DNA of 64,000 nucleotides from Bradyrhizobium sp. JYMT SZCCT0180 (GCF_018130165.1 NZ_JAFCLZ010000019.1:62001-126000), one strand, 5' to 3'; shown: positions 1 to 64,000, numbered from the stretch's first letter. Notes: generated by a model from the sequence alone, not told the origin. Made by a program: numbers and translations.

Positions 1-1
1 G

Positions 2-1951
2 AAGGCGGGACGGGAGTGGAAGGGGCTGTCGCCGTTCCAGCAGGAGAAGTCGCCGTCCTTCACGGTCAACGACCAGAAGGGTTTTTACCACGACTTCTCC
101 TCCGGCAAGCATGGCGACATCATCTCGTTTTTGATGGAGACCGAGGGCGTCGGTTTTACCGAGGCCGTCGAACGCCTCGCCTCGATGGCCGGCATGGCGC
201 TCCCTGCGGTAACGCCGGATGCGGCAAGGCACGAGCAGCGCCGCAAGACGCTGTACGACGTGATGGAGCTCGCCGCCAAATTCTTCGCCGACACGCTGGC
301 TTCGCGGGGCGGCGCCAAGGCGCGCGGCTATCTTGCCGACCGCGCGATTTCGCCGGCGACGCAGCTGCAATTTCGCATCGGCTACGCGTCCGGCGACCGC
401 TTTGCGCTGAAAGAATATCTGGGCGCACAGGGCATCCCGACCGAGGACATGGTCGAGGCCGGGCTGCTCAACGGCGGCGAAGATATCCCGGTGCCGTACG
501 ACAAATTCCGCGACCGCGTGATGTTTCCCATCACCGATGTCCGTAATCGCGTGATCGCCTTCGGCGGCCGGGCGCTGGAGAAGGACGTCCCCGCCAAATA
601 CATGAATTCGCCGGAAACCCCGCTGTTTCACAAGGGCGACAATCTCTACAACCTCGCCACCGCGCGGCAGGCCACGCATGACGGCGCCCCGCTGATCGTG
701 GTCGAAGGCTATGTCGACGTCATCGCGATGGTGACCACCGGCTTCAAGGCCAGCGTCGCACCTCTCGGCACCGCGCTGACCGAAAACCAGCTGATGCTGC
801 TGTGGAAGATGGTGGACGAGCCGATCCTTTGCTTTGACGGCGACAAGGCCGGCAAGAAAGCCGCGTGGCGCGCGGCTGATCTTGCGCTGCCGCATCTCAA
901 GCCCGGAAAGAGTCTGCGCTTTGCGCTGCTGCCCGAGGGACAGGACCCTGACGATCTCGCGCGCTCCGGCGGCCGCGCCGCGATCGAGGAAGTCATTTCA
1001 GCGGCGCGTGGTCTCGCCGATATCGTGTGGTCGCGCGAGATCGAAGGCGGCACCTTTGCAACGCCGGAGCGCCGCGCGGCGCTGGAGGCGCGGATCGGCG
1101 AACTCTCGAACGGCATCCGCGACGAAGTGGTGCGGCGCTATTATCGCCAGGATCTCTCCGAGCGGCTGCGCAACACCTTTGCGCCCGAAGGCGGCCGCGG
1201 CGGCTACGGCCGCGGCAATTTTGGAGGCGGCAATTTCGGCGGCGGACGCGCGAGCGAATCAGGCCGCCGTTTTGCCTCCCGCAGCTTCACCCCGGGCCCG
1301 GCGGGCCGGGCGGCGCCCTATGGCGGGCGCGGGCAGGCGGGCTCCGCCAGCCAGACCATCAACCGCGGCCCCTACCAGGCCGCGAGCCCCCAGCTTGCCA
1401 ACAGCCCGATCATGCGCGGCCAGCGCAGCGCGATGTCGCGCCGGGAAGCGCTGATTCTGCAGTCCCTGATCAACCACCCATGGCTGCTGCACGACCATCT
1501 GGAGGAGGTGGCGGCCCTGGAACTGGCCCATCCGGAGGCCAACAAGCTCCGCGCCGGTATTATTGCAGCCTTTGCCAGCGACCATCACCATTCGCCCGAT
1601 GTCGAAGAACAGGCCGAGAAAATGCGCGCCGATCTCGAAGCGCGCGGATTTTCGCAAGTTCTTCAAAGGGTTGGCAGCGCGATTACGACCGGGGCGGTGT
1701 GGGGCGTGCAAATCGGCGCCGCCCGCGAGGATGTTCTTTCCACCTGGCAGCAACTCGTTGCCTTGCATCAGAAAACGCACGCCCTACTTAGGGAAAAGAA
1801 GGATGCCGAGCTGGCCCTGGGCGAGGAGTCCAGCGAGGCCAATCTGGCGTGGTTAAAGGACGTCAGCGTCCGTTTGGAGTCGCTGGACGGCACCGAGGCC
1901 CTGATTGAGGGTTTTGGCGAGCTTTCAGGCCGGTTCCGGCAAAGCGTCTGA
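2..1951 (+). CDS. dnaG: DNA primase DnaG (5' end missing)
   Basis: Synthesises RNA primers at the replication fork. The reading frame is open from the window edge, so the start and the first zinc-ribbon Cys/His are outside. The visible N-terminus (GLSPFQQEKSPSF, then FYHDFSSGKHGDIISF) is the end of the CHC2 zinc-binding domain. The TOPRIM core follows, with the catalytic Glu in VVEGYVDVIAM and the acidic pair in CFDGDKAGKKAA. A Gly/Arg/Ser-rich, low-complexity linker (about 1190-1360) separates it from a C-terminal DnaB-interacting helical domain. The stop lies 254 bp before rpoD, the usual alphaproteobacterial dnaG-rpoD order, so the two are probably co-transcribed. Identity is certain; only the missing start limits it. 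Confidence 0.97.
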   Translation, partial: KAGREWKGLSPFQQEKSPSFTVNDQKGFYHDFSSGKHGDIISFLMETEGVGFTEAVERLASMAGMALPAVTPDAARHEQRRKTLYDVMELAAKFFADTLASRGGAKARGYLADRAISPATQLQFRIGYASGDRFALKEYLGAQGIPTEDMVEAGLLNGGEDIPVPYDKFRDRVMFPITDVRNRVIAFGGRALEKDVPAKYMNSPETPLFHKGDNLYNLATARQATHDGAPLIVVEGYVDVIAMVTTGFKASVAPLGTALTENQLMLLWKMVDEPILCFDGDKAGKKAAWRAADLALPHLKPGKSLRFALLPEGQDPDDLARSGGRAAIEEVISAARGLADIVWSREIEGGTFATPERRAALEARIGELSNGIRDEVVRRYYRQDLSERLRNTFAPEGGRGGYGRGNFGGGNFGGGRASESGRRFASRSFTPGPAGRAAPYGGRGQAGSASQTINRGPYQAASPQLANSPIMRGQRSAMSRREALILQSLINHPWLLHDHLEEVAALELAHPEANKLRAGIIAAFASDHHHSPDVEEQAEKMRADLEARGFSQVLQRVGSAITTGAVWGVQIGAAREDVLSTWQQLVALHQKTHALLREKKDAELALGEESSEANLAWLKDVSVRLESLDGTEALIEGFGELSGRFRQSV

Positions 1952-2205
1952 TTAAGCGTCAGATGAAAAAATGATGCGGACGGCTCGTGCCGGAGCCGTT
2001 AAAAGACTCGCCAAACCCATGGTTTGGCTGCAAAAACAGGGTTAAGCGAAGCTTAAGAGCCTTACGGCTAGTAGACATAACCGGCGAAACGGGGATTCGG
2101 GGTGGCGACAGTCTGCGCCGCCCTTTCCGCGTCGTGAGCAACTTTTGTTTTCTTTGCAGGTGCGGCGGCCGCATCCTGCATGAGCGCGTTTCGGGAGCTT
2201 GATGA

Positions 2206-4335
<2,130 letters not shown>

Positions 4336-4372
4336 TCGGCACGCGGATGGCCCAACGGCATCTCACCATTGC

Positions 4373-4399
4373 AATGGCGGCCTTCGTGGCCGCCATTTT
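4373..4399 (+). terminator. Rho-independent terminator after rpoD
   Basis: A perfect 10-bp stem (AATGGCGGCC / GGCCGCCATT) with the 5-base loop TTCGT ends in TTTT. It starts 38 bp after the rpoD stop and ends 60 bp before the next start. Confidence 0.8.
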
Positions 4400-4459
4400 C
4401 GTATGTACCGCACTGGTGTCGGCAATCCGCACGCGCTTCGCGCAACCCTGCGTACCGCG

Positions 4460-4840
4460 ATGAGCGGGCACCGCCTCGTCGTCTGGTACAACACGCGCTG
4501 TCCCGTCTGCGATGCCGGCATCGACTGGCAACGCAACAAGCTGCTGGCCGCCGTCCGCGCCGGCGACATTGAATTCAGGGACATCAACGAACAACCCGAA
4601 GCGCTCGCGAGTTACAGCGTCTCGCTCGATGATGTGCGCCGCCGGCTGCATGCGACGGACGAATCCGGCCGCCTGATCGTCGGCGCCGATGTCGCGATCG
4701 CGATCTGGCGTGTGACAAAAGGCGAGGGCTGGCTGGCGTCACTGTTCGGCAACCGGCTGATGCTGCCGGTGACACGGTTCGCCTATGACCGATTTGCCGA
4801 TCTCCTGTTCGCGTGGAACAGGCGCAAAGGCCATTGGTGA
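4460..4840 (+). CDS. DCC-family thiol-disulfide oxidoreductase-like protein (DUF393)
   Basis: A small cytoplasmic protein of the DCC family, whose name comes from a conserved Asp-Cys-Cys-type N-terminal motif. Here the motif reads WYNTRCPVCDAGIDW, with a CPVC thioredoxin-like pair near residue 15. A basic C-terminal half follows (FAYDRFADLLFAWNRRKGHW). The family is assumed to be redox-active, but no substrate is established. The ATG at 4460 gives 126 residues, the normal family length. An in-frame ATG at 4403 is possible but would place the start only a few bases after the rpoD terminator. The gene stands alone between that terminator and a repeat element. Confidence 0.75.
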   Translation: MSGHRLVVWYNTRCPVCDAGIDWQRNKLLAAVRAGDIEFRDINEQPEALASYSVSLDDVRRRLHATDESGRLIVGADVAIAIWRVTKGEGWLASLFGNRLMLPVTRFAYDRFADLLFAWNRRKGHW

Positions 4841-4849
4841 GGGCGGAGG

Positions 4850-4978
4850 TGCGCTCCCTCTCCCGCTTGCGGGGGAGGGCTGGGGTGGGGGTGTCTCCGC
4901 GAGTCACACTCTTCGTGGGGAGAGAGCCCCCACCCGGCGCTTCGCGCCGACCTCCCCCGCAAGCGGGAGAGGTGCACC
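4850..4978. repeat. Long imperfect inverted repeat (intergenic palindromic element)
   Basis: The left arm contains CTCTCCCGCTTGCGGGGGAG and the right arm contains CTCCCCCGCAAGCGGGAGAG in mirror orientation. An inner pair, GGGTGGGGGT and CCCCCACCCG, surrounds a central unpaired segment. The whole unit can fold into a long cruciform or hairpin. It lies between two convergent genes and resembles dispersed intergenic palindromes common in Bradyrhizobiaceae. No ORF of interest lies inside. Confidence 0.7.
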
Positions 4979-5012
4979 GAGTCTGAGGACAGGCCGGGTG
5001 ATGTACCCGCGA

Positions 5013-5249
5013 TTACTTCTTCTTCGCCCCAACCCGGCTGATGCTCTTGATCTCCAGCGGCGTGCGGCCGGATTTCTCGGCGATCTCGCGGTCCTGCTCG
5101 AGGATGAACGCACGCGCCGGCTCGTCGCCGTCGAGCCCGCCGAGCAATTCGGCAGGCACGCGCCGGTTGGAGCGCTGCGAGTCGTCTTCATAGACGACAT
5201 TGAAGAAGGCAAACTCGCCTTTGGGATTGGTCCCGGGTTTCTTGGCCAT
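5013..5249 (-). CDS. Conserved small hypothetical protein (78 aa)
   Basis: A hydrophilic 78-residue protein starting MAKKPGTNPKGEFAFFNV and ending in a basic VGAKKK tail. It has no signal peptide or membrane segment. The middle is rich in Asp/Glu and Arg (DDSQRSNRRVPAELLGG, then ILEQDREIAEKSG). The ATG at 5249 is the only sensible start. I recall similar short proteins in rhizobial genomes but assign no function. GC and codon use match the host, unlike the AT-richer island on its left flank. Confidence 0.65.
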   Translation of the reverse strand: MAKKPGTNPKGEFAFFNVVYEDDSQRSNRRVPAELLGGLDGDEPARAFILEQDREIAEKSGRTPLEIKSISRVGAKKK

Positions 5250-5554
5250 GCGGGCTTTTGGTCGATAAGGACGGGGTTGTCAAAGAGAAATGCGTATTGG
5301 TATGGGCAACGACTTACACTGGGAACAAGTTGATGCGAGGAGCTGTGGCTGAAGCATCCGTCAAGGTCGCAGGACCTCAGCAGCTTTTGGGTAACGGAAT
5401 GCGGCTTCGCGTTTGCCAGCCGCATTGACTAGGTCTTCATAAAAGGCAGCGGTCCGGCTTCCAAGGCCGCGGCCTGTTGGTGCGATTTCCTCTCGCCCAA
5501 GTGCAGTCGCCGTCGAACTGCCGGTTCATCCATTCATATCCCTATTGACGTCAG
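5250..5554. other. Gene-poor interval at the edge of the AT-rich island
   Basis: I find no convincing gene, tRNA or repeat here. Base composition falls toward its right end, where the low-GC ATPase gene begins. It should contain the promoter of the small minus-strand gene and that of the ATPase. Confidence 0.4.
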
Positions 5555-7667
5555 ATGGATGCAAGTAAAGATTGTTATCGATTCAACTTGGGGATGAAGA
5601 TGGCGGTCAAAGGAAAAATTCGCGAGGACGTATTCAACGTCCATATCCGGGTAAACCCGGCTGAACTCGAGGTGTTGCAGCCGTTTCTCTTCGATTTTGA
5701 CGTCAACTACGGACGCAAGATAAATGCCGCGAATACAACCCTCTCCGCTTATTTGCTGCAACCCCATCGGCTACTGGAGACAACATTCGGTTTCCAAGAC
5801 GAACTCCTGCTCGTCGTCTCCGGTCATCATTCCATTCAGCCTCGAACGATGCAGGCGATTGAGCAAATTTATTCCGAGCAACCCTTTCGCGGCAGAGCGG
5901 ACCCGCTCTCATTTATCTTAGTTAGCGCGGATCAAATGTCGAACAATGGATCGACTCATATCTAGGAGACCATCCGCAGTTCAGAAGTCCGATCGTGATC
6001 TTTAAGGAAAACGCCGTTGCTGCAAGCGAAGATCGTTGGTTTGTGCGGAACAAGCTCTCAACACAGCTCTTTGCTCGCGACATTTTCGATTATCAGCTTC
6101 CACTAGACAATGACATGTTCTTCTTTGGTCGTGGAAGAATAGTCGATGAAATCTTGGACACGATCAGGAAATCTCAGAACACCGGTCTCTTTGGATTACG
6201 CAAAACTGGAAAGACGTCGCTTCTCTATAAGATTTTACGGACGTGCCAAGAGAATAAAATAGCGAACGCGATCTATGTCGATTGCAAGCGGCCGAATATT
6301 AGGCAGATGACTTGGCGAGAACTATTGGATCACGTTACAGAAGGATTATCGAAATCGCTGAATCGTCAGAAAATTCGATTCAGGGCAAAGACCACGTTGC
6401 GCGGTTTGAAAATCTTCTGTCCTCATGCCCCAAAGACAAAAAACTCGCGATAATTTTTGATGAGATCGAGTTTATCTCGCCACTCTCGCAATTGGATACA
6501 CATTGGAGGCGAGACTACATCGATTTTTGGCAGACACTTTGGTCTGTCCAAAGTGAAATTCGAAAGCTGTCGATCGTGATCGCAGGTGTAAATCCATACA
6601 TGTGTGAGATTGATCTCATCGACGGTGTGCAGAATCCAATGTTCGGGATTGTAAAGGACGTGATGCTAACCGGGCTCCGGACCGAAGATACCCATTCAAT
6701 GATTAGGAGGATGGGTAGGCAAATCGGTCTGACTTACGAAGATTCTGCGCTTGATTATCTCCAGCAACGCTATGGTGGCCATCCGCTCTTAACTAGAATG
6801 GCTTGCAGTTTTACTAATAAGGCGATCGTGCGGGAAGAGCTTGAGAGACCAATTTCCATCTCTAAAGATCGGCTCGTTAAGGAAGAGGTTCAGAGGGAAA
6901 GCGATCTGCAGTTCTATTGCCGTCACGTCGTTTCTGAACTGAAGCAGTTTTATGGCATTGAGTATGAGTTGTTGGAGAAAATCTCCCGGGGCGAAATCGT
7001 GGATTTTCTGGAGTTTGCGGCCGAGCCAGAGTTTATCAAGCATCTGAAGGGATACGGATTGATCGGTGTAGATAAATCTGGTCGACCAGATTTTCGAATA
7101 CCGGTCATCAAAAGATACATCGCATTTGAGTCGGCGCGACAGCGTAAGTCAGGAGAATTGCGGACGATGGTGGCTGAGCTCGATCGAATAGATTGGCTTG
7201 AGCGACGTAAAGATGGAATCTTGCGCGATATGAAGCAGTTTCTAAAATCGTGTGATGTCATGGGGAAGATCGGTCTGTATGGTGCCCCATACATCGTGGA
7301 GGCTGACCAATTTGCGTCTATTAAAGTCTGCCGCAGTTGGAGTGACTTCACGTCGTTTATCAATTCGATGAACCAAACATTTGTTGAGCCAATCGATGCA
7401 ATGAAAGGAAAGAAGTTTTTCTATTCCGACATGCCAAATCATTTCCCCTACCTGTTTGATGCATTTTCGAGGATTCGACTTCTTAGAAATAATGCCGACC
7501 ACCTTCGCCTTCGTCAGAGTGTTGAGCTGGACCTAGCCAAGATGCTGGAGACCGATTTGTTTGGCACGAGACTGACCTCCCTTCGCGAGCCTTGGTTCAT
7601 GTTGCAACAGATTTGCCTAGACGAGACATTCGCGTCAGTACAGTATGAAAAAAATAGCCTTGGATAA
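5555..7667 (+). pseudogene. Frameshifted P-loop ATPase with C-terminal HEPN-like RNxxxH motif
   Basis: One coding sequence of about 700 codons is spread over three frames: 5555-~5935, ~5935-~6380, then to 7667. Restoring one A in CAAATG near 5935 and one in CAGAAAATT near 6375 joins them without loss. The restored protein has an N-terminal alpha/beta segment of unknown fold, then FFGRGRIVDEIL, Walker A GLRKTGKTSLL (about 6196-6230) and Walker B LAIIFDEIEFISP (about 6444-6480). This is the ATPase_2/STAND-like pattern. The C-terminus holds RNNADH (7485-7502), matching the RNxxxH signature of HEPN ribonucleases. GC is clearly lower than the flanks, which points to horizontal transfer. It could be a dead defence gene or an intact gene with sequencing indels. 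The function as an abortive-infection effector is inference. Confidence 0.7.
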
Positions 7668-7801
7668 GGGCGAAACTCGTTCATCGCGCCGCTGGTCATG
7701 TGGGCCTCTCCTCGAGAAGCAAGCTGGTGTCGATACGAGAGGAGGGAGCTTAGTAAGGGTGCGCAAACTAAAAATCACACTGCCCGCATTGCGCACACCC
7801 C

Positions 7802-8743
7802 CTACGGCGCCACCAACTCCACCCTTCTGTTCAACGCCCGCCCAGCCTCACTCGCATTCGACCCCACCGGCGACAGATGTGCCACGCCCGCGGTGCGCAG
7901 CCGTGGCGCGCCGATATGATACGTCTTCACCAGCTCTTCGGCGATCGCTTCGGCGCGGCGGCGGGAGAGGTCGAGGTTGTAGGTGTAGGGGCCCTGGCTG
8001 TCGGTGTGGCCGACGATGAAGACGCTGAGCGCGACCTGAGAGGCCAGCAGCTTTGCGATCTGTTCGAGGGTGGGGCGGCTCTCGGGCCGGATGATCGCCT
8101 TGTCGGTGTCGAAGTAGATGCCGTAAAGCGCGACGCGGCCGGTCTCGCGCAGGCCCTTCTCCATGACAGTCGCATCCACCATCTTGTTCTCGATCGCGCC
8201 GAGTTCAGCGATCGTGAGCTGCGCGTAGATATCGCGGTTGTTCTCGCTGACGACGACGCTGGCATAAATCTCGCGGCCGTTCTCGCGCTTGTGCACCGAA
8301 AAGTAATGGTAGTTGAAACCGTCCACCCACATCTGCGGGATCGGCAGCGCCTCGATCGCCTCGGTGAAGGGAATGCCGCCGCAGGCTTCGGTGTCGCAGC
8401 TCAGCAGCGTCTCGAATCCGGCTTTTGTCAGCTGCGTCTCGAAATTCCGCGAGACTTCTACAATCGATGGGCCGGGACTGGTGCGATAGGCGATGCGGGT
8501 GATGCGGCCTTCGAGGCGCGGCGTATCCGATGGCTTGCCGTCCTTGAAGGGGGCCGCCTGCATCCGCGCGACATCGAAATTCTTCACCTGATGCCCTGAT
8601 ATCACGCTGCCGGCGAAACGGCCGATGCCGGGAAAATCCTTCGAGCCCGCGACATCGCGGGTCTGCGCCAGGGCCGCGGCCGGCGCGAGCAAAAAGGCGA
8701 GCAAAACGAGGAGCGGCTTGATGATCGCGTGGGGAAGGGCCAT
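7802..8743 (-). CDS. OmpA-family periplasmic/outer-membrane protein
   Basis: Starts MALPHAIIKPLLVLLAFLLAPAAALAQT, a clear Sec signal peptide cleaved after ALA. A longer start at 8797 exists but would bury that signal. The middle (about residues 30-190) is a DUF4892-like domain with a Cys pair (LLSCDTEACGG). The C-terminal 110 residues are an OmpA peptidoglycan-binding domain: YFDTDKAIIRPESRPTL, then VGHTDSQGPYTYNLDLSRRRAEAI, with the Asp and Arg that grip diaminopimelate. It is likely to tether the outer membrane to peptidoglycan. It is divergent from the lytic transglycosylases on the plus strand. Confidence 0.85.
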   Translation of the reverse strand: MALPHAIIKPLLVLLAFLLAPAAALAQTRDVAGSKDFPGIGRFAGSVISGHQVKNFDVARMQAAPFKDGKPSDTPRLEGRITRIAYRTSPGPSIVEVSRNFETQLTKAGFETLLSCDTEACGGIPFTEAIEALPIPQMWVDGFNYHYFSVHKRENGREIYASVVVSENNRDIYAQLTIAELGAIENKMVDATVMEKGLRETGRVALYGIYFDTDKAIIRPESRPTLEQIAKLLASQVALSVFIVGHTDSQGPYTYNLDLSRRRAEAIAEELVKTYHIGAPRLRTAGVAHLSPVGSNASEAGRALNRRVELVAP

Positions 8744-8871
8744 TCGGAAAATCTCTGCATTTTTGGGAAAGATACCGGCCAAGCGGCCTTGCCGCAACGC
8801 TCGAAGCGCGGCGGCAGACGTGCTAGAAGCAGACCTGATTTTCCGGCACCCACACTGAAGATGGTTTCCCC

Positions 8872-9675
8872 ATGCACTTCTTTCGCCATGCCTTTGCCTT
8901 CTGCTCCCTTGTTCTCGCCGTTTTCTTCGCGTCTCTCCCGCAAGCCAATGCCGCGCAATGCGGCAACTCCGCCGCCGGCTTCGATGCCTGGAAGCAGTCG
9001 TTCGCCGGCGAAGCGCGGGCCAAGGGCATCAGCGCCGCGACCGTCCAGGCCATGATGGCGACGAATTATGCGCAGGCGACCATCAACGCCGACCGCGGCC
9101 AGCGCAGTTTTCAGCTGTCGCTTGAGCAGTTTCTCGCCAAGCGTGGCGCCAACGCGATCGTCGCCAAGGGGCGCCAATTGAAGAACTCGCAGGCCGCACT
9201 GTTTTCTTCCATCCAGCAGCGTTACGGCGTGCCGCCGGGACCGCTGCTCGCGATCTGGGGCATGGAGACCGGGTTCGGCGCCGTGCGCGGCAACCAGAAT
9301 ATGCTCGCCTCGATCACGACGCTGGCCTATGACTGCCGGCGCACGGCCTATTTCACCGAGCACCTTTACGCGGCGCTGCAGTTGATCGATCGCGGCGTGC
9401 TCTCGCCGAACCAGCGCGGCTCCATGCACGGCGAAGTCGGCCAGACCCAGTTCATGCCCAAGGCCATCCTGGCCTATGGCACCGGCAATCTGGAAAACTC
9501 CGCCAACGCGCTGAGCTCGGCCGCGAATTTCCTCAAAGCCCATGGCTGGCGCGCCGGCGCCGGCTACCAGCCCGGCGAACCCAACTTCGCCGCCATCCAG
9601 GCCTGGAACGCCGCGGGGGTCTATCAGAAGGCGATCGCGCTGATGGGCCGGCAGATCGATGGGGGGAGTGAGTGA
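8872..9675 (+). CDS. Lytic murein transglycosylase (MltB-type), copy 1
   Basis: Cleaves the MurNAc-GlcNAc bond of peptidoglycan in the periplasm. The Sec signal peptide is MHFFRHAFAFCSLVLAVF...QANA. The family core follows: QQRYGVPPGPLLAIWGMETGFGA, with Glu of METGFG as the catalytic acid, then the SLT_2 block GEVGQTQFMPKAILAYG. At 267 residues it lacks the C-terminal peptidoglycan-binding domain of larger MltB proteins. It is a paralogue of the next gene and shares its architecture. The two are separated by a palindromic repeat, so they are probably an old tandem duplication. Confidence 0.9.
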   Translation: MHFFRHAFAFCSLVLAVFFASLPQANAAQCGNSAAGFDAWKQSFAGEARAKGISAATVQAMMATNYAQATINADRGQRSFQLSLEQFLAKRGANAIVAKGRQLKNSQAALFSSIQQRYGVPPGPLLAIWGMETGFGAVRGNQNMLASITTLAYDCRRTAYFTEHLYAALQLIDRGVLSPNQRGSMHGEVGQTQFMPKAILAYGTGNLENSANALSSAANFLKAHGWRAGAGYQPGEPNFAAIQAWNAAGVYQKAIALMGRQIDGGSE

Positions 9676-9691
9676 GGGCAACCTCTCTCCA

Positions 9692-9783
9692 CCGTCATGC
9701 CCGGGCTTGACCCGGGCATCCACGTCTTCCTCTCCTCTTGAGCCAAAGACGTGGATGGCCGGGACAAGCCCGGCCATGACGAG
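9692..9783. repeat. RPE-like inverted repeat between transglycosylase genes
   Basis: The left arm GTCATGCCCGGGCTTGACCC and the right arm, ending AAGCCCGGCCATGAC, are imperfect mirror copies. An inner CACGTCTTC/AAGACGTG pair allows a long hairpin. The same core (GGGCTTGACCCGG next to CATCCACG) recurs at 13740 and, in variants, at 12171 and 17270. Confidence 0.8.
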
Positions 9784-9867
9784 AAGAGAGAGCGTCGCGA
9801 TGTCCTCTCCTCCACACCCTCATCTCATGGCATGATCGACTCAACCTGGACGTTACAAGGGATTCGC

Positions 9868-10674
9868 ATGCGCAAGTTTTGTCTGGCCGTTTTGTTCGGC
9901 GCCGTCATTGCCGCCAGCCCCGCTCACGCCGCCCGCTGCGGCGGCGATTTCAATACCTTCGTGGCGGCGATATCGCAGGAAGCCGCCGCCGCCGGCGTTT
10001 CGCAGGGCGTGATTTCGCAGGCGCTGTCGGGCGTGACGCAGGATCCGGCGGTGCTGGCCTTTGACCGGCGCCAGCGCGGCACCTTCAACAAGACGTTCGA
10101 GCAGTATGTCTCGACCCGCGTCGGGCCCGGGCGGATCAAGATGGGGCGGCAGATGCTGCTGAAGCACGCCTCGCTGCTGTCGCGGATCGAGAAGCAGTAC
10201 GGCGTGCCGCCGGAGATCATCGTCGCGATCTGGGGGCTGGAATCCGATTTCGGCAAGGGCGACGTCGGCAAGATGCCGGTCGTCCGCACGCTCGCCACCA
10301 TGGCGCATGATTGCCGCCGCACCGAACTGTTCCAGGGCGAACTGATCGCCGCGCTGAAGATCGTGCAGCGCGGCGACCTGCCGCTGCGCGACATGGTCGG
10401 CGCCTTCGCCGGCGAAATCGGCCAGACGCAATTCCTGCCGTCATCCTACATCAAATACGGCGTCGATTTCGACGGCAACGGCCACGTCGACCTGCGCCAC
10501 AGCGTCCCCGACGTGCTCGCCTCCACCGCCAACCTGCTGCACGTCTCCGGCTTCAAGCCCGGCGCGCCCTATAGCGAAGGCACGCCGAACTTCGAAGCGA
10601 TGCGCGAGTGGAACCGAGCCACGATCTATCGCAAGACGATCGGCTATTTCGCGGATCAATTGGTAGGGCGGTAG
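9868..10674 (+). CDS. Lytic murein transglycosylase (MltB-type), copy 2
   Basis: Same fold and reaction as the preceding gene. The signal peptide MRKFCLAVLFGAVIAASPAHAA requires the ATG at 9868. An upstream in-frame start at 9751 runs through the repeat element and is unlikely. Catalytic region: EKQYGVPPEIIVAIWGLESDFGKG (catalytic Glu in GLESDFG), followed by GEIGQTQFLPSSYIKYGVDFDGNGHVDL. The protein has 268 residues. FDGNGHVDL resembles the loop that binds calcium in MltB/Slt35 (family knowledge). Confidence 0.9.
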   Translation: MRKFCLAVLFGAVIAASPAHAARCGGDFNTFVAAISQEAAAAGVSQGVISQALSGVTQDPAVLAFDRRQRGTFNKTFEQYVSTRVGPGRIKMGRQMLLKHASLLSRIEKQYGVPPEIIVAIWGLESDFGKGDVGKMPVVRTLATMAHDCRRTELFQGELIAALKIVQRGDLPLRDMVGAFAGEIGQTQFLPSSYIKYGVDFDGNGHVDLRHSVPDVLASTANLLHVSGFKPGAPYSEGTPNFEAMREWNRATIYRKTIGYFADQLVGR

Positions 10675-10691
10675 GTCGCGCCACGCGCACA

Positions 10692-10790
10692 GCCCTCATC
10701 CTGAGGAGGCCGCGAAGCGGCCGTCTCGAAGGATGGGCCACGGGCTGCATGGTTCGAGACGCCCGCGGTGCGGGCTCCTCACCATGAGGG
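10692..10790. repeat. Palindromic intergenic repeat (CCCTCATCCTGAGGAGG type)
   Basis: Outer arms CCCTCATCCTGAGGAG and CTCCTCACCATGAGGG pair imperfectly. Inner arms are CGTCTCGAA/TTCGAGACG and a GCCGCGAAGCGGC hairpin. This is a second repeat family, distinct from the GGGCTTGACCC elements. Confidence 0.7.
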
Positions 10791-10871
10791 ATATTCCTGG
10801 GTAGGGTGGCTTCCGTGAAGGGGCGCCGTGGCGCTGAACGCAACGGGGCCTGGACGCGACTACCCGACTCC

Positions 10872-11681
10872 ATGAAAGCAAGGGTGGGTACCGTGGCTTC
10901 AATCCGCTTGACTGTCGGCGCAACTATCCTCGTGATCGGTGCGGCAATGGCGATCGGCGGCGCGCTGCTGTCTCCGGATGCTTATTTGGGCGTCAACCTT
11001 CCCATGCGGTTCGCCGTGCCCGACTTCGCCAACTGGCTCGGCCGCGATGAGCTCGGCCGCGATACGCTCAGCCGACTGCTCGCCGGCGCAACCTATACGC
11101 TGGGGCAAACCCTGGCGACGGCAGCGTTCGCTCTGGCTACCGGCCTGCTGGTGCGTCTCCTGACGCGGCGGTTCGAACGCGTCGTCATTGTTCTCGCGCG
11201 CGCCCTGTTCGTGGCGCCGAAATTCCTGCTCGGGCGTTCGCCCGTCGGCCATATCATGCTCGCAGCTCTCGGCGCTGCATCGTTGTTGCCGGGCTTTCTT
11301 GCTGTCATCGCTGGCATCGCCTGGCTCGGTCCCGGACACGGGAGGAGCATCGTCGGTTTCGGAATGATGTTTTCCGTCGCCGTGGCCTATCTGCGGGTTA
11401 CGGCCCCGCCATCGCTCGCACGCCTCGGCTTGCTGCTGTTCGGCTGGCTCATCGTGCCGGTCAGCACGTTGGATGCGATCGGCCTCGGCCTGCAGCCGCC
11501 ACGGCCCAGTTGGGGCGTCATGGCGGGCGGGCTGCACGGTGCACTCTCGCTCTCCGTCGTGCTGGCCGGCGCGTGCATCGTGTTGGTTGCCGCCGCGGCG
11601 ATCATGGCGGCGGACGCGCTTCAATCCGATCCTGCGGCAAATCACCACGTCGGGCAAATCACTTCCGATTTACGGAAATGA
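10872..11681 (+). CDS. Orphan, shortened ABC-permease-like membrane protein
   Basis: Several hydrophobic segments. The N-terminal loop LGRDELGRDTLSRLLAGATYTL is the signature that precedes the permease domain in DppC/OppC proteins. The C-terminal DAIGLGLQPPRPSWGVMAGG is the DppC end motif. Between them a GPGHGRSI stretch is recognisable, but the cytoplasmic EAA loop (E..aARAlGa..I..rhilPN) needed to contact an ATPase is absent. No partner permease, ATPase or binding protein adjoins it. It may be a decayed DppC or a membrane protein derived from one. The start could be ATG 10872 (MKARVGTVASIRL) or 10806. The region upstream is a repeat, which favours the shorter form. Confidence 0.55.
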   Translation: MKARVGTVASIRLTVGATILVIGAAMAIGGALLSPDAYLGVNLPMRFAVPDFANWLGRDELGRDTLSRLLAGATYTLGQTLATAAFALATGLLVRLLTRRFERVVIVLARALFVAPKFLLGRSPVGHIMLAALGAASLLPGFLAVIAGIAWLGPGHGRSIVGFGMMFSVAVAYLRVTAPPSLARLGLLLFGWLIVPVSTLDAIGLGLQPPRPSWGVMAGGLHGALSLSVVLAGACIVLVAAAAIMAADALQSDPAANHHVGQITSDLRK

Positions 11682-12309
11682 TGTCAAGTGAATAATTTCC
11701 GAAAATCAAAAATAATCTTCTTTCCTTCGAGCCAAATCACCGGCACATTCTCGCCCATCCCGTCCCATTCAGAGGGGCGTCGGCCGTCGTCATGACGAGG
11801 GGCGGGGATGCGGTGGACGTTGATGTTGCGATTGACGGTCGCAGCAAAGGCGTACGGCGAAGTCGTGTGGTCCTGGCGCCCGTAACGGCGTCAAGTCTTT
11901 CGGGAGCCAACGCTTCCGAGGGGCGACGGTGGCAATAGAGGCCGTCTCACCGGGGAGAGCACGATATAAGCCGTAAAGCCATTGCGCAGGGAATGTCGGA
12001 TGTTCTCCGCTGCCCTGTATGCTCATGTGCAGCATTCTTATGCACAATCGCACATGAGACCGCGGGTGCAGCGCGCATCCGGCATTCCCTGCGCCCTCTG
12101 ATTGGAGAGGGCGGAACGAATTTGCAAACCTCGGTCGCTGTGCGACGCGAGAACGCGAAACTATATCCACGTCGTCCCGGGCTTGACCCGGGACCCATAC
12201 GCCGCGGCCCATCGGTAAGATCGCCGGCGTTAGTGACCTTCTGCAAACAATGACCGCCGCGGAGTATGGGTCCCGGGTCAAGCCCGGGACGACACCGAGT
12301 GTATTGCTC
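11682..12309. other. 628-bp intergenic region with repetitive sequence
   Basis: No convincing gene. The minus-strand reading over 11850-12080 gives a peptide containing FPAQWLYGLYRALPGE. I recall this as a frequent spurious ORF translated from a repeat dispersed in Bradyrhizobiaceae. The right part holds the perfect inverted repeat listed separately. The left part (11700-11800) has no visible structure. Confidence 0.5.
12171..12293. repeat. Perfect 29-bp inverted repeat (RPE-like)
   Basis: Positions 12171-12199 (GTCGTCCCGGGCTTGACCCG...) and 12265-12293 are exact reverse complements over 29 bases. They are separated by a 65-bp spacer that contains no ORF. This is the best-preserved of the GGGCTTGACC-type elements in the window. 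Confidence 0.85.
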
Positions 12310-13158
12310 TCACGAAACCTTCACCGCATTGGCAGCCTTCTCCAGCCGCTTGGCCAGCACCGCCCAATACGTCGCCGGCCGGAAGCGCTGCAGGAGATCC
12401 ATGTACCATGCGTCGTTGCCGATCAGAATCCGCGGCTGGTTTTTCTCGATGCCGAGGATGATGCGCTGTGCCGCCGCCGGCGGCGTCGTCTTCGCCACCG
12501 CATCGAAGCGGTCGATCGATTGGGCGCGGCGGGCGTTGTCGGTGACGCCGGCGCCGGTGCGGGAATTGCGTACGATGCTGGTGGCGACGCCGCCGGGATG
12601 CACCACCGACAATCGCACTGAACTGTTCGCCATCGCGAGCTCATGCCGCAGGCTTTCCGAAAAGCCGCGCACTGCGAATTTCGCCGCGCTATAGGCGGTC
12701 TGGCCGGGCGGCGCGATGATGCCGAAGATCGAGGAGAGATTGACGATATGCGCCTCGCGCTGCTTTGCCAGGATCGGCAGGAACGCGCGCGTGCCGTGCA
12801 CCGTGCCCCAGAAATTGATGTTGAACAGCCAGTCCATCTGCGCCTGTTCGATCTCGCTGAACTGGCCGAGCAATGCGACGCCGGCATTGTTGATCACGAT
12901 GTTCAGCCTGGGATGCGCGGCGCTGGCGGCTTCAGCGAATTCCGCGATCTGCCCGGGCTCGCCGACATCGACGCGGTGCGTCGAGACCTTGCGCTGGTGC
13001 GCTTTTGCGATCTCGGCGGCGACCTGCTGCAGCCCGGCCTCGTCGCGGTCGGCCAGCGCCAGATCGCAGCCGCGCGCGGCCAGTTCAAGCGCCAAAGCGC
13101 GGCCGATGCCGCTGGCCGCGCCGGTTACGGCGGCGGCCGATCCATTGATGGCAGTCAT
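12310..13158 (-). CDS. Short-chain dehydrogenase/reductase
   Basis: A classical SDR of 282 residues: the NAD(P)-binding motif TGAASGIG near residue 14, the structural NNAG at about 92, the catalytic Ser in NLSSIFG, and the catalytic YSAAK at about 160. The extended C-terminus (ILIGNDAWYMDLLQRFRPATYW) occurs in SDRs annotated as acyl or steroid-type oxidoreductases, but the substrate cannot be read. The preference between NADP and NAD is not evident (ADRDEAG after beta2 suggests an acidic residue, favouring NAD). The gene stands alone and is divergent from the receiver gene. Confidence 0.85.
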   Translation of the reverse strand: MTAINGSAAAVTGAASGIGRALALELAARGCDLALADRDEAGLQQVAAEIAKAHQRKVSTHRVDVGEPGQIAEFAEAASAAHPRLNIVINNAGVALLGQFSEIEQAQMDWLFNINFWGTVHGTRAFLPILAKQREAHIVNLSSIFGIIAPPGQTAYSAAKFAVRGFSESLRHELAMANSSVRLSVVHPGGVATSIVRNSRTGAGVTDNARRAQSIDRFDAVAKTTPPAAAQRIILGIEKNQPRILIGNDAWYMDLLQRFRPATYWAVLAKRLEKAANAVKVS

Positions 13159-13240
13159 GCGAGGTCAGCTCCAACAGATGAGAAAACAGGCAGGCCGCGT
13201 TGCGCGGGTTCCCGCATCTTTCGCAAATTGGAACCGAACA

Positions 13241-13260
13241 TAAAGCGATTTTCCGCTTTA
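13241..13260. promoter_or_regulatory. Small dyad upstream of the receiver gene
   Basis: TAAAGCG and CGCTTTA are perfect 7-bp arms around a 6-base loop. They lie 43 bp before the start of the stand-alone receiver gene, within the shared divergent promoter region. It could be an operator or simply a leader hairpin. Confidence 0.35.
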
Positions 13261-13303
13261 ACCCCCTGTTACCGTGATGAATACCCATTCAGGAGGGCGA
13301 CCT

Positions 13304-13699
13304 ATGGGACAATCGAAGCCTTTTCGGGCGACCGCACTCGTTGTCGAAGACGATCCGATGCAGCGGGAAATGATCTGCCTGTTGCTGGAAGAAAGCGACA
13401 TGGACGTGATCGAGTGCGAAAGCGCGGAGGCCGCCGAACTGGTGCTGGAGGAGGCGGGGGCGAGCCTCGTGCTTGTCATGACCGACGTCCAGCTCGCCGG
13501 CCACAAGAACGGCGTGGAGCTCGCGCATGTCGCCAAGAAATTCAATCCGGACATCGATGTGATCGTCACCTCGGGCAAACCGCTTCGGCAGAAGCTGCCG
13601 GATGGCGCCCAATTCTGGGCGAAGCCCTGGGCGCCGCTGGACGTGATCCGCGAGGCGGAAAGGATGTCGATCGCCTGGAGCCGGGTGGGCGAGGCGTAG
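13304..13699 (+). CDS. Stand-alone response-regulator receiver protein
   Basis: A single REC domain with no output domain (131 residues). The acidic pocket is VVEDDP (D16, D17), the phospho-acceptor is D61 in VMTDVQLAG, the switch residue is in VTSGKP, and the conserved Lys is in AKPW. The start is ATG 13304 because AGGAGGG lies 6-7 bases upstream; an earlier ATG at 13274 has no ribosome site. CheY/DivK-like single-domain receivers usually relay phosphate or regulate a kinase. No kinase gene adjoins it, so its partner is unknown. Confidence 0.88.
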   Translation: MGQSKPFRATALVVEDDPMQREMICLLLEESDMDVIECESAEAAELVLEEAGASLVLVMTDVQLAGHKNGVELAHVAKKFNPDIDVIVTSGKPLRQKLPDGAQFWAKPWAPLDVIREAERMSIAWSRVGEA

Positions 13700-13739
13700 C
13701 TGGGGCCGAGCGCCACCATCCAAGCGCCACCATCATTTG

Positions 13740-13838
13740 TCATGGCCGGGCTTGACCCGGCCATCCACGTCTTGGCGGCAAAGCAAGATGTGGCGGCAAA
13801 GTAAGACGTGGATGCCCGGCACAAGGCCGGGCATGACG
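13740..13838. repeat. RPE-like inverted repeat
   Basis: Arms beginning GTCATGGCCGGGCTTGACCC and ending GGCCGGGCATGAC flank an internal direct repeat of TGGCGGCAAAG(C/T)AAGA. It is the same family as 9692. Confidence 0.8.
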
Positions 13839-13959
13839 AAATCAAGCATTAGCCAGCACGGCTTCGTGATCCCAGGGTTTCGGGTGCGCTGCTTCCGCAA
13901 CCGGCCGCGCCATGATATGGCCGACCGGCGCGGCTTTCGCAGCCAATGGGGTCTCGTTG

Positions 13960-14574
13960 ATGACATGGTCCTTCCTGCTCACCACGTTGATCGTGGTCGC
14001 ATCCCCCGGCACCGGCGTGCTCTACACGCTGGCGGTGGCGCTGACGCAAGGCGGCCGCGCCTCGATCGCCGCCGCCTTCGGCTGCACGCTCGGCATCCTG
14101 CCGCAGATGCTGGCGGCGATGCTCGGGCTTGCCGCCGTGCTGCATACCAGCGCTTTGGCGTTCGCGGTGTTGAAATGGTGCGGCGTGGTCTATCTGCTGT
14201 TCATGGCCTGGCAGGCGCTGCGCGAAACCGGCGCGCTTGCGCTCGACGCCCGGCCGGCGCCGGGCCGATCGAGCCGGCGGGTGATCGTCACGGCGGTGCT
14301 GATCAACATCCTCAACCCAAAGCTCTCGATCTTTTTCCTCGCCTTCCTGCCGCAGTTCATCGCGGTGGATGAGGCCTATCCGTTGGCGCGGATGCTTGAA
14401 TTGAGCGGGGTCTTCATGGCGATGACGTTTGCGGTGTTCGCGATCTACGGCCTGTTCGCGGCCGGCGTCCGCGACCGCGTCATCACCCGGCCGAGGGTAA
14501 TGGCGTGGCTGCGCCGCAGCTTCGCGGCGGGATTTGCCGCGCTGGGCGCGAAGCTGGCGTTTGCGGAGCGGTAG
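13960..14574 (+). CDS. LysE/RhtB-family amino-acid exporter
   Basis: An inner-membrane exporter of about 204 residues with the LysE-fold pattern of six hydrophobic segments. The N-terminus MTWSFLLTTLIVVASPGTGVLYTLAVALTQGGRASIAAAFG carries the family motif with Pro-Gly in the first helix. The mid-protein NILNPKLSIFFLAFLPQFI is the second signature. The substrate is probably an amino acid or derivative and cannot be refined. The start at 13960 fits the family; a start at 13912 adds an unlikely N-terminus. Confidence 0.85.
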   Translation: MTWSFLLTTLIVVASPGTGVLYTLAVALTQGGRASIAAAFGCTLGILPQMLAAMLGLAAVLHTSALAFAVLKWCGVVYLLFMAWQALRETGALALDARPAPGRSSRRVIVTAVLINILNPKLSIFFLAFLPQFIAVDEAYPLARMLELSGVFMAMTFAVFAIYGLFAAGVRDRVITRPRVMAWLRRSFAAGFAALGAKLAFAER

Positions 14575-14606
14575 ATGTTGTCGTCAAGCCGGGCGATGAC
14601 CCCGGG

Positions 14607-14635
14607 AAAATAAAAAGCGGGCCCGAGGCCCGCTG
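14607..14635 (-). terminator. Rho-independent terminator of the Lys/Ala peptide transcript
   Basis: On the minus strand an 8-bp GC stem (AGCGGGCC / GGCCCGCT, loop TCG) is followed by TTTTTATTTT. It lies 175 bp beyond the stop of the 22-codon ORF, past the tandem repeat, so the repeat is inside the transcript. Confidence 0.75.
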
Positions 14636-14666
14636 CTTTCGAAATCGATGGTTTTGCAATTGAGAG

Positions 14667-14774
14667 GCTTGAAAGTGGAAGCCTTGAACGTAAGTAGAGC
14701 CTTGAAAGTGAAGCCTTGAAAGTGGGGGCCTTGAAAGTGGAAGCCTTGAAAGTGGAAGCCTTGAAAGTGGAAGC
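14667..14774. repeat. 15-bp tandem repeat, about seven units
   Basis: The unit CTTGAAAGTGGAAGC is repeated with small length and base variants across about 108 bp. The last three copies are identical. On the minus strand it lies in the predicted 3' untranslated part of the Lys/Ala peptide transcript. In one minus frame it would encode STFKA repeats, but no start or conserved protein supports coding. Confidence 0.85.
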
Positions 14775-14809
14775 CCGGGCGGAACTGAGCGCCCCACCCG
14801 GGCCAAAAT

Positions 14810-14878
14810 TCACTTCTTCGACTTCTTGGCCTTCTTCGCCTTCTTCGCCTTTTTCGCCTTCTTCGCTTTCTTAGCCAT
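14810..14878 (-). CDS. Lys/Ala-repeat micropeptide (22 aa)
   Basis: A 22-codon ORF, ATG at 14878, stop at 14810, with a GAGAGG ribosome site 7-8 bases upstream on the minus strand. The product is almost only Lys-Lys-Ala triplets (MAKKAKKAKK..., ending KKSKK): 14 Lys, 6 Ala and one Ser after the Met. It has no signal peptide or membrane segment. Such a polycation would bind nucleic acid, like the Lys-rich tails of histone-H1-like proteins. I recall similar short Lys/Ala proteins in Bradyrhizobiaceae but no experimental function. A following terminator makes a self-contained gene. Codons vary among repeats (AAG, AAA, GCG, GCC), which suggests selection on the peptide rather than recent slippage. 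Confidence 0.6.
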   Translation of the reverse strand: MAKKAKKAKKAKKAKKAKKSKK

Positions 14879-15319
14879 AGTAAATCCTCTCAAGGTTTTA
14901 ATGGATTGAAACGCGACTCCGAGGCATGCTTGGCGGAGGGCCAACCTCGCAACATCCTCAAGATCAATTGCAACAGATTCGCGGCGTGCTGCCGCGTGCT
15001 GTCACGTCGCCGTCATCATGTTATCCACAGCTGTTATGCATTTTGACGTGCTTTTCCGCGAAAATGCCGTTCGGTACCGCCGATCGCGCCGCGCGCATCA
15101 TGCTTAACGATGCCCCAACGCGCGCGCTCTTCATCAATTTAAAACCACGGTATTGATTACCCGGCGACGGTGAGAGTCCGTTAAGCGAGCAGGGCGCACC
15201 TTGTCCGTAAGACAACGGGGATTGTCGATCGGGGAAACGCCCGCGGAGGTGAAAGCCTTGAGCGATTTACTGGGGCGATCTAACAGGGGAGACGGGACGC
15301 TAAGCGTCCCGGGCACGCG
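14879..15319. other. Intergenic region before the diguanylate cyclase gene
   Basis: Contains the promoter of the micropeptide (left side), a single perfect DnaA-box match TTATCCACA at 15021-15029, and a possibly structured leader (15150-15319) ending in a hairpin at the cyclase start. No gene is convincing. Confidence 0.4.
15294..15310 (+). promoter_or_regulatory. Start-proximal hairpin of the diguanylate cyclase mRNA
   Basis: GGGACGC-TAA-GCGTCCC is a perfect 7-bp stem with a 3-base loop. It ends 9 bases before the ATG at 15320 and falls where the ribosome-binding site should be. It could occlude initiation. Confidence 0.5.
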
Positions 15320-16537
15320 ATGCTGAGCGTTCCGACGCTGTGGACGGTGTTCGTCATCAATTTTCTCGCGCTGGGCCTGATCTGGGCCTACGTGATCCGC
15401 AGCTATCCGTCATTCTATGCCGCGCGATACTGGACCGGCTCCTCGTTCATGGCGGCGGCAGGCGCGGCCGTTGCGATGCTGCGCGTCGTGACCGACGCAC
15501 TCTGGCCGCTGCTCATCGCGGGCACCGCGATGATTTTCGCGCTCTGCCTCGCCGCGATGGGCGTCCAGAAATTCTTCGAAAAGCAGGTGTCGTGGCGCGC
15601 CACCTGGCTGGTGATGGGGCTGAGCTTCGCCGGCCTTTCGTTTTTCATGTTCGCCTATGACAGCGCGCCGGCGCGCATCACCATCTTCACCATCGCCCAG
15701 GTTCTTCCGCTGGCGCTGAGCATCAAATTGCTGCTCACCCCGCATCAGGGCCGCGTCAATCCGGGTGCGCGGCTGGCCGCCATCGTGGCCAGCCTCATCA
15801 TCGCCATCTATGCAGTCCGGCTGATCGGCGGCATCGCCGGCGGTTTCTCCTACATGCATTTCAGCCCGGCGCAGTCGGCCGTGATCCTGATGCTGGTATT
15901 CCTGTCGATGGCGCTGAATTTCGGTTTCCTGCTGATGGCGATGGACCATCTGCGCAGCGAAGTCGCCGATCTGGCGCTGCTCGACGACCTCACCGGCGTC
16001 GGCAACCGCCGCCATTTGGTGCAGCGCCTGACCGAGGAATGCGCCCGCTCGGAGCGCAGCAACCAGCCGTTCGCGCTGCTGGTGATCGACCTCGACGGCT
16101 TCAAGGGCATCAACGACACCTACGGCCACGCCGCCGGCGACGCCTGCCTGCAGCATTTCACCCTGATGGCGCAAACCCGCCTGCGCCCCGGCGACATGCT
16201 GGCGCGGTCGGGCGGCGACGAGTTCTGCATCGTGCTGCCGTCCTCGACCTTGCGCGAAGGCGCGATGATCGCGCGCCGGGTGCTGGAAGTATGCCGCGCC
16301 GATGCCGAACAATGCATGGGCAACGATATTCCGATCTCGGTCTCGATCGGCGTCGCACAATGGACCCGGGAGATGGGGGCGTTCCCCGACCGTCTGATCG
16401 CGGCCGCCGACCACGCGCTCTACGACGCCAAGAAGGGCGGCCGAAACTGCTTTGCGACCTACGAGCCCGCGCCGCCGCTGGTGCCCGGGATCGAAATAGC
16501 CGTGCTGGCGGATGCGAGCTTGCGCAAGCGCGCCTGA
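15320..16537 (+). CDS. Membrane diguanylate cyclase (GGDEF)
   Basis: Makes cyclic di-GMP from two GTP. Residues 1-215 form about six transmembrane helices with no recognisable sensory family. The C-terminal GGDEF domain starts at LALLDDLTGVGNRRHL. The active site is SGGDEF. The inhibitory I-site RPGD (RxxD) lies five residues before it, so feedback inhibition is expected. There is no EAL domain. The start ATG at 15320 is fixed by the first membrane helix. The protein is 405 residues long. Confidence 0.92.
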   Translation: MLSVPTLWTVFVINFLALGLIWAYVIRSYPSFYAARYWTGSSFMAAAGAAVAMLRVVTDALWPLLIAGTAMIFALCLAAMGVQKFFEKQVSWRATWLVMGLSFAGLSFFMFAYDSAPARITIFTIAQVLPLALSIKLLLTPHQGRVNPGARLAAIVASLIIAIYAVRLIGGIAGGFSYMHFSPAQSAVILMLVFLSMALNFGFLLMAMDHLRSEVADLALLDDLTGVGNRRHLVQRLTEECARSERSNQPFALLVIDLDGFKGINDTYGHAAGDACLQHFTLMAQTRLRPGDMLARSGGDEFCIVLPSSTLREGAMIARRVLEVCRADAEQCMGNDIPISVSIGVAQWTREMGAFPDRLIAAADHALYDAKKGGRNCFATYEPAPPLVPGIEIAVLADASLRKRA

Positions 16538-16576
16538 AGCATGTTACTCAAGGGGTCGTCACTGGATCCTTTGCGT

Positions 16577-17200
16577 ATGAAGCTCCGCCGCCTTGCGATC
16601 GCGCTCTGCGCCATCGCGTTCACTCTTCCCGCTGCTGCCCAAACGCCCGACCTCGCGACCATCGCGCGATCGTCCGGCACGCCCGAGATTCCGGGGTTGA
16701 AGATGGTCTGGCTGGCGCCATGGGGCGACGTTGCCAAGGCGCATCCCTGGCGCAACATCATCGTGCACCAGACCGAAGGCCCGGCCGGCTCGGCCCGTGG
16801 CGGTGCGCAGGCGCAGTCCAAAAATCCGACGCGGCGCGGCGTCATGGTCTGGGTCGAAACCGACGGCACCGTGTACTGGGCGGTGCCGGAAAATCTGGTG
16901 CCGACCCACGGCGACGGCGGCAACCGCAACGACAACAAATACATCGACAACCGCCCGACCTTTCGTCAGGTGGTCGGCAACAATTCGGTCGGCGTGGAAT
17001 TCGCCGGCAATTTTCCTGATGTAACGCGCGGTCCCACCGAGGCGCAGGTGGCGGCGTGGCGCATCCTGGTCAAGGTCCTGCGCGCGCGTTACGGCATCCC
17101 ACTGACGCAGGTCTATGCGCATAACTGGATCGACTTCAAGGACGCCCGGTACTGCGAAGGCTGCGAACTTGCAAAGCTGGCGCGGGAGTGGGGGGAGTAA
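16577..17200 (+). CDS. N-acetylmuramoyl-L-alanine amidase (Amidase_2)
   Basis: A periplasmic zinc amidase that removes stem peptides from MurNAc. Signal peptide MKLRRLAIALCAIAFTLPAAAQ (start 16577; an upstream start at 16541 would add 12 residues before the basic n-region). Amidase_2 core: NIIVHQTEG with the first zinc His, NSVGVEFAGNF, and YAHNWIDFKDARYCEGC near the C-terminus with the second His. It is small (207 residues) and has no peptidoglycan-binding repeat. It begins 40 bp after the cyclase stop, so it may be co-transcribed with it. Confidence 0.85.
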   Translation: MKLRRLAIALCAIAFTLPAAAQTPDLATIARSSGTPEIPGLKMVWLAPWGDVAKAHPWRNIIVHQTEGPAGSARGGAQAQSKNPTRRGVMVWVETDGTVYWAVPENLVPTHGDGGNRNDNKYIDNRPTFRQVVGNNSVGVEFAGNFPDVTRGPTEAQVAAWRILVKVLRARYGIPLTQVYAHNWIDFKDARYCEGCELAKLAREWGE

Positions 17201-17269
17201 GCTCTCAGTCTTGGCGCGCTGCTGGAGCGCGCTGAACCGGTCCACCAGTATCGCGGATTAGGTCCTCGC

Positions 17270-17382
17270 TGTCATCGTCCGGCTTGACCGGACGATCCAG
17301 TATTCCAGAGGCCGCAGTTATTGCGCGACGTCTCATTTCCGCCGCGGCGTACTGGGTCCCCCGCTTTCGCGGAGGACGACAC
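17270..17382. repeat. Divergent RPE-like inverted repeat
   Basis: The left arm GTCATCGTCCGGCTTGACCGG and the right arm CCCGCTTTCGCGGAGGACGAC are weak mirror copies. Inner GATCCAGTATTCC and GCGTACTGGGTC also pair. It sits between the convergent amidase and rpoH genes. Confidence 0.6.
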
Positions 17383-17403
17383 CGCGAGCGTTGAGCTACC
17401 AAA

Positions 17404-17432
17404 CAACAAAAAGCCGGCGTTGCCGCCGGCTT
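17404..17432 (-). terminator. Rho-independent terminator of rpoH
   Basis: A 9-bp stem (AAGCCGGCG / CGCCGGCTT, 4-base loop) is followed on the minus strand by TTTTGTTGTTT. It lies 27 bp past the rpoH stop. Confidence 0.8.
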
Positions 17433-17458
17433 TCGTCGTTAATTACCTTGGCCGCGAA

Positions 17459-18358
17459 TTAGTGCGCGGCTTCGAGCACGGCGGCTTCCTGCCGGGCAAT
17501 CGTGCCCTTGACGGCCGACTGCACCTTCTCGAAAGCGCGGACCTCGATCTGCCGCACGCGCTCGCGCGACACGCCGAATTCGGCGGCGAGGTCTTCCAGC
17601 GTCATCGGCTCTTCCGCCAGACGCCGCGCCTCGAAGATGCGGCGTTCGCGCGGGTTGAGCACACCGATGGCGCCGTTCAGCGCCTGCCGGCGATGATCGA
17701 ACTCCTCGTGCTCAGCCATGATGGCTTCCTGGTTGGGCGAGTTATCGACCAGCCAGTCCTGCCATTCGCCGGCTTCACCGTCGTCGCGGATCGGAGCGTT
17801 GAGCGACGCGTCGCCACCGAGGCGGCGGTTCATGTCGATCACGTCCTGATTCGTCACGCCGAGGCGCTTGGCAATGATCGCCACCTGATCGGGGCGGAGA
17901 TCGCCTTCGTCCAGCGCGGAGATCTTGCTCTTCGCCTTGCGCAGGTTGAAGAACAGCTTCTTCTGGTTCGCGGTGGTGCCCATTTTCACGAGCGACCAGG
18001 AACGCAGAATGTACTCTTGTATTGACGCCTTGATCCACCACATGGCGTAGGTAGCGAGCCGGAAGCCCTTTTCGGGTTCGAACCGCTTGACCGCCTGCAT
18101 CAGGCCGACATTGCCTTCCGAGACGACCTCGGAAATAGGCAGGCCGTAGCCGCGATAGCCCATGGCGATCTTGGCGACGAGCCGGAGATGGCTGGTGACA
18201 AGGTGGTGTGCCGCGTCGCGATCGTCATGTTCGCGCCAACGCTTGGCGAACATGTATTCCTGCTGGGGTTCCAGCATCGGAAATTTGCGGATCTCGGCGA
18301 GGTATCTAGAAAGGCCGGATTCTCCATTGAGAACCGGCAACGTAGCTGTACGGGCCAT
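17459..18358 (-). CDS. rpoH: RNA polymerase heat-shock sigma factor RpoH (sigma-32)
   Basis: Directs transcription of chaperone and protease genes. The 299 residues carry region 2 (HLRLVAKIAMGYRGYGLPISEVVSEGNVGLMQAV, FRLATYAMWWIKASIQEYI), the RpoH-specific box QKKLFFNLR at about 132-140 that separates it from RpoD, and region 4 with EFGVSRERVRQIEVRAFEKV. Alphaproteobacteria often hold two or more rpoH genes, so this may be one of several. No ROSE-type thermometer was verified in the leader. The gene is monocistronic, with its own terminator. Confidence 0.97.
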   Translation of the reverse strand: MARTATLPVLNGESGLSRYLAEIRKFPMLEPQQEYMFAKRWREHDDRDAAHHLVTSHLRLVAKIAMGYRGYGLPISEVVSEGNVGLMQAVKRFEPEKGFRLATYAMWWIKASIQEYILRSWSLVKMGTTANQKKLFFNLRKAKSKISALDEGDLRPDQVAIIAKRLGVTNQDVIDMNRRLGGDASLNAPIRDDGEAGEWQDWLVDNSPNQEAIMAEHEEFDHRRQALNGAIGVLNPRERRIFEARRLAEEPMTLEDLAAEFGVSRERVRQIEVRAFEKVQSAVKGTIARQEAAVLEAAH

Positions 18359-18573
18359 TGAGCGCCCTCCAGTGGTTCAGGCCCCCGATAGCGGCGGGCC
18401 CGGCAGGTGATCGCTGTGTTAAAGCCGACCAGGCTGCGATGTTCCGCGCTGGATATTCAGCGCAGGTGCAACATACACCAAATGGGGGCCGATAGGGAAG
18501 GAATGCTGACGTCACGTCCCCGTGTGCCTGCCATAACCTGTTGGCATAGCATCACTTTTCTGAATCGGCTGCG

Positions 18574-19590
18574 TCATAGCGCCGCTTCGAGGGTGCCCCT
18601 CAGGAGAAGCAAATCCTCCGGTAGGGCCGCCTCCCAGTGCAAAAGCTCTCCGGTCCGAGGATGCTCCAAGGTAAGCAGGTAGGCGTGCAGGGCCTGCCGG
18701 CCGAGCGCGGCCAAGGCAGCCTGACCTCCGGGCCCGAGCTGGCCGGCCTTGGTCTTGAAGTGCGGGCCATAGACCGCATCGCCCATCAGGGGGTGGTCGA
18801 TATGGGAAAGATGCACCCGGATCTGATGGGTCCGTCCGGTCTCGAGCTGACAGGCCAGCAGTGAGGCGACCGGTTTGCCGTCCCGGCCATTGAAGGCCGC
18901 CTGCAGCTCCCAATGAGTAACCGCTTCACGGCCGCTGTCGCGCACCGCCATTTTCTCGCGGGCAAAGGGATGCCGGTCGATCGGCGCGTTGACCGTGCCG
19001 CGCTGGCGGTTCGGCACGCCCCAGATAAAGGCCATATAGCCGCGCCGCATTGGCCCGGTACGGCCATGGTCGGCGAATTGCGCCGTGAGTGATTGGTGCG
19101 CGCGGTCGTTTTTGGCGACGACCATCAACCCCGTCGTGTCCTTGTCGAGCCGGTGCACGATGCCCGGGCGGCGGACGCCGCCGATGCCGGAAAGGCTTGC
19201 GCCGCAATGGGCAATCAGCGCGTTGACCAGCGTGCCGGTTTCGTGGCCGGCAGCGGGATGCACGACCAGGCCCTTTGGCTTGTCGATGACGATAATGTCC
19301 TCGTCCTCGAAGACGATATCGAGCGCGATATCCTCGCCCTTTGGCTCGGGCGGGGTGGCCTCCGGGACGTCGATTGTGATCGTATCGCCTTTGGCAACAT
19401 GATAAGCGGGGTCGCGAATGGGGGTGCCCTTGGCGGTGACGGAACCGGCGAGGATCAGCGCCTTCAGGCGGGACCGCGACAGTTCGGGGCGAAGCACCGC
19501 GAGCACACGGTCGAGCCGGGGCGATCCTTCGTCGCCGCCGACCGTGACCTCCAGCCTCTCGCCGTTATTCGAAGACGTGACTTGTTCCAA
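18574..19590 (-). CDS. 23S rRNA pseudouridine synthase RluD-like
   Basis: Isomerises uridines in helix 69 of 23S rRNA (RluD family). An N-terminal S4 domain (SPRLDRVLAVLRPELSRSRLKALI) is followed by the RluA/RluD catalytic motif HRLDKDTTGLMVVAKN with the nucleophilic Asp, and ETGRTHQIRVHLSHIDHPLMGDAVYG. No ATG lies at the expected start. TTG 19590 (LEQVTSSNNG) gives 338 residues, the normal RluD length. Longer readings run antisense through the next gene and are rejected. The TTG is only 14 bp from the divergent DUF6476 start, so the two promoters must overlap the coding regions. Confidence 0.9.
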   Translation of the reverse strand: MEQVTSSNNGERLEVTVGGDEGSPRLDRVLAVLRPELSRSRLKALILAGSVTAKGTPIRDPAYHVAKGDTITIDVPEATPPEPKGEDIALDIVFEDEDIIVIDKPKGLVVHPAAGHETGTLVNALIAHCGASLSGIGGVRRPGIVHRLDKDTTGLMVVAKNDRAHQSLTAQFADHGRTGPMRRGYMAFIWGVPNRQRGTVNAPIDRHPFAREKMAVRDSGREAVTHWELQAAFNGRDGKPVASLLACQLETGRTHQIRVHLSHIDHPLMGDAVYGPHFKTKAGQLGPGGQAALAALGRQALHAYLLTLEHPRTGELLHWEAALPEDLLLLRGTLEAAL

Positions 19591-19604
19591 AGAAGAGCCT
19601 TTGC

Positions 19605-19940
19605 ATGACTGATACCGTTGCGCCCGAACCGACCCCCGAACAGGCCGCGCTGTTTGCGCGGGTGCGGCGGATGATGCTGATCGCAGGCCTGACCTCGGCG
19701 CTCGCCGTCGCCATCGTCCTGACCGCCATCGGCTATCGTCTTTATCGCAGCGAGGGAAGCCCCGCAGCGATATCAGATACCACGGCGAGCTTGCCGAAAG
19801 GCGCCCGTATCGTGTCCACCGGCGTCGCCGGCGACCGGCTGGTCGTGACCCTCGATATCGGCGGCGTAACTGAAATCCGCACATTTGATGCAAAGACGCT
19901 GAAACCTGTAGGGCAGCTGAAATTCGTTAGCGAGCCCTGA
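19605..19940 (+). CDS. DUF6476-family membrane protein
   Basis: A 111-residue protein with one N-terminal helix (RMMLIAGLTSALAVAIVLTAIGYRLY, about 26-51) and a small exported domain ending LVVTLDIGGVTEIRTF, DAKTLKPVGQLKFVSEP. I recognise this as DUF6476, conserved beside rluD in alphaproteobacteria. Function unknown. It starts 14 bp from the divergent rluD. A decayed copy of its C-terminal end exists at about 26030-26138. Confidence 0.8.
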   Translation: MTDTVAPEPTPEQAALFARVRRMMLIAGLTSALAVAIVLTAIGYRLYRSEGSPAAISDTTASLPKGARIVSTGVAGDRLVVTLDIGGVTEIRTFDAKTLKPVGQLKFVSEP

Positions 19941-20067
19941 GCGGAGCGATCGACGGCCGCTCGTCGAACTCAACTTCAGAATGCAAGGTGATTTTTCGCG
20001 TAGCAGCAACGCTGGCAGGTTGGACGCTCGCCATTTTTTTGGCTGAGTTACACGCTCAGCTTGCGCC

Positions 20068-20709
20068 ATGTCGGAATCCAACCCCAGCGCCGCGGTTCCT
20101 ATGGACGACATCGTCGAACACGATGGCGCGGTTTCATGTTCCGATCCGACGCGGCGTGCGATGCTGCTGACAGCGCTTGCGACTTGCGCCTGTCTTGCTG
20201 CTCCAGAGCCCTCCGTTGCGGAAGATGATCAGCCCGGCAGCAATCTGCGGCCGCAAAAAGCCGACACGCTGGTGTTCTCGGAAGGGGACCGCGCGGGTGA
20301 GGCCATCAAGCCTGAGGATTTGAAGCTCGGCGGGCCTCCTGTGCGCGCCTGGCCAAAGGACCCCAAGACCGCCGTGATCCGCAAGGGCTCGCGGTTGAAC
20401 GAGCTTTTGGTGGTCAGGCTCGATCCGGCCGAACTCGATGATGACACGCGATCACGCAGCGCCGACGGCATCGTCGCCTATTCGCTGATCTGTTCGCACA
20501 CGGGATGCCCGGTCACCGGCTGGGTGAAACAGGCGTCGGGCGACAAGCTCGTGTTCAAATGTGCCTGCCACAACTCCGAATATGATCCGCGGGAAAGCGC
20601 AAAAGTCCTGTTCGGGCCGGCGCCGCGGCGCCTGGCGGCGCTTCCGCTGGCGATCACGGACGATGCGCTCACCGTCACTGCAACATTCATTGGAAAGGTA
20701 GGTACCTGA
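20068..20709 (+). CDS. Exported Rieske [2Fe-2S] protein
   Basis: A 213-residue protein with a twin-arginine-type signal (SDPTRRAMLLTALATCACLAAP, about 26-46) and one Rieske domain. Cluster ligands are C142/H144 in ICSHTGC and C165/H168 in CACHNS, with C147 and C167 as the disulfide pair. It is not in a cytochrome bc1 operon: there is no cytochrome b or c1 gene nearby. It lies 75 bp upstream of a PQQ dehydrogenase on the same strand. It may carry electrons from that enzyme, which itself has no haem domain. That role is inferred from context. ATG 20101 is an alternative start. Confidence 0.85.
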   Translation: MSESNPSAAVPMDDIVEHDGAVSCSDPTRRAMLLTALATCACLAAPEPSVAEDDQPGSNLRPQKADTLVFSEGDRAGEAIKPEDLKLGGPPVRAWPKDPKTAVIRKGSRLNELLVVRLDPAELDDDTRSRSADGIVAYSLICSHTGCPVTGWVKQASGDKLVFKCACHNSEYDPRESAKVLFGPAPRRLAALPLAITDDALTVTATFIGKVGT

Positions 20710-20783
20710 CTGGAGGATGAAGCCGCATCGCATTCGCACGACGATGGAATGAATGAAAAACAAAAACAGGGAGGTTGCGTCTC

Positions 20784-22514
20784 ATGACCACAAAACAATG
20801 GTTATTGTCGAGCTCTGTCGCATTCACGTGCCTTGTCTCAGCCGCCGCCGGCGCTGGACCGATCGAGAATTACAGCCCGGTGACGTCGGCCCGCCTCGAA
20901 AAACCCGAACCCGGCAACTGGATGCTGTATCGCCGGACTTACGACGGGCAGGGCTACAGCCCGCTCGACCAGATCAACACTTCGAACGTCAAGGACCTCA
21001 CGCCGGTATGGACCTTCTCGACCGGTGTGGTCGAAGGCCATGAGGCGCCGCCGATCGTCAACAACGGCGTGATGTTTGTCGCGACGCCTGCGGGGCAGGT
21101 GATCGCGCTCAACGCCAAGACCGGCGACGAGTATTGGCGATACAAGCGCCAGCTTCCCGACGACCTCTTTCAATTGCATCCGACCAACCGCGGCGTCGGA
21201 CTGTGGCAGGACAAATTGTATCTGGCGACGACCGACGATCACGTCGTCGCGCTCGACGCCAAAACCGGCAAGGTGCTGTGGGACACCAAGGTTCAGGACT
21301 ACAAGAAGGGTCAATACCTGACGCTGATGCCGCTGGTCGTCGATGGCAAGGTGATCGTCGGCGGTTCCGGCGGTGAATTCGGCATACGCGGCTATGTCGT
21401 CGCGTATGATGCCGAGAACGGCAAGGAACTGTGGCGCACCTTCACGATTCCGGGTCCCGGCGAACCCGGTCACGAAACCTGGAGCGGTGACGACTGGAAA
21501 TCGGGCGGCGCGCCGGCCTGGATGACCGGCAATTACGACATCGAAACCAAGACCATCTATTGGGGCACCGGCAATGCCGCACCCTGGCCGGGCAATACTC
21601 ATCCCGGCGACAATCTCTACTCAACCTCGGTGCTCGCGCTCGCCCCCGAGAACGGGAAGATAAAGACATACTTCCAGTACCATCAGAACGATTCATGGGA
21701 CTGGGACGAGGTCGAGGCGCCGATGCTGATCGACCTGCAAAAGGACGGTCGCACCATCAAGAGCCTGATTCATCCCGGCCGCAACGCGATCTTCTGGGTG
21801 CTCGAGCGCAAGGCCGACAAGATCAACTACGTCAGCGGCTGGCCCTTTGTTCACACCGACGTCTGGAAAGGAATCGAGCCGGAGACCGGCAGGCCGATCG
21901 TCGATCCCGCGCACAAGCCGGTGATTGGCAAGCGGGTCGAGTTCTGTCCGTCGCTGTGGGGCGGCAAGGATTGGCCGTCGGCGGCCTATAGCCCGAAGAC
22001 CGGCCTGGTCTACGTGCCCGCCAACGAGAATTTCTGCGGTGGCTTCACCGGCGAGAAAGTGCCGCTGGTTGCGGGCCAGCTTTGGCTCGGCACCAAGCCC
22101 GAAGACATCGGCCTGAAGGTTCGCCCCGGCGCCGATCATTTTGGCGAACTGCAGGCGTGGGATCCGGCCACCGGGAAAAAGGTCTGGCAGCAGAACTTCC
22201 CCAAATCCCAACTGTTCGGCTCGGTGACGGCGACGGCGGGTGACCTCGTTTTCGTTGGCGGCACCAACGACCGGATGTTCCGTGCCTACCACGCCAAGAC
22301 GGGCGAGAAGTTGTGGGAGCAGAAGACCAACTCCGGCATCGTGGGCATGCCGATCGCCTATGAGGTCGATGGCACGCAATATATCGCCGTGCAGTCCGGG
22401 TGGGGCGTGGACGCGCAGCGCATCCAGGACGCGCTGGCGACCCAGAATAACGTGGGTGTCGAGAACAACGTGCCGCAAGGCGGCGTCGTCTGGGTATTCG
22501 CCGTCAAGAAGTAA
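20784..22514 (+). CDS. PQQ-dependent alcohol dehydrogenase with lanthanide-type Asp pair, no vicinal disulfide
   Basis: A periplasmic quinoprotein of 576 residues after ATG 20784 (GGGAGG upstream), with the signal MTTKQWLLSSSVAFTCLVSAAAGA. It is an eight-bladed propeller of tryptophan-docking repeats ([28 protein letters not shown]). Predicted metal ligands are E198 (SGGEFG), N264 (GTGNAAPW), D306 and D308 in NDSWDWDEV. The Asp two residues after the catalytic Asp is the hallmark of lanthanide enzymes such as XoxF, ExaF and PedH. The Cys-Cys pair that normally sits over PQQ is replaced by LHPTNRG at 131-137. There is no C-terminal cytochrome domain, so an external acceptor is needed. Substrate unknown; methanol is unlikely to be its only one. 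It ends in a strong terminator. Confidence 0.88.
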   Translation: MTTKQWLLSSSVAFTCLVSAAAGAGPIENYSPVTSARLEKPEPGNWMLYRRTYDGQGYSPLDQINTSNVKDLTPVWTFSTGVVEGHEAPPIVNNGVMFVATPAGQVIALNAKTGDEYWRYKRQLPDDLFQLHPTNRGVGLWQDKLYLATTDDHVVALDAKTGKVLWDTKVQDYKKGQYLTLMPLVVDGKVIVGGSGGEFGIRGYVVAYDAENGKELWRTFTIPGPGEPGHETWSGDDWKSGGAPAWMTGNYDIETKTIYWGTGNAAPWPGNTHPGDNLYSTSVLALAPENGKIKTYFQYHQNDSWDWDEVEAPMLIDLQKDGRTIKSLIHPGRNAIFWVLERKADKINYVSGWPFVHTDVWKGIEPETGRPIVDPAHKPVIGKRVEFCPSLWGGKDWPSAAYSPKTGLVYVPANENFCGGFTGEKVPLVAGQLWLGTKPEDIGLKVRPGADHFGELQAWDPATGKKVWQQNFPKSQLFGSVTATAGDLVFVGGTNDRMFRAYHAKTGEKLWEQKTNSGIVGMPIAYEVDGTQYIAVQSGWGVDAQRIQDALATQNNVGVENNVPQGGVVWVFAVKK

Positions 22515-22544
22515 GGGCCGAACGGTTCGACGGGGGTGGTGTGG

Positions 22545-22577
22545 AAAGCGGCGGGGTCAACCCCCGCCGCTTTTTAT
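22545..22577 (+). terminator. Terminator after the PQQ dehydrogenase (probably bidirectional)
   Basis: A perfect 12-bp stem AAAGCGGCGGGG / CCCCGCCGCTTT with a 5-base loop, followed by TTATTT. It also serves the convergent small exported protein, whose stop is 11 bp away. Confidence 0.85.
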
Positions 22578-22583
22578 TTCAAG

Positions 22584-22868
22584 TCATTTGCCTTTGGAAT
22601 CGACCTTCGACTTTTCGGTTTCGTTCATCTGCTTGATGGTCGGATCCCGGCTGGCTTCGCCGGTGGTTTGCGTCGTCGTGGCCGCCGGCCCGCTGCTTGG
22701 AATCGAAGTCTGGCCTGACGGCGTCTTCGCCGGCCGCGTTGCCGTTGCGTCCGGCGCAGCGTTGGTCTGGGCGTTCGCTGCCTGCATGTCAAAAAGCAGG
22801 ACGCCCGACAGCAAGGTTGCCGCGAGCGCCCCCAATCTCACCATCGTGATTTTCATCGACCTTTTCAT
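22584..22868 (-). CDS. Small exported Thr/Ser/Ala-rich hypothetical protein
   Basis: A 94-residue protein with a Sec signal peptide (MKRSMKITMVRLGALAATLLSGVLLFDMQAANA). The mature part is low-complexity, rich in Thr, Ala, Pro and Ser, with an acidic-basic tail (IKQMNETEKSKVDSKGK). The ATG at 22868 has AGGAG 8 bases upstream and is preferred over 22904. No family recognised. It is convergent with the PQQ dehydrogenase and lies downstream of the molybdenum hydroxylase genes on the same strand (56 bp). Confidence 0.6.
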   Translation of the reverse strand: MKRSMKITMVRLGALAATLLSGVLLFDMQAANAQTNAAPDATATRPAKTPSGQTSIPSSGPAATTTQTTGEASRDPTIKQMNETEKSKVDSKGK

Positions 22869-22923
22869 CGACCTGGCTCCTGTCAGATCGATGAAAACGG
22901 CCACAGCCCTTTAACGTTCCTTG

Positions 22924-25248
22924 TCACGCCTCCAGTTGCTTGCCGATCGGCAGGCTCCGGATGCGCTTACCTGTGGCGGCGAAGATCGCGTTGATCAAGG
23001 CCGGCGCGAACGGCGGCACGCCGGGTTCGCCGACGCCGCTGGGCGGCGTGTCGGGGCCCGGCGGCACGATATAGACGTGGGTCACCAGCGGGGACTCGTC
23101 CATCCGGATCACAGGGAAATCGTCGAAATTGCCCTGTTGCACCTTGCCGTCCTTGAAAGTGATCTCGCCATATTTGGCGAGGCTCAGCCCCATGATCGCC
23201 GCGCCCTCGATCTGGGATTCGATGCGCTCCGGATTGACATAGGTTCCGCAATCGATCGCGGTATCGACCCTCGGCACTGTGAGCTTGCCCTTGCCGTCAA
23301 TGGCGACCTCGACGATGGTCGCGATGTAGCTGACGAAACTCCGGTGCACGGCGATGCCGAGCCCGTGGCCTTTCGGCACGGACCGTCCCCAGCCACCCTT
23401 GTCCGCGACCAGCTCGACCACCTTGCGAAGGCGGGCGGTGTCGATCGGATAGCTGCTATAGGGCTCGCCGTAGTTCCATGGGTCTTTCACCGAAGACAGG
23501 TTGACGAGCCGCGGCGATCCGATCAGCTCCAGCAGCATGTCCTTCGGGTCGCGCTTGGTCGCCGAAGCGATTTCGGCGACCATGGACTGGACCGCGAAGG
23601 CGCGCGGGATGTTCGACACCGCACGGAACCAGCCGATGCGGGTATGCGCGGCCGCTTCCGGATTCTCGCATTGCAGGTTGGCGATCTCGAACGGGTTGTC
23701 GATCAGTCCCATGCCGAGTTCGAACGGCGCCTCATGCTTCGCACCAGCCGCGAAGGTCGAGGCAATCGTCGGCGCCACGCTGCGGTGCCGCCACGCGATC
23801 ACCTTGCCGCTCTTGTCGAGCCCCGCCTCGATGCGTTCCAGCGAAACCGTGTGCAGGAAGCCGTTGCGAACGTCGTCCTCCCGCGTCCATTGCACCTTCA
23901 CGGGTGCACCGAGTTCCTTCGACAGCAGCGCCGCCTCGATCGCGAAATCGCATTTCGATTTGCGCCCGAACCCGCCGCCGAGCAGCGTGACGTTCACGGT
24001 CACGTTGGCCTCGGGGATGCCGAGCGTCTTGGCGACGTCTTCGCGGGTGCCGCCGGCACTTTGCACCGGCGCCCAGATTTCGCACTTGTCGCCTTTGACA
24101 TCGGCGACCGCGACCGGTGGTTCCATGCTGACATGCGCCAGATGCGGCACGTAATACTCGCCGGTTATCACCATGTCGGCGCTCTTCAACGCCGCATCGG
24201 CGTCGCCTTCCTTGCGCACCACCAGCCCCGGTTTGCGCGCGGCCTCTTCGAGCGAGGCGCGGTAGGCGACCGAGTCGTATTTGCCGTTGGCGCCATCATC
24301 CCAGACGATCTTCAGCGCATCGCGTCCCTTGATCGCAGCCCCGGTGTTGCGGGCGATCACGGCAACGCCGCCGAGCGGCTGGAATTTGGACGGCCACGGC
24401 CAGCCCTTGACCTCCAATACCTTCTCGACGCCGGAGACCTTCATCGCTTCCGTCGCGTCGAACGACTTCACCTTGCCGCCGGTCACCGGCGGGCGGGCGA
24501 TGACGGCGTATTTCATGCCCGGCAGCCGAATATCGGCGCCGTAATGCGCCTTGCCGACGGTAATGTCCCTGAGGTCGACGATGCCGATCTGGCCCTTGCC
24601 GAGATAGCGGAAATCCTTCGGGTCCTTCAGCTTCAACCCTTCGATCCCAGGCACCGATTCCTTGGCGGCATCGGCGGCGAGCTCGCCGAAGCCAAGCTTG
24701 CGTCCGCTCGCAGCGTGGACCACCTCGTGATTGCGGGCCTTCACTTCGGTCGCCGGCACGCCCCAGCGTTTGGCGGCGGCGGCCTCCAGCATCGAGCGCG
24801 CCGAGGCGCCGATCTGGCGCATCGGCATCAGATAATGCCGCGTGCTGCGCGAGCCGTCGGTGTCCTGGTTGCCGTATTTGGCCTCGTTGCCGGGCGCCTG
24901 CTGAACCCGGACGCGCGACCAGTCGGCTTCCATCTCCTCGGCGACGATCAGCGGCAGGCTGGTCCGCACGCCGGTTCCCATCTCGGCGCGGTGGCCGACG
25001 ATGGTGACGATGCCGTCGGGTGCGATCGAGACGAACACGCGTGGATCGACCACGGTGCCGTGCGGCATCTTCGATGCGCCGGTCTCGTAGGCGGCGAAAG
25101 CCGGGCGTGACATCACGGGCGCCGCGAGCGCAAAGCCGCCGGCGATGCCGAGGCCTTTCAGGATGCTGCGGCGGGAAACGTTCTCGACCTTGAGATGCCG
25201 CTCAAAGCCACGGAGTTTCTTGGGATTGGTGAGGATATTCATGATCAC
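22924..25248 (-). CDS. Molybdenum hydroxylase large subunit (isoquinoline 1-oxidoreductase beta-like)
   Basis: The xanthine-oxidase-family molybdopterin subunit, 774 residues. It has a twin-arginine signal ([21 protein letters not shown], about residues 25-45), so the complex is exported folded. Family motifs include [32 protein letters not shown] (cofactor binding) and the catalytic Glu in [14 protein letters not shown] near the C-terminus. An exported large subunit with a single small [2Fe-2S] partner and no FAD subunit is the IorAB/aldehyde-dehydrogenase type, which passes electrons to a cytochrome. Its substrate cannot be read. Start and stop codons overlap the small subunit (ATGA), so they are translationally coupled. 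Confidence 0.88.
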
Positions 25249-25697
25249 ACCCCCGTTGACGCGAGATGCACGGCGTTCTCGATGCGCTGGTAACAGCCGC
25301 AGCGGCAGATGTTGCCCGCCATCGCTTCGCGGATCTGGTCATGGGAAGGTTTTGGATTGTCCATCAACAGCGCGGCGCCCTGCATGATCTGGCCGGTCTG
25401 GCAGTAGCCGCATTGCGGGACATTGAGCTGGCGCCAGGCCTTCTGCACCGGGTGATCGCCGGTCGGGTGCAGGCCCTCGATGGTGGTGACGTCGCGGCCG
25501 ACCACGTCGGAAACCGAAGTGATGCAGGCGCGCACGGCCTGCTTGTCGATGATGACGGTGCACGAGCCGCACAGGGCCTGGCCGCAGCCATATTTGGTCC
25601 CCGTCAGTCCCGCCTCGTCCCGGAGAAACCAGAGTAACGGAAGATCCGGATCGCCATCCCAATTTTGTTCCTGGCCGTTTATCTTCACCTTGATCAT
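25245..25697 (-). CDS. Molybdenum hydroxylase [2Fe-2S] subunit (isoquinoline 1-oxidoreductase alpha-like)
   Basis: 150 residues with two [2Fe-2S] clusters. The plant-ferredoxin-like N-terminal set is KYGCGQALCGSCTV plus a fourth Cys at ACITS. The C-terminal four-helix set is CGYCQTGQIMQGA and GNICRCGCYQRI. There is no signal peptide; it is presumably carried out by the Tat signal of the large subunit. It is the first gene of the two-gene operon, overlapping the next start by 4 bp. An exported cytochrome c acceptor is usual but none adjoins. Confidence 0.92.
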   Translation of the reverse strand: MIKVKINGQEQNWDGDPDLPLLWFLRDEAGLTGTKYGCGQALCGSCTVIIDKQAVRACITSVSDVVGRDVTTIEGLHPTGDHPVQKAWRQLNVPQCGYCQTGQIMQGAALLMDNPKPSHDQIREAMAGNICRCGCYQRIENAVHLASTGV

Positions 25698-26390
25698 GGC
25701 TGTCCCTCGCTCTTTTTAAGCTGTTGATCTGTTTGCGGCGCGAGCCGGAACACATTTCCATTGGCTCGGATCGCCGCGCGGGTTTCCCTGCCCAGGGCAA
25801 TATTCCAAGGCAGTTTTCCAAGGCAGTTTGCGGTTTGCGGATGTCCTTTCGCGATTTGGCCTGGCCGGCCTCGGCATCAGAATACGGCGATGCTATCAGA
25901 CGTTAACGCCGCGGTGACTTCACAGACAGGTGTTTTGGATTTGCCGTTTGTCAGAAGCAGGGCTTCCGGCGGCTGGGTTTCTCTCGCCGCGCGCGGAAGC
26001 GGGCAGGGAAGGCGTTGAGTTCGTTCGAACGGCGTTGCACCGGCGAGGAGGTGACGCTGGGTACAGGCGGTGACCAAGTCCTCGCCTTCGACGCCAGGCC
26101 GCCAAAACCCGCCGGCAGGCTGAAATTCGTCAGCAAAACGCTCAGCGCCCAGTCGCGCGGCAGCGGACTGCAGATGCGCGCCCGGTCGTCACTGAGTTCC
26201 GGATTCTCGGGGCCGTCGTCAGTCTCGACCCTTCGGCCGGCGCCGCCGCCATCGCTCAGTTGAAGGCGCCCTGAAGCCTGATTTCGATGCCAGGCCGCCA
26301 AAATCATGCCCGGCCAGCCGTAGATCGCCAAAACCATGGCCTTCAGCGCCTTGCAGCCGGACGATTTCGCGGCTATTCCCTCAAGCCAAC
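25698..26390. other. 693-bp intergenic region with gene relics before tRNA-Glu
   Basis: The left part holds the promoter of the molybdenum hydroxylase operon and no gene. At 26030-26138 lies a relic of a DUF6476 gene. A 21-bp segment (TTCGA(C/T)GCCAGGCCGCCAAA) occurs twice, at 26087-26107 and 26283-26303, with one mismatch. Sequence between these copies has no coding character. Confidence 0.6.
26030..26138 (+). pseudogene. Relic of a DUF6476 C-terminus
   Basis: The plus frame reads EEVTLGTGGDQVLAFDARPP then KPAGRLKFVSK. It aligns with the intact DUF6476 protein end (VVTLDIGGVTEIRTF, KPVGQLKFVSEP): VTL, GG, FDA, KP.G.LKFVS are shared, and 12 bases (GCTGAAATTCGT) are identical. There is no start, membrane helix or proper stop. 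It is probably a fragment of an ancient duplication or recombination. Confidence 0.6.
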
Positions 26391-26465
26391 GCTCCCTTCG
26401 TCTAGCGGTTAGGACGCGGCCCTCTCAAGGCTGAAACAGGGGTTCGATTCCCCTAGGGAGCGCCA
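26391..26465 (+). tRNA. tRNA-Glu (anticodon CTC)
   Basis: The acceptor stem GCTCCCT pairs with AGGGAGC. The anticodon loop CTCTCAA gives anticodon CTC. The T arm is CAGGG-GTTCGAT-TCCCCT, close to the standard fold. The CCA end is encoded. It reads tRNA-Glu for GAG codons. An integrase relic and low-GC cargo lie directly downstream, as expected of a tRNA used as an attachment site. Confidence 0.95.
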
Positions 26466-26557
26466 GCTTGTTTTCAAGTCACTGAATTTGATCGGTATTT
26501 TATGGCTTTTTGTCCCACTCGATTCGTCGATGGACAACGAGTGTGCGCAGAACGTTC

Positions 26558-27631
26558 CTATTTGCTCTTGATGAGTTCAATCAGTCCAACCGGCGGTCCC
26601 TCATCAGCGTTTTGCGGCGGGATCGGTCGAAACAGAGCGTTCAAGATAATGGCCCGATCCTGATCGGTCGCTGGATGTTGCTCGTCACGCAGTAACCCCA
26701 TGTATGTTAGCGCCAGCGAGCGGCGGTGAGCTGCATCATCTGCCAAGTTCAGATTTTGTATGAAAACTCGGCTGATGTTTTTCAACAGCCACGCATAAAA
26801 AAGGGCCGGGATCGATATCGCGGCAAGTCCGGAGATCGAAACACCACCGTTCGTAGAAGAGGTCAGTTTGATGATCGATTCTGAAACCGGTCCCCAGAAG
26901 CAGAGAGCCGCTACAAGTGGCGCGACCACCATGACTCCAAAAAAAATCAACCACCCAACCCAAACTCTCGTTTTTCGCTTCGCAATATTCTCCCAAGAAA
27001 TAGCAGGTTCTTGGATGGTCAATTGAGTCCGATACAGACTCTCCAGTTCGAGGATGAGTTGTTTTTTCTCCGTGATAAACTCTTCCAGCTTTGCAGCCGA
27101 ATTTCGGCTTAAGTCGCGAGCCTCCTTTGAATCTCGCGTGGCTTGTGATGCCTCGATGAGATTGTCGAATCCATGGGTCGTAGGATTTGCAAAGGCGATG
27201 GCCCGAAACAGGGCGATCATGTCGCGCGCGGTGCTGTGATTTGTTTTAAGCCACTTCGGTGAAAGAATGGCGGCGACCATCGTTGCTGCGTTGCCGTCCA
27301 ATTCCTTGAGCTTCCTGATGCGTTGACCAGTGGGACTCGCACCAACAAGAATAGTGCCCGCTTTCGCGTCCGCAATGTACTGGTCAAGTAGCGCAGTCTT
27401 GCCTGCGTTGATCTCTTGGGAAATCTTAGACAATTGATCTAGGGCAGGAGCCGTTAGTTCTACTGAGCCATAGCTATTATTTGCGAATACCACGTTGAAG
27501 TTGTTTATGGCTAAGGCGCGATAGAAGTCCGCCTCCCGTTCAAAGAACTGTAAAATCTGATCCTTGCCGTGAGAGCTGACGGAGATTCCTTGTGAAGGAA
27601 TATTGATTAGCCAGCTACTATTGTCAGGCAT
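26558..27631 (-). CDS. DUF6161-like membrane protein in a relic mobile element
   Basis: 357 residues from ATG 27631 (AGAAGG just upstream). The N-terminal half is hydrophilic and helical (READFYRALAINNFNVVF, coiled stretch KQLILELESLYRTQLTI). Two transmembrane helices follow near residues 225-250 (VGWLIFFGVMVVAPLVAALCFW) and 265-290. The C-terminal block NLADDAAHRRSLALTYMGLL with AIILNALFRPIPP is what I associate with DUF6161. GC is well below the surroundings. Function unknown. It lies between tRNA-Glu and an integrase relic, so it is probably cargo of a decayed integrative element. A TTG start at 27700 would overlap that relic. Confidence 0.65.
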   Translation of the reverse strand: MPDNSSWLINIPSQGISVSSHGKDQILQFFEREADFYRALAINNFNVVFANNSYGSVELTAPALDQLSKISQEINAGKTALLDQYIADAKAGTILVGASPTGQRIRKLKELDGNAATMVAAILSPKWLKTNHSTARDMIALFRAIAFANPTTHGFDNLIEASQATRDSKEARDLSRNSAAKLEEFITEKKQLILELESLYRTQLTIQEPAISWENIAKRKTRVWVGWLIFFGVMVVAPLVAALCFWGPVSESIIKLTSSTNGGVSISGLAAISIPALFYAWLLKNISRVFIQNLNLADDAAHRRSLALTYMGLLRDEQHPATDQDRAIILNALFRPIPPQNADEGPPVGLIELIKSK

Positions 27632-27827
27632 GGGACCTTCTGAGTTTTGACATTGCCGAATCGGGCAGACTTTCGATTCGCGGCTTGGCGTAGCGCTCAA
27701 CTTCCTCTAGCGTCTAATGCCCCGTCACAGCCATTGTCTCGTGCGACGTTGCGCTAGCTTCCGCCAGCCCTGTTGACGCTGCCTTGCGCACACCATGTGC
27801 CGAGCAATGCGGAAAGTCGGCTTGACG
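27624..27827 (-). pseudogene. Tyrosine recombinase (phage integrase) C-terminal relic
   Basis: The minus frame reads FPHCSAHGVRKAAST, GLAEASATSHETMAVTGH, an in-frame TAG at about 27714, then TLEEVERYAKPRIESLPDSA. These are the family's C-terminal motifs H-x-x-R (HGVRK), TGH and the nucleophilic Tyr (ERY). A TGA interrupts the frame shortly upstream and no N-terminal part is visible. The relic's final codons overlap the start of the DUF6161-like gene. Established family motifs make the identity firm; inactivity follows from the stop and truncation. Confidence 0.8.
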
Positions 27828-28116
27828 ACATCAGTCTTTAAACTTGTTCCCGAATCCATTCGCCGTGAAATGTCTAGCATACTAGGTGATCAGAAACGTA
27901 ATGTTTCCGATCCTCGTCGCCGCAATGCTTTCCGCGAGCGCGGGATGCAGCGGAATGTCGATGTCGCCCATACATGCGGGGAACGGTATTTCATTTGAGT
28001 GGCGGGTCATGCCGTTCGATGCCTAGGCAGCTTGCCACGCCATGCTGGTTTTCCATTAGCGCAGAATCGCGTGAGACGTTGCGACGCTCACAGTGTCGGC
28101 GGCCGCACCGCGCACG
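27828..28116. other. Remaining intergenic sequence of the mobile-element relic
   Basis: No ORF with coding character and no recognisable second copy of the tRNA-Glu 3' end (attachment site) was found. Composition rises back to host level near 28050, which marks the approximate right edge of the atypical block. Confidence 0.4.
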
Positions 28117-28752
28117 TCAACCAGTAGGCGGATCGGTTCGGCGCAGCGTCGTTACCCAGATGACGCGCGCTACCTGCTGCGTCGGATTGTCGAACATGTG
28201 CGGCACGATGCTCGGGAAGCGGAAACTGTCGCCCGCCTCCAGGACATGGGCTTCGTGGTCGAGCCACAGACGCAGGCTGCCCGACAATACGTAGCCCGCC
28301 TTTTCACCGGTGTGCTGGAAGAAGTCGGTGCCCGACGAGCCGCCGGGGTTGAGCGTGAGTTCATAGAGTTCGAGTTCACCCTTCTCCGCAGGGGTGAGCG
28401 CTTCCTTGACGACGCCGCTGGCGGTGAGCCGAAGCAGCCGACGGTCATTCTTCCGAACGATGTAGCGCTGCGGCTCGCCGGCGTCGGTTGCTCCGAAGAA
28501 ATAGGAGATCGGCACGTCGAGCGCGATGCTGAGGAGACGCAACGTGCGCACGGAGGGCATGGCGAGCGCGCGTTCGAGCTGGCTGATCATGCCGGTGGAC
28601 AGCCCGGTGCGTTTGGCGACGTCCTGAATCGAGAAGCCTGCGCGCTGGCGCAGCAGCCGCACGGTTTCGCCGAGACGCCGCTGATCGACCGCGTCGTCGC
28701 TTTCGATCGCCTGGGCGTTCTTCGGAACGCCCGCGCCGCTGCGGCCACCCAT
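28117..28752 (-). CDS. XRE-family regulator with C-terminal cupin
   Basis: 211 residues from ATG 28752, which has GGAGA 6 bases upstream; longer starts at 28764 and 28920 are possible. The N-terminal helix-turn-helix is LGETVRLLRQRAGFSIQDVAKRTGLSTGMISQLERALAMPSVRTL. The C-terminal cupin_2 barrel is LNPGGSSGTDFFQHTGEKAGYVLSGSLRLWLD, then HVLEAGDSFRFPSIVPHMF. This architecture (PuuR/SutR type) usually senses a small amine or amino-acid-like ligand. It is divergent from the peptide-importer operon and is its probable local regulator. Confidence 0.88.
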   Translation of the reverse strand: MGGRSGAGVPKNAQAIESDDAVDQRRLGETVRLLRQRAGFSIQDVAKRTGLSTGMISQLERALAMPSVRTLRLLSIALDVPISYFFGATDAGEPQRYIVRKNDRRLLRLTASGVVKEALTPAEKGELELYELTLNPGGSSGTDFFQHTGEKAGYVLSGSLRLWLDHEAHVLEAGDSFRFPSIVPHMFDNPTQQVARVIWVTTLRRTDPPTG

Positions 28753-28979
28753 GTCGTTCTCCATATCTCGCCGCCCAACCTTTTCGTGCCGGCACCAAAC
28801 GCGATCAGTCCTACTAAACTGACCAGTCATACCATCATTACGATTGACTCGATTATTTAGCTGTGATGAAATTTCTGTGCAAATATTTAGAAATGCTAAA
28901 GTTCGATCAATCCCCTCCATTGCCGGGTTTTCACCCGGAAGTGGGGAAACGACGCCTCGTGCGGAAACGGAGAGGGTTC

Positions 28980-30677
28980 ATGGCGGACAAAATTGGCAAG
29001 TTCGACGTTCCAGCGCTGGGCCATCTGAACCCCGTCATACCGAACCGCCGGCAGTTCATGCTGCTCGGCGCCAGTGCCGCGGCCGGACTGACCGTTTCGA
29101 CTTCCGCCTTTGCCCAGACCGAACGTCCCGGCAATCCGCCCGCCAAGCCACGCGGGCAGGTGATCGCGGCGCTGTCGCAGGAGCCGACCGTCTTTCATCC
29201 CCTGATGCCCGGTATCGAGGTCGATCAGGGCGTTTGGTGGCAAGTCTTCTCGCCGCTGTGGTTCATCGATCCCGATGGCAACTTCGTTCCTGACCTGGCC
29301 CGCGAAGTCCCCACCATCGAGAACGGCGGACTGTCGGCCGACGGCCTGACCTGGAAGATCAAGCTGCGCAGTAACGCCAAGTGGCATGACGGCACGGCGT
29401 TTACGGCTGATGACGTCAAGTTCTCGCTCGAGCTGATCAACAACACGGATTTCCGCGCGCGCAACCGCGTCGGCCATAACCTGGTCAAGGACATCAAGGT
29501 CGTCGCGCCCGACGAGGTTCACTGGCGCATGGAGGCGCCGTATTCGCCCTATATGTCGATCCTGTCGCTGACCTGCATGGTGCCCAAGCACATCCTGGAG
29601 AAGGTGTCGGATCCGAACAGCTCGCCGTTCCACAATGCGCCGGTCGGGACCGGACCGTTCCGTTGGGGCGAGCGCGTGCCTGGCGACCACATCCTGTTGC
29701 ACGCCCATACCGGCTACCACGGCAAAGGGCCTTATCTGGAGCGCGTCGTCTTCAAATACATCCCGGACCTGACCGTCCTGTACACCCAGTTCCGCACCGG
29801 CCAGGTCGATTACACGGGCTTGCAGGGAATCCTGCCAAACTTCGTGCAAGAGGCGAAAACATTGCGCGGCCGCAAGATTTTCGTGTCGTCGACGGCCTCG
29901 GTGGAGCATGTCGCGCCGAATCTGGATTTCGGTCCATTCACCGACCGCACGGTGCGCGAGGCGCTTTATCTCGCGATCAACAAGAAGGCGATCATCGACG
30001 CGCTCAATTACGGCCTGCCGACGCAGACCGAGAGTTTTGTGCCGCAACAGGCCTGGTCGTTCCAGCAGGGCCTGCCGCAGCACAGCTACGATCCGGCGAA
30101 GGCAAATGCGCTGCTCGATGCGGCGGGATGGGTCCGCGGCGCCGGCGGCATCCGCGAGAAGGGCGGCGCCAAGCTCGAATTCACCAATTCGACCACGTCC
30201 GGCAACGCCGTGCGCGAACAAACCCAGCAACTGCTGATTCAGGACTGGCGCGCGATCGGCGCCGCGATGCGCGTGAACAACATGCCGGCTGCGGTGATCT
30301 GGGGCGAGTTCTGGCAGCAGTCGAAGTTCAACTCGGTCCTGGTGTCGGTGAACTTCATGCTGGGCAGCGATCCGGACGTGACGCCGCGCTTCGGCTCGGG
30401 CGCCATCCCGGCCAAAGGCGGACGCGGCTTCAACACCTATCAATACCAGAGTCCGGAGGCCGACCGGCTGCTCGCCGAAGGCGCCAAGCAGTTCGATCTT
30501 GCCAAGCGCAAGGCGATCTATGGCGACCTTCAGAAGTTGATCCGCAACGACCTCGCGGTGCTGCCGCTGTTCCAGGGCACCATCACCGAGGGCGTCAAGG
30601 AAGGCTTGCAAGGCTTCCGGCACAACATCAACGCCTCGTCCAACTGCTGGAACATCCGCGAATGGTACTGGACCTGA
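28980..30677 (+). CDS. Peptide/opine-type ABC transporter, solute-binding protein
   Basis: A DppA/OppA-class periplasmic binding protein (SBP family 5), 565 residues. The twin-arginine-like signal is NRRQFMLLGASAAAGLTVSTSAFA (about 21-44). Family landmarks are DGLTWKIKLRSNAKWHDGTAFTADDVKFSLE and VREALYLAINKKAIID. ATG 28980 follows GGAGAGG. It heads a run of six same-strand genes: binding protein, two permeases, oxidase, hydroxyacid dehydrogenase and fused ATPase. The ligand is unknown; the two enzymes suggest an amino acid derivative. Confidence 0.88.
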   Translation: MADKIGKFDVPALGHLNPVIPNRRQFMLLGASAAAGLTVSTSAFAQTERPGNPPAKPRGQVIAALSQEPTVFHPLMPGIEVDQGVWWQVFSPLWFIDPDGNFVPDLAREVPTIENGGLSADGLTWKIKLRSNAKWHDGTAFTADDVKFSLELINNTDFRARNRVGHNLVKDIKVVAPDEVHWRMEAPYSPYMSILSLTCMVPKHILEKVSDPNSSPFHNAPVGTGPFRWGERVPGDHILLHAHTGYHGKGPYLERVVFKYIPDLTVLYTQFRTGQVDYTGLQGILPNFVQEAKTLRGRKIFVSSTASVEHVAPNLDFGPFTDRTVREALYLAINKKAIIDALNYGLPTQTESFVPQQAWSFQQGLPQHSYDPAKANALLDAAGWVRGAGGIREKGGAKLEFTNSTTSGNAVREQTQQLLIQDWRAIGAAMRVNNMPAAVIWGEFWQQSKFNSVLVSVNFMLGSDPDVTPRFGSGAIPAKGGRGFNTYQYQSPEADRLLAEGAKQFDLAKRKAIYGDLQKLIRNDLAVLPLFQGTITEGVKEGLQGFRHNINASSNCWNIREWYWT

Positions 30678-30703
30678 CGCGTCTGATCCGGGGGATTGCC
30701 TGA

Positions 30704-31654
30704 ATGGCCCGTTACGTCGCCAATCGCCTGATGCAGGCGATCATGTTGCTGGTGATTGTCTCGGCGCTCGGCTTTGCGATCCTCCATCTGGCGCCTGGCG
30801 GCCCGCTCTCGCAATTCGCCGCCTCGGCGCAAATGACGCAGGAGGACCTCGATCGCGTCACCAAACAGCTGGGCCTCGATCGTCCGCTGCCGATCCAGTA
30901 TCTCGACTGGTTCGGGCGCATGGTCAGAGGCGACTGGGGTCGCTCCTATCGGGACGGCGAGCCCGTGCTGTCCGTCATCGGCTCGCATCTCGGCGCCACG
31001 CTCGAACTGATGGCGACCGCGACCCTCATCGCGGTTCTGCTCGGCTGCTGGATCGGCGTGCTTGGCGCCGTGCGCCGCTATTCATTGTTCGATTCGCTGG
31101 CAACCGTCGGCGCCATGATCGCGCTTTCCATTCCGACGTTCTGGTTCGGGCTCGTCACGATCTATCTGTTTTCGGTGAAGCTCGGCTGGCTGCCGTCCGG
31201 CAACCGGCACACGATCGGCGACGGCTCATTTCTCGATCTCCTGCATCATCTGATCGCACCGGCCGTGGTGCTGGCGCTTGTCGAGACCGCCATCTGGGGA
31301 CGCTTCATGCGCTCCTCCATGCTCGAAGTCATCAACCAGGATTACATCCGCACGGCGCGCGCCAAGGGGATGCCGGAGTGGCGCATCCTGACGGTGCATG
31401 CCTTGCGCAACGCCCTGCTGCCGATGATCACAGTTGCGGGCCTTCAGTTTCCAACATTGCTCGGCGGCGCGCTGGTCACCGAGACCGTGTTCACCTGGCC
31501 CGGCATGGGCCGGCTGTTCCTCGATTCCATCGGCTATCGCGATTATCCGGTCGTGATGGGCATCCTGATGTTTTCGGCCATGATGGTGCTGATCGGTTCT
31601 CTTCTCGCCGACATCCTTTATGCCGTCGTCGATCCTCGGATCAGGGTGGGATAG
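30704..31654 (+). CDS. ABC transporter permease, DppB type
   Basis: First inner-membrane subunit of the peptide-class importer, 316 residues and about six helices. The N-terminus MARYVANRLMQAIMLLVIVS is typical of DppB. The cytoplasmic EAA loop RTARAKGMPEWRILTVHALRNALLPMIT contacts the ATPase. The end VVDPRIRVG is family-typical. It lies 26 bp after the binding protein gene and 3 bp before the next permease. Confidence 0.93.
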   Translation: MARYVANRLMQAIMLLVIVSALGFAILHLAPGGPLSQFAASAQMTQEDLDRVTKQLGLDRPLPIQYLDWFGRMVRGDWGRSYRDGEPVLSVIGSHLGATLELMATATLIAVLLGCWIGVLGAVRRYSLFDSLATVGAMIALSIPTFWFGLVTIYLFSVKLGWLPSGNRHTIGDGSFLDLLHHLIAPAVVLALVETAIWGRFMRSSMLEVINQDYIRTARAKGMPEWRILTVHALRNALLPMITVAGLQFPTLLGGALVTETVFTWPGMGRLFLDSIGYRDYPVVMGILMFSAMMVLIGSLLADILYAVVDPRIRVG

Positions 31655-31657
31655 GCG

Positions 31658-32533
31658 ATGAGCACCGCAGCCTTGCAGACCGTCCAACTTGCTCCAGGCC
31701 AGGCCGCCTGGCAGCGCTTCCGCCGTCATCGGCTCGCCTTGGCGGGTGCCGTGACCATCGTCATCCTCGTGCTGGGTTCGGCGTTCGGCCCTTATATTTT
31801 GCCGTTCGACGACACCTATATCGACATCATGAAGCGGTTCGCGCCGCCATTGTCGGGAGCCCACATACTCGGCACTGACGAGCTCGGCCGCGATGTACTG
31901 GCGCGGCTGATGATGGGAGGTCGCGTGTCGCTCTCCATCGGCATCGTCGCCATGACCATCGCCATGGCGGTCGGCATCCTTGTCGGCGCTTTCGCGGGTT
32001 TCTACGGCGGCGTCATCGGCGCCGTGCTGATGCGGTTCGTCGATGCCGTGCTGTGCTTCCCCGCGATCTTTCTGTTGCTGGCGCTGGCGGCGCTCACCGA
32101 GCCGGGCCTGATGACCACCACCTTGCTGATCGCGGCCACCGCGTGGATGAGCGTCGCCCGCGTGGTGGAAGCGCAGGTCCGTTCGCTTCGCGAACGCGAG
32201 TTCGCGATCGCCGCCGTCGCCTTCGGTTCGTCCAACCTGCGGATCATGTTCCGCGAACTCGTGCCCAACGCGATGGCGCCGATCGTGGTTGCGGCCACGC
32301 TCAACGTCGCCAAGGCGATCCTGCTCGAATCCTATGTCAGCTATCTCGGATTCGGCATTCAGCCGCCGGCCGCGAGCTGGGGCAACATGCTCAACAATGC
32401 GCAGATCTATATGACGAGTGCGCCCTGGCTTGCGATCGCGCCGGGCGTTGCCATCACGCTGGCCGTGACCAGCTTCAACTTCCTCGGCGACGGACTGCGC
32501 GACGCGCTCGATCCGCGCATGAACATCCCATAA
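31658..32533 (+). CDS. ABC transporter permease, DppC type
   Basis: Second permease subunit, 291 residues. It has the DppC signature LGTDELGRDVLARLMMGGRVSL, an intact EAA loop (EREFAIAAVAFGSSNLRIMFRELVPNAMAPI) and the end motif YLGFGIQPPAASWGNMLNNAQ. Its completeness contrasts with the orphan permease-like gene at 10872, which shares the two end motifs but lacks the loop. Confidence 0.93.
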   Translation: MSTAALQTVQLAPGQAAWQRFRRHRLALAGAVTIVILVLGSAFGPYILPFDDTYIDIMKRFAPPLSGAHILGTDELGRDVLARLMMGGRVSLSIGIVAMTIAMAVGILVGAFAGFYGGVIGAVLMRFVDAVLCFPAIFLLLALAALTEPGLMTTTLLIAATAWMSVARVVEAQVRSLREREFAIAAVAFGSSNLRIMFRELVPNAMAPIVVAATLNVAKAILLESYVSYLGFGIQPPAASWGNMLNNAQIYMTSAPWLAIAPGVAITLAVTSFNFLGDGLRDALDPRMNIP

Positions 32534-32575
32534 GGAGCCGTCCGGCTTCGATCAACGCTACTGTAGGAGAGTCTC

Positions 32576-33904
32576 ATGTCCCCGCCACTGAGCCGCATCA
32601 CAAGCGACGAACGCTTGCCGGCGCAAGCCGATGTCGTCGTCATCGGTGGTGGCGTCATCGGCGTTTCGGCGGCCTATCATCTGGCGAAGAAAGGACACTC
32701 CGTCGCGCTGATCGAGAAGGGTCATGTCGGCGCGGAGCAGTCGAGCCGCAACTGGGGCTGGTGCCGTCAGCAGGGCCGTGCCCGCGCCGAGATCCCGCTG
32801 GCCCGCGAGGCGCTGCGGCTGTGGGAGGACATGCAGAACGACGCCGGCGTCGATGCCGGGTTTCGACGCACCGGTGTCATGTTCCTGACCAAGAACCCGC
32901 AGGAACTGGCCGCATGGGAGAAGTGGGCCGAGATCGCCCGCGAACAGCAGGTTCATTCGACGGTCCTGTCGGCGGCCGAGGTCGCCGAGCGCGTGCCCGG
33001 CAATGCCGATAGCTGGGTCGGCGGTTTGCACACGCCGAGTGACGGGCGCGCCGAGCCTTCGATGGCGGTGCCGGCGCTCGCGGCCGCCGCGCGCAAGCAC
33101 GGTGTCACGATTCACCAGGGATGTGCCGCGCGCGGGCTCGAAACCCAGGGCGGACAGGTGAGCGCGGTCGTCACCGAGAAGGGGGCTATTCGCACGCAGT
33201 CCGTGCTGCTGGCGGGTGGCGCGTGGTCGTCGCTGTTTTGCCGGCGCCACGGCATCGAGCTGCCGATCGGCCTCGTCAACGCCACCGCGTGCCGCACCAC
33301 GCCGGCGCCGGAAATCACGATGGGCGCGCTCGGCACCGACTTCTATTGCATTCGCCGCCGCCTCGATGGCGGCTTCACGCTGGCGCTGCGCGGCCGCGGC
33401 ACGGTGGAAGTGTCGCCGGATCTGTTTCGCTATGCCAAAACTTTCTGGCCGACCTACAAGCAGCGCCGCAAGGGACTGAAGCTGTCGTTCGGAAAGTCGT
33501 TTTTCGATCAGATCATGCGCGGCACCAGCTGGAGCCTCGACAAGCCTTCGCCGTTCGAAACCGAGCGGGTGCGCGATCCCGCGCCTGACATGTCGCTGGT
33601 CACTTCGGCGCTCGCGGCGCTGATCAAGTCGAATCCTGATTTGAAGGGCATCGAAGTCGCGGAGGCCTGGGGAGGCACAATCGATACGACGCCGGACACC
33701 ATTCCGGTGATTTCGCGTGTCGATGCGATGCCGGGGTTTTTCCTCGCGACCGGCTTCAGCGGTCATGGCTTCGGCATTGGCCCGGCAGCCGGCAAGCTCG
33801 CTGCCGATCTCGTCACGGGCGAAACACCGCTGGTCGATCCGGCGGCCTACAGCCATACGCGCCTCATCGACGGCCGGCCGCTGGCGCCGGTCAGCCTGTT
33901 CTAG
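32576..33904 (+). CDS. FAD-dependent amine/amino-acid oxidoreductase (DadA/SoxA-like)
   Basis: 442 residues of the DAO superfamily. The FAD-binding dinucleotide fold is VVVIGGGVIGVSAAYHLAKKGHSVALIEK (about 18-46). The second FAD contact is near the C-terminus (GFFLATGFSGHGFGIGPAAGKLAADL). SSRNWGWCRQQGRA after the fold marks a subgroup I cannot assign to a substrate. Such enzymes oxidise D-amino acids, sarcosine or related amines to imines, yielding 2-oxoacids. Placed inside a peptide-type importer operon next to a 2-hydroxyacid dehydrogenase, it probably acts on the imported ligand. Confidence 0.87.
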   Translation: MSPPLSRITSDERLPAQADVVVIGGGVIGVSAAYHLAKKGHSVALIEKGHVGAEQSSRNWGWCRQQGRARAEIPLAREALRLWEDMQNDAGVDAGFRRTGVMFLTKNPQELAAWEKWAEIAREQQVHSTVLSAAEVAERVPGNADSWVGGLHTPSDGRAEPSMAVPALAAAARKHGVTIHQGCAARGLETQGGQVSAVVTEKGAIRTQSVLLAGGAWSSLFCRRHGIELPIGLVNATACRTTPAPEITMGALGTDFYCIRRRLDGGFTLALRGRGTVEVSPDLFRYAKTFWPTYKQRRKGLKLSFGKSFFDQIMRGTSWSLDKPSPFETERVRDPAPDMSLVTSALAALIKSNPDLKGIEVAEAWGGTIDTTPDTIPVISRVDAMPGFFLATGFSGHGFGIGPAAGKLAADLVTGETPLVDPAAYSHTRLIDGRPLAPVSLF

Positions 33905-33927
33905 CGGCATCGGATCGGCCCCGCGCC

Positions 33928-34854
33928 ATGACATTCCTCTACAAGGCGAACGCGACCCGCGGGCTGGAATGGGCCCACCATTTTGCGGCGCGCGCCCCGG
34001 AGCTGCCGTTCCGGCTTTGGCCCGATGTCGGCGATCCGGCAGAGGTGCGCTATCTCGCGGTGTGGAGCCCGCCGGAAAACATCGCCGCAACCTTCCCCAA
34101 TCTCGAACTCATCTTCTCGGTCGGCGCAGGGGTCGATCAATTCGATTTCTCGCAGATCCCACCCCATGTTCCGCTGATCCGCATGCTGGAGCCCGGCATC
34201 GCGGAGGGCATGGTTGAGTATGTCACCATGGCCGTGCTTGCGCTGCACCGTGATCTCCTGCACTTCATCGCCCAGCAGCGCGAGCAGACATGGCGCGAGA
34301 TCCGGGTCACGCCGGCTGCGAAACGACGTGTTGGCGTGATGGGCCTCGGTCTGCTCGGTCAGGCGGTGCTCGAACGGCTCAAACTATTCGGCTTTCCGCT
34401 TGCGGGGTGGAACCGCTCCCCACGCACCATAGAGGGTGTCAGTTGTTATGCGGGCCGGGAGACATTGCCCGATTTCCTCGCGCAGACTGACATCCTTGTC
34501 TGCCTGCTGCCGCTGACCGATGAAACCCGCGGCATCCTGAATATGAGTCTGTTCGAGGCGCTGCCGCGTGGTGCTCAACTCGTCAATGTCGGGCGGGGCG
34601 GGCATCTGGTCGAGGCAGACCTCATTGCGGCTCTGGAGCGCGGCCTGTTGTCGTCAGCCGTTCTCGACGTCGCCAAACCCGAGCCGTTGCCGGCGGGCCA
34701 TCCGTTCTGGAGCCATCCGCGCATTCTCCTTACGCCACATATCGCCAGCATGACGACGCCGGAAGCGGCGGTCGAATTCGTACTCGATACCATCGCTCGC
34801 CACCGCCGCGGCGAAGCCCTGCCGGGTCGTGTCGATCATGACCGCGGCTACTGA
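33928..34854 (+). CDS. D-2-hydroxyacid dehydrogenase (GhrA/hydroxypyruvate-reductase-like)
   Basis: Reduces a 2-oxoacid (glyoxylate or hydroxypyruvate in characterised GhrA) with NAD(P)H. 308 residues. The nucleotide-binding GxGxxG is GVMGLGLLGQAV (about 137). The signature LVNVGRGGHLVEADLIAALERG is followed by the catalytic Glu in AKPEPLPAGHP and catalytic His in LTPHIAS. WNRSPR after beta2 has Arg, which favours NADPH. In the operon it follows the FAD oxidase by 23 bp and could reduce the 2-oxoacid that the oxidase makes. Confidence 0.87.
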   Translation: MTFLYKANATRGLEWAHHFAARAPELPFRLWPDVGDPAEVRYLAVWSPPENIAATFPNLELIFSVGAGVDQFDFSQIPPHVPLIRMLEPGIAEGMVEYVTMAVLALHRDLLHFIAQQREQTWREIRVTPAAKRRVGVMGLGLLGQAVLERLKLFGFPLAGWNRSPRTIEGVSCYAGRETLPDFLAQTDILVCLLPLTDETRGILNMSLFEALPRGAQLVNVGRGGHLVEADLIAALERGLLSSAVLDVAKPEPLPAGHPFWSHPRILLTPHIASMTTPEAAVEFVLDTIARHRRGEALPGRVDHDRGY

Positions 34855-34877
34855 AACCGTGCATTGAAAGCTTCAGG

Positions 34878-36764
<1,887 letters not shown>

Positions 36765-36797
36765 CCGGTATCCCGAATCGCTTGTGAGCGCGCCTGC

Positions 36798-39700
36798 TCA
36801 ACCTTTCACCATATCCCCGAGCAAGTTCGCCGCCACCGTCAGCTTCGCGAGCGTCAGGCCGCTGGCTACGATCTCCTCGACCGAGCGACGGATGCGCGTC
36901 GCTTCAGGATGAGCCGCCAGCCAGTTCTCGGCGGCCTCCTGGCCGCATTGGCCGGTTGCCAGCATGTCCGCAGCCAGTCTTCTTTCGGCGGCTGCGATCT
37001 GGTCAATGGCGCGATCAATGGCGAGACGTTCGTAATTATCGTTGGCCGGGACGCTGCGTGCCGCGGCGATAAGGCGATCGAGACGGAAATTAGCCTCGGC
37101 AGCGAAGAAGGTAGCGGCGGCGTCGCCGATGGTTCGGCTGGTGCGCTCCGCTACAGTCACGATATCCGGCGCCGAGACCAAGGCGTCGAGATCGGCGAAC
37201 TCGCCTGCGACGTCGGCTGGGACGCCGGCATCGATCAGGTCCTGCCGTCGCTTGCCGCGCCCGGCCAGCAAGTCCTCCGGAAGGGTCTTGTCGAGTCCAG
37301 CGACGATCTCGCGGATGCTCGGGCCGAAGCGCGCGATGACCGGGTCCAGGCCGGCCTTGAAATCGACGTTGCGCACATACCAGACCATACGGGAGAGCAG
37401 GAGATCCTGAAGCGCCGCGTAGAGGGTAAGCTGCAATTGCCCGTCGATGCGGGTGTCGAGCGCATCGATCGCGTCGTTCAGCCGCTTCAGACCGTAGGAT
37501 TCGTCCACCGCTACGAAGGCCATGACGACGGTCGACACCTCGGCGTCCGTCTCGTCGATCAGGCGCACGACACACGCCGGGCCGCCGCGATTGATGACGG
37601 CATTGGCGAGATTGGTGGCGATAATCTCCCGTCGAAGGCGATGCTGCTCCACTGCAGCGGGGAATTTGTCCTCAAGCTCGCGCGGGAAGTACTGAGACAA
37701 TTCGCGGGCAAGATACGGATCGTCAGGTACGCTGGCGGCGAGCAGGTCGTCGTAAAGCGTCAGCTTGGCGTAAGCGAGCAGTACGGCAAGTTCCGGCCGG
37801 GTCAGGGATTGGCCGCGCCGGGCGCGTTCGGCGATCGCTGCGTCGTCGGGCAGGAATTCCACAGCGCGGCTGAGAAGGCCGCGCTGCTCGAGCGACTGCA
37901 TCAGGCGCATGAGGAAGCCGGTCTCTGCCAAGCCCTTGCGTTCGGCCAGAGAAAGCGCCAGCGTCTGCAGATAATTGTTGCGCAGCACCAGGACGCCGAC
38001 CTCGTCGGTCATCGCGGCCAGCAGGCTGTTGCGGTCAGCCGCACTGAGGTGTCCCTCGCGCTCGGGGCGCGCCAGCGCGATCTTGATATTGACCTCGACG
38101 TCGGAGGTGTTCACGCCGGCCGAATTGTCGATCGCGTCGGTGTTGAGCTTGACGCCTTTCTGCGCGGCCTCGATGCGGCCGCGCTGGGTCACGCCGAGGT
38201 TGGCGCCCTCGCCGATCACCCGGGCGCGGATATCGGCGCCGGTGACGCGGATCGGATCGTTGGCGCGATCGCCGACCTGATCGTCGTTTTCTCCCGACGC
38301 GCGGATATAGCTGCCGATGCCGCCGAACCAGAGCAGGTCGACGCGCGCTTTCAGAATCGCCGTCATCACCTCGAACGGCGTGGCTTGCGGCTTGTCGAGA
38401 TCAAGCAGGGTGCGCACTTCCGGGGCGAGCGCAATGGCCTTGAGAGAGCGCGAGAACACGCCGCCGCCCTGTGAGATCAGCCCCTTGTTGTAATCCTGCC
38501 AGCTCGACCGCGGCAGGTTGAACATGCGCAGGCGTTCGGCGTGGCTGACGGCCGGGTCGGGCGAGGGATCGATGAAGATGTCGCGGTGATCGAAAGCCGC
38601 GACCAGCCTGGTCGCCGGCGAGAGTAGCATGCCATTGCCGAACACATCGCCGGACATGTCGCCCACGCCGGCGACGGTGAACGGCATGGTCTGAATGTCG
38701 GTGCCGAACTCGCGGAAGTGACGCTTCACCGCCTCCCAGGCGCCGCGCGCCGTGATCCCCATCTTCTTGTGGTCATAGCCCTGGCTGCCGCCGGAGGCGA
38801 AGGCATCGCCGAGCCAGTGGTTCTTCTCGGTCGAGATCGCGTTGGCGATGTCGGAGAAGGTGGCGGTGCCCTTGTCGGCGGCGACGACGAGGTAGGGGTC
38901 GTCGCCGTCATGCCGCACGGTGGAGTCGGGCGACACGATGTCGTCGCCGTCGAGATTGTCGGTGAGTTCGAGCATGGAGCGGATGAAGATGCGATAGGCT
39001 TCGGTGCCTTCGGCCATGAAGGCGTCGCGATTGGAGGGCGGCGGCAGGCGTTTTGGCACGAAGCCGCCCTTGGCGCCGACAGGCACGATCACGGCGTTCT
39101 TGACCTGCTGGGCCTTGACCAGGCCGAGGATCTCGGTGCGGAAGTCTTGCGGCCGGTCAGACCAGCGCAACCCGCCGCGTGCGACCTTGCCGAAGCGCAG
39201 ATGAATACCTTCGACACGCGGCGAATAGACGAAGATCTCGTAGAGCGGCCGCGGGGCCGGCAAGTCCTCGATCTTGCGCGCGTCGAACTTGAACGAGATC
39301 ACCGGACGCGGATGTCCGTCCTGGCCGATCTGCCACAGATTGGTGCGGATGGCTGCCTGCACCAGATTGGTGAAGCGGCGCAGGATGCGGTCTTCGTCGA
39401 GCGAAGCGACGGATTGGAGTTGCTCCTCGATCTCGGTGAGGAGGGTCGCTTCACGCGCCGAGCGCTCGGCGTCGGTGGCGGCGAGGCGCGGATCGAGGCG
39501 GGCCTGGAACAGCGCGACCATGCTGGCGGTGATCGCGGTGTTCTTGCGCAAGGTCTCCCACATGTAGTCCTGGCTGAACGGCGCGCGGATCTGGTGCAGG
39601 TAGCGGGAGAGCGCGCGGATGGTCGAAACCTCGCGCCAGCTCAGGTCCGTACGCAGGATGAGGGCGTTGTATCCGTCGGATTCGGCCCGATCGCCGACCA

Positions 39701-41621
39701 CCGCCATGATCGAGGCTTCCAGACGATGGCCGAATTCCGAGCTGATCACGATCGGCTTGCCGTCATTGGCCTCGATCGTCATGTCGTGCAGCCATACCGG
39801 CGCCGGCGCCGGCATGGCGCGAGGCACGATCTGATAGGTGCGCTCGTTGACGACGCGCAGGCCGTGATGTTCGATCACCGGCACCCGGTACGACAGCGAC
39901 AGGGGCGCGCCAAGCGAGAAGACCTTGAGACCGAAGCGTGTTGGATCGTCCTCGCCGTCGATGCGGTGGGCCGAAATCGCCACCGGCCGCGCCGGGGTGA
40001 GCTTTTCGATGGTGGCGATATCGGCAATCGCCTGCGAGGTGCCGAAAGCCTCGGTGTAGCCGCCAGTGAAGGCCTGGGCGTAACGGTTGGCGAGCATGCG
40101 CGCTCGCATGCCGTCGGTGGAGGCGGCGAGCGCCGCTTTCAGCTTGTCACCCCAGGTCGCGGCGATGGTGCTGATCTCGGCTTCCAGCGTCGCGCGCTCG
40201 ACGACGGGCGTTTTGCCCTCATAGCGCCCGATGATGTAGTGGACGCGCGCAAGCGATCCCTCGGGGAAGGAAGCGTATGAGGCGGCCACGCGCCCCTTGT
40301 AGACCTGCGCCAGGAAGTCCGCGACGCGCGTGCGCACATCGGTGTCATATTTCTCGCGCGGAATGAAGACGAGGATGGAGACGAAGCGGTCGAACTTGTC
40401 GGCCCGTGCCAGCGCCCGCACGCGGGGACGCTCATAGAGCGTCAGGACATCCATGACGAAATTGTAGAGCGTCGTGGCATCGAGCTGGAAAAGCTCGTCG
40501 CGTGGATAGTCTTCGAGGATATGCAGGACCGCCTTGCCTGAATGACTGGCCGGGTCGAAGCCGGCGCGCTGCAACACCTGCTCGACCTTGTGGCGGACAT
40601 AGGGGATCTGCCGCGCCGAGCGGGTATAGGCACCCGAGGTGAACAGGCCGACGAGGCGCAACTCGCCCTCGAGCCGCCCGTCGGGCGCATAGAGCTTGAT
40701 GCCGACATAATCCATGCGGACGCGCCGATGAACACGGCTGTTCACATTGGCCTTGACCACCATCAGGACGGTCGGCTCGCGCATGAATTCGCGGATTTCC
40801 GGCGTCATGACCACCATTTCGGCGCCGCGGCGAAGAACCTTCACATCGGGGTCACGCAGGATGCCGAGGCCTTCGCCCGTGCTGATGTCGTCCGGCGCAT
40901 CGGCGTCGGGCGAGAATCGATATTCGCGCAAGCCCAGGAAGGTGAAATTGTCGGCGCACAGCCATTGCAGGAACTGGTTGGCTTCGGCGACCTCGTCGAT
41001 CGGCAGCGGCGGCGGATTGGAGCGGAAGGTCATGATCGCCTGCTCGACCCGGGCGCGCATGGCCCGCCAGTCGGCGACGCAGGCGCGCACGTCGCTGAGC
41101 GTCCTGGTCAGGCCCTCGATCAGCTTCTGGCGGTCGGCTTCGGCGTCCAGGCGGGCGATGTGGAAATGGATCAGGCTTTCGCGTTCGCCCTTTGCTCCCT
41201 CGGGCAGCGCTTCGCCGTAGAAATGCACCAGCTTGCCTTGCTCGTTGCGCTCCACGGCGATGATCGGGTGGGCGACCAGCGTGACCTCGATGCCCCGCTC
41301 GGCGAGCTCGGCCATGGTGGAATCGAACAGGAAGGGCATGTTGTCGTTGAGAACTTCGAGCACGGAAATCTCGCGCCCGTCGGGCATCATCGGATTGACG
41401 ACACGGATGTCGGCACGGCCCGTGGTGCGTTGCTGCACATGCTCCCAGGCCTGTTCCGCCAGGAAGGCCAGGGAGGCCGCATCGTAGTTGGCGAGGTCCT
41501 CGAGATTGGTATGGCCGAACAGATGCTCGGCAAAGGATCGGGGCGCCTTGCCCGGCTGCACATTACCCGCGGCTTCGTGGATCAGGGTCGCCCGGGCCTT
41601 GTCGTCACGCCATGACGCCAT
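36798..41621 (-). CDS. NAD-specific glutamate dehydrogenase, large type
   Basis: Oxidatively deaminates glutamate to 2-oxoglutarate with NAD. The protein has about 1607 residues, in the normal range of the 180-kDa class. A long N-terminal regulatory region with ACT-like segments precedes the catalytic core. There, [40 protein letters not shown] holds the substrate-binding Lys residues, and [10 protein letters not shown] belongs to the dinucleotide-binding part. A C-terminal helical region follows. GGAGGA lies 5-6 bases before ATG 41621; an ATG four codons earlier is less likely. It is monocistronic. The enzyme serves catabolism, so it fits beside an amino-acid-derivative uptake operon, though the two converge. 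Confidence 0.95.
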   Translation of the reverse strand: [1607 protein letters not shown]

Positions 41622-42070
41622 AAGGTCCTCCATTTCTCTCGCCGTCTGACCGCAGCCGCGATCGTTCGCTGGATTCTGGAGTGCATCTCTTTGGGCGCAT
41701 CGCTTTTGGCCGGGGATTGTACGCGCAATCCCGGTCTCGGAGTCTCAGCAGCCCTTGATGATTATGCCATCAAATCTCGGGAAATGCATCTTCAGTATGC
41801 GTTCCGGCCGACTTCGAGAGGGCTTGACTTGCTGGCAGGTCGGTTATCGGAGGTCGGGAAAGGTCACCCGCCGCGGCGCATTCGCGCGAGCCTTGCTGGT
41901 ACAGCTTACGAACGAGGAATTCCTGCAGCAGGGGGTGGGGCGCTCCGCCGTTACCAAATGCTTGCGATTTCCAGCGTCAAACTACGGTCTTCGAGGCCGA
42001 ATCTCGCGCGGCTGATCGCGGCTCCGCCGGTGGCAGTAAAGCTCACCGGCGGTCGCAGACGATTGCAGGG
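41622..42070. other. 449-bp intergenic region between gfa and the glutamate dehydrogenase promoter
   Basis: Contains a hairpin-capable GGGATTG/CAATCCC pair near 41714-41732 without a T run. A plus-strand reading from 41691 has no coding character. The right end holds no clear terminator for gfa. Confidence 0.4.
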
Positions 42071-42640
42071 TCAGGCTGCTTTGGCTTTCGATTTCGCCAC
42101 GTGGGTAGCGATCGCATCCATCAGCGGCGGAGACAGGCAATCATAGGGCTCGAGCCCGAGCTCTGTGAGGCGCGATCTGATCCCCGCCATATCAGACGGA
42201 GCGACGCCGGCTTCGATCACGGACGATACAAACGCGGCAAACCCGGGTGCCGCCGAACCGGCTTCCTGGAATAGTTCGGGGTGGATGAAGTCGAGGCCGT
42301 AGAAGGGATGTCCCTTGTTCTCGATCCGCCCGTACATATGCGTGCCGCAGGCCTTGCAGGCGTGGCGTTGGATGGCTGCCGACGCGTCGACAATTTGCAG
42401 CTTGTCGCCGTTTTCCAGCACCGACACGTTTTCGCGTGGCACGACCGCCACCACCGAGAAGGTTGCTCCGGCCGGCTTCCAGCATTTGGTGCAGCCGCAG
42501 GCGTGGTTGTGGGCGACATCACCCTTGATGCCGACCTTGACCGCCTTGTCCGCGCATTTGCAGGCAAGGGTGCCGCCGGCAAAGCTGCCCGATCCTTTCT
42601 TGACGCCGTTGTCGACCGATGGGTGGATGTGAACAGTCAT
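42071..42640 (-). CDS. gfa: S-(hydroxymethyl)glutathione synthase Gfa
   Basis: Glutathione-dependent formaldehyde-activating enzyme of 189 residues, in the cytoplasm. It binds zinc through the family Cys pattern: [17 protein letters not shown] and [13 protein letters not shown]. It is said to speed the condensation of formaldehyde with glutathione; that activity is debated in the literature. It lies 35 bp downstream of the glutathione-dependent formaldehyde dehydrogenase gene and is the last gene of the xoxF run. Confidence 0.95.
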
Positions 42641-42675
42641 GGGCCTATCCTCCTTATGTTTGACGTTCTTTGGCT

Positions 42676-43785
42676 TTAGAAAACGACGACCGAACGGATC
42701 GACTTGCCCTCGTGCATCAGATCGAAGCCCTTGTTGATCTCCTCCAGCGTGAGGACGTGGGTGATCATCGGGTCGATCTCGATCTTTCCGTTCATGTACC
42801 AGTCAACGATCTTCGGGACATCGGTACGGCCGCGCGCGCCGCCGAACGCAGTTCCTTTCCACACCCGGCCGGTCACCAGCTGGAACGGCCGGGTCGCGAT
42901 TTCCTTGCCGGATTCCGCCACCCCGATCACGACAGAGACACCCCAGCCGCGATGGCACGCCTCGAGCGCCTGGCGCATCACTGTCGTGTTGCCGGTGCAG
43001 TCGAAGGTGTAGTCGGCGCCGCCGTCGGTGAGCGTGACCAGATGCGCAACGATGTCGCCGCCGACCTTGGTCGGGTTGACGAAATGGGTCATGCCGAAGC
43101 GACGGCCCCATGCTTCCTTGCTATCGTTGATGTCGACCCCGATGATCTTGTCGGCGCCGACCATTTTGGCGCCCTGAATCACGTTGAGTCCGATTCCGCC
43201 AAGTCCGAACACCACTACGTTGGCGCCCGGTGTAACCTTGGCGGTGTTGACCACCGCGCCGACCCCGGTCGTCACGCCGCAACCGATGTAGCAGCTCTTG
43301 TCGAACGGGGCGTCTTCGCGGATCTTCGCCAGCGCAATTTCCGGCAGCACGGTAAAGTTCGAGAACGTCGAGCAGCCCATGTAGTGGAAGACGGGCTTGC
43401 CCTTGTAGCTGAACCGCGACGTGCCGTCGGGCATCACGCCCTTGCCCTGCGTGGCGCGAATTGCAGTGCAAAGGTTCGTCTTTTGACTGAGACAGCTTTT
43501 GCACTGGCGACATTCGGGTGTGTAAAGCGGGATCACATGGTCGCCCGGCTTCAGTGACGTGACGCCCGCGCCGACCTCGCGAACGACGCCGGCGCCCTCA
43601 TGGCCGAGGATCGAGGGGAAGATTCCCTCGCTGTCGAAACCGTCAAGCGTGTAGGCATCCGTGTGGCAAATTCCGGTCGCCTTTATCTCGACCAGGACTT
43701 CGCCGGCTTTCGGGCCTTCCAGATCGACTTCCACGATCTCGAGAGGCTTTTTGGCTTCAAAAGCCACGGCAGCGCGCGTCTTCAT
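42676..43785 (-). CDS. frmA: S-(hydroxymethyl)glutathione dehydrogenase / class III alcohol dehydrogenase
   Basis: Oxidises S-hydroxymethylglutathione to S-formylglutathione with NAD. 369 residues from ATG 43785 ([24 protein letters not shown] upstream). Catalytic zinc ligands are in [12 protein letters not shown] and GHEGAGVV. Four structural-zinc Cys are in [15 protein letters not shown]. The coenzyme loop is [13 protein letters not shown]. Together with xoxF, xoxG and gfa it forms the methanol-to-formylglutathione path. S-formylglutathione hydrolase and formate dehydrogenase are not in the window. Confidence 0.96.
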
Positions 43786-43852
43786 TCTCAACTCCACTTT
43801 TCGTCTTGAGGGCGCTGCAAGGACACCTGTCCCCCGCGCTCACTCCGGATGA

Positions 43853-44371
43853 TCATTTCTTGCCCATGCAGGAATTCTCCGCCTCGGTGTAGGCGTCAGG
43901 CTTGTCTTCCTTCTTGGCAGGACGCACGCGTCCGACCGCGTTATTGGCGCGGGCGCGCAGATAGATGTAGAGGTCGTCCATGTAGCAGGCGACGTTCGGA
44001 TTATCGCCGAGCGCCGGCATCACGTTCTCCTGCGACGAACTCACGTTCTTGCGGCCGCTCGCGACAACGCCGACGAAGTCTCCGTAGCTCATGGTCTTGA
44101 CCGAATCCGTGAGGGCGGGGGCGTAGGTCGATCCCATCCCGTCGGGGCCATGGCAGACATGGCATTCAGAGTGATAGCGGCGGTATCCGGAATAGGTGTA
44201 CCAATCCACCGTACCGTCAGGGGCGACCTTGAAGGTCGGGGTGCCTTCCTTGTCGAAGTACTTTCCGTCCTCGGACTTGACGGCAGTCGGATCGACCGCG
44301 TCTGCAGCGAGAGTAATTCCGCCAGATACCACGAAGATCATCGCGGCACCCACAAACCAGATTGTACGCAA
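43853..44371 (-). CDS. xoxG: Cytochrome c XoxG (electron acceptor of XoxF)
   Basis: A periplasmic mono-haem cytochrome c with CHVCHG as the haem-binding motif and a Met ligand probably in NVMPALGDNP. The signal peptide RTIWFVGAAMIFVVSGGITLAAD needs a start at TTG 44371, which has GAGGA 6 bases upstream. An ATG at 44425 would put 18 hydrophilic residues before it. About 172 residues. It follows xoxF by 79 bp and precedes the dehydrogenase gene. Confidence 0.9.
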   Translation of the reverse strand: MRTIWFVGAAMIFVVSGGITLAADAVDPTAVKSEDGKYFDKEGTPTFKVAPDGTVDWYTYSGYRRYHSECHVCHGPDGMGSTYAPALTDSVKTMSYGDFVGVVASGRKNVSSSQENVMPALGDNPNVACYMDDLYIYLRARANNAVGRVRPAKKEDKPDAYTEAENSCMGKK

Positions 44372-44450
44372 GAGCTTGTCCTCGGGATTTGTTGGGAAGT
44401 GCTCCGGCGCATGGAGCCAGTCCATGCGCCGGAAGGGTAGATCGTTCAGT

Positions 44451-46256
44451 TTACTGCGGCAGGGCGAATACGGTCAGTGATCCGCCAAGCGCCGTGTAGT
44501 TGCTAAGCGCAGCGTAGCCGCCGACCGCGCCGAGACCATCGGTCGGATCGGTCAGACCGGCCGCAAGGCCGATGCCTGCCCAGCCACCGACGCCGGACAG
44601 AATTGCGACATACTGCCGGCCGCCCTGCTCATAGGTCGTGACGTTGCCGATGATGCCGGACGGGGTCCTGAACTTGTAGAGTTCCTTGCCCGTCTTGGCA
44701 TCGACCGCCTTGAGGTAACCTTCGAGCGTTCCGTAGAACACCACGCCGCCGGCGGTGGCGAGCGCACCGGACCACACCGAGAACTGCTCCTTGTTCGACC
44801 ACACGATCTTGCCGGTCTTGTTGTCCCAGGCAATGAAGTTGCCCATGTGGGATTCGCCGGGAGGCGGGTACATCGAGAGCGTCGCCCCGACATAGGGCTG
44901 GCCTGCGGTGTAGCTCACCTTGAACGGCTCATAGTCCATGCAGACGTGGTTGGTCGGCACATAGAACAGCTGGGTGTCCGGCGAGTAGGCTGCCGGCTGC
45001 TCGTCCTTGGTACCGAGCGCGGCCGGGCAGATGCCCTTGGTATTCTTGTCCTCGCCGGTCTGTTCTGTCGAATATTGACTGACGACCTTGGGACGGCCGT
45101 AGGTCGGCGAGCTCTTGTTCATGTCGACGCCGGTGGTCCAGTTGACCTTCGGATCGTACTTTTCGGCGACAAGCAATTCACCGTTGACGCGGTCGAGCGT
45201 ATAAGCGAGCCCGTTGCGGTCGAAATGGGTGAGAAGCTTGCGCTCCGCGCCATTGAACTGCTGGTCGCTCAGGATCATTTCGTTGACGCCGTCATAGTCC
45301 CATTCATCATGGGGCGTCATCTGGTAGACCCAGCGGGCCATCCCGGTATCGGCATTGCGCGCAAAAATGGTCATTGACCACTTGTTGTCGCCCGGGCGCT
45401 GCTTCGGGTTCCAGGTCGAGGGATTTCCCGAGCCGTAATAGACCATGTTGAGCGCGGGGTCATAGGACAGCCAGCCCCATGTGCAGCCGCCGCCGATCTT
45501 CCACTGATCGCCTTGCCAGGTCTTGATGCTCGAGTCCTTGCCGATCGGCTTGCCGAGATCGGTCGTCTTCTCGGGGTCGACCAAGAGCTGATCATCCGGC
45601 CCTTCGGAGAAGGCCCGCCACACCTGCTTGCCTGACTTGAGATCGTAGGCGGTGACGTGACACTGCACGCCGAACTCGCCGCCGGAGATGCCAACCAGGA
45701 CCTTGTCCTTGATGACGAGCGGTGCGGAAGTGCCGGTTGCGCCCTTGCCGGGATCACCGTTCTTCACCGACCACTCAAGTTTGCCGGTCTTGGCGTCGAG
45801 AGCGACCAGCGTGGTGTCGGCCTGGTGCAGGAAGATCTTGCCGTCGCCGTAGGCTACGCCACGGTTTACGGTGTCGCAGCACATCACCGGAATGACGTTC
45901 GGATCCTGCTTCGGCTCGTACTTCCAGACGATCTGTTGGTCCTTGGATAGGTCAAGGGCATAGACCTTGTTTGGGAACGGGGTGTGGACGTACATCATGT
46001 TGCCGATGATGAGCGGTCCGCCTTCGTGGCCACGCAGCACGCCGGTCGAGAAGGTCCAGGCGACCTGGAGCTTGCCGACATTGGCTGCCGTGATCTGGTT
46101 CAGTTTCGAGTAGCGTGTATTGGCGTAGTCGCCTGCCGGCATCACCCAATCCTTCGGGTTCTGCGACATTTTGATCAATTCCTCGTTGGCTACGGCGCTG
46201 CCCACGGCGAACGCCGCCATGGAACCAAAACAAGTTGCAAATAGCAGTCTGCGCAT
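44451..46256 (-). CDS. xoxF: Lanthanide-dependent methanol dehydrogenase XoxF
   Basis: A periplasmic PQQ enzyme that oxidises methanol, 601 residues. Signal peptide [23 protein letters not shown]. The vicinal disulfide C126-C127 lies in [10 protein letters not shown]. Metal ligands are E194 (GGEFGV), N278 (GSGNPS), catalytic D320 and D322 in [11 protein letters not shown]. The Asp at 322 distinguishes lanthanide XoxF from calcium MxaF, which has Ala there. There is no mxaI small-subunit gene nearby. It is first in the run xoxF-xoxG-frmA-gfa. It is divergent from an AraC regulator, and a paired direct repeat lies about 97 bp upstream. Confidence 0.97.
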
Positions 46257-46669
46257 TGCGTCCTCCCACTGATGAAGCCTAGGTACCGCCGAGGTGGCGG
46301 CCCACTTTTTCGATTTTGTCCCGTATCTTTATCCCGTTCGGGAATGGGAAACTTGCCCAAGAGGGAAGGGCATTTGCTCCAAAGCGAACCTCGGCGAACT
46401 TTCTGTTTTCTCCCGAAATCGCTGTGGGCGTTGCCACACATAAGGCAGCGGTTTGGGCCGCCGCTGTGCGGCGCACTACGACGGATGTCGCACGGTCGAG
46501 GCGAACCTTCCCCTTGACGGCGCAGAAACTAAGTCGGAGGATTGTCAAGTGGATGCCGGGACATACGTTGCTTAGGCAACAACGACCGTTCTAAATTGAG
46601 GTAAATCAAACTTCACCGTGACCGAGTCTCCCGCGGCAACAGTTACGTTTCTCGAATCGGTGGCTGGAA
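46257..46669. promoter_or_regulatory. Divergent xoxF/araC control region
   Basis: 413 bp that must hold both promoters. Besides the paired direct repeats listed separately there is a quasi-palindrome ATCCCGTTCGGGAAT near 46331-46345. No gene is convincing. Confidence 0.5.
46353..46388. promoter_or_regulatory. Candidate operator: direct repeat, locus 1 (xoxF)
   Basis: TTGCCCAAGAGGGAAG at 46353-46368 is followed, 21 bp on, by the degenerate copy TTGCTCCAAAGCGAA at 46374-46388. The first unit occurs identically at 51275, again with a second copy 21 bp on. 21 bp is two helical turns, so a dimer could bind one face. Confidence 0.6.
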
Positions 46670-47638
46670 ATGGTTGATACGCTCCACTCGCTTACCACTT
46701 CGGGATTGTCGCCGAAGAAGCAGATCCAGTGCTGGTCGGATGCACTGACGGATCTTTGCGGCCAATTTGACATAGATCCGTTGAAAGCTTCGTCGCTCGA
46801 AGCGCGTGTCAACTACACGACGGTCTCAAAACTGAAGCTCTGTCAGATCGAGGTCAGCCAGCATCGCATCGCGCACACCGTGTCCCGTTCAAAAGCCAGC
46901 GAGCATCCCTACGTCAAGATATTGTTTCAGACGCACGGCGTTTCCTATTTCGAGCAGGAGGGCCGGCGTATCGATCTGATGCCCGGCGATTGTCTTGCCT
47001 ACGATGTATCCTGTCCGCATACGATCGTCAGTCCGGCGCTGACGCGGCATGAAGTCGTCATCGTGCCGAAGGCGCTGCTGCAGGAGCGCGGCTTCCATAC
47101 GGCGCGGATGTCGGCGTGCAAGCTCTCGGCGCGCACGGGCACCGGCCGCATTGCCTATGACTTCGTTCATGCCGCATTTGACCAGGCTGCCAGACTGTCG
47201 CCGAACAACGCGGTCGTCGTCGCCGATTCGCTGATCGATCTGTTGCTGTTGCCGCTGCGCGAAGCGGACGCGAGTTTCGATCGCGGCGGCCCCGAGGCGA
47301 TGTATATTCGCGCTCAGGCCTTCATCCGCGAACATCTGCGCGATCCTGATCTGTGCATCGATCAGATTTCCGCCGCACTGGGCTGCACCAAGCGTTATCT
47401 GCACATGCTGTTCAGCGACCGGGGCATGACCGTCAGCGATTATATCTGGCAGGCACGGTTGCAGAACTGCCGTCACGAACTGGAGACGCACGGCGGCAAG
47501 ACCGTCACGGATGTCGCATTCTCATGGGGCTTTTCGAGTTCGTCCCACTTCAGCCGGGTCTTCCGCAGGTATTTCGGCATTGTTCCGTCTTCGATCCAGA
47601 AGGCGCAGCACAGCAGCCCGGCTCCAGACGCTTCCTGA
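46670..47638 (+). CDS. AraC-family transcriptional regulator
   Basis: 322 residues with an N-terminal AraC-binding-like region of the FeaR/AraC_binding_2 type (FQTHGVSYFEQEGRRIDLMPGDCLAYD) and a C-terminal double helix-turn-helix. The first helix pair is LCIDQISAALGCTKRYLHMLFSDRGMTVSDYI; the second is TVTDVAFSWGFSSSSHFSRVFRRYFG. It is divergent from xoxF across 413 bp. A role in controlling methanol/PQQ genes is the natural inference from position and from the shared repeat, but it is not proven. Confidence 0.9.
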   Translation: MVDTLHSLTTSGLSPKKQIQCWSDALTDLCGQFDIDPLKASSLEARVNYTTVSKLKLCQIEVSQHRIAHTVSRSKASEHPYVKILFQTHGVSYFEQEGRRIDLMPGDCLAYDVSCPHTIVSPALTRHEVVIVPKALLQERGFHTARMSACKLSARTGTGRIAYDFVHAAFDQAARLSPNNAVVVADSLIDLLLLPLREADASFDRGGPEAMYIRAQAFIREHLRDPDLCIDQISAALGCTKRYLHMLFSDRGMTVSDYIWQARLQNCRHELETHGGKTVTDVAFSWGFSSSSHFSRVFRRYFGIVPSSIQKAQHSSPAPDAS

Positions 47639-47801
47639 GTTCCTCAACTCTCCTGATCTGAACCCGATCCGTAGATCGAAGCTCCGATAGCGCAGCGGCT
47701 CGTCGCCCAGTCGGAGCCTTGCTTGGCCCGGTTCCATACGGGCTTTTGGCGGCACGAACATTGCTTTGATCATCCCGCCGGAGAACACAGGAGCGGGACG
47801 G

Positions 47802-48194
47802 ATGAAGCGAATCATCCTTTTTCTCGGAATTTTCGGTTGTTCCGTTACAGCGCTCGGCGCGCGCGACCTTGGTCAATGGGAAAACGCGGATCCTGCGATC
47901 CGGCAGTGGTACCAATCGCTGATGCAGCCCGATGCTCCCAGCGCATCTTGTTGCGGCGAGGCCGACGCCTACTGGGCCGATGAGATCCACGTTCGGGATG
48001 GCAAGACCTACGTGCGCATTACCGATGACCGGCCGGATGAACCGCTCGGCCGGCCCCACGTCAAGAACGGAACGGAAATCGAAATCCCGCACTACAAGCT
48101 CAAATGGGACCAGTCGAATCCGACCGGGCACGGCGTCGTTTTCATGAACCGCAACGGTCACGTGTTCTGTTACGTCCAGCCCGGCGGCGTATGA
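47802..48194 (+). CDS. Small exported hypothetical protein (130 aa)
   Basis: Sec signal MKRIILFLGIFGCSVTALGA, then a compact domain with a vicinal Cys pair (PSASCCGEADAYWADEI) and a C-terminal GHVFCYVQPGGV. It is rich in Asp/Glu (ITDDRPDEPLG), but I see no EF-hand loop like that of lanmodulin. I recall similar proteins in Bradyrhizobiaceae, all unnamed. ATG 47802 is preferred for its signal peptide. It is downstream of the AraC gene by 163 bp. Confidence 0.7.
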   Translation: MKRIILFLGIFGCSVTALGARDLGQWENADPAIRQWYQSLMQPDAPSASCCGEADAYWADEIHVRDGKTYVRITDDRPDEPLGRPHVKNGTEIEIPHYKLKWDQSNPTGHGVVFMNRNGHVFCYVQPGGV

Positions 48195-48202
48195 GCGCTT
48201 GA

Positions 48203-48457
48203 TCAGCCCATCGGAACATGCGGACAGATGCTCGGCCGCTTCTGGGATCCACGCTTGTCGATCGGCACATTGCAATTGTCGATCCGCTGCTCATCCATCC
48301 ATTTCCTGCCGAGCCGCTCCTTGCCGGTCAGTGTTGCAGGCGGGTTTGCCGAGGCCGGTGCCGGCTGCTTGAGTTGCCTGTTGTCCTGGGCCTCGACCGC
48401 TGGCGCGAGGCAAATCGCGAGGAAGGCCCCGATCGTTCCGCAGATCAATGGTCGCAT
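48203..48457 (-). CDS. Small exported hypothetical protein (84 aa)
   Basis: Signal peptide MRPLICGTIGAFLAICLAPAVEAQ, then a hydrophilic segment (KERLGRKWMDEQRIDNCNVPIDKRG) with one or two Cys and a Pro-rich end (RPSICPHVPMG). Start chosen at ATG 48457, since longer readings lack a signal. Function unknown. Convergent with the preceding gene, 8 bp between stops. Confidence 0.6.
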   Translation of the reverse strand: MRPLICGTIGAFLAICLAPAVEAQDNRQLKQPAPASANPPATLTGKERLGRKWMDEQRIDNCNVPIDKRGSQKRPSICPHVPMG

Positions 48458-48617
48458 GTGACTAGCCTCGCAAATTGTAGACACTGATCGGAAACATGAG
48501 TTGCGCCCGATTAAACAACAGCGAGATTCGACCCGCCACCCGGAACCCGTGGCCTCCGAACCGGTTGCTCCTCCGTCCTGACGTGCTGGGGCGCACGGCA
48601 GCTCCAAGGAGGATCAG

Positions 48618-48962
48618 ATGAACACGAAACGACTCATTCTCGCGGCTTGCTCGATCGCTATTTTGAGCATCGGCAGCGCAATGGCTGCCCCGTGCGACAC
48701 CACCGGTCGCGCCGCAAATCTGAAGGACGCGGGTTCCGGACCCGCATCGGTTGGCACCGGCCAGACCACCGGCATGGCTTCCGATGCCAAGGAACACGCG
48801 CCAACCAGCACGATGAATCGTGCAGCCAGCGATGTCGCAGCGTCTTCGCAGGATACGCAAAAGCAGATGCAAGGTCAGCCGACGGCGGCGCAGCAGGCCC
48901 AAGGCGCCAAGTCTGATCAGCACAAGTCTGATCAGCAAATGGCCGAAAAGGCTTGTGATTAG
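48618..48962 (+). CDS. Small exported low-complexity protein (114 aa)
   Basis: Signal peptide MNTKRLILAACSIAILSIGSAMA with AAGGAGG upstream. The mature protein is rich in Ala, Gln, Ser, Thr and Lys, with a repeated SDQHKSDQQ near the C-terminus and a Cys near each end. It is predicted to be disordered or helical. No family recognised. Confidence 0.65.
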   Translation: MNTKRLILAACSIAILSIGSAMAAPCDTTGRAANLKDAGSGPASVGTGQTTGMASDAKEHAPTSTMNRAASDVAASSQDTQKQMQGQPTAAQQAQGAKSDQHKSDQQMAEKACD

Positions 48963-49073
48963 GCCAGCTGTAATTAAGCCGGGACCGCCGATGGTGATCG
49001 GCTGCGGCTAGCCGCGACAGAACAGTGGTGTTCGGTGTGCTCACTGACCGGCACGCCGCCGCGTCGATCAGCT

Positions 49074-49685
49074 TCAGGGCCCGTCCTTGGGTGGAAGAAT
49101 CGGAGCGGGTAGCGGCGCGAATTCGATGTTGCCGGCTTCACCGGTCAGGAACGATAGATCGAGCGGGCCGCCGCTCATCGGATCGCCGCCCGGTGCAGCC
49201 GTCGGGCGAAGCGTTGAGACATCCGCGGGACCTTCCGGCGCGGGTTGTCCATTGCCGGATCCGTAATCGGCCGCGCGTCCGCCCTGCGGATGGCCTTTCA
49301 TGATCTCGTCGCGCGCCGCGGTCACCTTGTGCGCGAGTGCCGCGGAATAGGGCAGGCGATGGGCCCGCGGCTGACCGCTCGGAAGATTGGCGGCATCGAG
49401 TTCCTCGACCCAGATATGCACCGCGCCGGGATCGCGATCGAGCGGGTTCGGCTCGACGACCCGCGCCCACAACAACTGGAACTGCGACGGCAGCGGTGCG
49501 GGCGCCGACCAGCCGGCCAGGCCTTCGATGCGGAAGAACGCCACGCAGTAGTAGACGCTGGTGACAAGCACGGCCGCTGCCTTGAGCTGCCAGGATACGC
49601 GAGCGCGCAGCACAAATATCAGCAACAACGCCGCCAGCAGCGCGTAGGCGATCGACAGACCCAGGATTTCCTTCTGCAATTCCAT
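49074..49685 (-). CDS. Membrane protein with Pro/Gly-rich tail, third gene of MotA/TolQ-like operon
   Basis: 203 residues. Two N-terminal helices (LGLSIAYALLAALLLIFVL and LKAAAVLVTSVYYCVAFF), then a soluble domain (HIWVEELDAANLPSG, HKVTAARDEIMKG) and a Pro/Gly-rich, probably extended C-terminal tail ending APLPAPILPPKDGP. It lies 2 bp after the preceding gene, so all three are one operon. No family recognised. The Pro-rich tail recalls a TonB-like spanning segment, but there is no TonB C-terminal motif. Confidence 0.65.
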   Translation of the reverse strand: MELQKEILGLSIAYALLAALLLIFVLRARVSWQLKAAAVLVTSVYYCVAFFRIEGLAGWSAPAPLPSQFQLLWARVVEPNPLDRDPGAVHIWVEELDAANLPSGQPRAHRLPYSAALAHKVTAARDEIMKGHPQGGRAADYGSGNGQPAPEGPADVSTLRPTAAPGGDPMSGGPLDLSFLTGEAGNIEFAPLPAPILPPKDGP

Positions 49686-49687
49686 GG

Positions 49688-50320
49688 TCAGCCACTCTTG
49701 CTGAGCCGGTTGCGCAGCGTCTGCAGCAGCGACTTTTCGTGATGGTTGACGTCGACGATGCCGCCGCTGGCGTCGATCGAAAAGCGGACGGCGGTGCGTT
49801 CGGTGCCCGCGCTTTGCATCACCATCTTGTCGTAGTGGACGACCTGAACCGTTGGATTGAGCTTCTCGACCTTCACCGAGACCGGCACGGGTTCGCGGCC
49901 CATCGCGATAAAATGGTAGATATTAACGGTGTATTCGCCGGCGACGATGCCGCGGATGCTGACCGTCTCCTGGCGGATCGGCGACAGCACCTTGCGGCCG
50001 TTGACCAGAATGAAATCATTGGCGCCACCACGATCGTCGCGGTCGAGCAGCATGAATCCAGCCTCGCGCCGTCGATACCAGACCATGTTGCCAAGCGGGT
50101 CCTGGACGAACATGTCGAAGTCATCAGGATGCTGGTCGGGCCAGGCCATCGTGACCAGGAATTCCGCCTTGCTGTCGATCTTGCCATCCTTTGCCTCGGG
50201 CGCGATGGCCAGCAATGCGACGAAGAACAGGAAGGCGAGGACCTGTAACGCCTTGAACAGCATGACCGCGAACGGATCGAACGGCTCCTCCTGCGGCATG
50301 AGGTCATATTCGTCGATCAT
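49688..50320 (-). CDS. ExbD/TolR-like protein with a large periplasmic domain
   Basis: 210 residues. One N-terminal helix (PFAVMLFKALQVLAFLFFVALLAIA, about 16-40) follows a short acidic cytoplasmic tail, the topology of ExbD/TolR/MotB. Where ExbD has its proton-carrying Asp in FIDVML, this protein reads PFAVML, with an Asp three residues earlier. The periplasmic part (MAWPDQHPDDFDMFVQDPLGNMVWYRRREAG, GEYTVNIYHF) is a beta-rich domain of unknown family. The start overlaps the MotA/TolQ-like stop by 4 bp. Assignment as the stator partner is inference. Confidence 0.6.
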   Translation of the reverse strand: MIDEYDLMPQEEPFDPFAVMLFKALQVLAFLFFVALLAIAPEAKDGKIDSKAEFLVTMAWPDQHPDDFDMFVQDPLGNMVWYRRREAGFMLLDRDDRGGANDFILVNGRKVLSPIRQETVSIRGIVAGEYTVNIYHFIAMGREPVPVSVKVEKLNPTVQVVHYDKMVMQSAGTERTAVRFSIDASGGIVDVNHHEKSLLQTLRNRLSKSG

Positions 50321-51087
50321 TCCGCCGCCTCGGGTCGATTCTCCAGGATCGAAACCACGCGGACTTCCGTCAGCCCGACGGCGAAGGCAAACAGCTTCGC
50401 GGTCGCATCGTCGAGCATGTAGTACTGGATCCTGACGAGGATGGAACCGACGAGACCGGCGAGCGTCGTGTACATGGCGACCGCCATGCCGTCGCTCATC
50501 AGATTCATCGAAGATCTGACCGTGCTGCGGTCGCTGGGATCTAACCCTGCAATTGGCGCCAGCATCATGATGAAGCCGATGATCGTGCCGAGCAGGCCCA
50601 GCTTCATCAGCGTGTCGCTGGCGAAGGCGCCAAACTGGTTGGAGCCGCGGAGCCGGCTGGCCAGCCCGCGCAGCAGCAGCGTCTGATCGAGCTTCCGGGA
50701 TCCCTGCAGGCGTGCCTTGACGGCAAGGTCGCGAATGTGAGCCGCGACCAGACCGGTTGGAAGCTGGCCGGCGCCTTCGACGACGACGGCGTCGCCGTCA
50801 AGATCAAGGCGCCCCGATCCAGACGCGATCAATGCGCCGGTGCGGCGCGCCGCATCGCCCTCGCGTGCGATCACGATCGTGCGCCACAGGCAGTGTAGCG
50901 ACGTCGCAAAATAGAGCAGAGCGATGATCGGCGAAAGATAGGTACGATCGCCAGCGACCATCTGCCGAACGAGGCCGAAGCGCCACAAAAGAAAGAACGC
51001 AAAAATCCACAGCCCGGTGAAGACCAGCCATCGCAACAGAGGCCCGCGGTCACCAAAAGAATCAAGATCGCCACTCGCCGTTGGCAT
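50317..51087 (-). CDS. MotA/TolQ/ExbB-like proton channel protein
   Basis: 256 residues from ATG 51087 (GAGG 7 bases upstream); a start at 51171 would read through a DNA repeat. Two helices near the N-terminus (LLRWLVFTGLWIFAFFLLW; LSPIIALLYFATSLHCLW) are followed by a cytoplasmic segment. The MotA/TolQ/ExbB core comes next: FASDTLMKLGLLGTIIGFIMMLAPI, then MAVAMYTTLAGLVGSILVRIQYYML. It is first of a three-gene operon divergent from pqqA. The partner topology and lack of tonB, tolA or flagellar genes leave its function open. Confidence 0.75.
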   Translation of the reverse strand: MPTASGDLDSFGDRGPLLRWLVFTGLWIFAFFLLWRFGLVRQMVAGDRTYLSPIIALLYFATSLHCLWRTIVIAREGDAARRTGALIASGSGRLDLDGDAVVVEGAGQLPTGLVAAHIRDLAVKARLQGSRKLDQTLLLRGLASRLRGSNQFGAFASDTLMKLGLLGTIIGFIMMLAPIAGLDPSDRSTVRSSMNLMSDGMAVAMYTTLAGLVGSILVRIQYYMLDDATAKLFAFAVGLTEVRVVSILENRPEAAE

Positions 51088-51092
51088 CCGGA

Positions 51093-51136
51093 CACCTCGA
51101 CCCAAGAACCTGGACCCAAGAACCTCGACCCAAGAG
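51093..51136. repeat. Short tandem repeat upstream of the MotA/TolQ-like gene
   Basis: Three near-identical units of ACCTCGACCCAAGA (one with GG for CG) lie just upstream of the chosen start at 51087. They fall in the 5' leader. Confidence 0.7.
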
Positions 51137-51436
51137 AACGCCAACCTTCCACATGTCGCATGGGCAGGCAAACCGAATTCGTCAAATGTCGATTCAAGCG
51201 TCCGTTGGGCACAAGGTCTTTCACGGCCCGTGCGCTATTGCGCTCATGCCGCGAGACGATCCGGTGTTCCGCATTTGCCCAAGAGGGAAGTAACTTTGTC
51301 CGAGAGAGAAATTTCGAGCGTAAGTGCGGCAATCCAGCGTTGTGCGGTCGATGTTCCGTACTTGCGCTGCGTCCGGGGCCGCCCTAGGTTCTGCCCCGGC
51401 GTGAACGTCGCGCCAAACTAGTTGGGAGGACCCCGA
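51137..51436. promoter_or_regulatory. Divergent promoter region of the MotA/TolQ-like operon and pqqA
   Basis: About 300 bp containing the paired direct repeats and the ribosome site GGGAGGA (51424-51430) of pqqA. No other gene. Confidence 0.5.
51275..51310. promoter_or_regulatory. Candidate operator: direct repeat, locus 2 (pqqA / MotA-like operon)
   Basis: TTGCCCAAGAGGGAAG at 51275-51290 is identical to the copy upstream of xoxF. The degenerate second unit TTGTCCGAGAGAGAA starts at 51296, again 21 bp on. Relative to xoxF, the same orientation faces the MotA/TolQ-like operon; the opposite faces pqqA and araC. Confidence 0.6.
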
Positions 51437-51517
51437 ATGACTTGGAAGACTCCGAAAATCGTCGAAGTGTCGGTGGGCATGGAAATCAACATGTACGCCT
51501 GCGCATCGCGCAAATAG
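51437..51517 (+). CDS. pqqA: PQQ precursor peptide PqqA
   Basis: A 26-codon gene that begins MTWKTPKIVEV and ends YACASRK. The Glu and Tyr joined to make PQQ are in VGMEINMYA (E-x-x-x-Y, E16 and Y20), the defining PqqA motif. The ribosome site GGGAGGA lies 6 bases before the ATG. No pqqB, C, D or E gene follows, so this copy is separate from the biosynthetic operon. Position among xox genes supports the call. Confidence 0.88.
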   Translation: MTWKTPKIVEVSVGMEINMYACASRK

Positions 51518-51878
51518 ACTGCATCGAAACGTTCTGCCCGGCTCTGGCTGCACTCTGCTGCTACGAGCCGCGGCAGGCGTCCGGTTCAAGATCCAGTCCG
51601 GCTCGAGATTTAGTCCGGCTCAATATTTCAGAACATCGCATCGCGAAATCACGCAGCGTCCAACTCCCTTTGCATTGATCGGCGCCGTCAGGCTTCTTGC
51701 AGAAGAAGCTTGTCATTCCATTTTCCCTCATTGGCGTCCTCGCGCCGGCACCTTCTGCCATGGCCGGAATTCAGGGATTACGCCTTCCGATTCCTTGGCC
51801 GTCGCCATCTGCGCCATGCTAAGGTGCCGGCAGTGACGCCTCGTTCATTCCCGTCGTTTTCATTCCTGTGGCTCGTGG
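51518..51878. other. 361-bp gene-free stretch after pqqA
   Basis: Holds three imperfect direct repeats of AGTCCGGCTC / CCGGTTCA between about 51575 and 51625 and no coding signal. No strong terminator for pqqA is visible. Confidence 0.4.
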
Positions 51879-52745
51879 ATGCCAATTCGTTCCAACACCT
51901 GCCGGGCGGCATTCGTCTGTCTCTCCGTGCTGCTTCCGGGTGCTGTTTGCGCGGAGGGCATTGATACCGAGCATCTGTTCGGCTTCATGATCGGCACGGA
52001 TATCGGCAGTGTCGGCGAGCGCGAGCTGCAGAGCGAGACCACCGGACGATTTTCCAAGAATGGCGGAAAGTATCGCGCGATCGGGCAGGAATTCGAATTG
52101 GAATTCGTGCCTGCCAAAAATGTTCGGGTGGAGTTGGGAACCAGCTTTGCGTCCCATTACATCCGCGGCGTTCCCGGTCTGGAGGATCGGCGCCAGTTGT
52201 CGTGGGAAGGCGTGTCGGTGGACCTGCGCTACCGGTTTCTCGATCGGGACGCGGCCCCATTTGGCTTTACCGTCGCGGTAGAAAGCCACGGCAGCCGCAT
52301 TGACGAGACTACGGCAGCGGCGGTGCGAAGCTACGGGGCGGGACTAACGCTGGCGTTCGACCGCGAAATAATTCCGAACGTCGCCGTCGCTGCAGTCAAT
52401 CTGATCTACCAGCCGGAATGGACGCGCGTTGTCGGCACCGGAGCCGCAGAGCAGGAATCGACCATCGGCGCTGCGCTCGCCTTGATGGTGCAAACACGTC
52501 CGGGTTTCTTTCTCGGCGGTGAAGCACGCTACCTGCGGCAATATGAAGGGATCGGGTTGCAGGAACTCGCAGGCCAGGCACTGTTTGTCGGGCCCACGGC
52601 CTATTTTCAATTGTCGCCGCGCTCACGATTGACCGCGGCCTGGAGCGTTCAGGCATGGGGACGTCCGGCCGGATCGAATGCGGCGCTCGATCTCGTCAAC
52701 TTCGAACGCCATCACGCGCGGCTGATTTTCGGCGTTAACTTTTGA
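51879..52745 (+). CDS. Predicted outer-membrane beta-barrel protein
   Basis: 288 residues. Signal peptide MPIRSNTCRAAFVCLSVLLPGAVCA, then alternating amphipathic strands throughout (VRVELGTSFASHYI, VSVDLRYRFLD, FFLGGEARYLRQY, ARLIFGVNF). The protein ends in Phe, the usual outer-membrane insertion signal. No TonB box or plug domain, so it is not a TonB-dependent receptor. Function unknown; possibly a C1/lanthanide-linked porin, by position only. Confidence 0.7.
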   Translation: MPIRSNTCRAAFVCLSVLLPGAVCAEGIDTEHLFGFMIGTDIGSVGERELQSETTGRFSKNGGKYRAIGQEFELEFVPAKNVRVELGTSFASHYIRGVPGLEDRRQLSWEGVSVDLRYRFLDRDAAPFGFTVAVESHGSRIDETTAAAVRSYGAGLTLAFDREIIPNVAVAAVNLIYQPEWTRVVGTGAAEQESTIGAALALMVQTRPGFFLGGEARYLRQYEGIGLQELAGQALFVGPTAYFQLSPRSRLTAAWSVQAWGRPAGSNAALDLVNFERHHARLIFGVNF

Positions 52746-52867
52746 GCCTGTGCGGCTAACACGAGGTCGCCGGGTACCGGATTTTCGCGGTTTGGTGAAA
52801 CTTTTCGCTGCCTGCTACGTAGCTGTTTGTGTTATCTATTCAACGCACTAGCTCTGGGATCTCGGGC

Positions 52868-53104
52868 ATGAATGCGATCGATTTGGTACTGACAGTGTGT
52901 GCCGTGCTGTCGCCGGCCACCTGCGAGGAGAGGCACCTTGTGTTTTCCTCGGATGTTTCCCCGCGGCAATGCGTCATGGCTGCGCAGCCCTATATCGCGC
53001 AATGGGTCGGCGAGCATCCGAAATGGACCGCGGTGAAATGGCGCTGCGAGTATCCGCACCACAACGACCGGGCGGACAAGGGCGAAGTGACGCCCGCAGG
53101 CTGA
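52868..53104 (+). CDS. Conserved small hypothetical protein (78 aa)
   Basis: Starts MNAIDLVLTVCAVLSPATCEERHLVF and contains Cys at several positions (VSPRQCVMAAQPYIAQWVGEHPKWTAVKWRCEYP). I recall short proteins of this pattern in rhizobia with the same ...CEERHL..., RQC and W.C arrangement. They have a weak N-terminal signal and are probably periplasmic. Function unknown. ATG 52868 is preferred over 52829. Confidence 0.65.
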   Translation: MNAIDLVLTVCAVLSPATCEERHLVFSSDVSPRQCVMAAQPYIAQWVGEHPKWTAVKWRCEYPHHNDRADKGEVTPAG

Positions 53105-53131
53105 AGCCATCCTGTCAGGCCGTCGCAAGGG

Positions 53132-53479
53132 CTACTTGTTGCAGTCCTTTAGATCCTTGTCGGCAATCGAAAATACAGCATCCGCCTTGATCTCGATGCC
53201 CCTCACAAGGCACTGCCGCGCGTCGGGATAACTCACCTTGGCATCGTATTGTCCCGGCTCCACCCCCGTGATGCGCAGGCGTTCGTCGTGGTCGACCTCC
53301 TTGTCCTTGTCGTTCAGGGTCAGATTAGGTCCCCAGGCGTCCTTCCCCACCGGCGACAGCTGGAAACCCGAGATCGTCGAGGTGGTCAGGTTCCAGAGCC
53401 GGATGCCCTTGCCCTTGCTCTGCGCGGCGAGTTCGCCGGCGCCCGCCGACAACAGCACGACCAAGGCCAGTATCCATCG
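53132..53479 (-). CDS. Exported hypothetical protein (115 aa)
   Basis: Signal peptide MRWILALVVLLSAGAGELAAQ (start 53479). The mature domain is beta-rich: LWNLTTSTISGFQLSPVGKDAWGPNL, LRITGVEPGQYDAKVSYPDARQCLVRGIEI and two Cys (RQC, KDCNK). It resembles small periplasmic proteins seen near other alphaproteobacterial C1 genes, but no function is known to me. Confidence 0.65.
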   Translation of the reverse strand, partial: RWILALVVLLSAGAGELAAQSKGKGIRLWNLTTSTISGFQLSPVGKDAWGPNLTLNDKDKEVDHDERLRITGVEPGQYDAKVSYPDARQCLVRGIEIKADAVFSIADKDLKDCNK

Positions 53480-53597
53480 CATCACCAGATCCTCCCGCGG
53501 CAAACCTCAAGCTCTTCCTACCTTATCAGACGTTTCCGGTTTTTCGCCGTCTCGAAATTATCTGGTGCTTTCAATCTCGCTGAATCACATCGAGCAC

Positions 53598-54326
53598 CTA
53601 TGAGGCATCCCGCTCGGTGAGACCGCCGTCGATCCGCCGCATGATGTCTGACTTGATCGCAGCGATCTCGGCGTCGCCCCGCGCGCGACGGGGTGTGCGG
53701 ATGGGCAGCTCGGCAACAACCCGGGCCGGTCGCGGCGACAGCAGGAACAGGCGGTCGCCGAGACGGGCCGCATCGTCCACGTCATGGGTAACCAGCAGCG
53801 TCATCACCGAACGGCCGTCGACCAGCATGGCAATCTGATCGCGCAGGCGCGCGGCGAGGGCGTCATCGAGCGAGGCCAGCGGTTCGTCGAGAATCAGGAA
53901 ATCCGGCTCGATGACGAATGCGCGGGCGAGCGCGACGCGCCGGGCAAGGCCGAGCGATAATTCGCCAGGAAAATGCTTGCGATGCGCGTTCAATTCCAGA
54001 ATCTCGAAGAGGGCTGAAAGCTTCGCTTCGTCGATCAGAGGCGCGACAAGCCGCACGTTTTCTTCGACCGATCGCCATGGCAATAGCCGCGGTTCCTGAA
54101 ACACGACTCCGATCCGCGCACCGGCCGGACGCACCACGCGCCCCTTAAAGTCGTGGTCGAGGCCGGCGAGAATCCTCAGCATGGTGCTCTTGCCGCAGCC
54201 GGAAGGGCCGACGAACACGCCAACCTCTCCTGCATCGAGCGCAAAGGCCACGCCGGCGATCACGTCGTGCTGTTCGCCCGCCGCGTTCCTGAACTTCTTG
54301 CTGGCGATATCGACCTCAAGCCGCAC
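53598..54326 (-). CDS. ABC transporter ATPase (nitrate/taurine type)
   Basis: 242 residues from GTG 54326 (a TTG at 54356 is possible). Walker A GPSGCGKST, Q-loop VVFQEP, Walker B FLILDEP, switch His in VTHDVDDAARL. The signature, usually LSGGQ, reads LSLGLARRVALARAF. That is a degenerate C-loop as seen in some NitT/TauT relatives, so activity should not be assumed absent. It is last in the SBP-permease-ATPase run and overlaps the permease stop by 11 bp. Confidence 0.85.
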   Translation of the reverse strand: MRLEVDIASKKFRNAAGEQHDVIAGVAFALDAGEVGVFVGPSGCGKSTMLRILAGLDHDFKGRVVRPAGARIGVVFQEPRLLPWRSVEENVRLVAPLIDEAKLSALFEILELNAHRKHFPGELSLGLARRVALARAFVIEPDFLILDEPLASLDDALAARLRDQIAMLVDGRSVMTLLVTHDVDDAARLGDRLFLLSPRPARVVAELPIRTPRRARGDAEIAAIKSDIMRRIDGGLTERDAS

Positions 54327-55053
54327 GGGGGCGCCACCGGGATAACCGGGCCTCAAATGGCTGCACCAACACGGTTTCGATGACGAGCACGACAGCCGCG
54401 AAGCTCAGTGAATAGGCCAGGAGAAGCGGGATGTCGAACAATTGGAACGCGACGCCAATCTCGAAGCCAACGCCGTTCGGGCGTCCAAGCAACTCCGCAA
54501 CAAGGACGATCTTCCAGACCAGGGAAAGTCCCGATCGCGCAGCGGCTGCGATATAGGGCGCCAGTTGCGGCAATATGACGTGCCGGAACGTCCTTGAGCG
54601 CGGCAACGCAAATACTGTCGCCATTTCGTCGAGCGCCGCGTCGAGTGCCCGCGCGCCCTCACGCAGCGTCACGACGGCGGTCGGCAGCTTGTTGATGGCA
54701 ATTGCCGCAATTGCGGCGGCTTCGGTCAATCCGGCCCAGATGTAGGCGAGCACGATGACCACGAGCGCCGGCAGGTTGAGCAGCAGAATCAGCCAGGGAT
54801 CGCCGAGTCGGTCGGCAAGCCGCACCCGGCCCATCAAATAGCCGATGGCTGAACCCAGCGACATCGCCAGGGTGAAGGCGAGCGCCACACGCGCCAATGT
54901 CACGCCGAGATTGAGGAACAGATCACCCGACTTCGCTTCCGCAAGCATGGCCGCGAGCACGGTGGGCGGAGGCGGCAGCTTCGCATCGCCGGCGAGCAGC
55001 GAGGCGATCCACCAGGTTGCGAAAAACACGGCGAATGACAGCAGACGCGGCAC
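54316..55053 (-). CDS. ABC transporter permease (nitrate/taurine type)
   Basis: 245 residues from GTG 55053, which starts right after the upstream binding protein's stop with GGGAG 6 bases before it. About six helices. The EAA loop is ALDEMATVFALPRSRTFRHVILPQLAPYIAAA. It belongs to the BPD_transp_1 family with SsuC/TauC. Upstream ATG 55128 would overlap the binding protein by 74 bp and is less likely. Confidence 0.85.
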   Translation of the reverse strand: MPRLLSFAVFFATWWIASLLAGDAKLPPPPTVLAAMLAEAKSGDLFLNLGVTLARVALAFTLAMSLGSAIGYLMGRVRLADRLGDPWLILLLNLPALVVIVLAYIWAGLTEAAAIAAIAINKLPTAVVTLREGARALDAALDEMATVFALPRSRTFRHVILPQLAPYIAAAARSGLSLVWKIVLVAELLGRPNGVGFEIGVAFQLFDIPLLLAYSLSFAAVVLVIETVLVQPFEARLSRWRPRAA

Positions 55054-55054
55054 C

Positions 55055-56077
55055 TCAGTCTCCCGGGATCGCGTGATAGAAGGTGCCGGAAGCAAGTTCC
55101 GGCGCCGCCCCGACAAGTTCGCGGCCACCGATCCCAGCCAGCACGCGGTAGAGGATGCGCGCGTCGGCTTCCTCGTCGGCGATCGGGCGACGTGGAATTC
55201 CCTCCCGGTAACGATCGCGATAAACGCGGAGCGTTGCGGTGTCGGGGGCGCCGGTCAGCGGTGCAATTTTCTCCCACTCGGCATCCGAGGTCGACAGGAT
55301 CTCCTTCGCCATGCGGGTCATGGCGATAAAGCGGGCCACTTTGTCCTGGTTGGCGTTCGCCCAGGCTTCGTCGAAGACGTAGCCGATCATCGCGGTGCGG
55401 CCGGTGGCGCCAAGTTTCGGCAGCAGATCCTCGACGCCGGCGACGCGGCGGAAGCCTTTCGCTTCCAGCACGGCGCAGAAATTCCAGTAGTTCATGGTGG
55501 CGTCCATCTCCCCGCTGAGCGTCTTTGCCGTCAGCAGCGGCGGCGCGCCGTAAGCGATGGTCGCCTCCGACTTCAGGTCGATGCCGCCCTGTTTCAGCCA
55601 CGCTTGCAACAGCAGCCAGTTCTTGTCGATCGGGCCGCCGGCAACGGCGAGCTTGCGGCCCTTCAGATCAGCCAATGTCTGGATCGGCGACGCGGCCGGT
55701 ACCATGACGGCGCCGAGCGCGCTCGAATAGGGATAGAATGTCAGCTTGGCGCCAAGTGTACGTTCGCGCGATACCCACAGCCAGTCGGAGACGATGATGT
55801 CGGCGTTGCCGGCGCGAAGCGCGATCTTGCCCGCCTCGGGGCTCGCGAGTTCGACAACCCCCACCGAGAGATTGGCCTGCTTGTCGAGACCATGGGCGCG
55901 GATCACGGCAAGTTCCCAGGCGAATGTTCCGGTTTTTTGCACCGCAACCCGCACGGTCTCGGCGCCGTAGCATGTACCGACCTGCGCAAAGGCCAAAATA
56001 ACCGCAGCCAGCAGCATGCGAATGCAAATTGTCATGGTGAGCCGTTTCCGCGCGCATCTTTTCTTGAGGACTGTCAT
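55055..56077 (-). CDS. ABC transporter substrate-binding protein (NMT1/SsuA-like)
   Basis: 340 residues from ATG 56077; ATG 56035 would also retain the signal (MTICIRMLLAAVILAFAQVGTCYG). The fold is NitT/TauT periplasmic binding: VRVAVQKTGTFAWELAVIRAHGL, DIIVSDWLWVSRER, LKGRKLAVAGGPIDKNWLLLQ, YGAPPLLTAKTLSGEMDA. Its ligand is unknown. It sits within the quinoprotein gene region, so a metal, chelate or cofactor precursor is possible. It is divergent from the 56114 gene by 36 bp. Confidence 0.85.
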   Translation of the reverse strand: MTVLKKRCARKRLTMTICIRMLLAAVILAFAQVGTCYGAETVRVAVQKTGTFAWELAVIRAHGLDKQANLSVGVVELASPEAGKIALRAGNADIIVSDWLWVSRERTLGAKLTFYPYSSALGAVMVPAASPIQTLADLKGRKLAVAGGPIDKNWLLLQAWLKQGGIDLKSEATIAYGAPPLLTAKTLSGEMDATMNYWNFCAVLEAKGFRRVAGVEDLLPKLGATGRTAMIGYVFDEAWANANQDKVARFIAMTRMAKEILSTSDAEWEKIAPLTGAPDTATLRVYRDRYREGIPRRPIADEEADARILYRVLAGIGGRELVGAAPELASGTFYHAIPGD

Positions 56078-56113
56078 AGCATAGCTTCCACGCTTCGTAG
56101 CGGGAGGAAGATC

Positions 56114-56473
56114 ATGGCAGCTGTCGGATCGGTACGACGTATTGTCGCCGCGTTGTCAGCGTTGACGGCGATGGCAACGATGGCGCGGGCCGCAGACATC
56201 AACGACTATCCGACCTCGGCCCGCGCCGAATACGTCTTTGGTTGTCTCAAGGCGAATGGTGAGACGCGGCAGGCGATCGAACAATGCTCCTGCTCGATCG
56301 ATATCATCGCGTCGATCGTACCCTATGAGCGCTATGTCTCGGCTGAAACCGTGCTCAGCATGGCGCAGCACCGGGGCAATCTGGGCGGGCAGTTCCGCAC
56401 TTCAGAGCAGGCGGCGAGCGCGCTCAATGATCTCAGGCGCGCACAGGCCGAAGCGGAAGTGCGATGTTTCTAG
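56114..56473 (+). CDS. Small exported protein with CSC motif (119 aa)
   Basis: ATG 56114 with GGGAGGA 6 bases upstream. Signal peptide MAAVGSVRRIVAALSALTAMATMARA. The mature domain has EQCSCSIDIIASIVPYERYVSAETVLSM with Cys-x-Cys, plus single Cys in VFGCLKANG and near the C-terminus (EVRCF). Four Cys suggest disulfides. Similar proteins occur beside SoxYZ-like and quinoprotein genes, as here; no function known. The gene is short but well supported by its ribosome site and signal. Confidence 0.7.
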   Translation: MAAVGSVRRIVAALSALTAMATMARAADINDYPTSARAEYVFGCLKANGETRQAIEQCSCSIDIIASIVPYERYVSAETVLSMAQHRGNLGGQFRTSEQAASALNDLRRAQAEAEVRCF

Positions 56474-56533
56474 AAGTGCGATGTTTCTAGACGTGGTCAC
56501 GATGTGCTGGCGGTATTGCCTCGCCGCGTCGCG

Positions 56534-57379
56534 TCAAGTGCCTGAATCGTCGACCTTCCATTCCTTCTGGAAGACGTGGCCTTCGGTATCCCTGGCTTCG
56601 GCCCGGAACCGCTTCGCGCCGTTCGAAACATAGGTAAAGCGGATATTGGGATCTTCCGAGATCGAGATTCCGCCTTCCATCGCCAGCACCAGACTATCGT
56701 CCTGCCACAGCCGCAACTGGTCGACGAAGAAGGCCGGGATGTAGAGCTGGGTCACCTGATCCATCTGCAGGCCGGAATGGCTGGGATGGCCGATCATGAT
56801 TTGCGCCTCGCGGGTGCCGCTGGCGGGACCTTGGCGAAGTCCTTCACCGGCACGCGCGAACTGCCGGTATCGCATCTGCCCCAGGCGGCTTTTGGCATCG
56901 TCGGCGACCTTGGTGGCCGGTGCGGAGCAGCCGCCGGAGGCCTTCACGTAAGTCTTCGTCATATAGAGCTTGCCGTCGCTCAGCTCGGCCACGGCATGAA
57001 CATCGGTATAGTTGTTGACGCGCACGCGGGTCGAGATTTCCGTCACATTGGCGTCCGGCCCCAGTTCGAACTTCGCCGCCATCGGCGCCGGATTCTGGTC
57101 GATCACCAGCGTGATTCTCAACACGCGGCGGCTGTCGCCAGGCAGGAGTTTGGTGCGCAGGGTGACGGGAACGATCGCCGCATCCTCGGCACGGTACGGC
57201 ATCTCGATGCCGATCACCTCTGCGCCGTCGTTCATCGGGCGGTTGTTGAAGATGTCCTGGACCAGTCCGGGCCACGGATCGTTCGCCTCGGGAGTTGCCG
57301 CAGGCGCAATGCGCGCGCCGACGAGCACGACGCTCAGGAGGCTGGCGATGCAGAGCAGGTGGAAACGACGTCCGGGCAT
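56534..57379 (-). CDS. Quinoprotein dehydrogenase-associated SoxYZ-like carrier
   Basis: 281 residues from ATG 57379 (AAGGGG upstream), with signal MPGRRFHLLCIASLLSVVLVGARIAPAA. It fuses a SoxY-like and a SoxZ-like domain. The SoxY-like part ends ASGGCSAPATK, with the GGC carrier Cys near 150. The SoxZ-like part begins EAQIMIGHPSHSGLQMD and ends in a Fn3-like strand pattern. Such fusions are known beside quinoproteins rather than in thiosulfate-oxidising sox operons. They are thought to form a relay with the neighbouring metallohydrolase. Confidence 0.88.
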   Translation of the reverse strand: MPGRRFHLLCIASLLSVVLVGARIAPAATPEANDPWPGLVQDIFNNRPMNDGAEVIGIEMPYRAEDAAIVPVTLRTKLLPGDSRRVLRITLVIDQNPAPMAAKFELGPDANVTEISTRVRVNNYTDVHAVAELSDGKLYMTKTYVKASGGCSAPATKVADDAKSRLGQMRYRQFARAGEGLRQGPASGTREAQIMIGHPSHSGLQMDQVTQLYIPAFFVDQLRLWQDDSLVLAMEGGISISEDPNIRFTYVSNGAKRFRAEARDTEGHVFQKEWKVDDSGT

Positions 57380-57437
57380 GGCGGCACCCCTTCGCTGGGA
57401 TGGAACATAGCGCCGCCAGTATACGTCATCGGGCAGG

Positions 57438-58364
57438 CTATTCCCATTCAATTTCCGAAAATGCGGTTGTTGCATTGCGGGCATTGTAGTCGTCGAACAG
57501 TTGCCACCGCGGCCGCTCGCTGGCGGCGGCGGTGTCGGCGGCGACCGTGATCGGAGCGCCACGGGCGACCAGCCTGCGAACATCCGACGCCAGGGTTTCG
57601 AGGTAACGGCGTTGGTCGGCGAGGGCGCCGGGCCATTCGCTCACAGGTCCGTGACCGGGAATCACGCGTTGCGCGGGGAGCGCGCCGAGTTCGTCGATCA
57701 TCCCGAGCCATCCGCGAATACTGCCGTCCAGCACCGGAATGTGGCCAAGGAACACCAGATCGCCCGCGAACAGGGTTTTGGTTTGCTCGTCGAATACAGT
57801 GACGTCATTGTCGCTGTGCGCCGCCGGCCACGACGTCAAGGTCAGGATTCGCGAGCCGAGATCGAGCTTGATTGTGCCATCGACCAGGAGCGTGGGCGGT
57901 ATCATCCGCACCCCATCCATGGACTTCTCGCCCATGATCCGGCGAAATGCATCGAGATAGAATGCTCCGCGCGCCGCCAGCGCGCGGGGCAGGTTCCGAT
58001 GACCGACGAACTCGGTTCCATCGCTCACGAATGCGGCGCCGCCAAAGACATGGTCGGGATGGACGTGCGTGTAGATGACGTAGCGGATCGGTTTGTCGGT
58101 TCGTGCACGGATCGCCGCTAGCAGCCGCTGACCCTCGCGAACGCTTCCCCCGGTGTCGATGACAGCCACCGCGCTCTCGCCGACGATGAATCCGATGTTC
58201 GCGGTCGCGCCGTCGTTCTCGCCCGTCATCAGCGCGGTCTGGCCCTGGTGCACGAATATTCCGGCAGCGACTTCGCTCACAGGCAATTCTTGCGCCTTCG
58301 CCTGCGCTAGGGTGGACGCCGCGAAAACCACGAGTAAGGCAAGAACCGAAACGCCATGAGCCAT
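57438..58364 (-). CDS. Quinoprotein relay-system zinc metallohydrolase
   Basis: 308 residues with signal [24 protein letters not shown]. Metallo-beta-lactamase fold: the zinc motif [11 protein letters not shown] (about 99-109) is followed by the His in WPAAHSDND and the Asp in LFAGDLVF. The last His is in VIPGHGPVS. It belongs to the SoxH-like relatives found with quinoprotein clusters. It lies 58 bp before the SoxYZ-like gene, and the two probably form an operon. Substrate unknown. It is divergent from xoxJ across 168 bp that hold a 7-bp inverted repeat. Confidence 0.88.
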
Positions 58365-58424
58365 GTTTCTGCCTCAGTCTCGTCCGGGCGCGATTTCGAT
58401 CGCCGCGGGTTTCCGTCGAGCTGG

Positions 58425-58449
58425 TTTGCGTCGCAGCATGCAACGCAAA
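58425..58449. promoter_or_regulatory. Candidate operator between metallohydrolase and xoxJ
   Basis: TTTGCGT (58425-58431) and ACGCAAA (58443-58449) are perfect inverted arms 11 bp apart, with a GCATGC palindrome in the spacer. It is in the divergent promoter region of two quinoprotein operons. Confidence 0.45.
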
Positions 58450-58532
58450 TCCAGCACGGGGATATTCCTGTTGCACGCTCTGGCACGCTGAGCAATTGAT
58501 GGATGGCGGGCGTTCGATCAAGAAGGGAATGC

Positions 58533-59420
58533 ATGATGACAGATTGGGGACAACGCCGCCGCTTGCTGGTCTCGCTGCTCGCGATCACAGCAATATTCGC
58601 CGGTCGCGATATCGCCGGAGCCCAGACCAACGACAGCACCGACCTGTCGATCGAGCTGATCGATCCCAAGGTGCTGCGGGTTTGCGCCGACCCACGCAAT
58701 TTGCCGTTCTCGAACGACAAGGGTGAGGGAATCGAAAACAAGCTCGGTGAACTGTTCGCCGAAAAGCTGCAGAAAAAGCTGGACTATGCTTACTATCCGC
58801 AGGCGGCCGGCTTTGTCCGGATGACGCTTGCCGCGCATCGTTGCGACGTCATTATGGGCTATCCCCAAGGCGACGACCTGGTGCAGAGCACCAATCCCTA
58901 CTACCGGACCGCCTACGCGCTGGTGGTCAAGCAAGGCAGCGGCCTTGACGATGTCGCGGCGCTGGGCGACGCACGCCTGAAGGGCAAGCATATCGGCATT
59001 GTCGCCGGCACGCCGCCCGCCACCAACATGACCGCCAATGGTCTGATGGCCGAAGCCAAGTCCTATCCGCTGATGGTCGATACGCGGATCGATTCATCGG
59101 CAGAAGTCATGATCAAGGATCTGACGTCGGGGAAGATCGACGCCGCCATTCTGTGGGGACCGCTCGCGGGCTTTTACGCCAAAAACGCGAACCCGCCGCT
59201 TCACGTCACGCCGCTTGTCAAGGAAACCACGGGGCCTCGGCTCGTCTATCGCATCGGCATGGGCGTCCGGCCGGCCGACCAGAACTGGAAGCGGATGCTC
59301 AACCGTCTGATCCAGGAGAACCAGCCGGCCATCAACAGGATACTGCTCGACTTCGGCGTTCCCTTGCTCGACGAGAATGACCGGCCGATCGGCGCGGAGA
59401 CGGCGAAGAAGTCGCCGTGA
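58533..59420 (+). CDS. xoxJ: Quinoprotein-associated periplasmic binding protein XoxJ/MxaJ-like
   Basis: About 295 residues from ATG 58533 or 58536 (AAGGGA upstream). Signal RRRLLVSLLAITAIFAGRDIAGAQ, then an SBP-family-3 fold: LRVCADPRNLPFSNDKGEGIENKLGELFA, RCDVIMGYPQGDDLV, LKGKHIGIVAGTPPATNMTANGL. XoxJ has been proposed to help load or hold XoxF in its active state. It lies 12 kb from xoxF rather than adjacent, followed by the CXXCW gene with overlapping stop and start (GTGA). Confidence 0.88.
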   Translation: MMTDWGQRRRLLVSLLAITAIFAGRDIAGAQTNDSTDLSIELIDPKVLRVCADPRNLPFSNDKGEGIENKLGELFAEKLQKKLDYAYYPQAAGFVRMTLAAHRCDVIMGYPQGDDLVQSTNPYYRTAYALVVKQGSGLDDVAALGDARLKGKHIGIVAGTPPATNMTANGLMAEAKSYPLMVDTRIDSSAEVMIKDLTSGKIDAAILWGPLAGFYAKNANPPLHVTPLVKETTGPRLVYRIGMGVRPADQNWKRMLNRLIQENQPAINRILLDFGVPLLDENDRPIGAETAKKSP

Positions 59421-60001
59421 TACGAAGGCTGGCGTGCGTGGTCGTTGCGACCCTTGCCCTCGCAGCGTTTACCCCTGCAGCCAATGTTCTCGCGCAGCAG
59501 AATGTGCCGGAGCCGGACGGATATCGCACGGATAATTATCGCGCGGCTGTTCCTGCAACCCTCGCCGGCGTACGCGTCCTTACGACGGCGGAGGCCGAGG
59601 CGATCTGGCGCGCAGGCAGCGGTGTTTTTATCGACGTGCTGCCGCGTGCGCCGAAGCCGCCAAATCTTCCCGCCGGCACGGTCTGGCGCGACAAGCCGCG
59701 GCTCAACATCCCCGGCAGCATCTGGTTGCCCGATACGGGGTACGGCAAACTGGCAGAGCCAACCGAGGCCTATCTGCGGCGCGGGCTGGAGCAGGCGTCT
59801 CATGGCAATAAAGCCGCGCTGCTGGTGATCTACTGTCAGGAAGATTGCTGGATGTCCTGGAACGCGGCGAAACGGGTCCTGTCCTACGGCTATTCCAATG
59901 TGGCCTGGTACCCGGACGGAACCGAAGGTTGGGAGCGCGCCAGCCTGCCGGCCGTTGAATCACAGCCCGAGCCCAGAATGGATGAGAATGGGAGCAGATG
60001 A
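59417..60001 (+). CDS. PQQ-dependent catabolism-associated CXXCW-motif protein
   Basis: 194 residues from GTG 59417, overlapping xoxJ by 4 bp. Signal peptide MIRRLACVVVATLALAAFTPAANVLA. A rhodanese-like domain carries the motif CQEDCW (C-x-x-C-W, about residues 140-145) in VIYCQEDCWMSWNAAKRVLSYGYSNVAWYPDG. This is the family found with PQQ alcohol dehydrogenase and lut/ped transport genes. The two Cys may do thiol chemistry or bind metal; function unproven. Confidence 0.88.
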   Translation: MIRRLACVVVATLALAAFTPAANVLAQQNVPEPDGYRTDNYRAAVPATLAGVRVLTTAEAEAIWRAGSGVFIDVLPRAPKPPNLPAGTVWRDKPRLNIPGSIWLPDTGYGKLAEPTEAYLRRGLEQASHGNKAALLVIYCQEDCWMSWNAAKRVLSYGYSNVAWYPDGTEGWERASLPAVESQPEPRMDENGSR

Positions 60002-60062
60002 GGGGCTTGGACACAAAATTGCGAAAACAACCCCATGCAAAGTAAGAAGGACCTCTCTTTCG

Positions 60063-60677
60063 CTACTCGATCTCCTGCTGGATCATGCGGCCGAGCGCGA
60101 ACAACCGCTGGTCGATCGCGGTGGGCACCTCGCAGACGAATTTGACCACACGCTGCCGGTCTTCGAAGATGCGGGTTTGCCAGACCATTTGATTGCTGAG
60201 CTCGTCGATCTTGGGCTGATCGGGCGACGCAGCACCCTGCAGGGCATGCAGGGCGGACACGTCGGACCGGATCTTGTCCGCGGCCTCGCGCTGCTTGCGG
60301 GTGATCCGTTCCAATCCGTTCATGACAGATGCGCGCTGCGCGTTGAGGCTGTCGAACAGGCCGGCGAACAGCAGCTTGCCTGCCGTGGCCTTGTCGGTCG
60401 CCGGGTTGCCAAGAAATTCCGTGATCAGCTTCTGGGCCTCGTCGAGGGACGTCCGTCTTGCGGCCAGCCTCGACACCAACGGGCTGACCTTGGCATCGTC
60501 CCTCCACTTGTCCTTGATGTCGTCGAGCGGCGGACCGGCCCACACCGCGGTGAGGGAGATTTCCGGCACCTTGGCCTGGGTGCACGGCCAGTCCGGATAG
60601 CGCGGATCGGCGGCAAAGCCGGGCTCGGTCGATGCCGCGACAAGAAAGAGCGTCCCGATTGCGATCTGCCATCTCAT
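60063..60677 (-). CDS. Exported protein of lut/ped-type cluster (204 aa)
   Basis: From ATG 60677 (CCGGAGC upstream): signal MRWQIAIGTLFLVAASTEPGFAA, then a helical domain (EISLTAVWAGPPLDDIKDKWRDD, RRTSLDEAQKLITEFL, RKQREAADKIRSDVSALHALQG). Its first mature segment carries the Cys in DWPCTQAKVPE, seen in proteins that follow lutE/lutF homologues. No catalytic motif. It is the last gene of the lut-like operon. I call it a LutG-like position, not a confirmed orthologue. Confidence 0.6.
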   Translation of the reverse strand: MRWQIAIGTLFLVAASTEPGFAADPRYPDWPCTQAKVPEISLTAVWAGPPLDDIKDKWRDDAKVSPLVSRLAARRTSLDEAQKLITEFLGNPATDKATAGKLLFAGLFDSLNAQRASVMNGLERITRKQREAADKIRSDVSALHALQGAASPDQPKIDELSNQMVWQTRIFEDRQRVVKFVCEVPTAIDQRLFALGRMIQQEIE

Positions 60678-60693
60678 GTTTTGCTCCGGCGGA

Positions 60694-61542
60694 TCATGCT
60701 TCGCCTCCGGCGGGCCCGCGGCGAACCAGGCCGCGCGATGGATCATAGGCGTATATCGCACCGATCATGAAAGCCGTCGTGCAGCAAACCACGATGGCCA
60801 GCGAAATCCAGTTCATCTGTCCATACAGCGCAAAGCGTATCAGTTCGACGGCGTGCGTAAACGGATTGAACAGGCAGACATAGTAGAGCAAGGGGCTTCC
60901 CTCCTGCACCCGCCACAGCGGATAGAGCGCCGATGAAGCAAAGAACATCGGGAAAATCACAAAGTTCATTACGCCGGCAAAATTCTCGAGCTGCTTGATG
61001 CCGGAGGAGATCAGCATTCCGAGCGCACCGAGCATCAAGCCCGAAACGACCAGCGCCGGCAGCACCGTGAGATAACCGATCGGCGGCGGCGCGATATCCC
61101 AGAACCACGCGATCAGGAGGAAGGCGTAGACCTGGAGCAACGAGACGGCGGTTCCCGCAACCAGCTTGCAGAACAACAGATACCAGCGCGGCAACGGGCT
61201 CACCAGCAGGGTGCGCATATTGCCCATCTCGCGATCGTAGACCATTGAGAGCGACGACTGCATGCCGTTGAAGAGCTGGATCATCGCCATCAATCCCGGC
61301 GCGATATAGACCTCATAAAGAATGTAGGTTTCGTATGGCGGGATGATGGAAATGCCGAGGACCTGACGAAAGCCCGCGGCGAAGATGAACAGCCACACCA
61401 GCGGCCTGACCAGCGCCGAAACGAAGCGTTCGCGCTGGTGCACGAAGCGCAGCGCCTCGCGCCACACGATGCCGTTCAGGCAGGTGACATATTGCGCGAG
61501 CGAGAAGCCGCTCTGGTGTCGGTTGACGGTCACGGAGCTCAT
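60694..61542 (-). CDS. lutF: ABC-2-type permease, PedC/LutF-like
   Basis: 282 residues and about six helices of the ABC2_membrane family (MIQLFNGMQSSLSMVYDREMGNMRTLLVSPLPRWYLLFCKL, then ALYPLWRVQEGSPLLYYVCLFNPFTHAVELIRFALYGQM). Homologues in the ped (Pseudomonas) and lut (Methylobacterium) clusters serve lanthanide-dependent growth. It is an exporter-type permease, so transport direction is not settled. Its start overlaps the ATPase stop (ATGA). Confidence 0.85.
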   Translation of the reverse strand: MSSVTVNRHQSGFSLAQYVTCLNGIVWREALRFVHQRERFVSALVRPLVWLFIFAAGFRQVLGISIIPPYETYILYEVYIAPGLMAMIQLFNGMQSSLSMVYDREMGNMRTLLVSPLPRWYLLFCKLVAGTAVSLLQVYAFLLIAWFWDIAPPPIGYLTVLPALVVSGLMLGALGMLISSGIKQLENFAGVMNFVIFPMFFASSALYPLWRVQEGSPLLYYVCLFNPFTHAVELIRFALYGQMNWISLAIVVCCTTAFMIGAIYAYDPSRGLVRRGPAGGEA

Positions 61543-62360
61543 GGCGCGGGGCTCCCGGGATCCACCGCAGCGCCGGTCAAGCGCATGAATGCGGAATTGA
61601 TGTCACGGGCTCCGGCGTCGGCGATGATATTCGTGGCCGGGCCATGCGCAAGAACCCGGCCCTGATGCAGCACCACGAGGTCGTCTCCGGGCACGATCTC
61701 GTCGAACAGATGGGTGGCCCATAGCACGCCGATATCCTGCTCGATCACGAGCTGCCGGACGTGGCCGAGAATGTCGGCGCGGGCCTTGACGTCGAGCCCG
61801 ACGGTTGCCTCGTCAAGCAACAGCAGGCGCGGGCGATGCAGCAGGGCGCGCGCGATTTCCAGCCGCCGCATCTGGCCGCCCGAGAGATCGCGAACCTTGC
61901 TGCCGGCGCGGTCCGCAAGGGCGATGCGCGTCAGCACTTCGTCGCTGCGCAGCCGTGCCTCGCGCTTGGCGATGCCATGCAGGGCGGCGTGATAGAGCAG
62001 GTTTTGCGTCACCGAGAGATCGAGATCGAGCGTCCTTGGCTGGAATACCACGCCGAGCAGCCGCAGCGCTTCGCCTGGCGCAAGGCTGATGTCGTGGCCG
62101 AAAATGCCGATGCGCCCAGCCTGGGTTCCGAACAGCCGCGTAATCAGCGCGAACAACGTGCTCTTGCCGGCGCCATTGAGGCCAAGCAGCGCCGTGAAGC
62201 TTGCCGGCGCAACCGCGAAGCTGACGTCGATCAAAGCACGCCTTGTGCCGTAAGAATGGCTGATGCCTTCGATCGACAATGCGGGCGTAGCCGCAGGATC
62301 GCCTCGCGGACGGGGGTCCGGCGGTGCAGGTCCTGTGCTGTGTGCGTCGATTGCTGTCAT
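61539..62360 (-). CDS. lutE: ABC ATPase, PQQ-associated, LutE/PedB-like
   Basis: 273 residues. Walker A GLNGAGKST, signature LSGGQMRRLE, Walker B LLLLDEATVGLD, switch His in WATHLFDEI. The Ala in DEAT rather than DEP is usual for this exporter-type subgroup. It overlaps lutF by 4 bp and lutD by 4 bp. Upstream gene order lutA-lutD-lutE-lutF matches what I recall of PQQ-linked ABC clusters. Confidence 0.88.
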   Translation of the reverse strand: MTAIDAHSTGPAPPDPRPRGDPAATPALSIEGISHSYGTRRALIDVSFAVAPASFTALLGLNGAGKSTLFALITRLFGTQAGRIGIFGHDISLAPGEALRLLGVVFQPRTLDLDLSVTQNLLYHAALHGIAKREARLRSDEVLTRIALADRAGSKVRDLSGGQMRRLEIARALLHRPRLLLLDEATVGLDVKARADILGHVRQLVIEQDIGVLWATHLFDEIVPGDDLVVLHQGRVLAHGPATNIIADAGARDINSAFMRLTGAAVDPGSPAP

Positions 62361-63328
62361 GGCTGAGCAAACGTAATCCCCCAGGGCAGCTCGCCGACCT
62401 GGATTGTCTTGATCACCTTTTGCGCCGACACGTCGATGACCGAGACGTCGTTGGAAACGCCGTTGGTCACCAGCAGATATTTTTCATCCGGGGTGAATGC
62501 CATATGCCAGACCCGTTGGCCGACCAGAAGATATTTCGTGACCTTGTGCGTGGTGGCGTCGACGACGGCGACGCGGTTGGCGGGGCCGAGCGCAATGAAG
62601 GCGGTCTTGCCGTCCTTGGTGATGCCGATGCCGACCGGCTGGATCGCCTCGCGCCGCAGGCCGGGAATGTTGAACTCGATCTTGCCCGTGATGGTGCGCT
62701 TGGCGGGGTCGAGGATGGAAACGGTGCCGCCGATCTCCGACGATACCCACAATTCGGAGCTGTCGCGCTTGAACTCGGCATAGCGTGGCCGCGCATCGAC
62801 CAGCACGTTGGCGACGATCTCGCGCGTCGCGGTGTCGATGAAATGCGCCATGTTGGTGGTTTCGGAAGTATTGATCAGGATCTTGCCGTCCGGGCTGAGG
62901 GCCATGCCCTCAGGCTCGACGCCGACCTGGATGTCGCCGAGGCGGACGCGCTTCTCGAGGTCGATGATGGTCACCGTGTTATCGTTCTCGTTGGCGACGT
63001 AGAGGAGTTTGCCGGCGGCATCCTGGGTGAACAGTTCCGGATCCGGACCGGAGGGCAGGCTGTCCACCACCTGATGGGTCGCGGTATCGATCACTTCGAT
63101 CTTGTCGTCATCGCCGACCGCAACCAGCACGAATTTGCCGTTCTTCGTGAATTCGATGCCGCGCGGGCGCTGACCGACCTTGATGGTATGGGTGACGGCC
63201 CATTTGTCGGTATCGATCACCGACACCGTGTTGCTTTTCTCATTCGATACATAGGCGACGAAGGCCAAGGCGGGGCTGGTGGCCGCGAGCCACACCGCCA
63301 TTCCGGAAAGCAGACACCGACGCCACAT
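62357..63328 (-). CDS. lutD: PQQ-associated YVTN beta-propeller protein, LutD-like
   Basis: 323 residues from ATG 63328 (GGAGGA upstream), signal MWRRCLLSGMAVWLAATSPALA. Seven-bladed YVTN repeats: AYVSNEKSNTVSVIDTDKWAV, LLYVANENDNTVTIIDLEK, ILINTSETTNMAHFIDTATRE and others. LutD of Methylobacterium is reported to bind lanthanides; no metal site can be assigned here by eye. It lies in an operon between lutA and lutE. Confidence 0.87.
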   Translation of the reverse strand: MWRRCLLSGMAVWLAATSPALAFVAYVSNEKSNTVSVIDTDKWAVTHTIKVGQRPRGIEFTKNGKFVLVAVGDDDKIEVIDTATHQVVDSLPSGPDPELFTQDAAGKLLYVANENDNTVTIIDLEKRVRLGDIQVGVEPEGMALSPDGKILINTSETTNMAHFIDTATREIVANVLVDARPRYAEFKRDSSELWVSSEIGGTVSILDPAKRTITGKIEFNIPGLRREAIQPVGIGITKDGKTAFIALGPANRVAVVDATTHKVTKYLLVGQRVWHMAFTPDEKYLLVTNGVSNDVSVIDVSAQKVIKTIQVGELPWGITFAQP

Positions 63329-63345
63329 CCGCCATTCCTCCGTTT

Positions 63346-64000
63346 TCAGTTCAGTTTGCATTTGGTTTCGGGCCGGTCGACGCCGAGTGTGTCGAGTTCG
63401 GAGTATTGATGCAAGAAACCCTCCTGCGGGGAAACCGAGACGACCATGCGGCCGTCGACCAGCAGGATCGGCTGGCGAAGCTGCAGGTTCCAGTCCCGCA
63501 GCGTCAGCCGCTGTCCCTTGAACGCAGCAACCGAGAAATCCGGCTTCTTGAGAAAATCAAACACCGATTTCGGGTCGCCGGAGTTGGTGCGCGATGTCGC
63601 TTCGCCGATCATGCGCCCGGCGGTCCAGGCCTGCATGTCCCGCGCCGTCATGCGCCGCGAATTCAATTTGACGAAGCGGTTCTGGATCTGGATCGCACCC
63701 CACTGATCGTGCGCCGCGTCCCAGCTTGTCGGTACAAGGCCTGCCGAGCCGGCGATCGGCCGCGGGTCCCAGGTCCGGTAGGGCAGATAGGATGCAAACA
63801 CTTCGCTTTCGTCCGCCGCGACGAGGACGTCATAGGCCGGCGCACCTTGCGTAAATACCGGCATTTGACGCTGGATCAGCGTTACACCGCTGTCGGTGCG
63901 CCGCGCGCCGCCGGTATCCTCGAAGACCTTTTCCTGAACGATTTTGGCGCCAAAGCGGGTCGCCGCGCGCCGCAGCGCATCGGCATAAAGCTTGTCGGCT
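63346..64000 (-). CDS. lutA: ABC substrate-binding protein, PQQ-dependent alcohol dehydrogenase system, LutA-like (partial)
   Basis: The C-terminal ~217 residues of a periplasmic binding protein whose frame is open past the window edge (…ADKLYADALRRAATRFGAKI). It has the Leu/Ile/Val-type periplasmic fold: APAYDVLVAADESEVFASYLPY, WDAAHDQWGAIQIQNRF, TSRTNSGDPKSVFDFLKKPDF. It matches the family named for PQQ-dependent alcohol dehydrogenase systems. The stop overlaps the lutD leader. N-terminal signal peptide and start lie outside. If the order holds, it is the first gene of the operon. Confidence 0.85.
   Translation of the reverse strand, partial: ADKLYADALRRAATRFGAKIVQEKVFEDTGGARRTDSGVTLIQRQMPVFTQGAPAYDVLVAADESEVFASYLPYRTWDPRPIAGSAGLVPTSWDAAHDQWGAIQIQNRFVKLNSRRMTARDMQAWTAGRMIGEATSRTNSGDPKSVFDFLKKPDFSVAAFKGQRLTLRDWNLQLRQPILLVDGRMVVSVSPQEGFLHQYSELDTLGVDRPETKCKLN

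Follow-up and report, generated by a model that had tools for sequence, protein, structure and literature searches.

Two intergenic regions of a Bradyrhizobium C1 gene cluster share an identical short sequence, one of them between xoxF and an araC gene and the other upstream of a solitary pqqA, which raises several questions: is the repetition more than coincidence, which protein would recognize it, and which of the flanking genes would it serve? Lanthanide-dependent XoxF methanol oxidation is widespread in nodulating Bradyrhizobium, and a search of open papers turned up no Bradyrhizobium regulator for it. The answer favoured here is that the motif is very probably an AraC/XylS-type tandem operator of the protein encoded at 46670-47638, which would activate xoxF and the solitary pqqA together. 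In what follows, "the window" denotes the whole stretch of DNA that was analysed, 64 kb in length, and the features needed first are these:

44451-46256, minus strand: xoxF, lanthanide-type methanol dehydrogenase (TIGR03075), with the second Asp of XoxF enzymes
46352-46389, plus strand: operator A, a tandem of 21-bp period between xoxF and araC
46352-46368, plus strand: half-site 1 of operator A, CTTGCCCAAGAGGGAAG
46373-46389, plus strand: half-site 2 of operator A, TTTGCTCCAAAGCGAAC
46670-47638, plus strand: araC, AraC/XylS-family regulator (Pfam AraC_binding_2 and HTH_18), the proposed operator ligand
51274-51311, plus strand: operator B, a tandem upstream of pqqA
51274-51290, plus strand: half-site 1 of operator B, TTTGCCCAAGAGGGAAG
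51295-51311, plus strand: half-site 2 of operator B, TTTGTCCGAGAGAGAAA
51437-51517, plus strand: solitary pqqA, MTWKTPKIVEVSVGMEINMYACASRK, a second pqqA copy

The 16-mer TTGCCCAAGAGGGAAG stands, identical at both places, at 46353-46368 and 51275-51290 on the plus strand, and no further copy with up to three mismatches is found in the 64-kb window. A degenerate partner starts 21 bp after the start of each (TTGCTCCAAAGCGAA at 46374 and TTGTCCGAGAGAGAA at 51296), so the original prediction, which had described both the pair and its partners, was exact to the base. Its claim that coincidence is unlikely stands for the tandem and not for the identity of the 16-mer alone. Direct repeated 16-mers are not rare in the window (28 observed vs 2.7 expected under an order-2 Markov model, one VNTR supplying about half of them), whereas the 21-bp tandem is far from chance, and chance was rejected as its explanation. 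In genome-wide scans, which are pattern matching, a relaxed pattern with up to three mismatches yields three tandems in the 8.04-Mb genome, all inside one 21-kb stretch of contig C11, and the reversed control pattern yields none. Likewise, the two window tandems score 46 and 52 with a matrix derived from the Bradyrhizobium sites themselves, i.e., from the same clade as the sequences scored, and in 3.84 Mb of simulated sequence no tandem matrix pair reaches 24 (the best being 13.6). The three genomic tandems sit at xoxF/araC, at pqqA and in the gap between a histidine-kinase and a response-regulator gene; the third one (C11:128894-128929) lies about 2.9 kb past the end of the window, with the histidine-kinase gene 5 bp away on one side and the divergent response-regulator gene 181 bp away on the other.

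What kind of protein would such a site suit? The 15-bp half-site, TTGYYCRARAGNGAA (consensus TTG[CTA][CT]C[AG]A[G]AGNGAA), consists of two boxes (TTG...AGNGAA) about one helical turn apart, and the tandem is built of direct, asymmetric half-sites of 15-17 bp with a period of 21 bp (20-22), as in AraC/XylS-type tandem operators. The dyad symmetry of the half-site is not significant (0.418 observed vs 0.379 +/- 0.078 in shuffled columns), with 29% of the column shuffles reaching the observed value. As read from the sequence, this layout is that of an AraC/XylS half-site. Both operators are on the strand of pqqA and araC, opposite to that of xoxF; the orientation of the motif is not what the argument for the targets rests on. 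The protein encoded at 46670-47638 belongs to the AraC/XylS family, with an N-terminal effector domain and a C-terminal double helix-turn-helix (HTH_18 at 9e-21, AraC_binding_2 at 6e-16 and HTH_AraC at 1e-13, all above their gathering scores), and its matches in the PDB are SoxS, RamA, Rob and MarA.

Conservation was followed at two levels. A genus-wide scan with the 21-bp pattern, at up to two mismatches, gave one to three tandems in each of 118 genomes out of 147, and the control pattern has no match in any of the 147. At the locus level, the AraC ortholog and its surroundings were fetched as 80 named loci, almost all from Bradyrhizobium, and every one of them has the tandem between xoxF and araC, with a spacing of 21 bp in 72 and of 22 bp in eight. 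The latter belong to B. elkanii-type clades; absence of the site from these eight loci was considered and rejected, the spacing at xoxF there being 22 bp, and in four of them, where pqqA is in the fetched stretch, the pqqA tandem has a spacing of 20 bp. In the fetched named loci the second tandem precedes pqqA on the same strand, mostly 122-127 bp before the start codon, and a single pqqA site, in G245, departs from the pqqA strand. The 2.32 Mb of fetched loci, a set in which some genomes were entered twice, contain 186 tandems: 104 between araC and xoxF, 73 before pqqA, four between the histidine-kinase and response-regulator genes, and one each at araC alone, araC/gfa, araC/xoxJ, MBL/xoxJ and xoxF with pqqA on the opposite strand. 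In other words, 181 flank the start of araC or pqqA, the other five lie in the kinase/regulator or MBL/xoxJ gaps, and none lies within a searched gene. The kinase/regulator tandem is lineage-specific, since four of 24 such gaps score 41-46 and the others below -16. The original prediction had staked the motif on its confinement to C1/PQQ loci and its retention upstream of xoxF in relatives, and both were borne out: in the contexts of the fetched loci all matches fall at xox, pqq or linked C1 promoters, and the site is kept in all 80 named loci. Gene contexts are those of the fetched loci, and kinship makes the genomes non-independent.

The position of the sites relative to promoters bears on what a bound protein would do, and three promoters are concerned:

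46326-46354, minus strand: predicted xoxF core promoter, on the conserved side of operator A, with a TA at fixed distance
46514-46542, plus strand: predicted araC promoter TTGACG-N17-GAGGAT, conserved
51362-51390, plus strand: TTGCGC-N17-TAGGTT, the predicted promoter of pqqA, which begins 50 bp past operator B

xoxF is the first gene of xoxF-xoxG-flhA-gfa (the next cytochrome matching TIGR03874). Its predicted -35 region, AAGTTT (46354-46349), is a poor one and overlaps half-site 1 by 3 bp, and the -10-like element is predicted at TAAAGA (46331-46326). The xoxF side of operator A is conserved as CTTCNCTCTTGGGCAAG-TTTCC...GNTA, and in 84 of the 89 loci with site A the half-site and the TA of the -10-like element are 20 nt apart, the start site being a predicted one. 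If this TA opens the -10 and the spacer is 17 bp, the -35 would cover the final 3 bp of the half-site. Operator A stands either about 97 or about 217 bp from the xoxF start codon, and since the distance to the TA is constant, the extra bases would belong to the xoxF leader. On the other side, the araC promoter lies at a variable distance from the operator (53-125 bp) and is therefore probably independent of it; autoregulation of araC as the main role of the site was rejected on account of this variable distance and of the gene's own TTGACG-type promoter. As for pqqA, its promoter (TTGCG-N17-TAGGTT) is kept 49-51 bp after the site in 49 of 57 sites, with minor classes at 39-40 bp (four sites) and 28-30 bp (four sites), all of them in helical phase.

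Binding, activation rather than repression, and the nature of the inducer are what we infer from this arrangement. Two AraC monomers would occupy the two non-palindromic 15-bp half-sites head-to-tail, about two helical turns apart. At xoxF, with the proximal half-site over the predicted -35, the bound dimer could recruit RNA polymerase to an otherwise weak promoter, and at pqqA the operator would work in the opposite relative orientation, from 49-51 bp upstream of the -35/-10 promoter and on the same helix face; given the fixed or phased promoter geometry at both sites, class II activation is proposed for xoxF and class I for pqqA. A single signal would then raise XoxF plus PqqA, the precursor of its PQQ cofactor, and the presence of the operator at a solitary pqqA suggests joint tuning of the enzyme and of its cofactor-precursor supply. 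The inducer may be methanol or a signal derived from it, for example formaldehyde or its glutathione adduct, a guess prompted by the linkage of flhA and gfa to xoxF; araC itself adjoins gfa in G181 and G218. Going further, the methanol/lanthanide response of Bradyrhizobium could have AraC as its main switch, a one-component C1 sensor that stands in for the two-component switches used in other methylotrophs and couples XoxF to extra PqqA; this extension can be offered tentatively and is somewhat more doubtful than probable. The signal candidates under it are methanol, formaldehyde or a lanthanide-dependent product, and the extra PqqA would come from the dedicated second pqqA copy.

Could the AraC protein bind there as a repressor, of xoxF, of its own gene or of both? 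In favour of this are the overlap of the operator with the predicted xoxF -35 and the fact that sites beside the gene of the regulator itself are common in autorepression. Nevertheless, repression seems unlikely: the -35 is touched by the proximal half only, as in class II activation by XylS, and is poor in itself, at pqqA the operator stands, in helical phase, 49-51 bp before the promoter, a position from which simple repression would be unlikely, and the distance between the araC promoter and the operator varies.

Activation by the AraC protein presupposes that it is the binder, and the original prediction had already proposed, with a "perhaps", that a dimer or tandem-bound regulator such as this divergent AraC uses the motif. 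Its candidacy is strengthened by the AraC/XylS-like spacing and the non-palindromic half-site, and by the fact that the site co-occurs and moves with araC. In the genus, the AraC ortholog is present in 136 of 147 genomes, and all 136 have the site (117 by the strict pattern and 19 with a 22-bp spacing at araC), as opposed to one of the 11 AraC-less genomes (G036, an assembly 80% complete in which AraC was not detected). In the family, 159 genomes comprise 24 with AraC, 56 with xoxF and 23 with the motif, and among those bearing xoxF the motif is found in 22 of 24 that have AraC vs one of 32 that lack it (Fisher p = 3e-12, treating as independent genomes that are not). The two AraC-positive family genomes missed by the pattern are G245, with a degenerate tandem, and G218, with a single clear half-site and an AraC that is 46% identical. 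Rearranged loci are informative as well: in G181, araC and the site adjoin gfa, and xoxF is on a different contig without the site; in G245 the gene facing araC across the site is xoxJ, and the AGAC variant is common to the two sites of this genome; and G183 has the site at a pqqA that lies unlinked at a distance of 4.4 Mb. A site tied to xoxF as such was rejected, given that it is missing from xoxF in G181 and from the second copy of that gene in G183 and G285. The site tracks araC, not xoxF or the response regulator. There are exceptions to the pairing: in genera g6 and g24 no site stands at the pqqA that adjoins araC, and G229 has a perfect operator at pqqA, with xoxF and the response regulator present and no AraC ortholog (its AraC-like proteins are only 24-31% identical).

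That last genome is what speaks for an unlinked regulator as the user of the site, the co-occurrence with AraC then reflecting the shared ancestry of a C1 island. Such a regulator is decidedly improbable, since the site accompanies araC outside the xoxF context (G181, G245) and 31 of the 32 AraC-less xoxF genomes are without the site. A shade less probable still is a role as binder for the response regulator (LuxR/NarL type) that, with its histidine kinase, forms the linked two-component system beside fghA, a reading modelled on the PedR2 lanthanide switch. This regulator is encoded in the same cluster, is found in 140 of the 147 genus genomes at E<=1e-60, and the gap between its gene and that of the kinase has itself a tandem in four of 24 fetched loci. 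NarL-type regulators, however, use inverted heptamers, and the half-sites have no significant dyad symmetry. The distribution also disfavours it: of five family genomes with the response regulator and no AraC, four (G186, G243, G252 and G265) lack the motif, the genus genome G049 has the response regulator without AraC and is motif-free, and G030 has AraC and two sites with a response-regulator match at paralogue level only (1e-64). The AraC protein remains the preferred candidate ligand.

Which genes, then, belong to the regulon at the second locus? One more feature flanks operator B:

49074-51087, minus strand: MotA/TolQ-like three-gene operon (MotA_ExbB)

The original prediction held that the motif links this operon to xoxF, a reading to which next to no credence can be given: the site does lie between the operon and pqqA in this genome and a few relatives, but the only genomes with the operon next to the pqqA site are this one, its close relatives and G139, the site persists about 125 bp before pqqA in loci without it, no conserved sequence or promoter was found on its side of operator B across the compared loci, and the pqqA that follows the operon in G151 is without a site (L177). 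The operon is a bystander, outside the regulon. As to pqqA, the other copy in the genome adjoins pqqB on contig C3, and the genome pattern scan found no site there.

How does this proposed regulon compare with known systems? The nearest curated model of the AraC protein is that of FeaR, the E. coli aromatic amine regulator (NF007243), at 164.8 bits; this is below the model cut-off of 199 bits, so the protein is not classed as FeaR, and its neighbouring genes are also different. Nothing usable on a described FeaR operator was found in the open literature. A 2025 study of methanol growth by Bradyrhizobium XoxF deals with the same enzyme system and genus (PMC12628762), and the words "AraC", "regulator", "promoter" and "pqqA" are all absent from its text. 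No AraC regulator of xoxF, or operator of one, was found in the openly accessible literature, which was the scope of the search. AraC/XylS tandem operators are a known kind, and the xoxF/pqqA regulon appears to be undescribed. With a precise operator and a candidate regulator that can be named, both kept throughout the genus and in several sister genera, the question of regulation becomes directly testable.

Elsewhere, PQQ alcohol or methanol dehydrogenase genes are controlled by MxbDM, MxcQE, MxaB and MxaY, or by PedS2/PedR2 (PMC5784242, PMC5018670, PMC6115532). These are two-component systems or orphan response regulators, whereas the Bradyrhizobium operator tracks an AraC protein. A close parallel is XylS at the Pm promoter of the Pseudomonas putida TOL plasmid, where two 15-bp half-sites form a direct repeat with a period of 21 bp, TGCA-N6-GGNTA-N6-... 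(PMC4225500, PMC4514859), and the proximal half-site shares two bases with the -35, an overlap that is essential (PMC4225500). More generally, the sites of XylS, MekR, AraC and MtlR recur every 21-22 bp, as computed from the sites printed in PMC4514859. The Bradyrhizobium system shares with XylS the protein family and the direct half-sites of 21-bp period, and the predicted position of the proximal one on the -35 would fit the XylS arrangement. It differs in the half-site itself, in the target genes, in an overlap of about 3 bp (by prediction) at xoxF instead of two bases, and in having a second target, pqqA, whose site is more distant and in the opposite orientation. In the marbox rule of MarA and SoxS, sites have opposite orientations in class I and class II promoters, and the opposite orientations of the operators at xoxF and pqqA, by analogy, resemble that rule.

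Two pqqA genes are present; they and the other elements noted in or near the xox cluster are the following (bare coordinates refer to the window; C3 and C11 are contigs of the same genome):

49074-51087: MotA/TolQ-like gene and two further genes, near pqqA
51437-51517: solitary pqqA, in the xox cluster, with a putative operator
53598-56077: ABC transporter whose binding protein is NMT1/SsuA-like
C3:107431-107508: the other pqqA, adjoining pqqB
C11:128894-128929 (3893-3930 of fetched locus L034): third tandem, a putative operator, about 2.9 kb past the window end

The third tandem lies in the gap that separates a histidine-kinase gene from the gene for a LuxR-type response regulator, with fghA next after the latter, and among the fetched loci only 4 of 24 such gaps carry one, in two lineages and with spacings of 21 and 22. 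In two other loci (L094 at 16815, L112 at 16492), three consecutive half-sites, amounting to two overlapping tandems, stand 5' of pqqA. A separate array, of the 15-bp unit GAAGCCTTGAAAGTG in tandem, occupies 14668-14775.

The pairing of operator and AraC protein has an exception in genome G229, which is complete and lacks an AraC ortholog, and whose pqqA carries a perfect putative operator (L179 8632-8669). In G276 (L170 9324-10224) the putative operator is intact, yet araC is broken across several reading frames, reflecting either a frameshift or a sequencing error.

Regarding the surrounding genes, the MotA/TolQ-like set adjoins pqqA only in some lineages (its own clade, G139 and G151), and the two genes beside the MotA/TolQ-like one gave no Pfam match. 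In L034, a Calvin-cycle cluster (8404-17773) immediately follows the xox/TonB-receptor cluster, with a CbbR-like LysR regulator first, then apparent fbp, prk, tkt, fba, rbcL, rbcS and cbbX, the names from fbp to cbbX being by-eye calls on translated starts. The ABC transporter is common to most Bradyrhizobium xox/pqqA clusters examined, and possibly belongs to the C1/lanthanide system.
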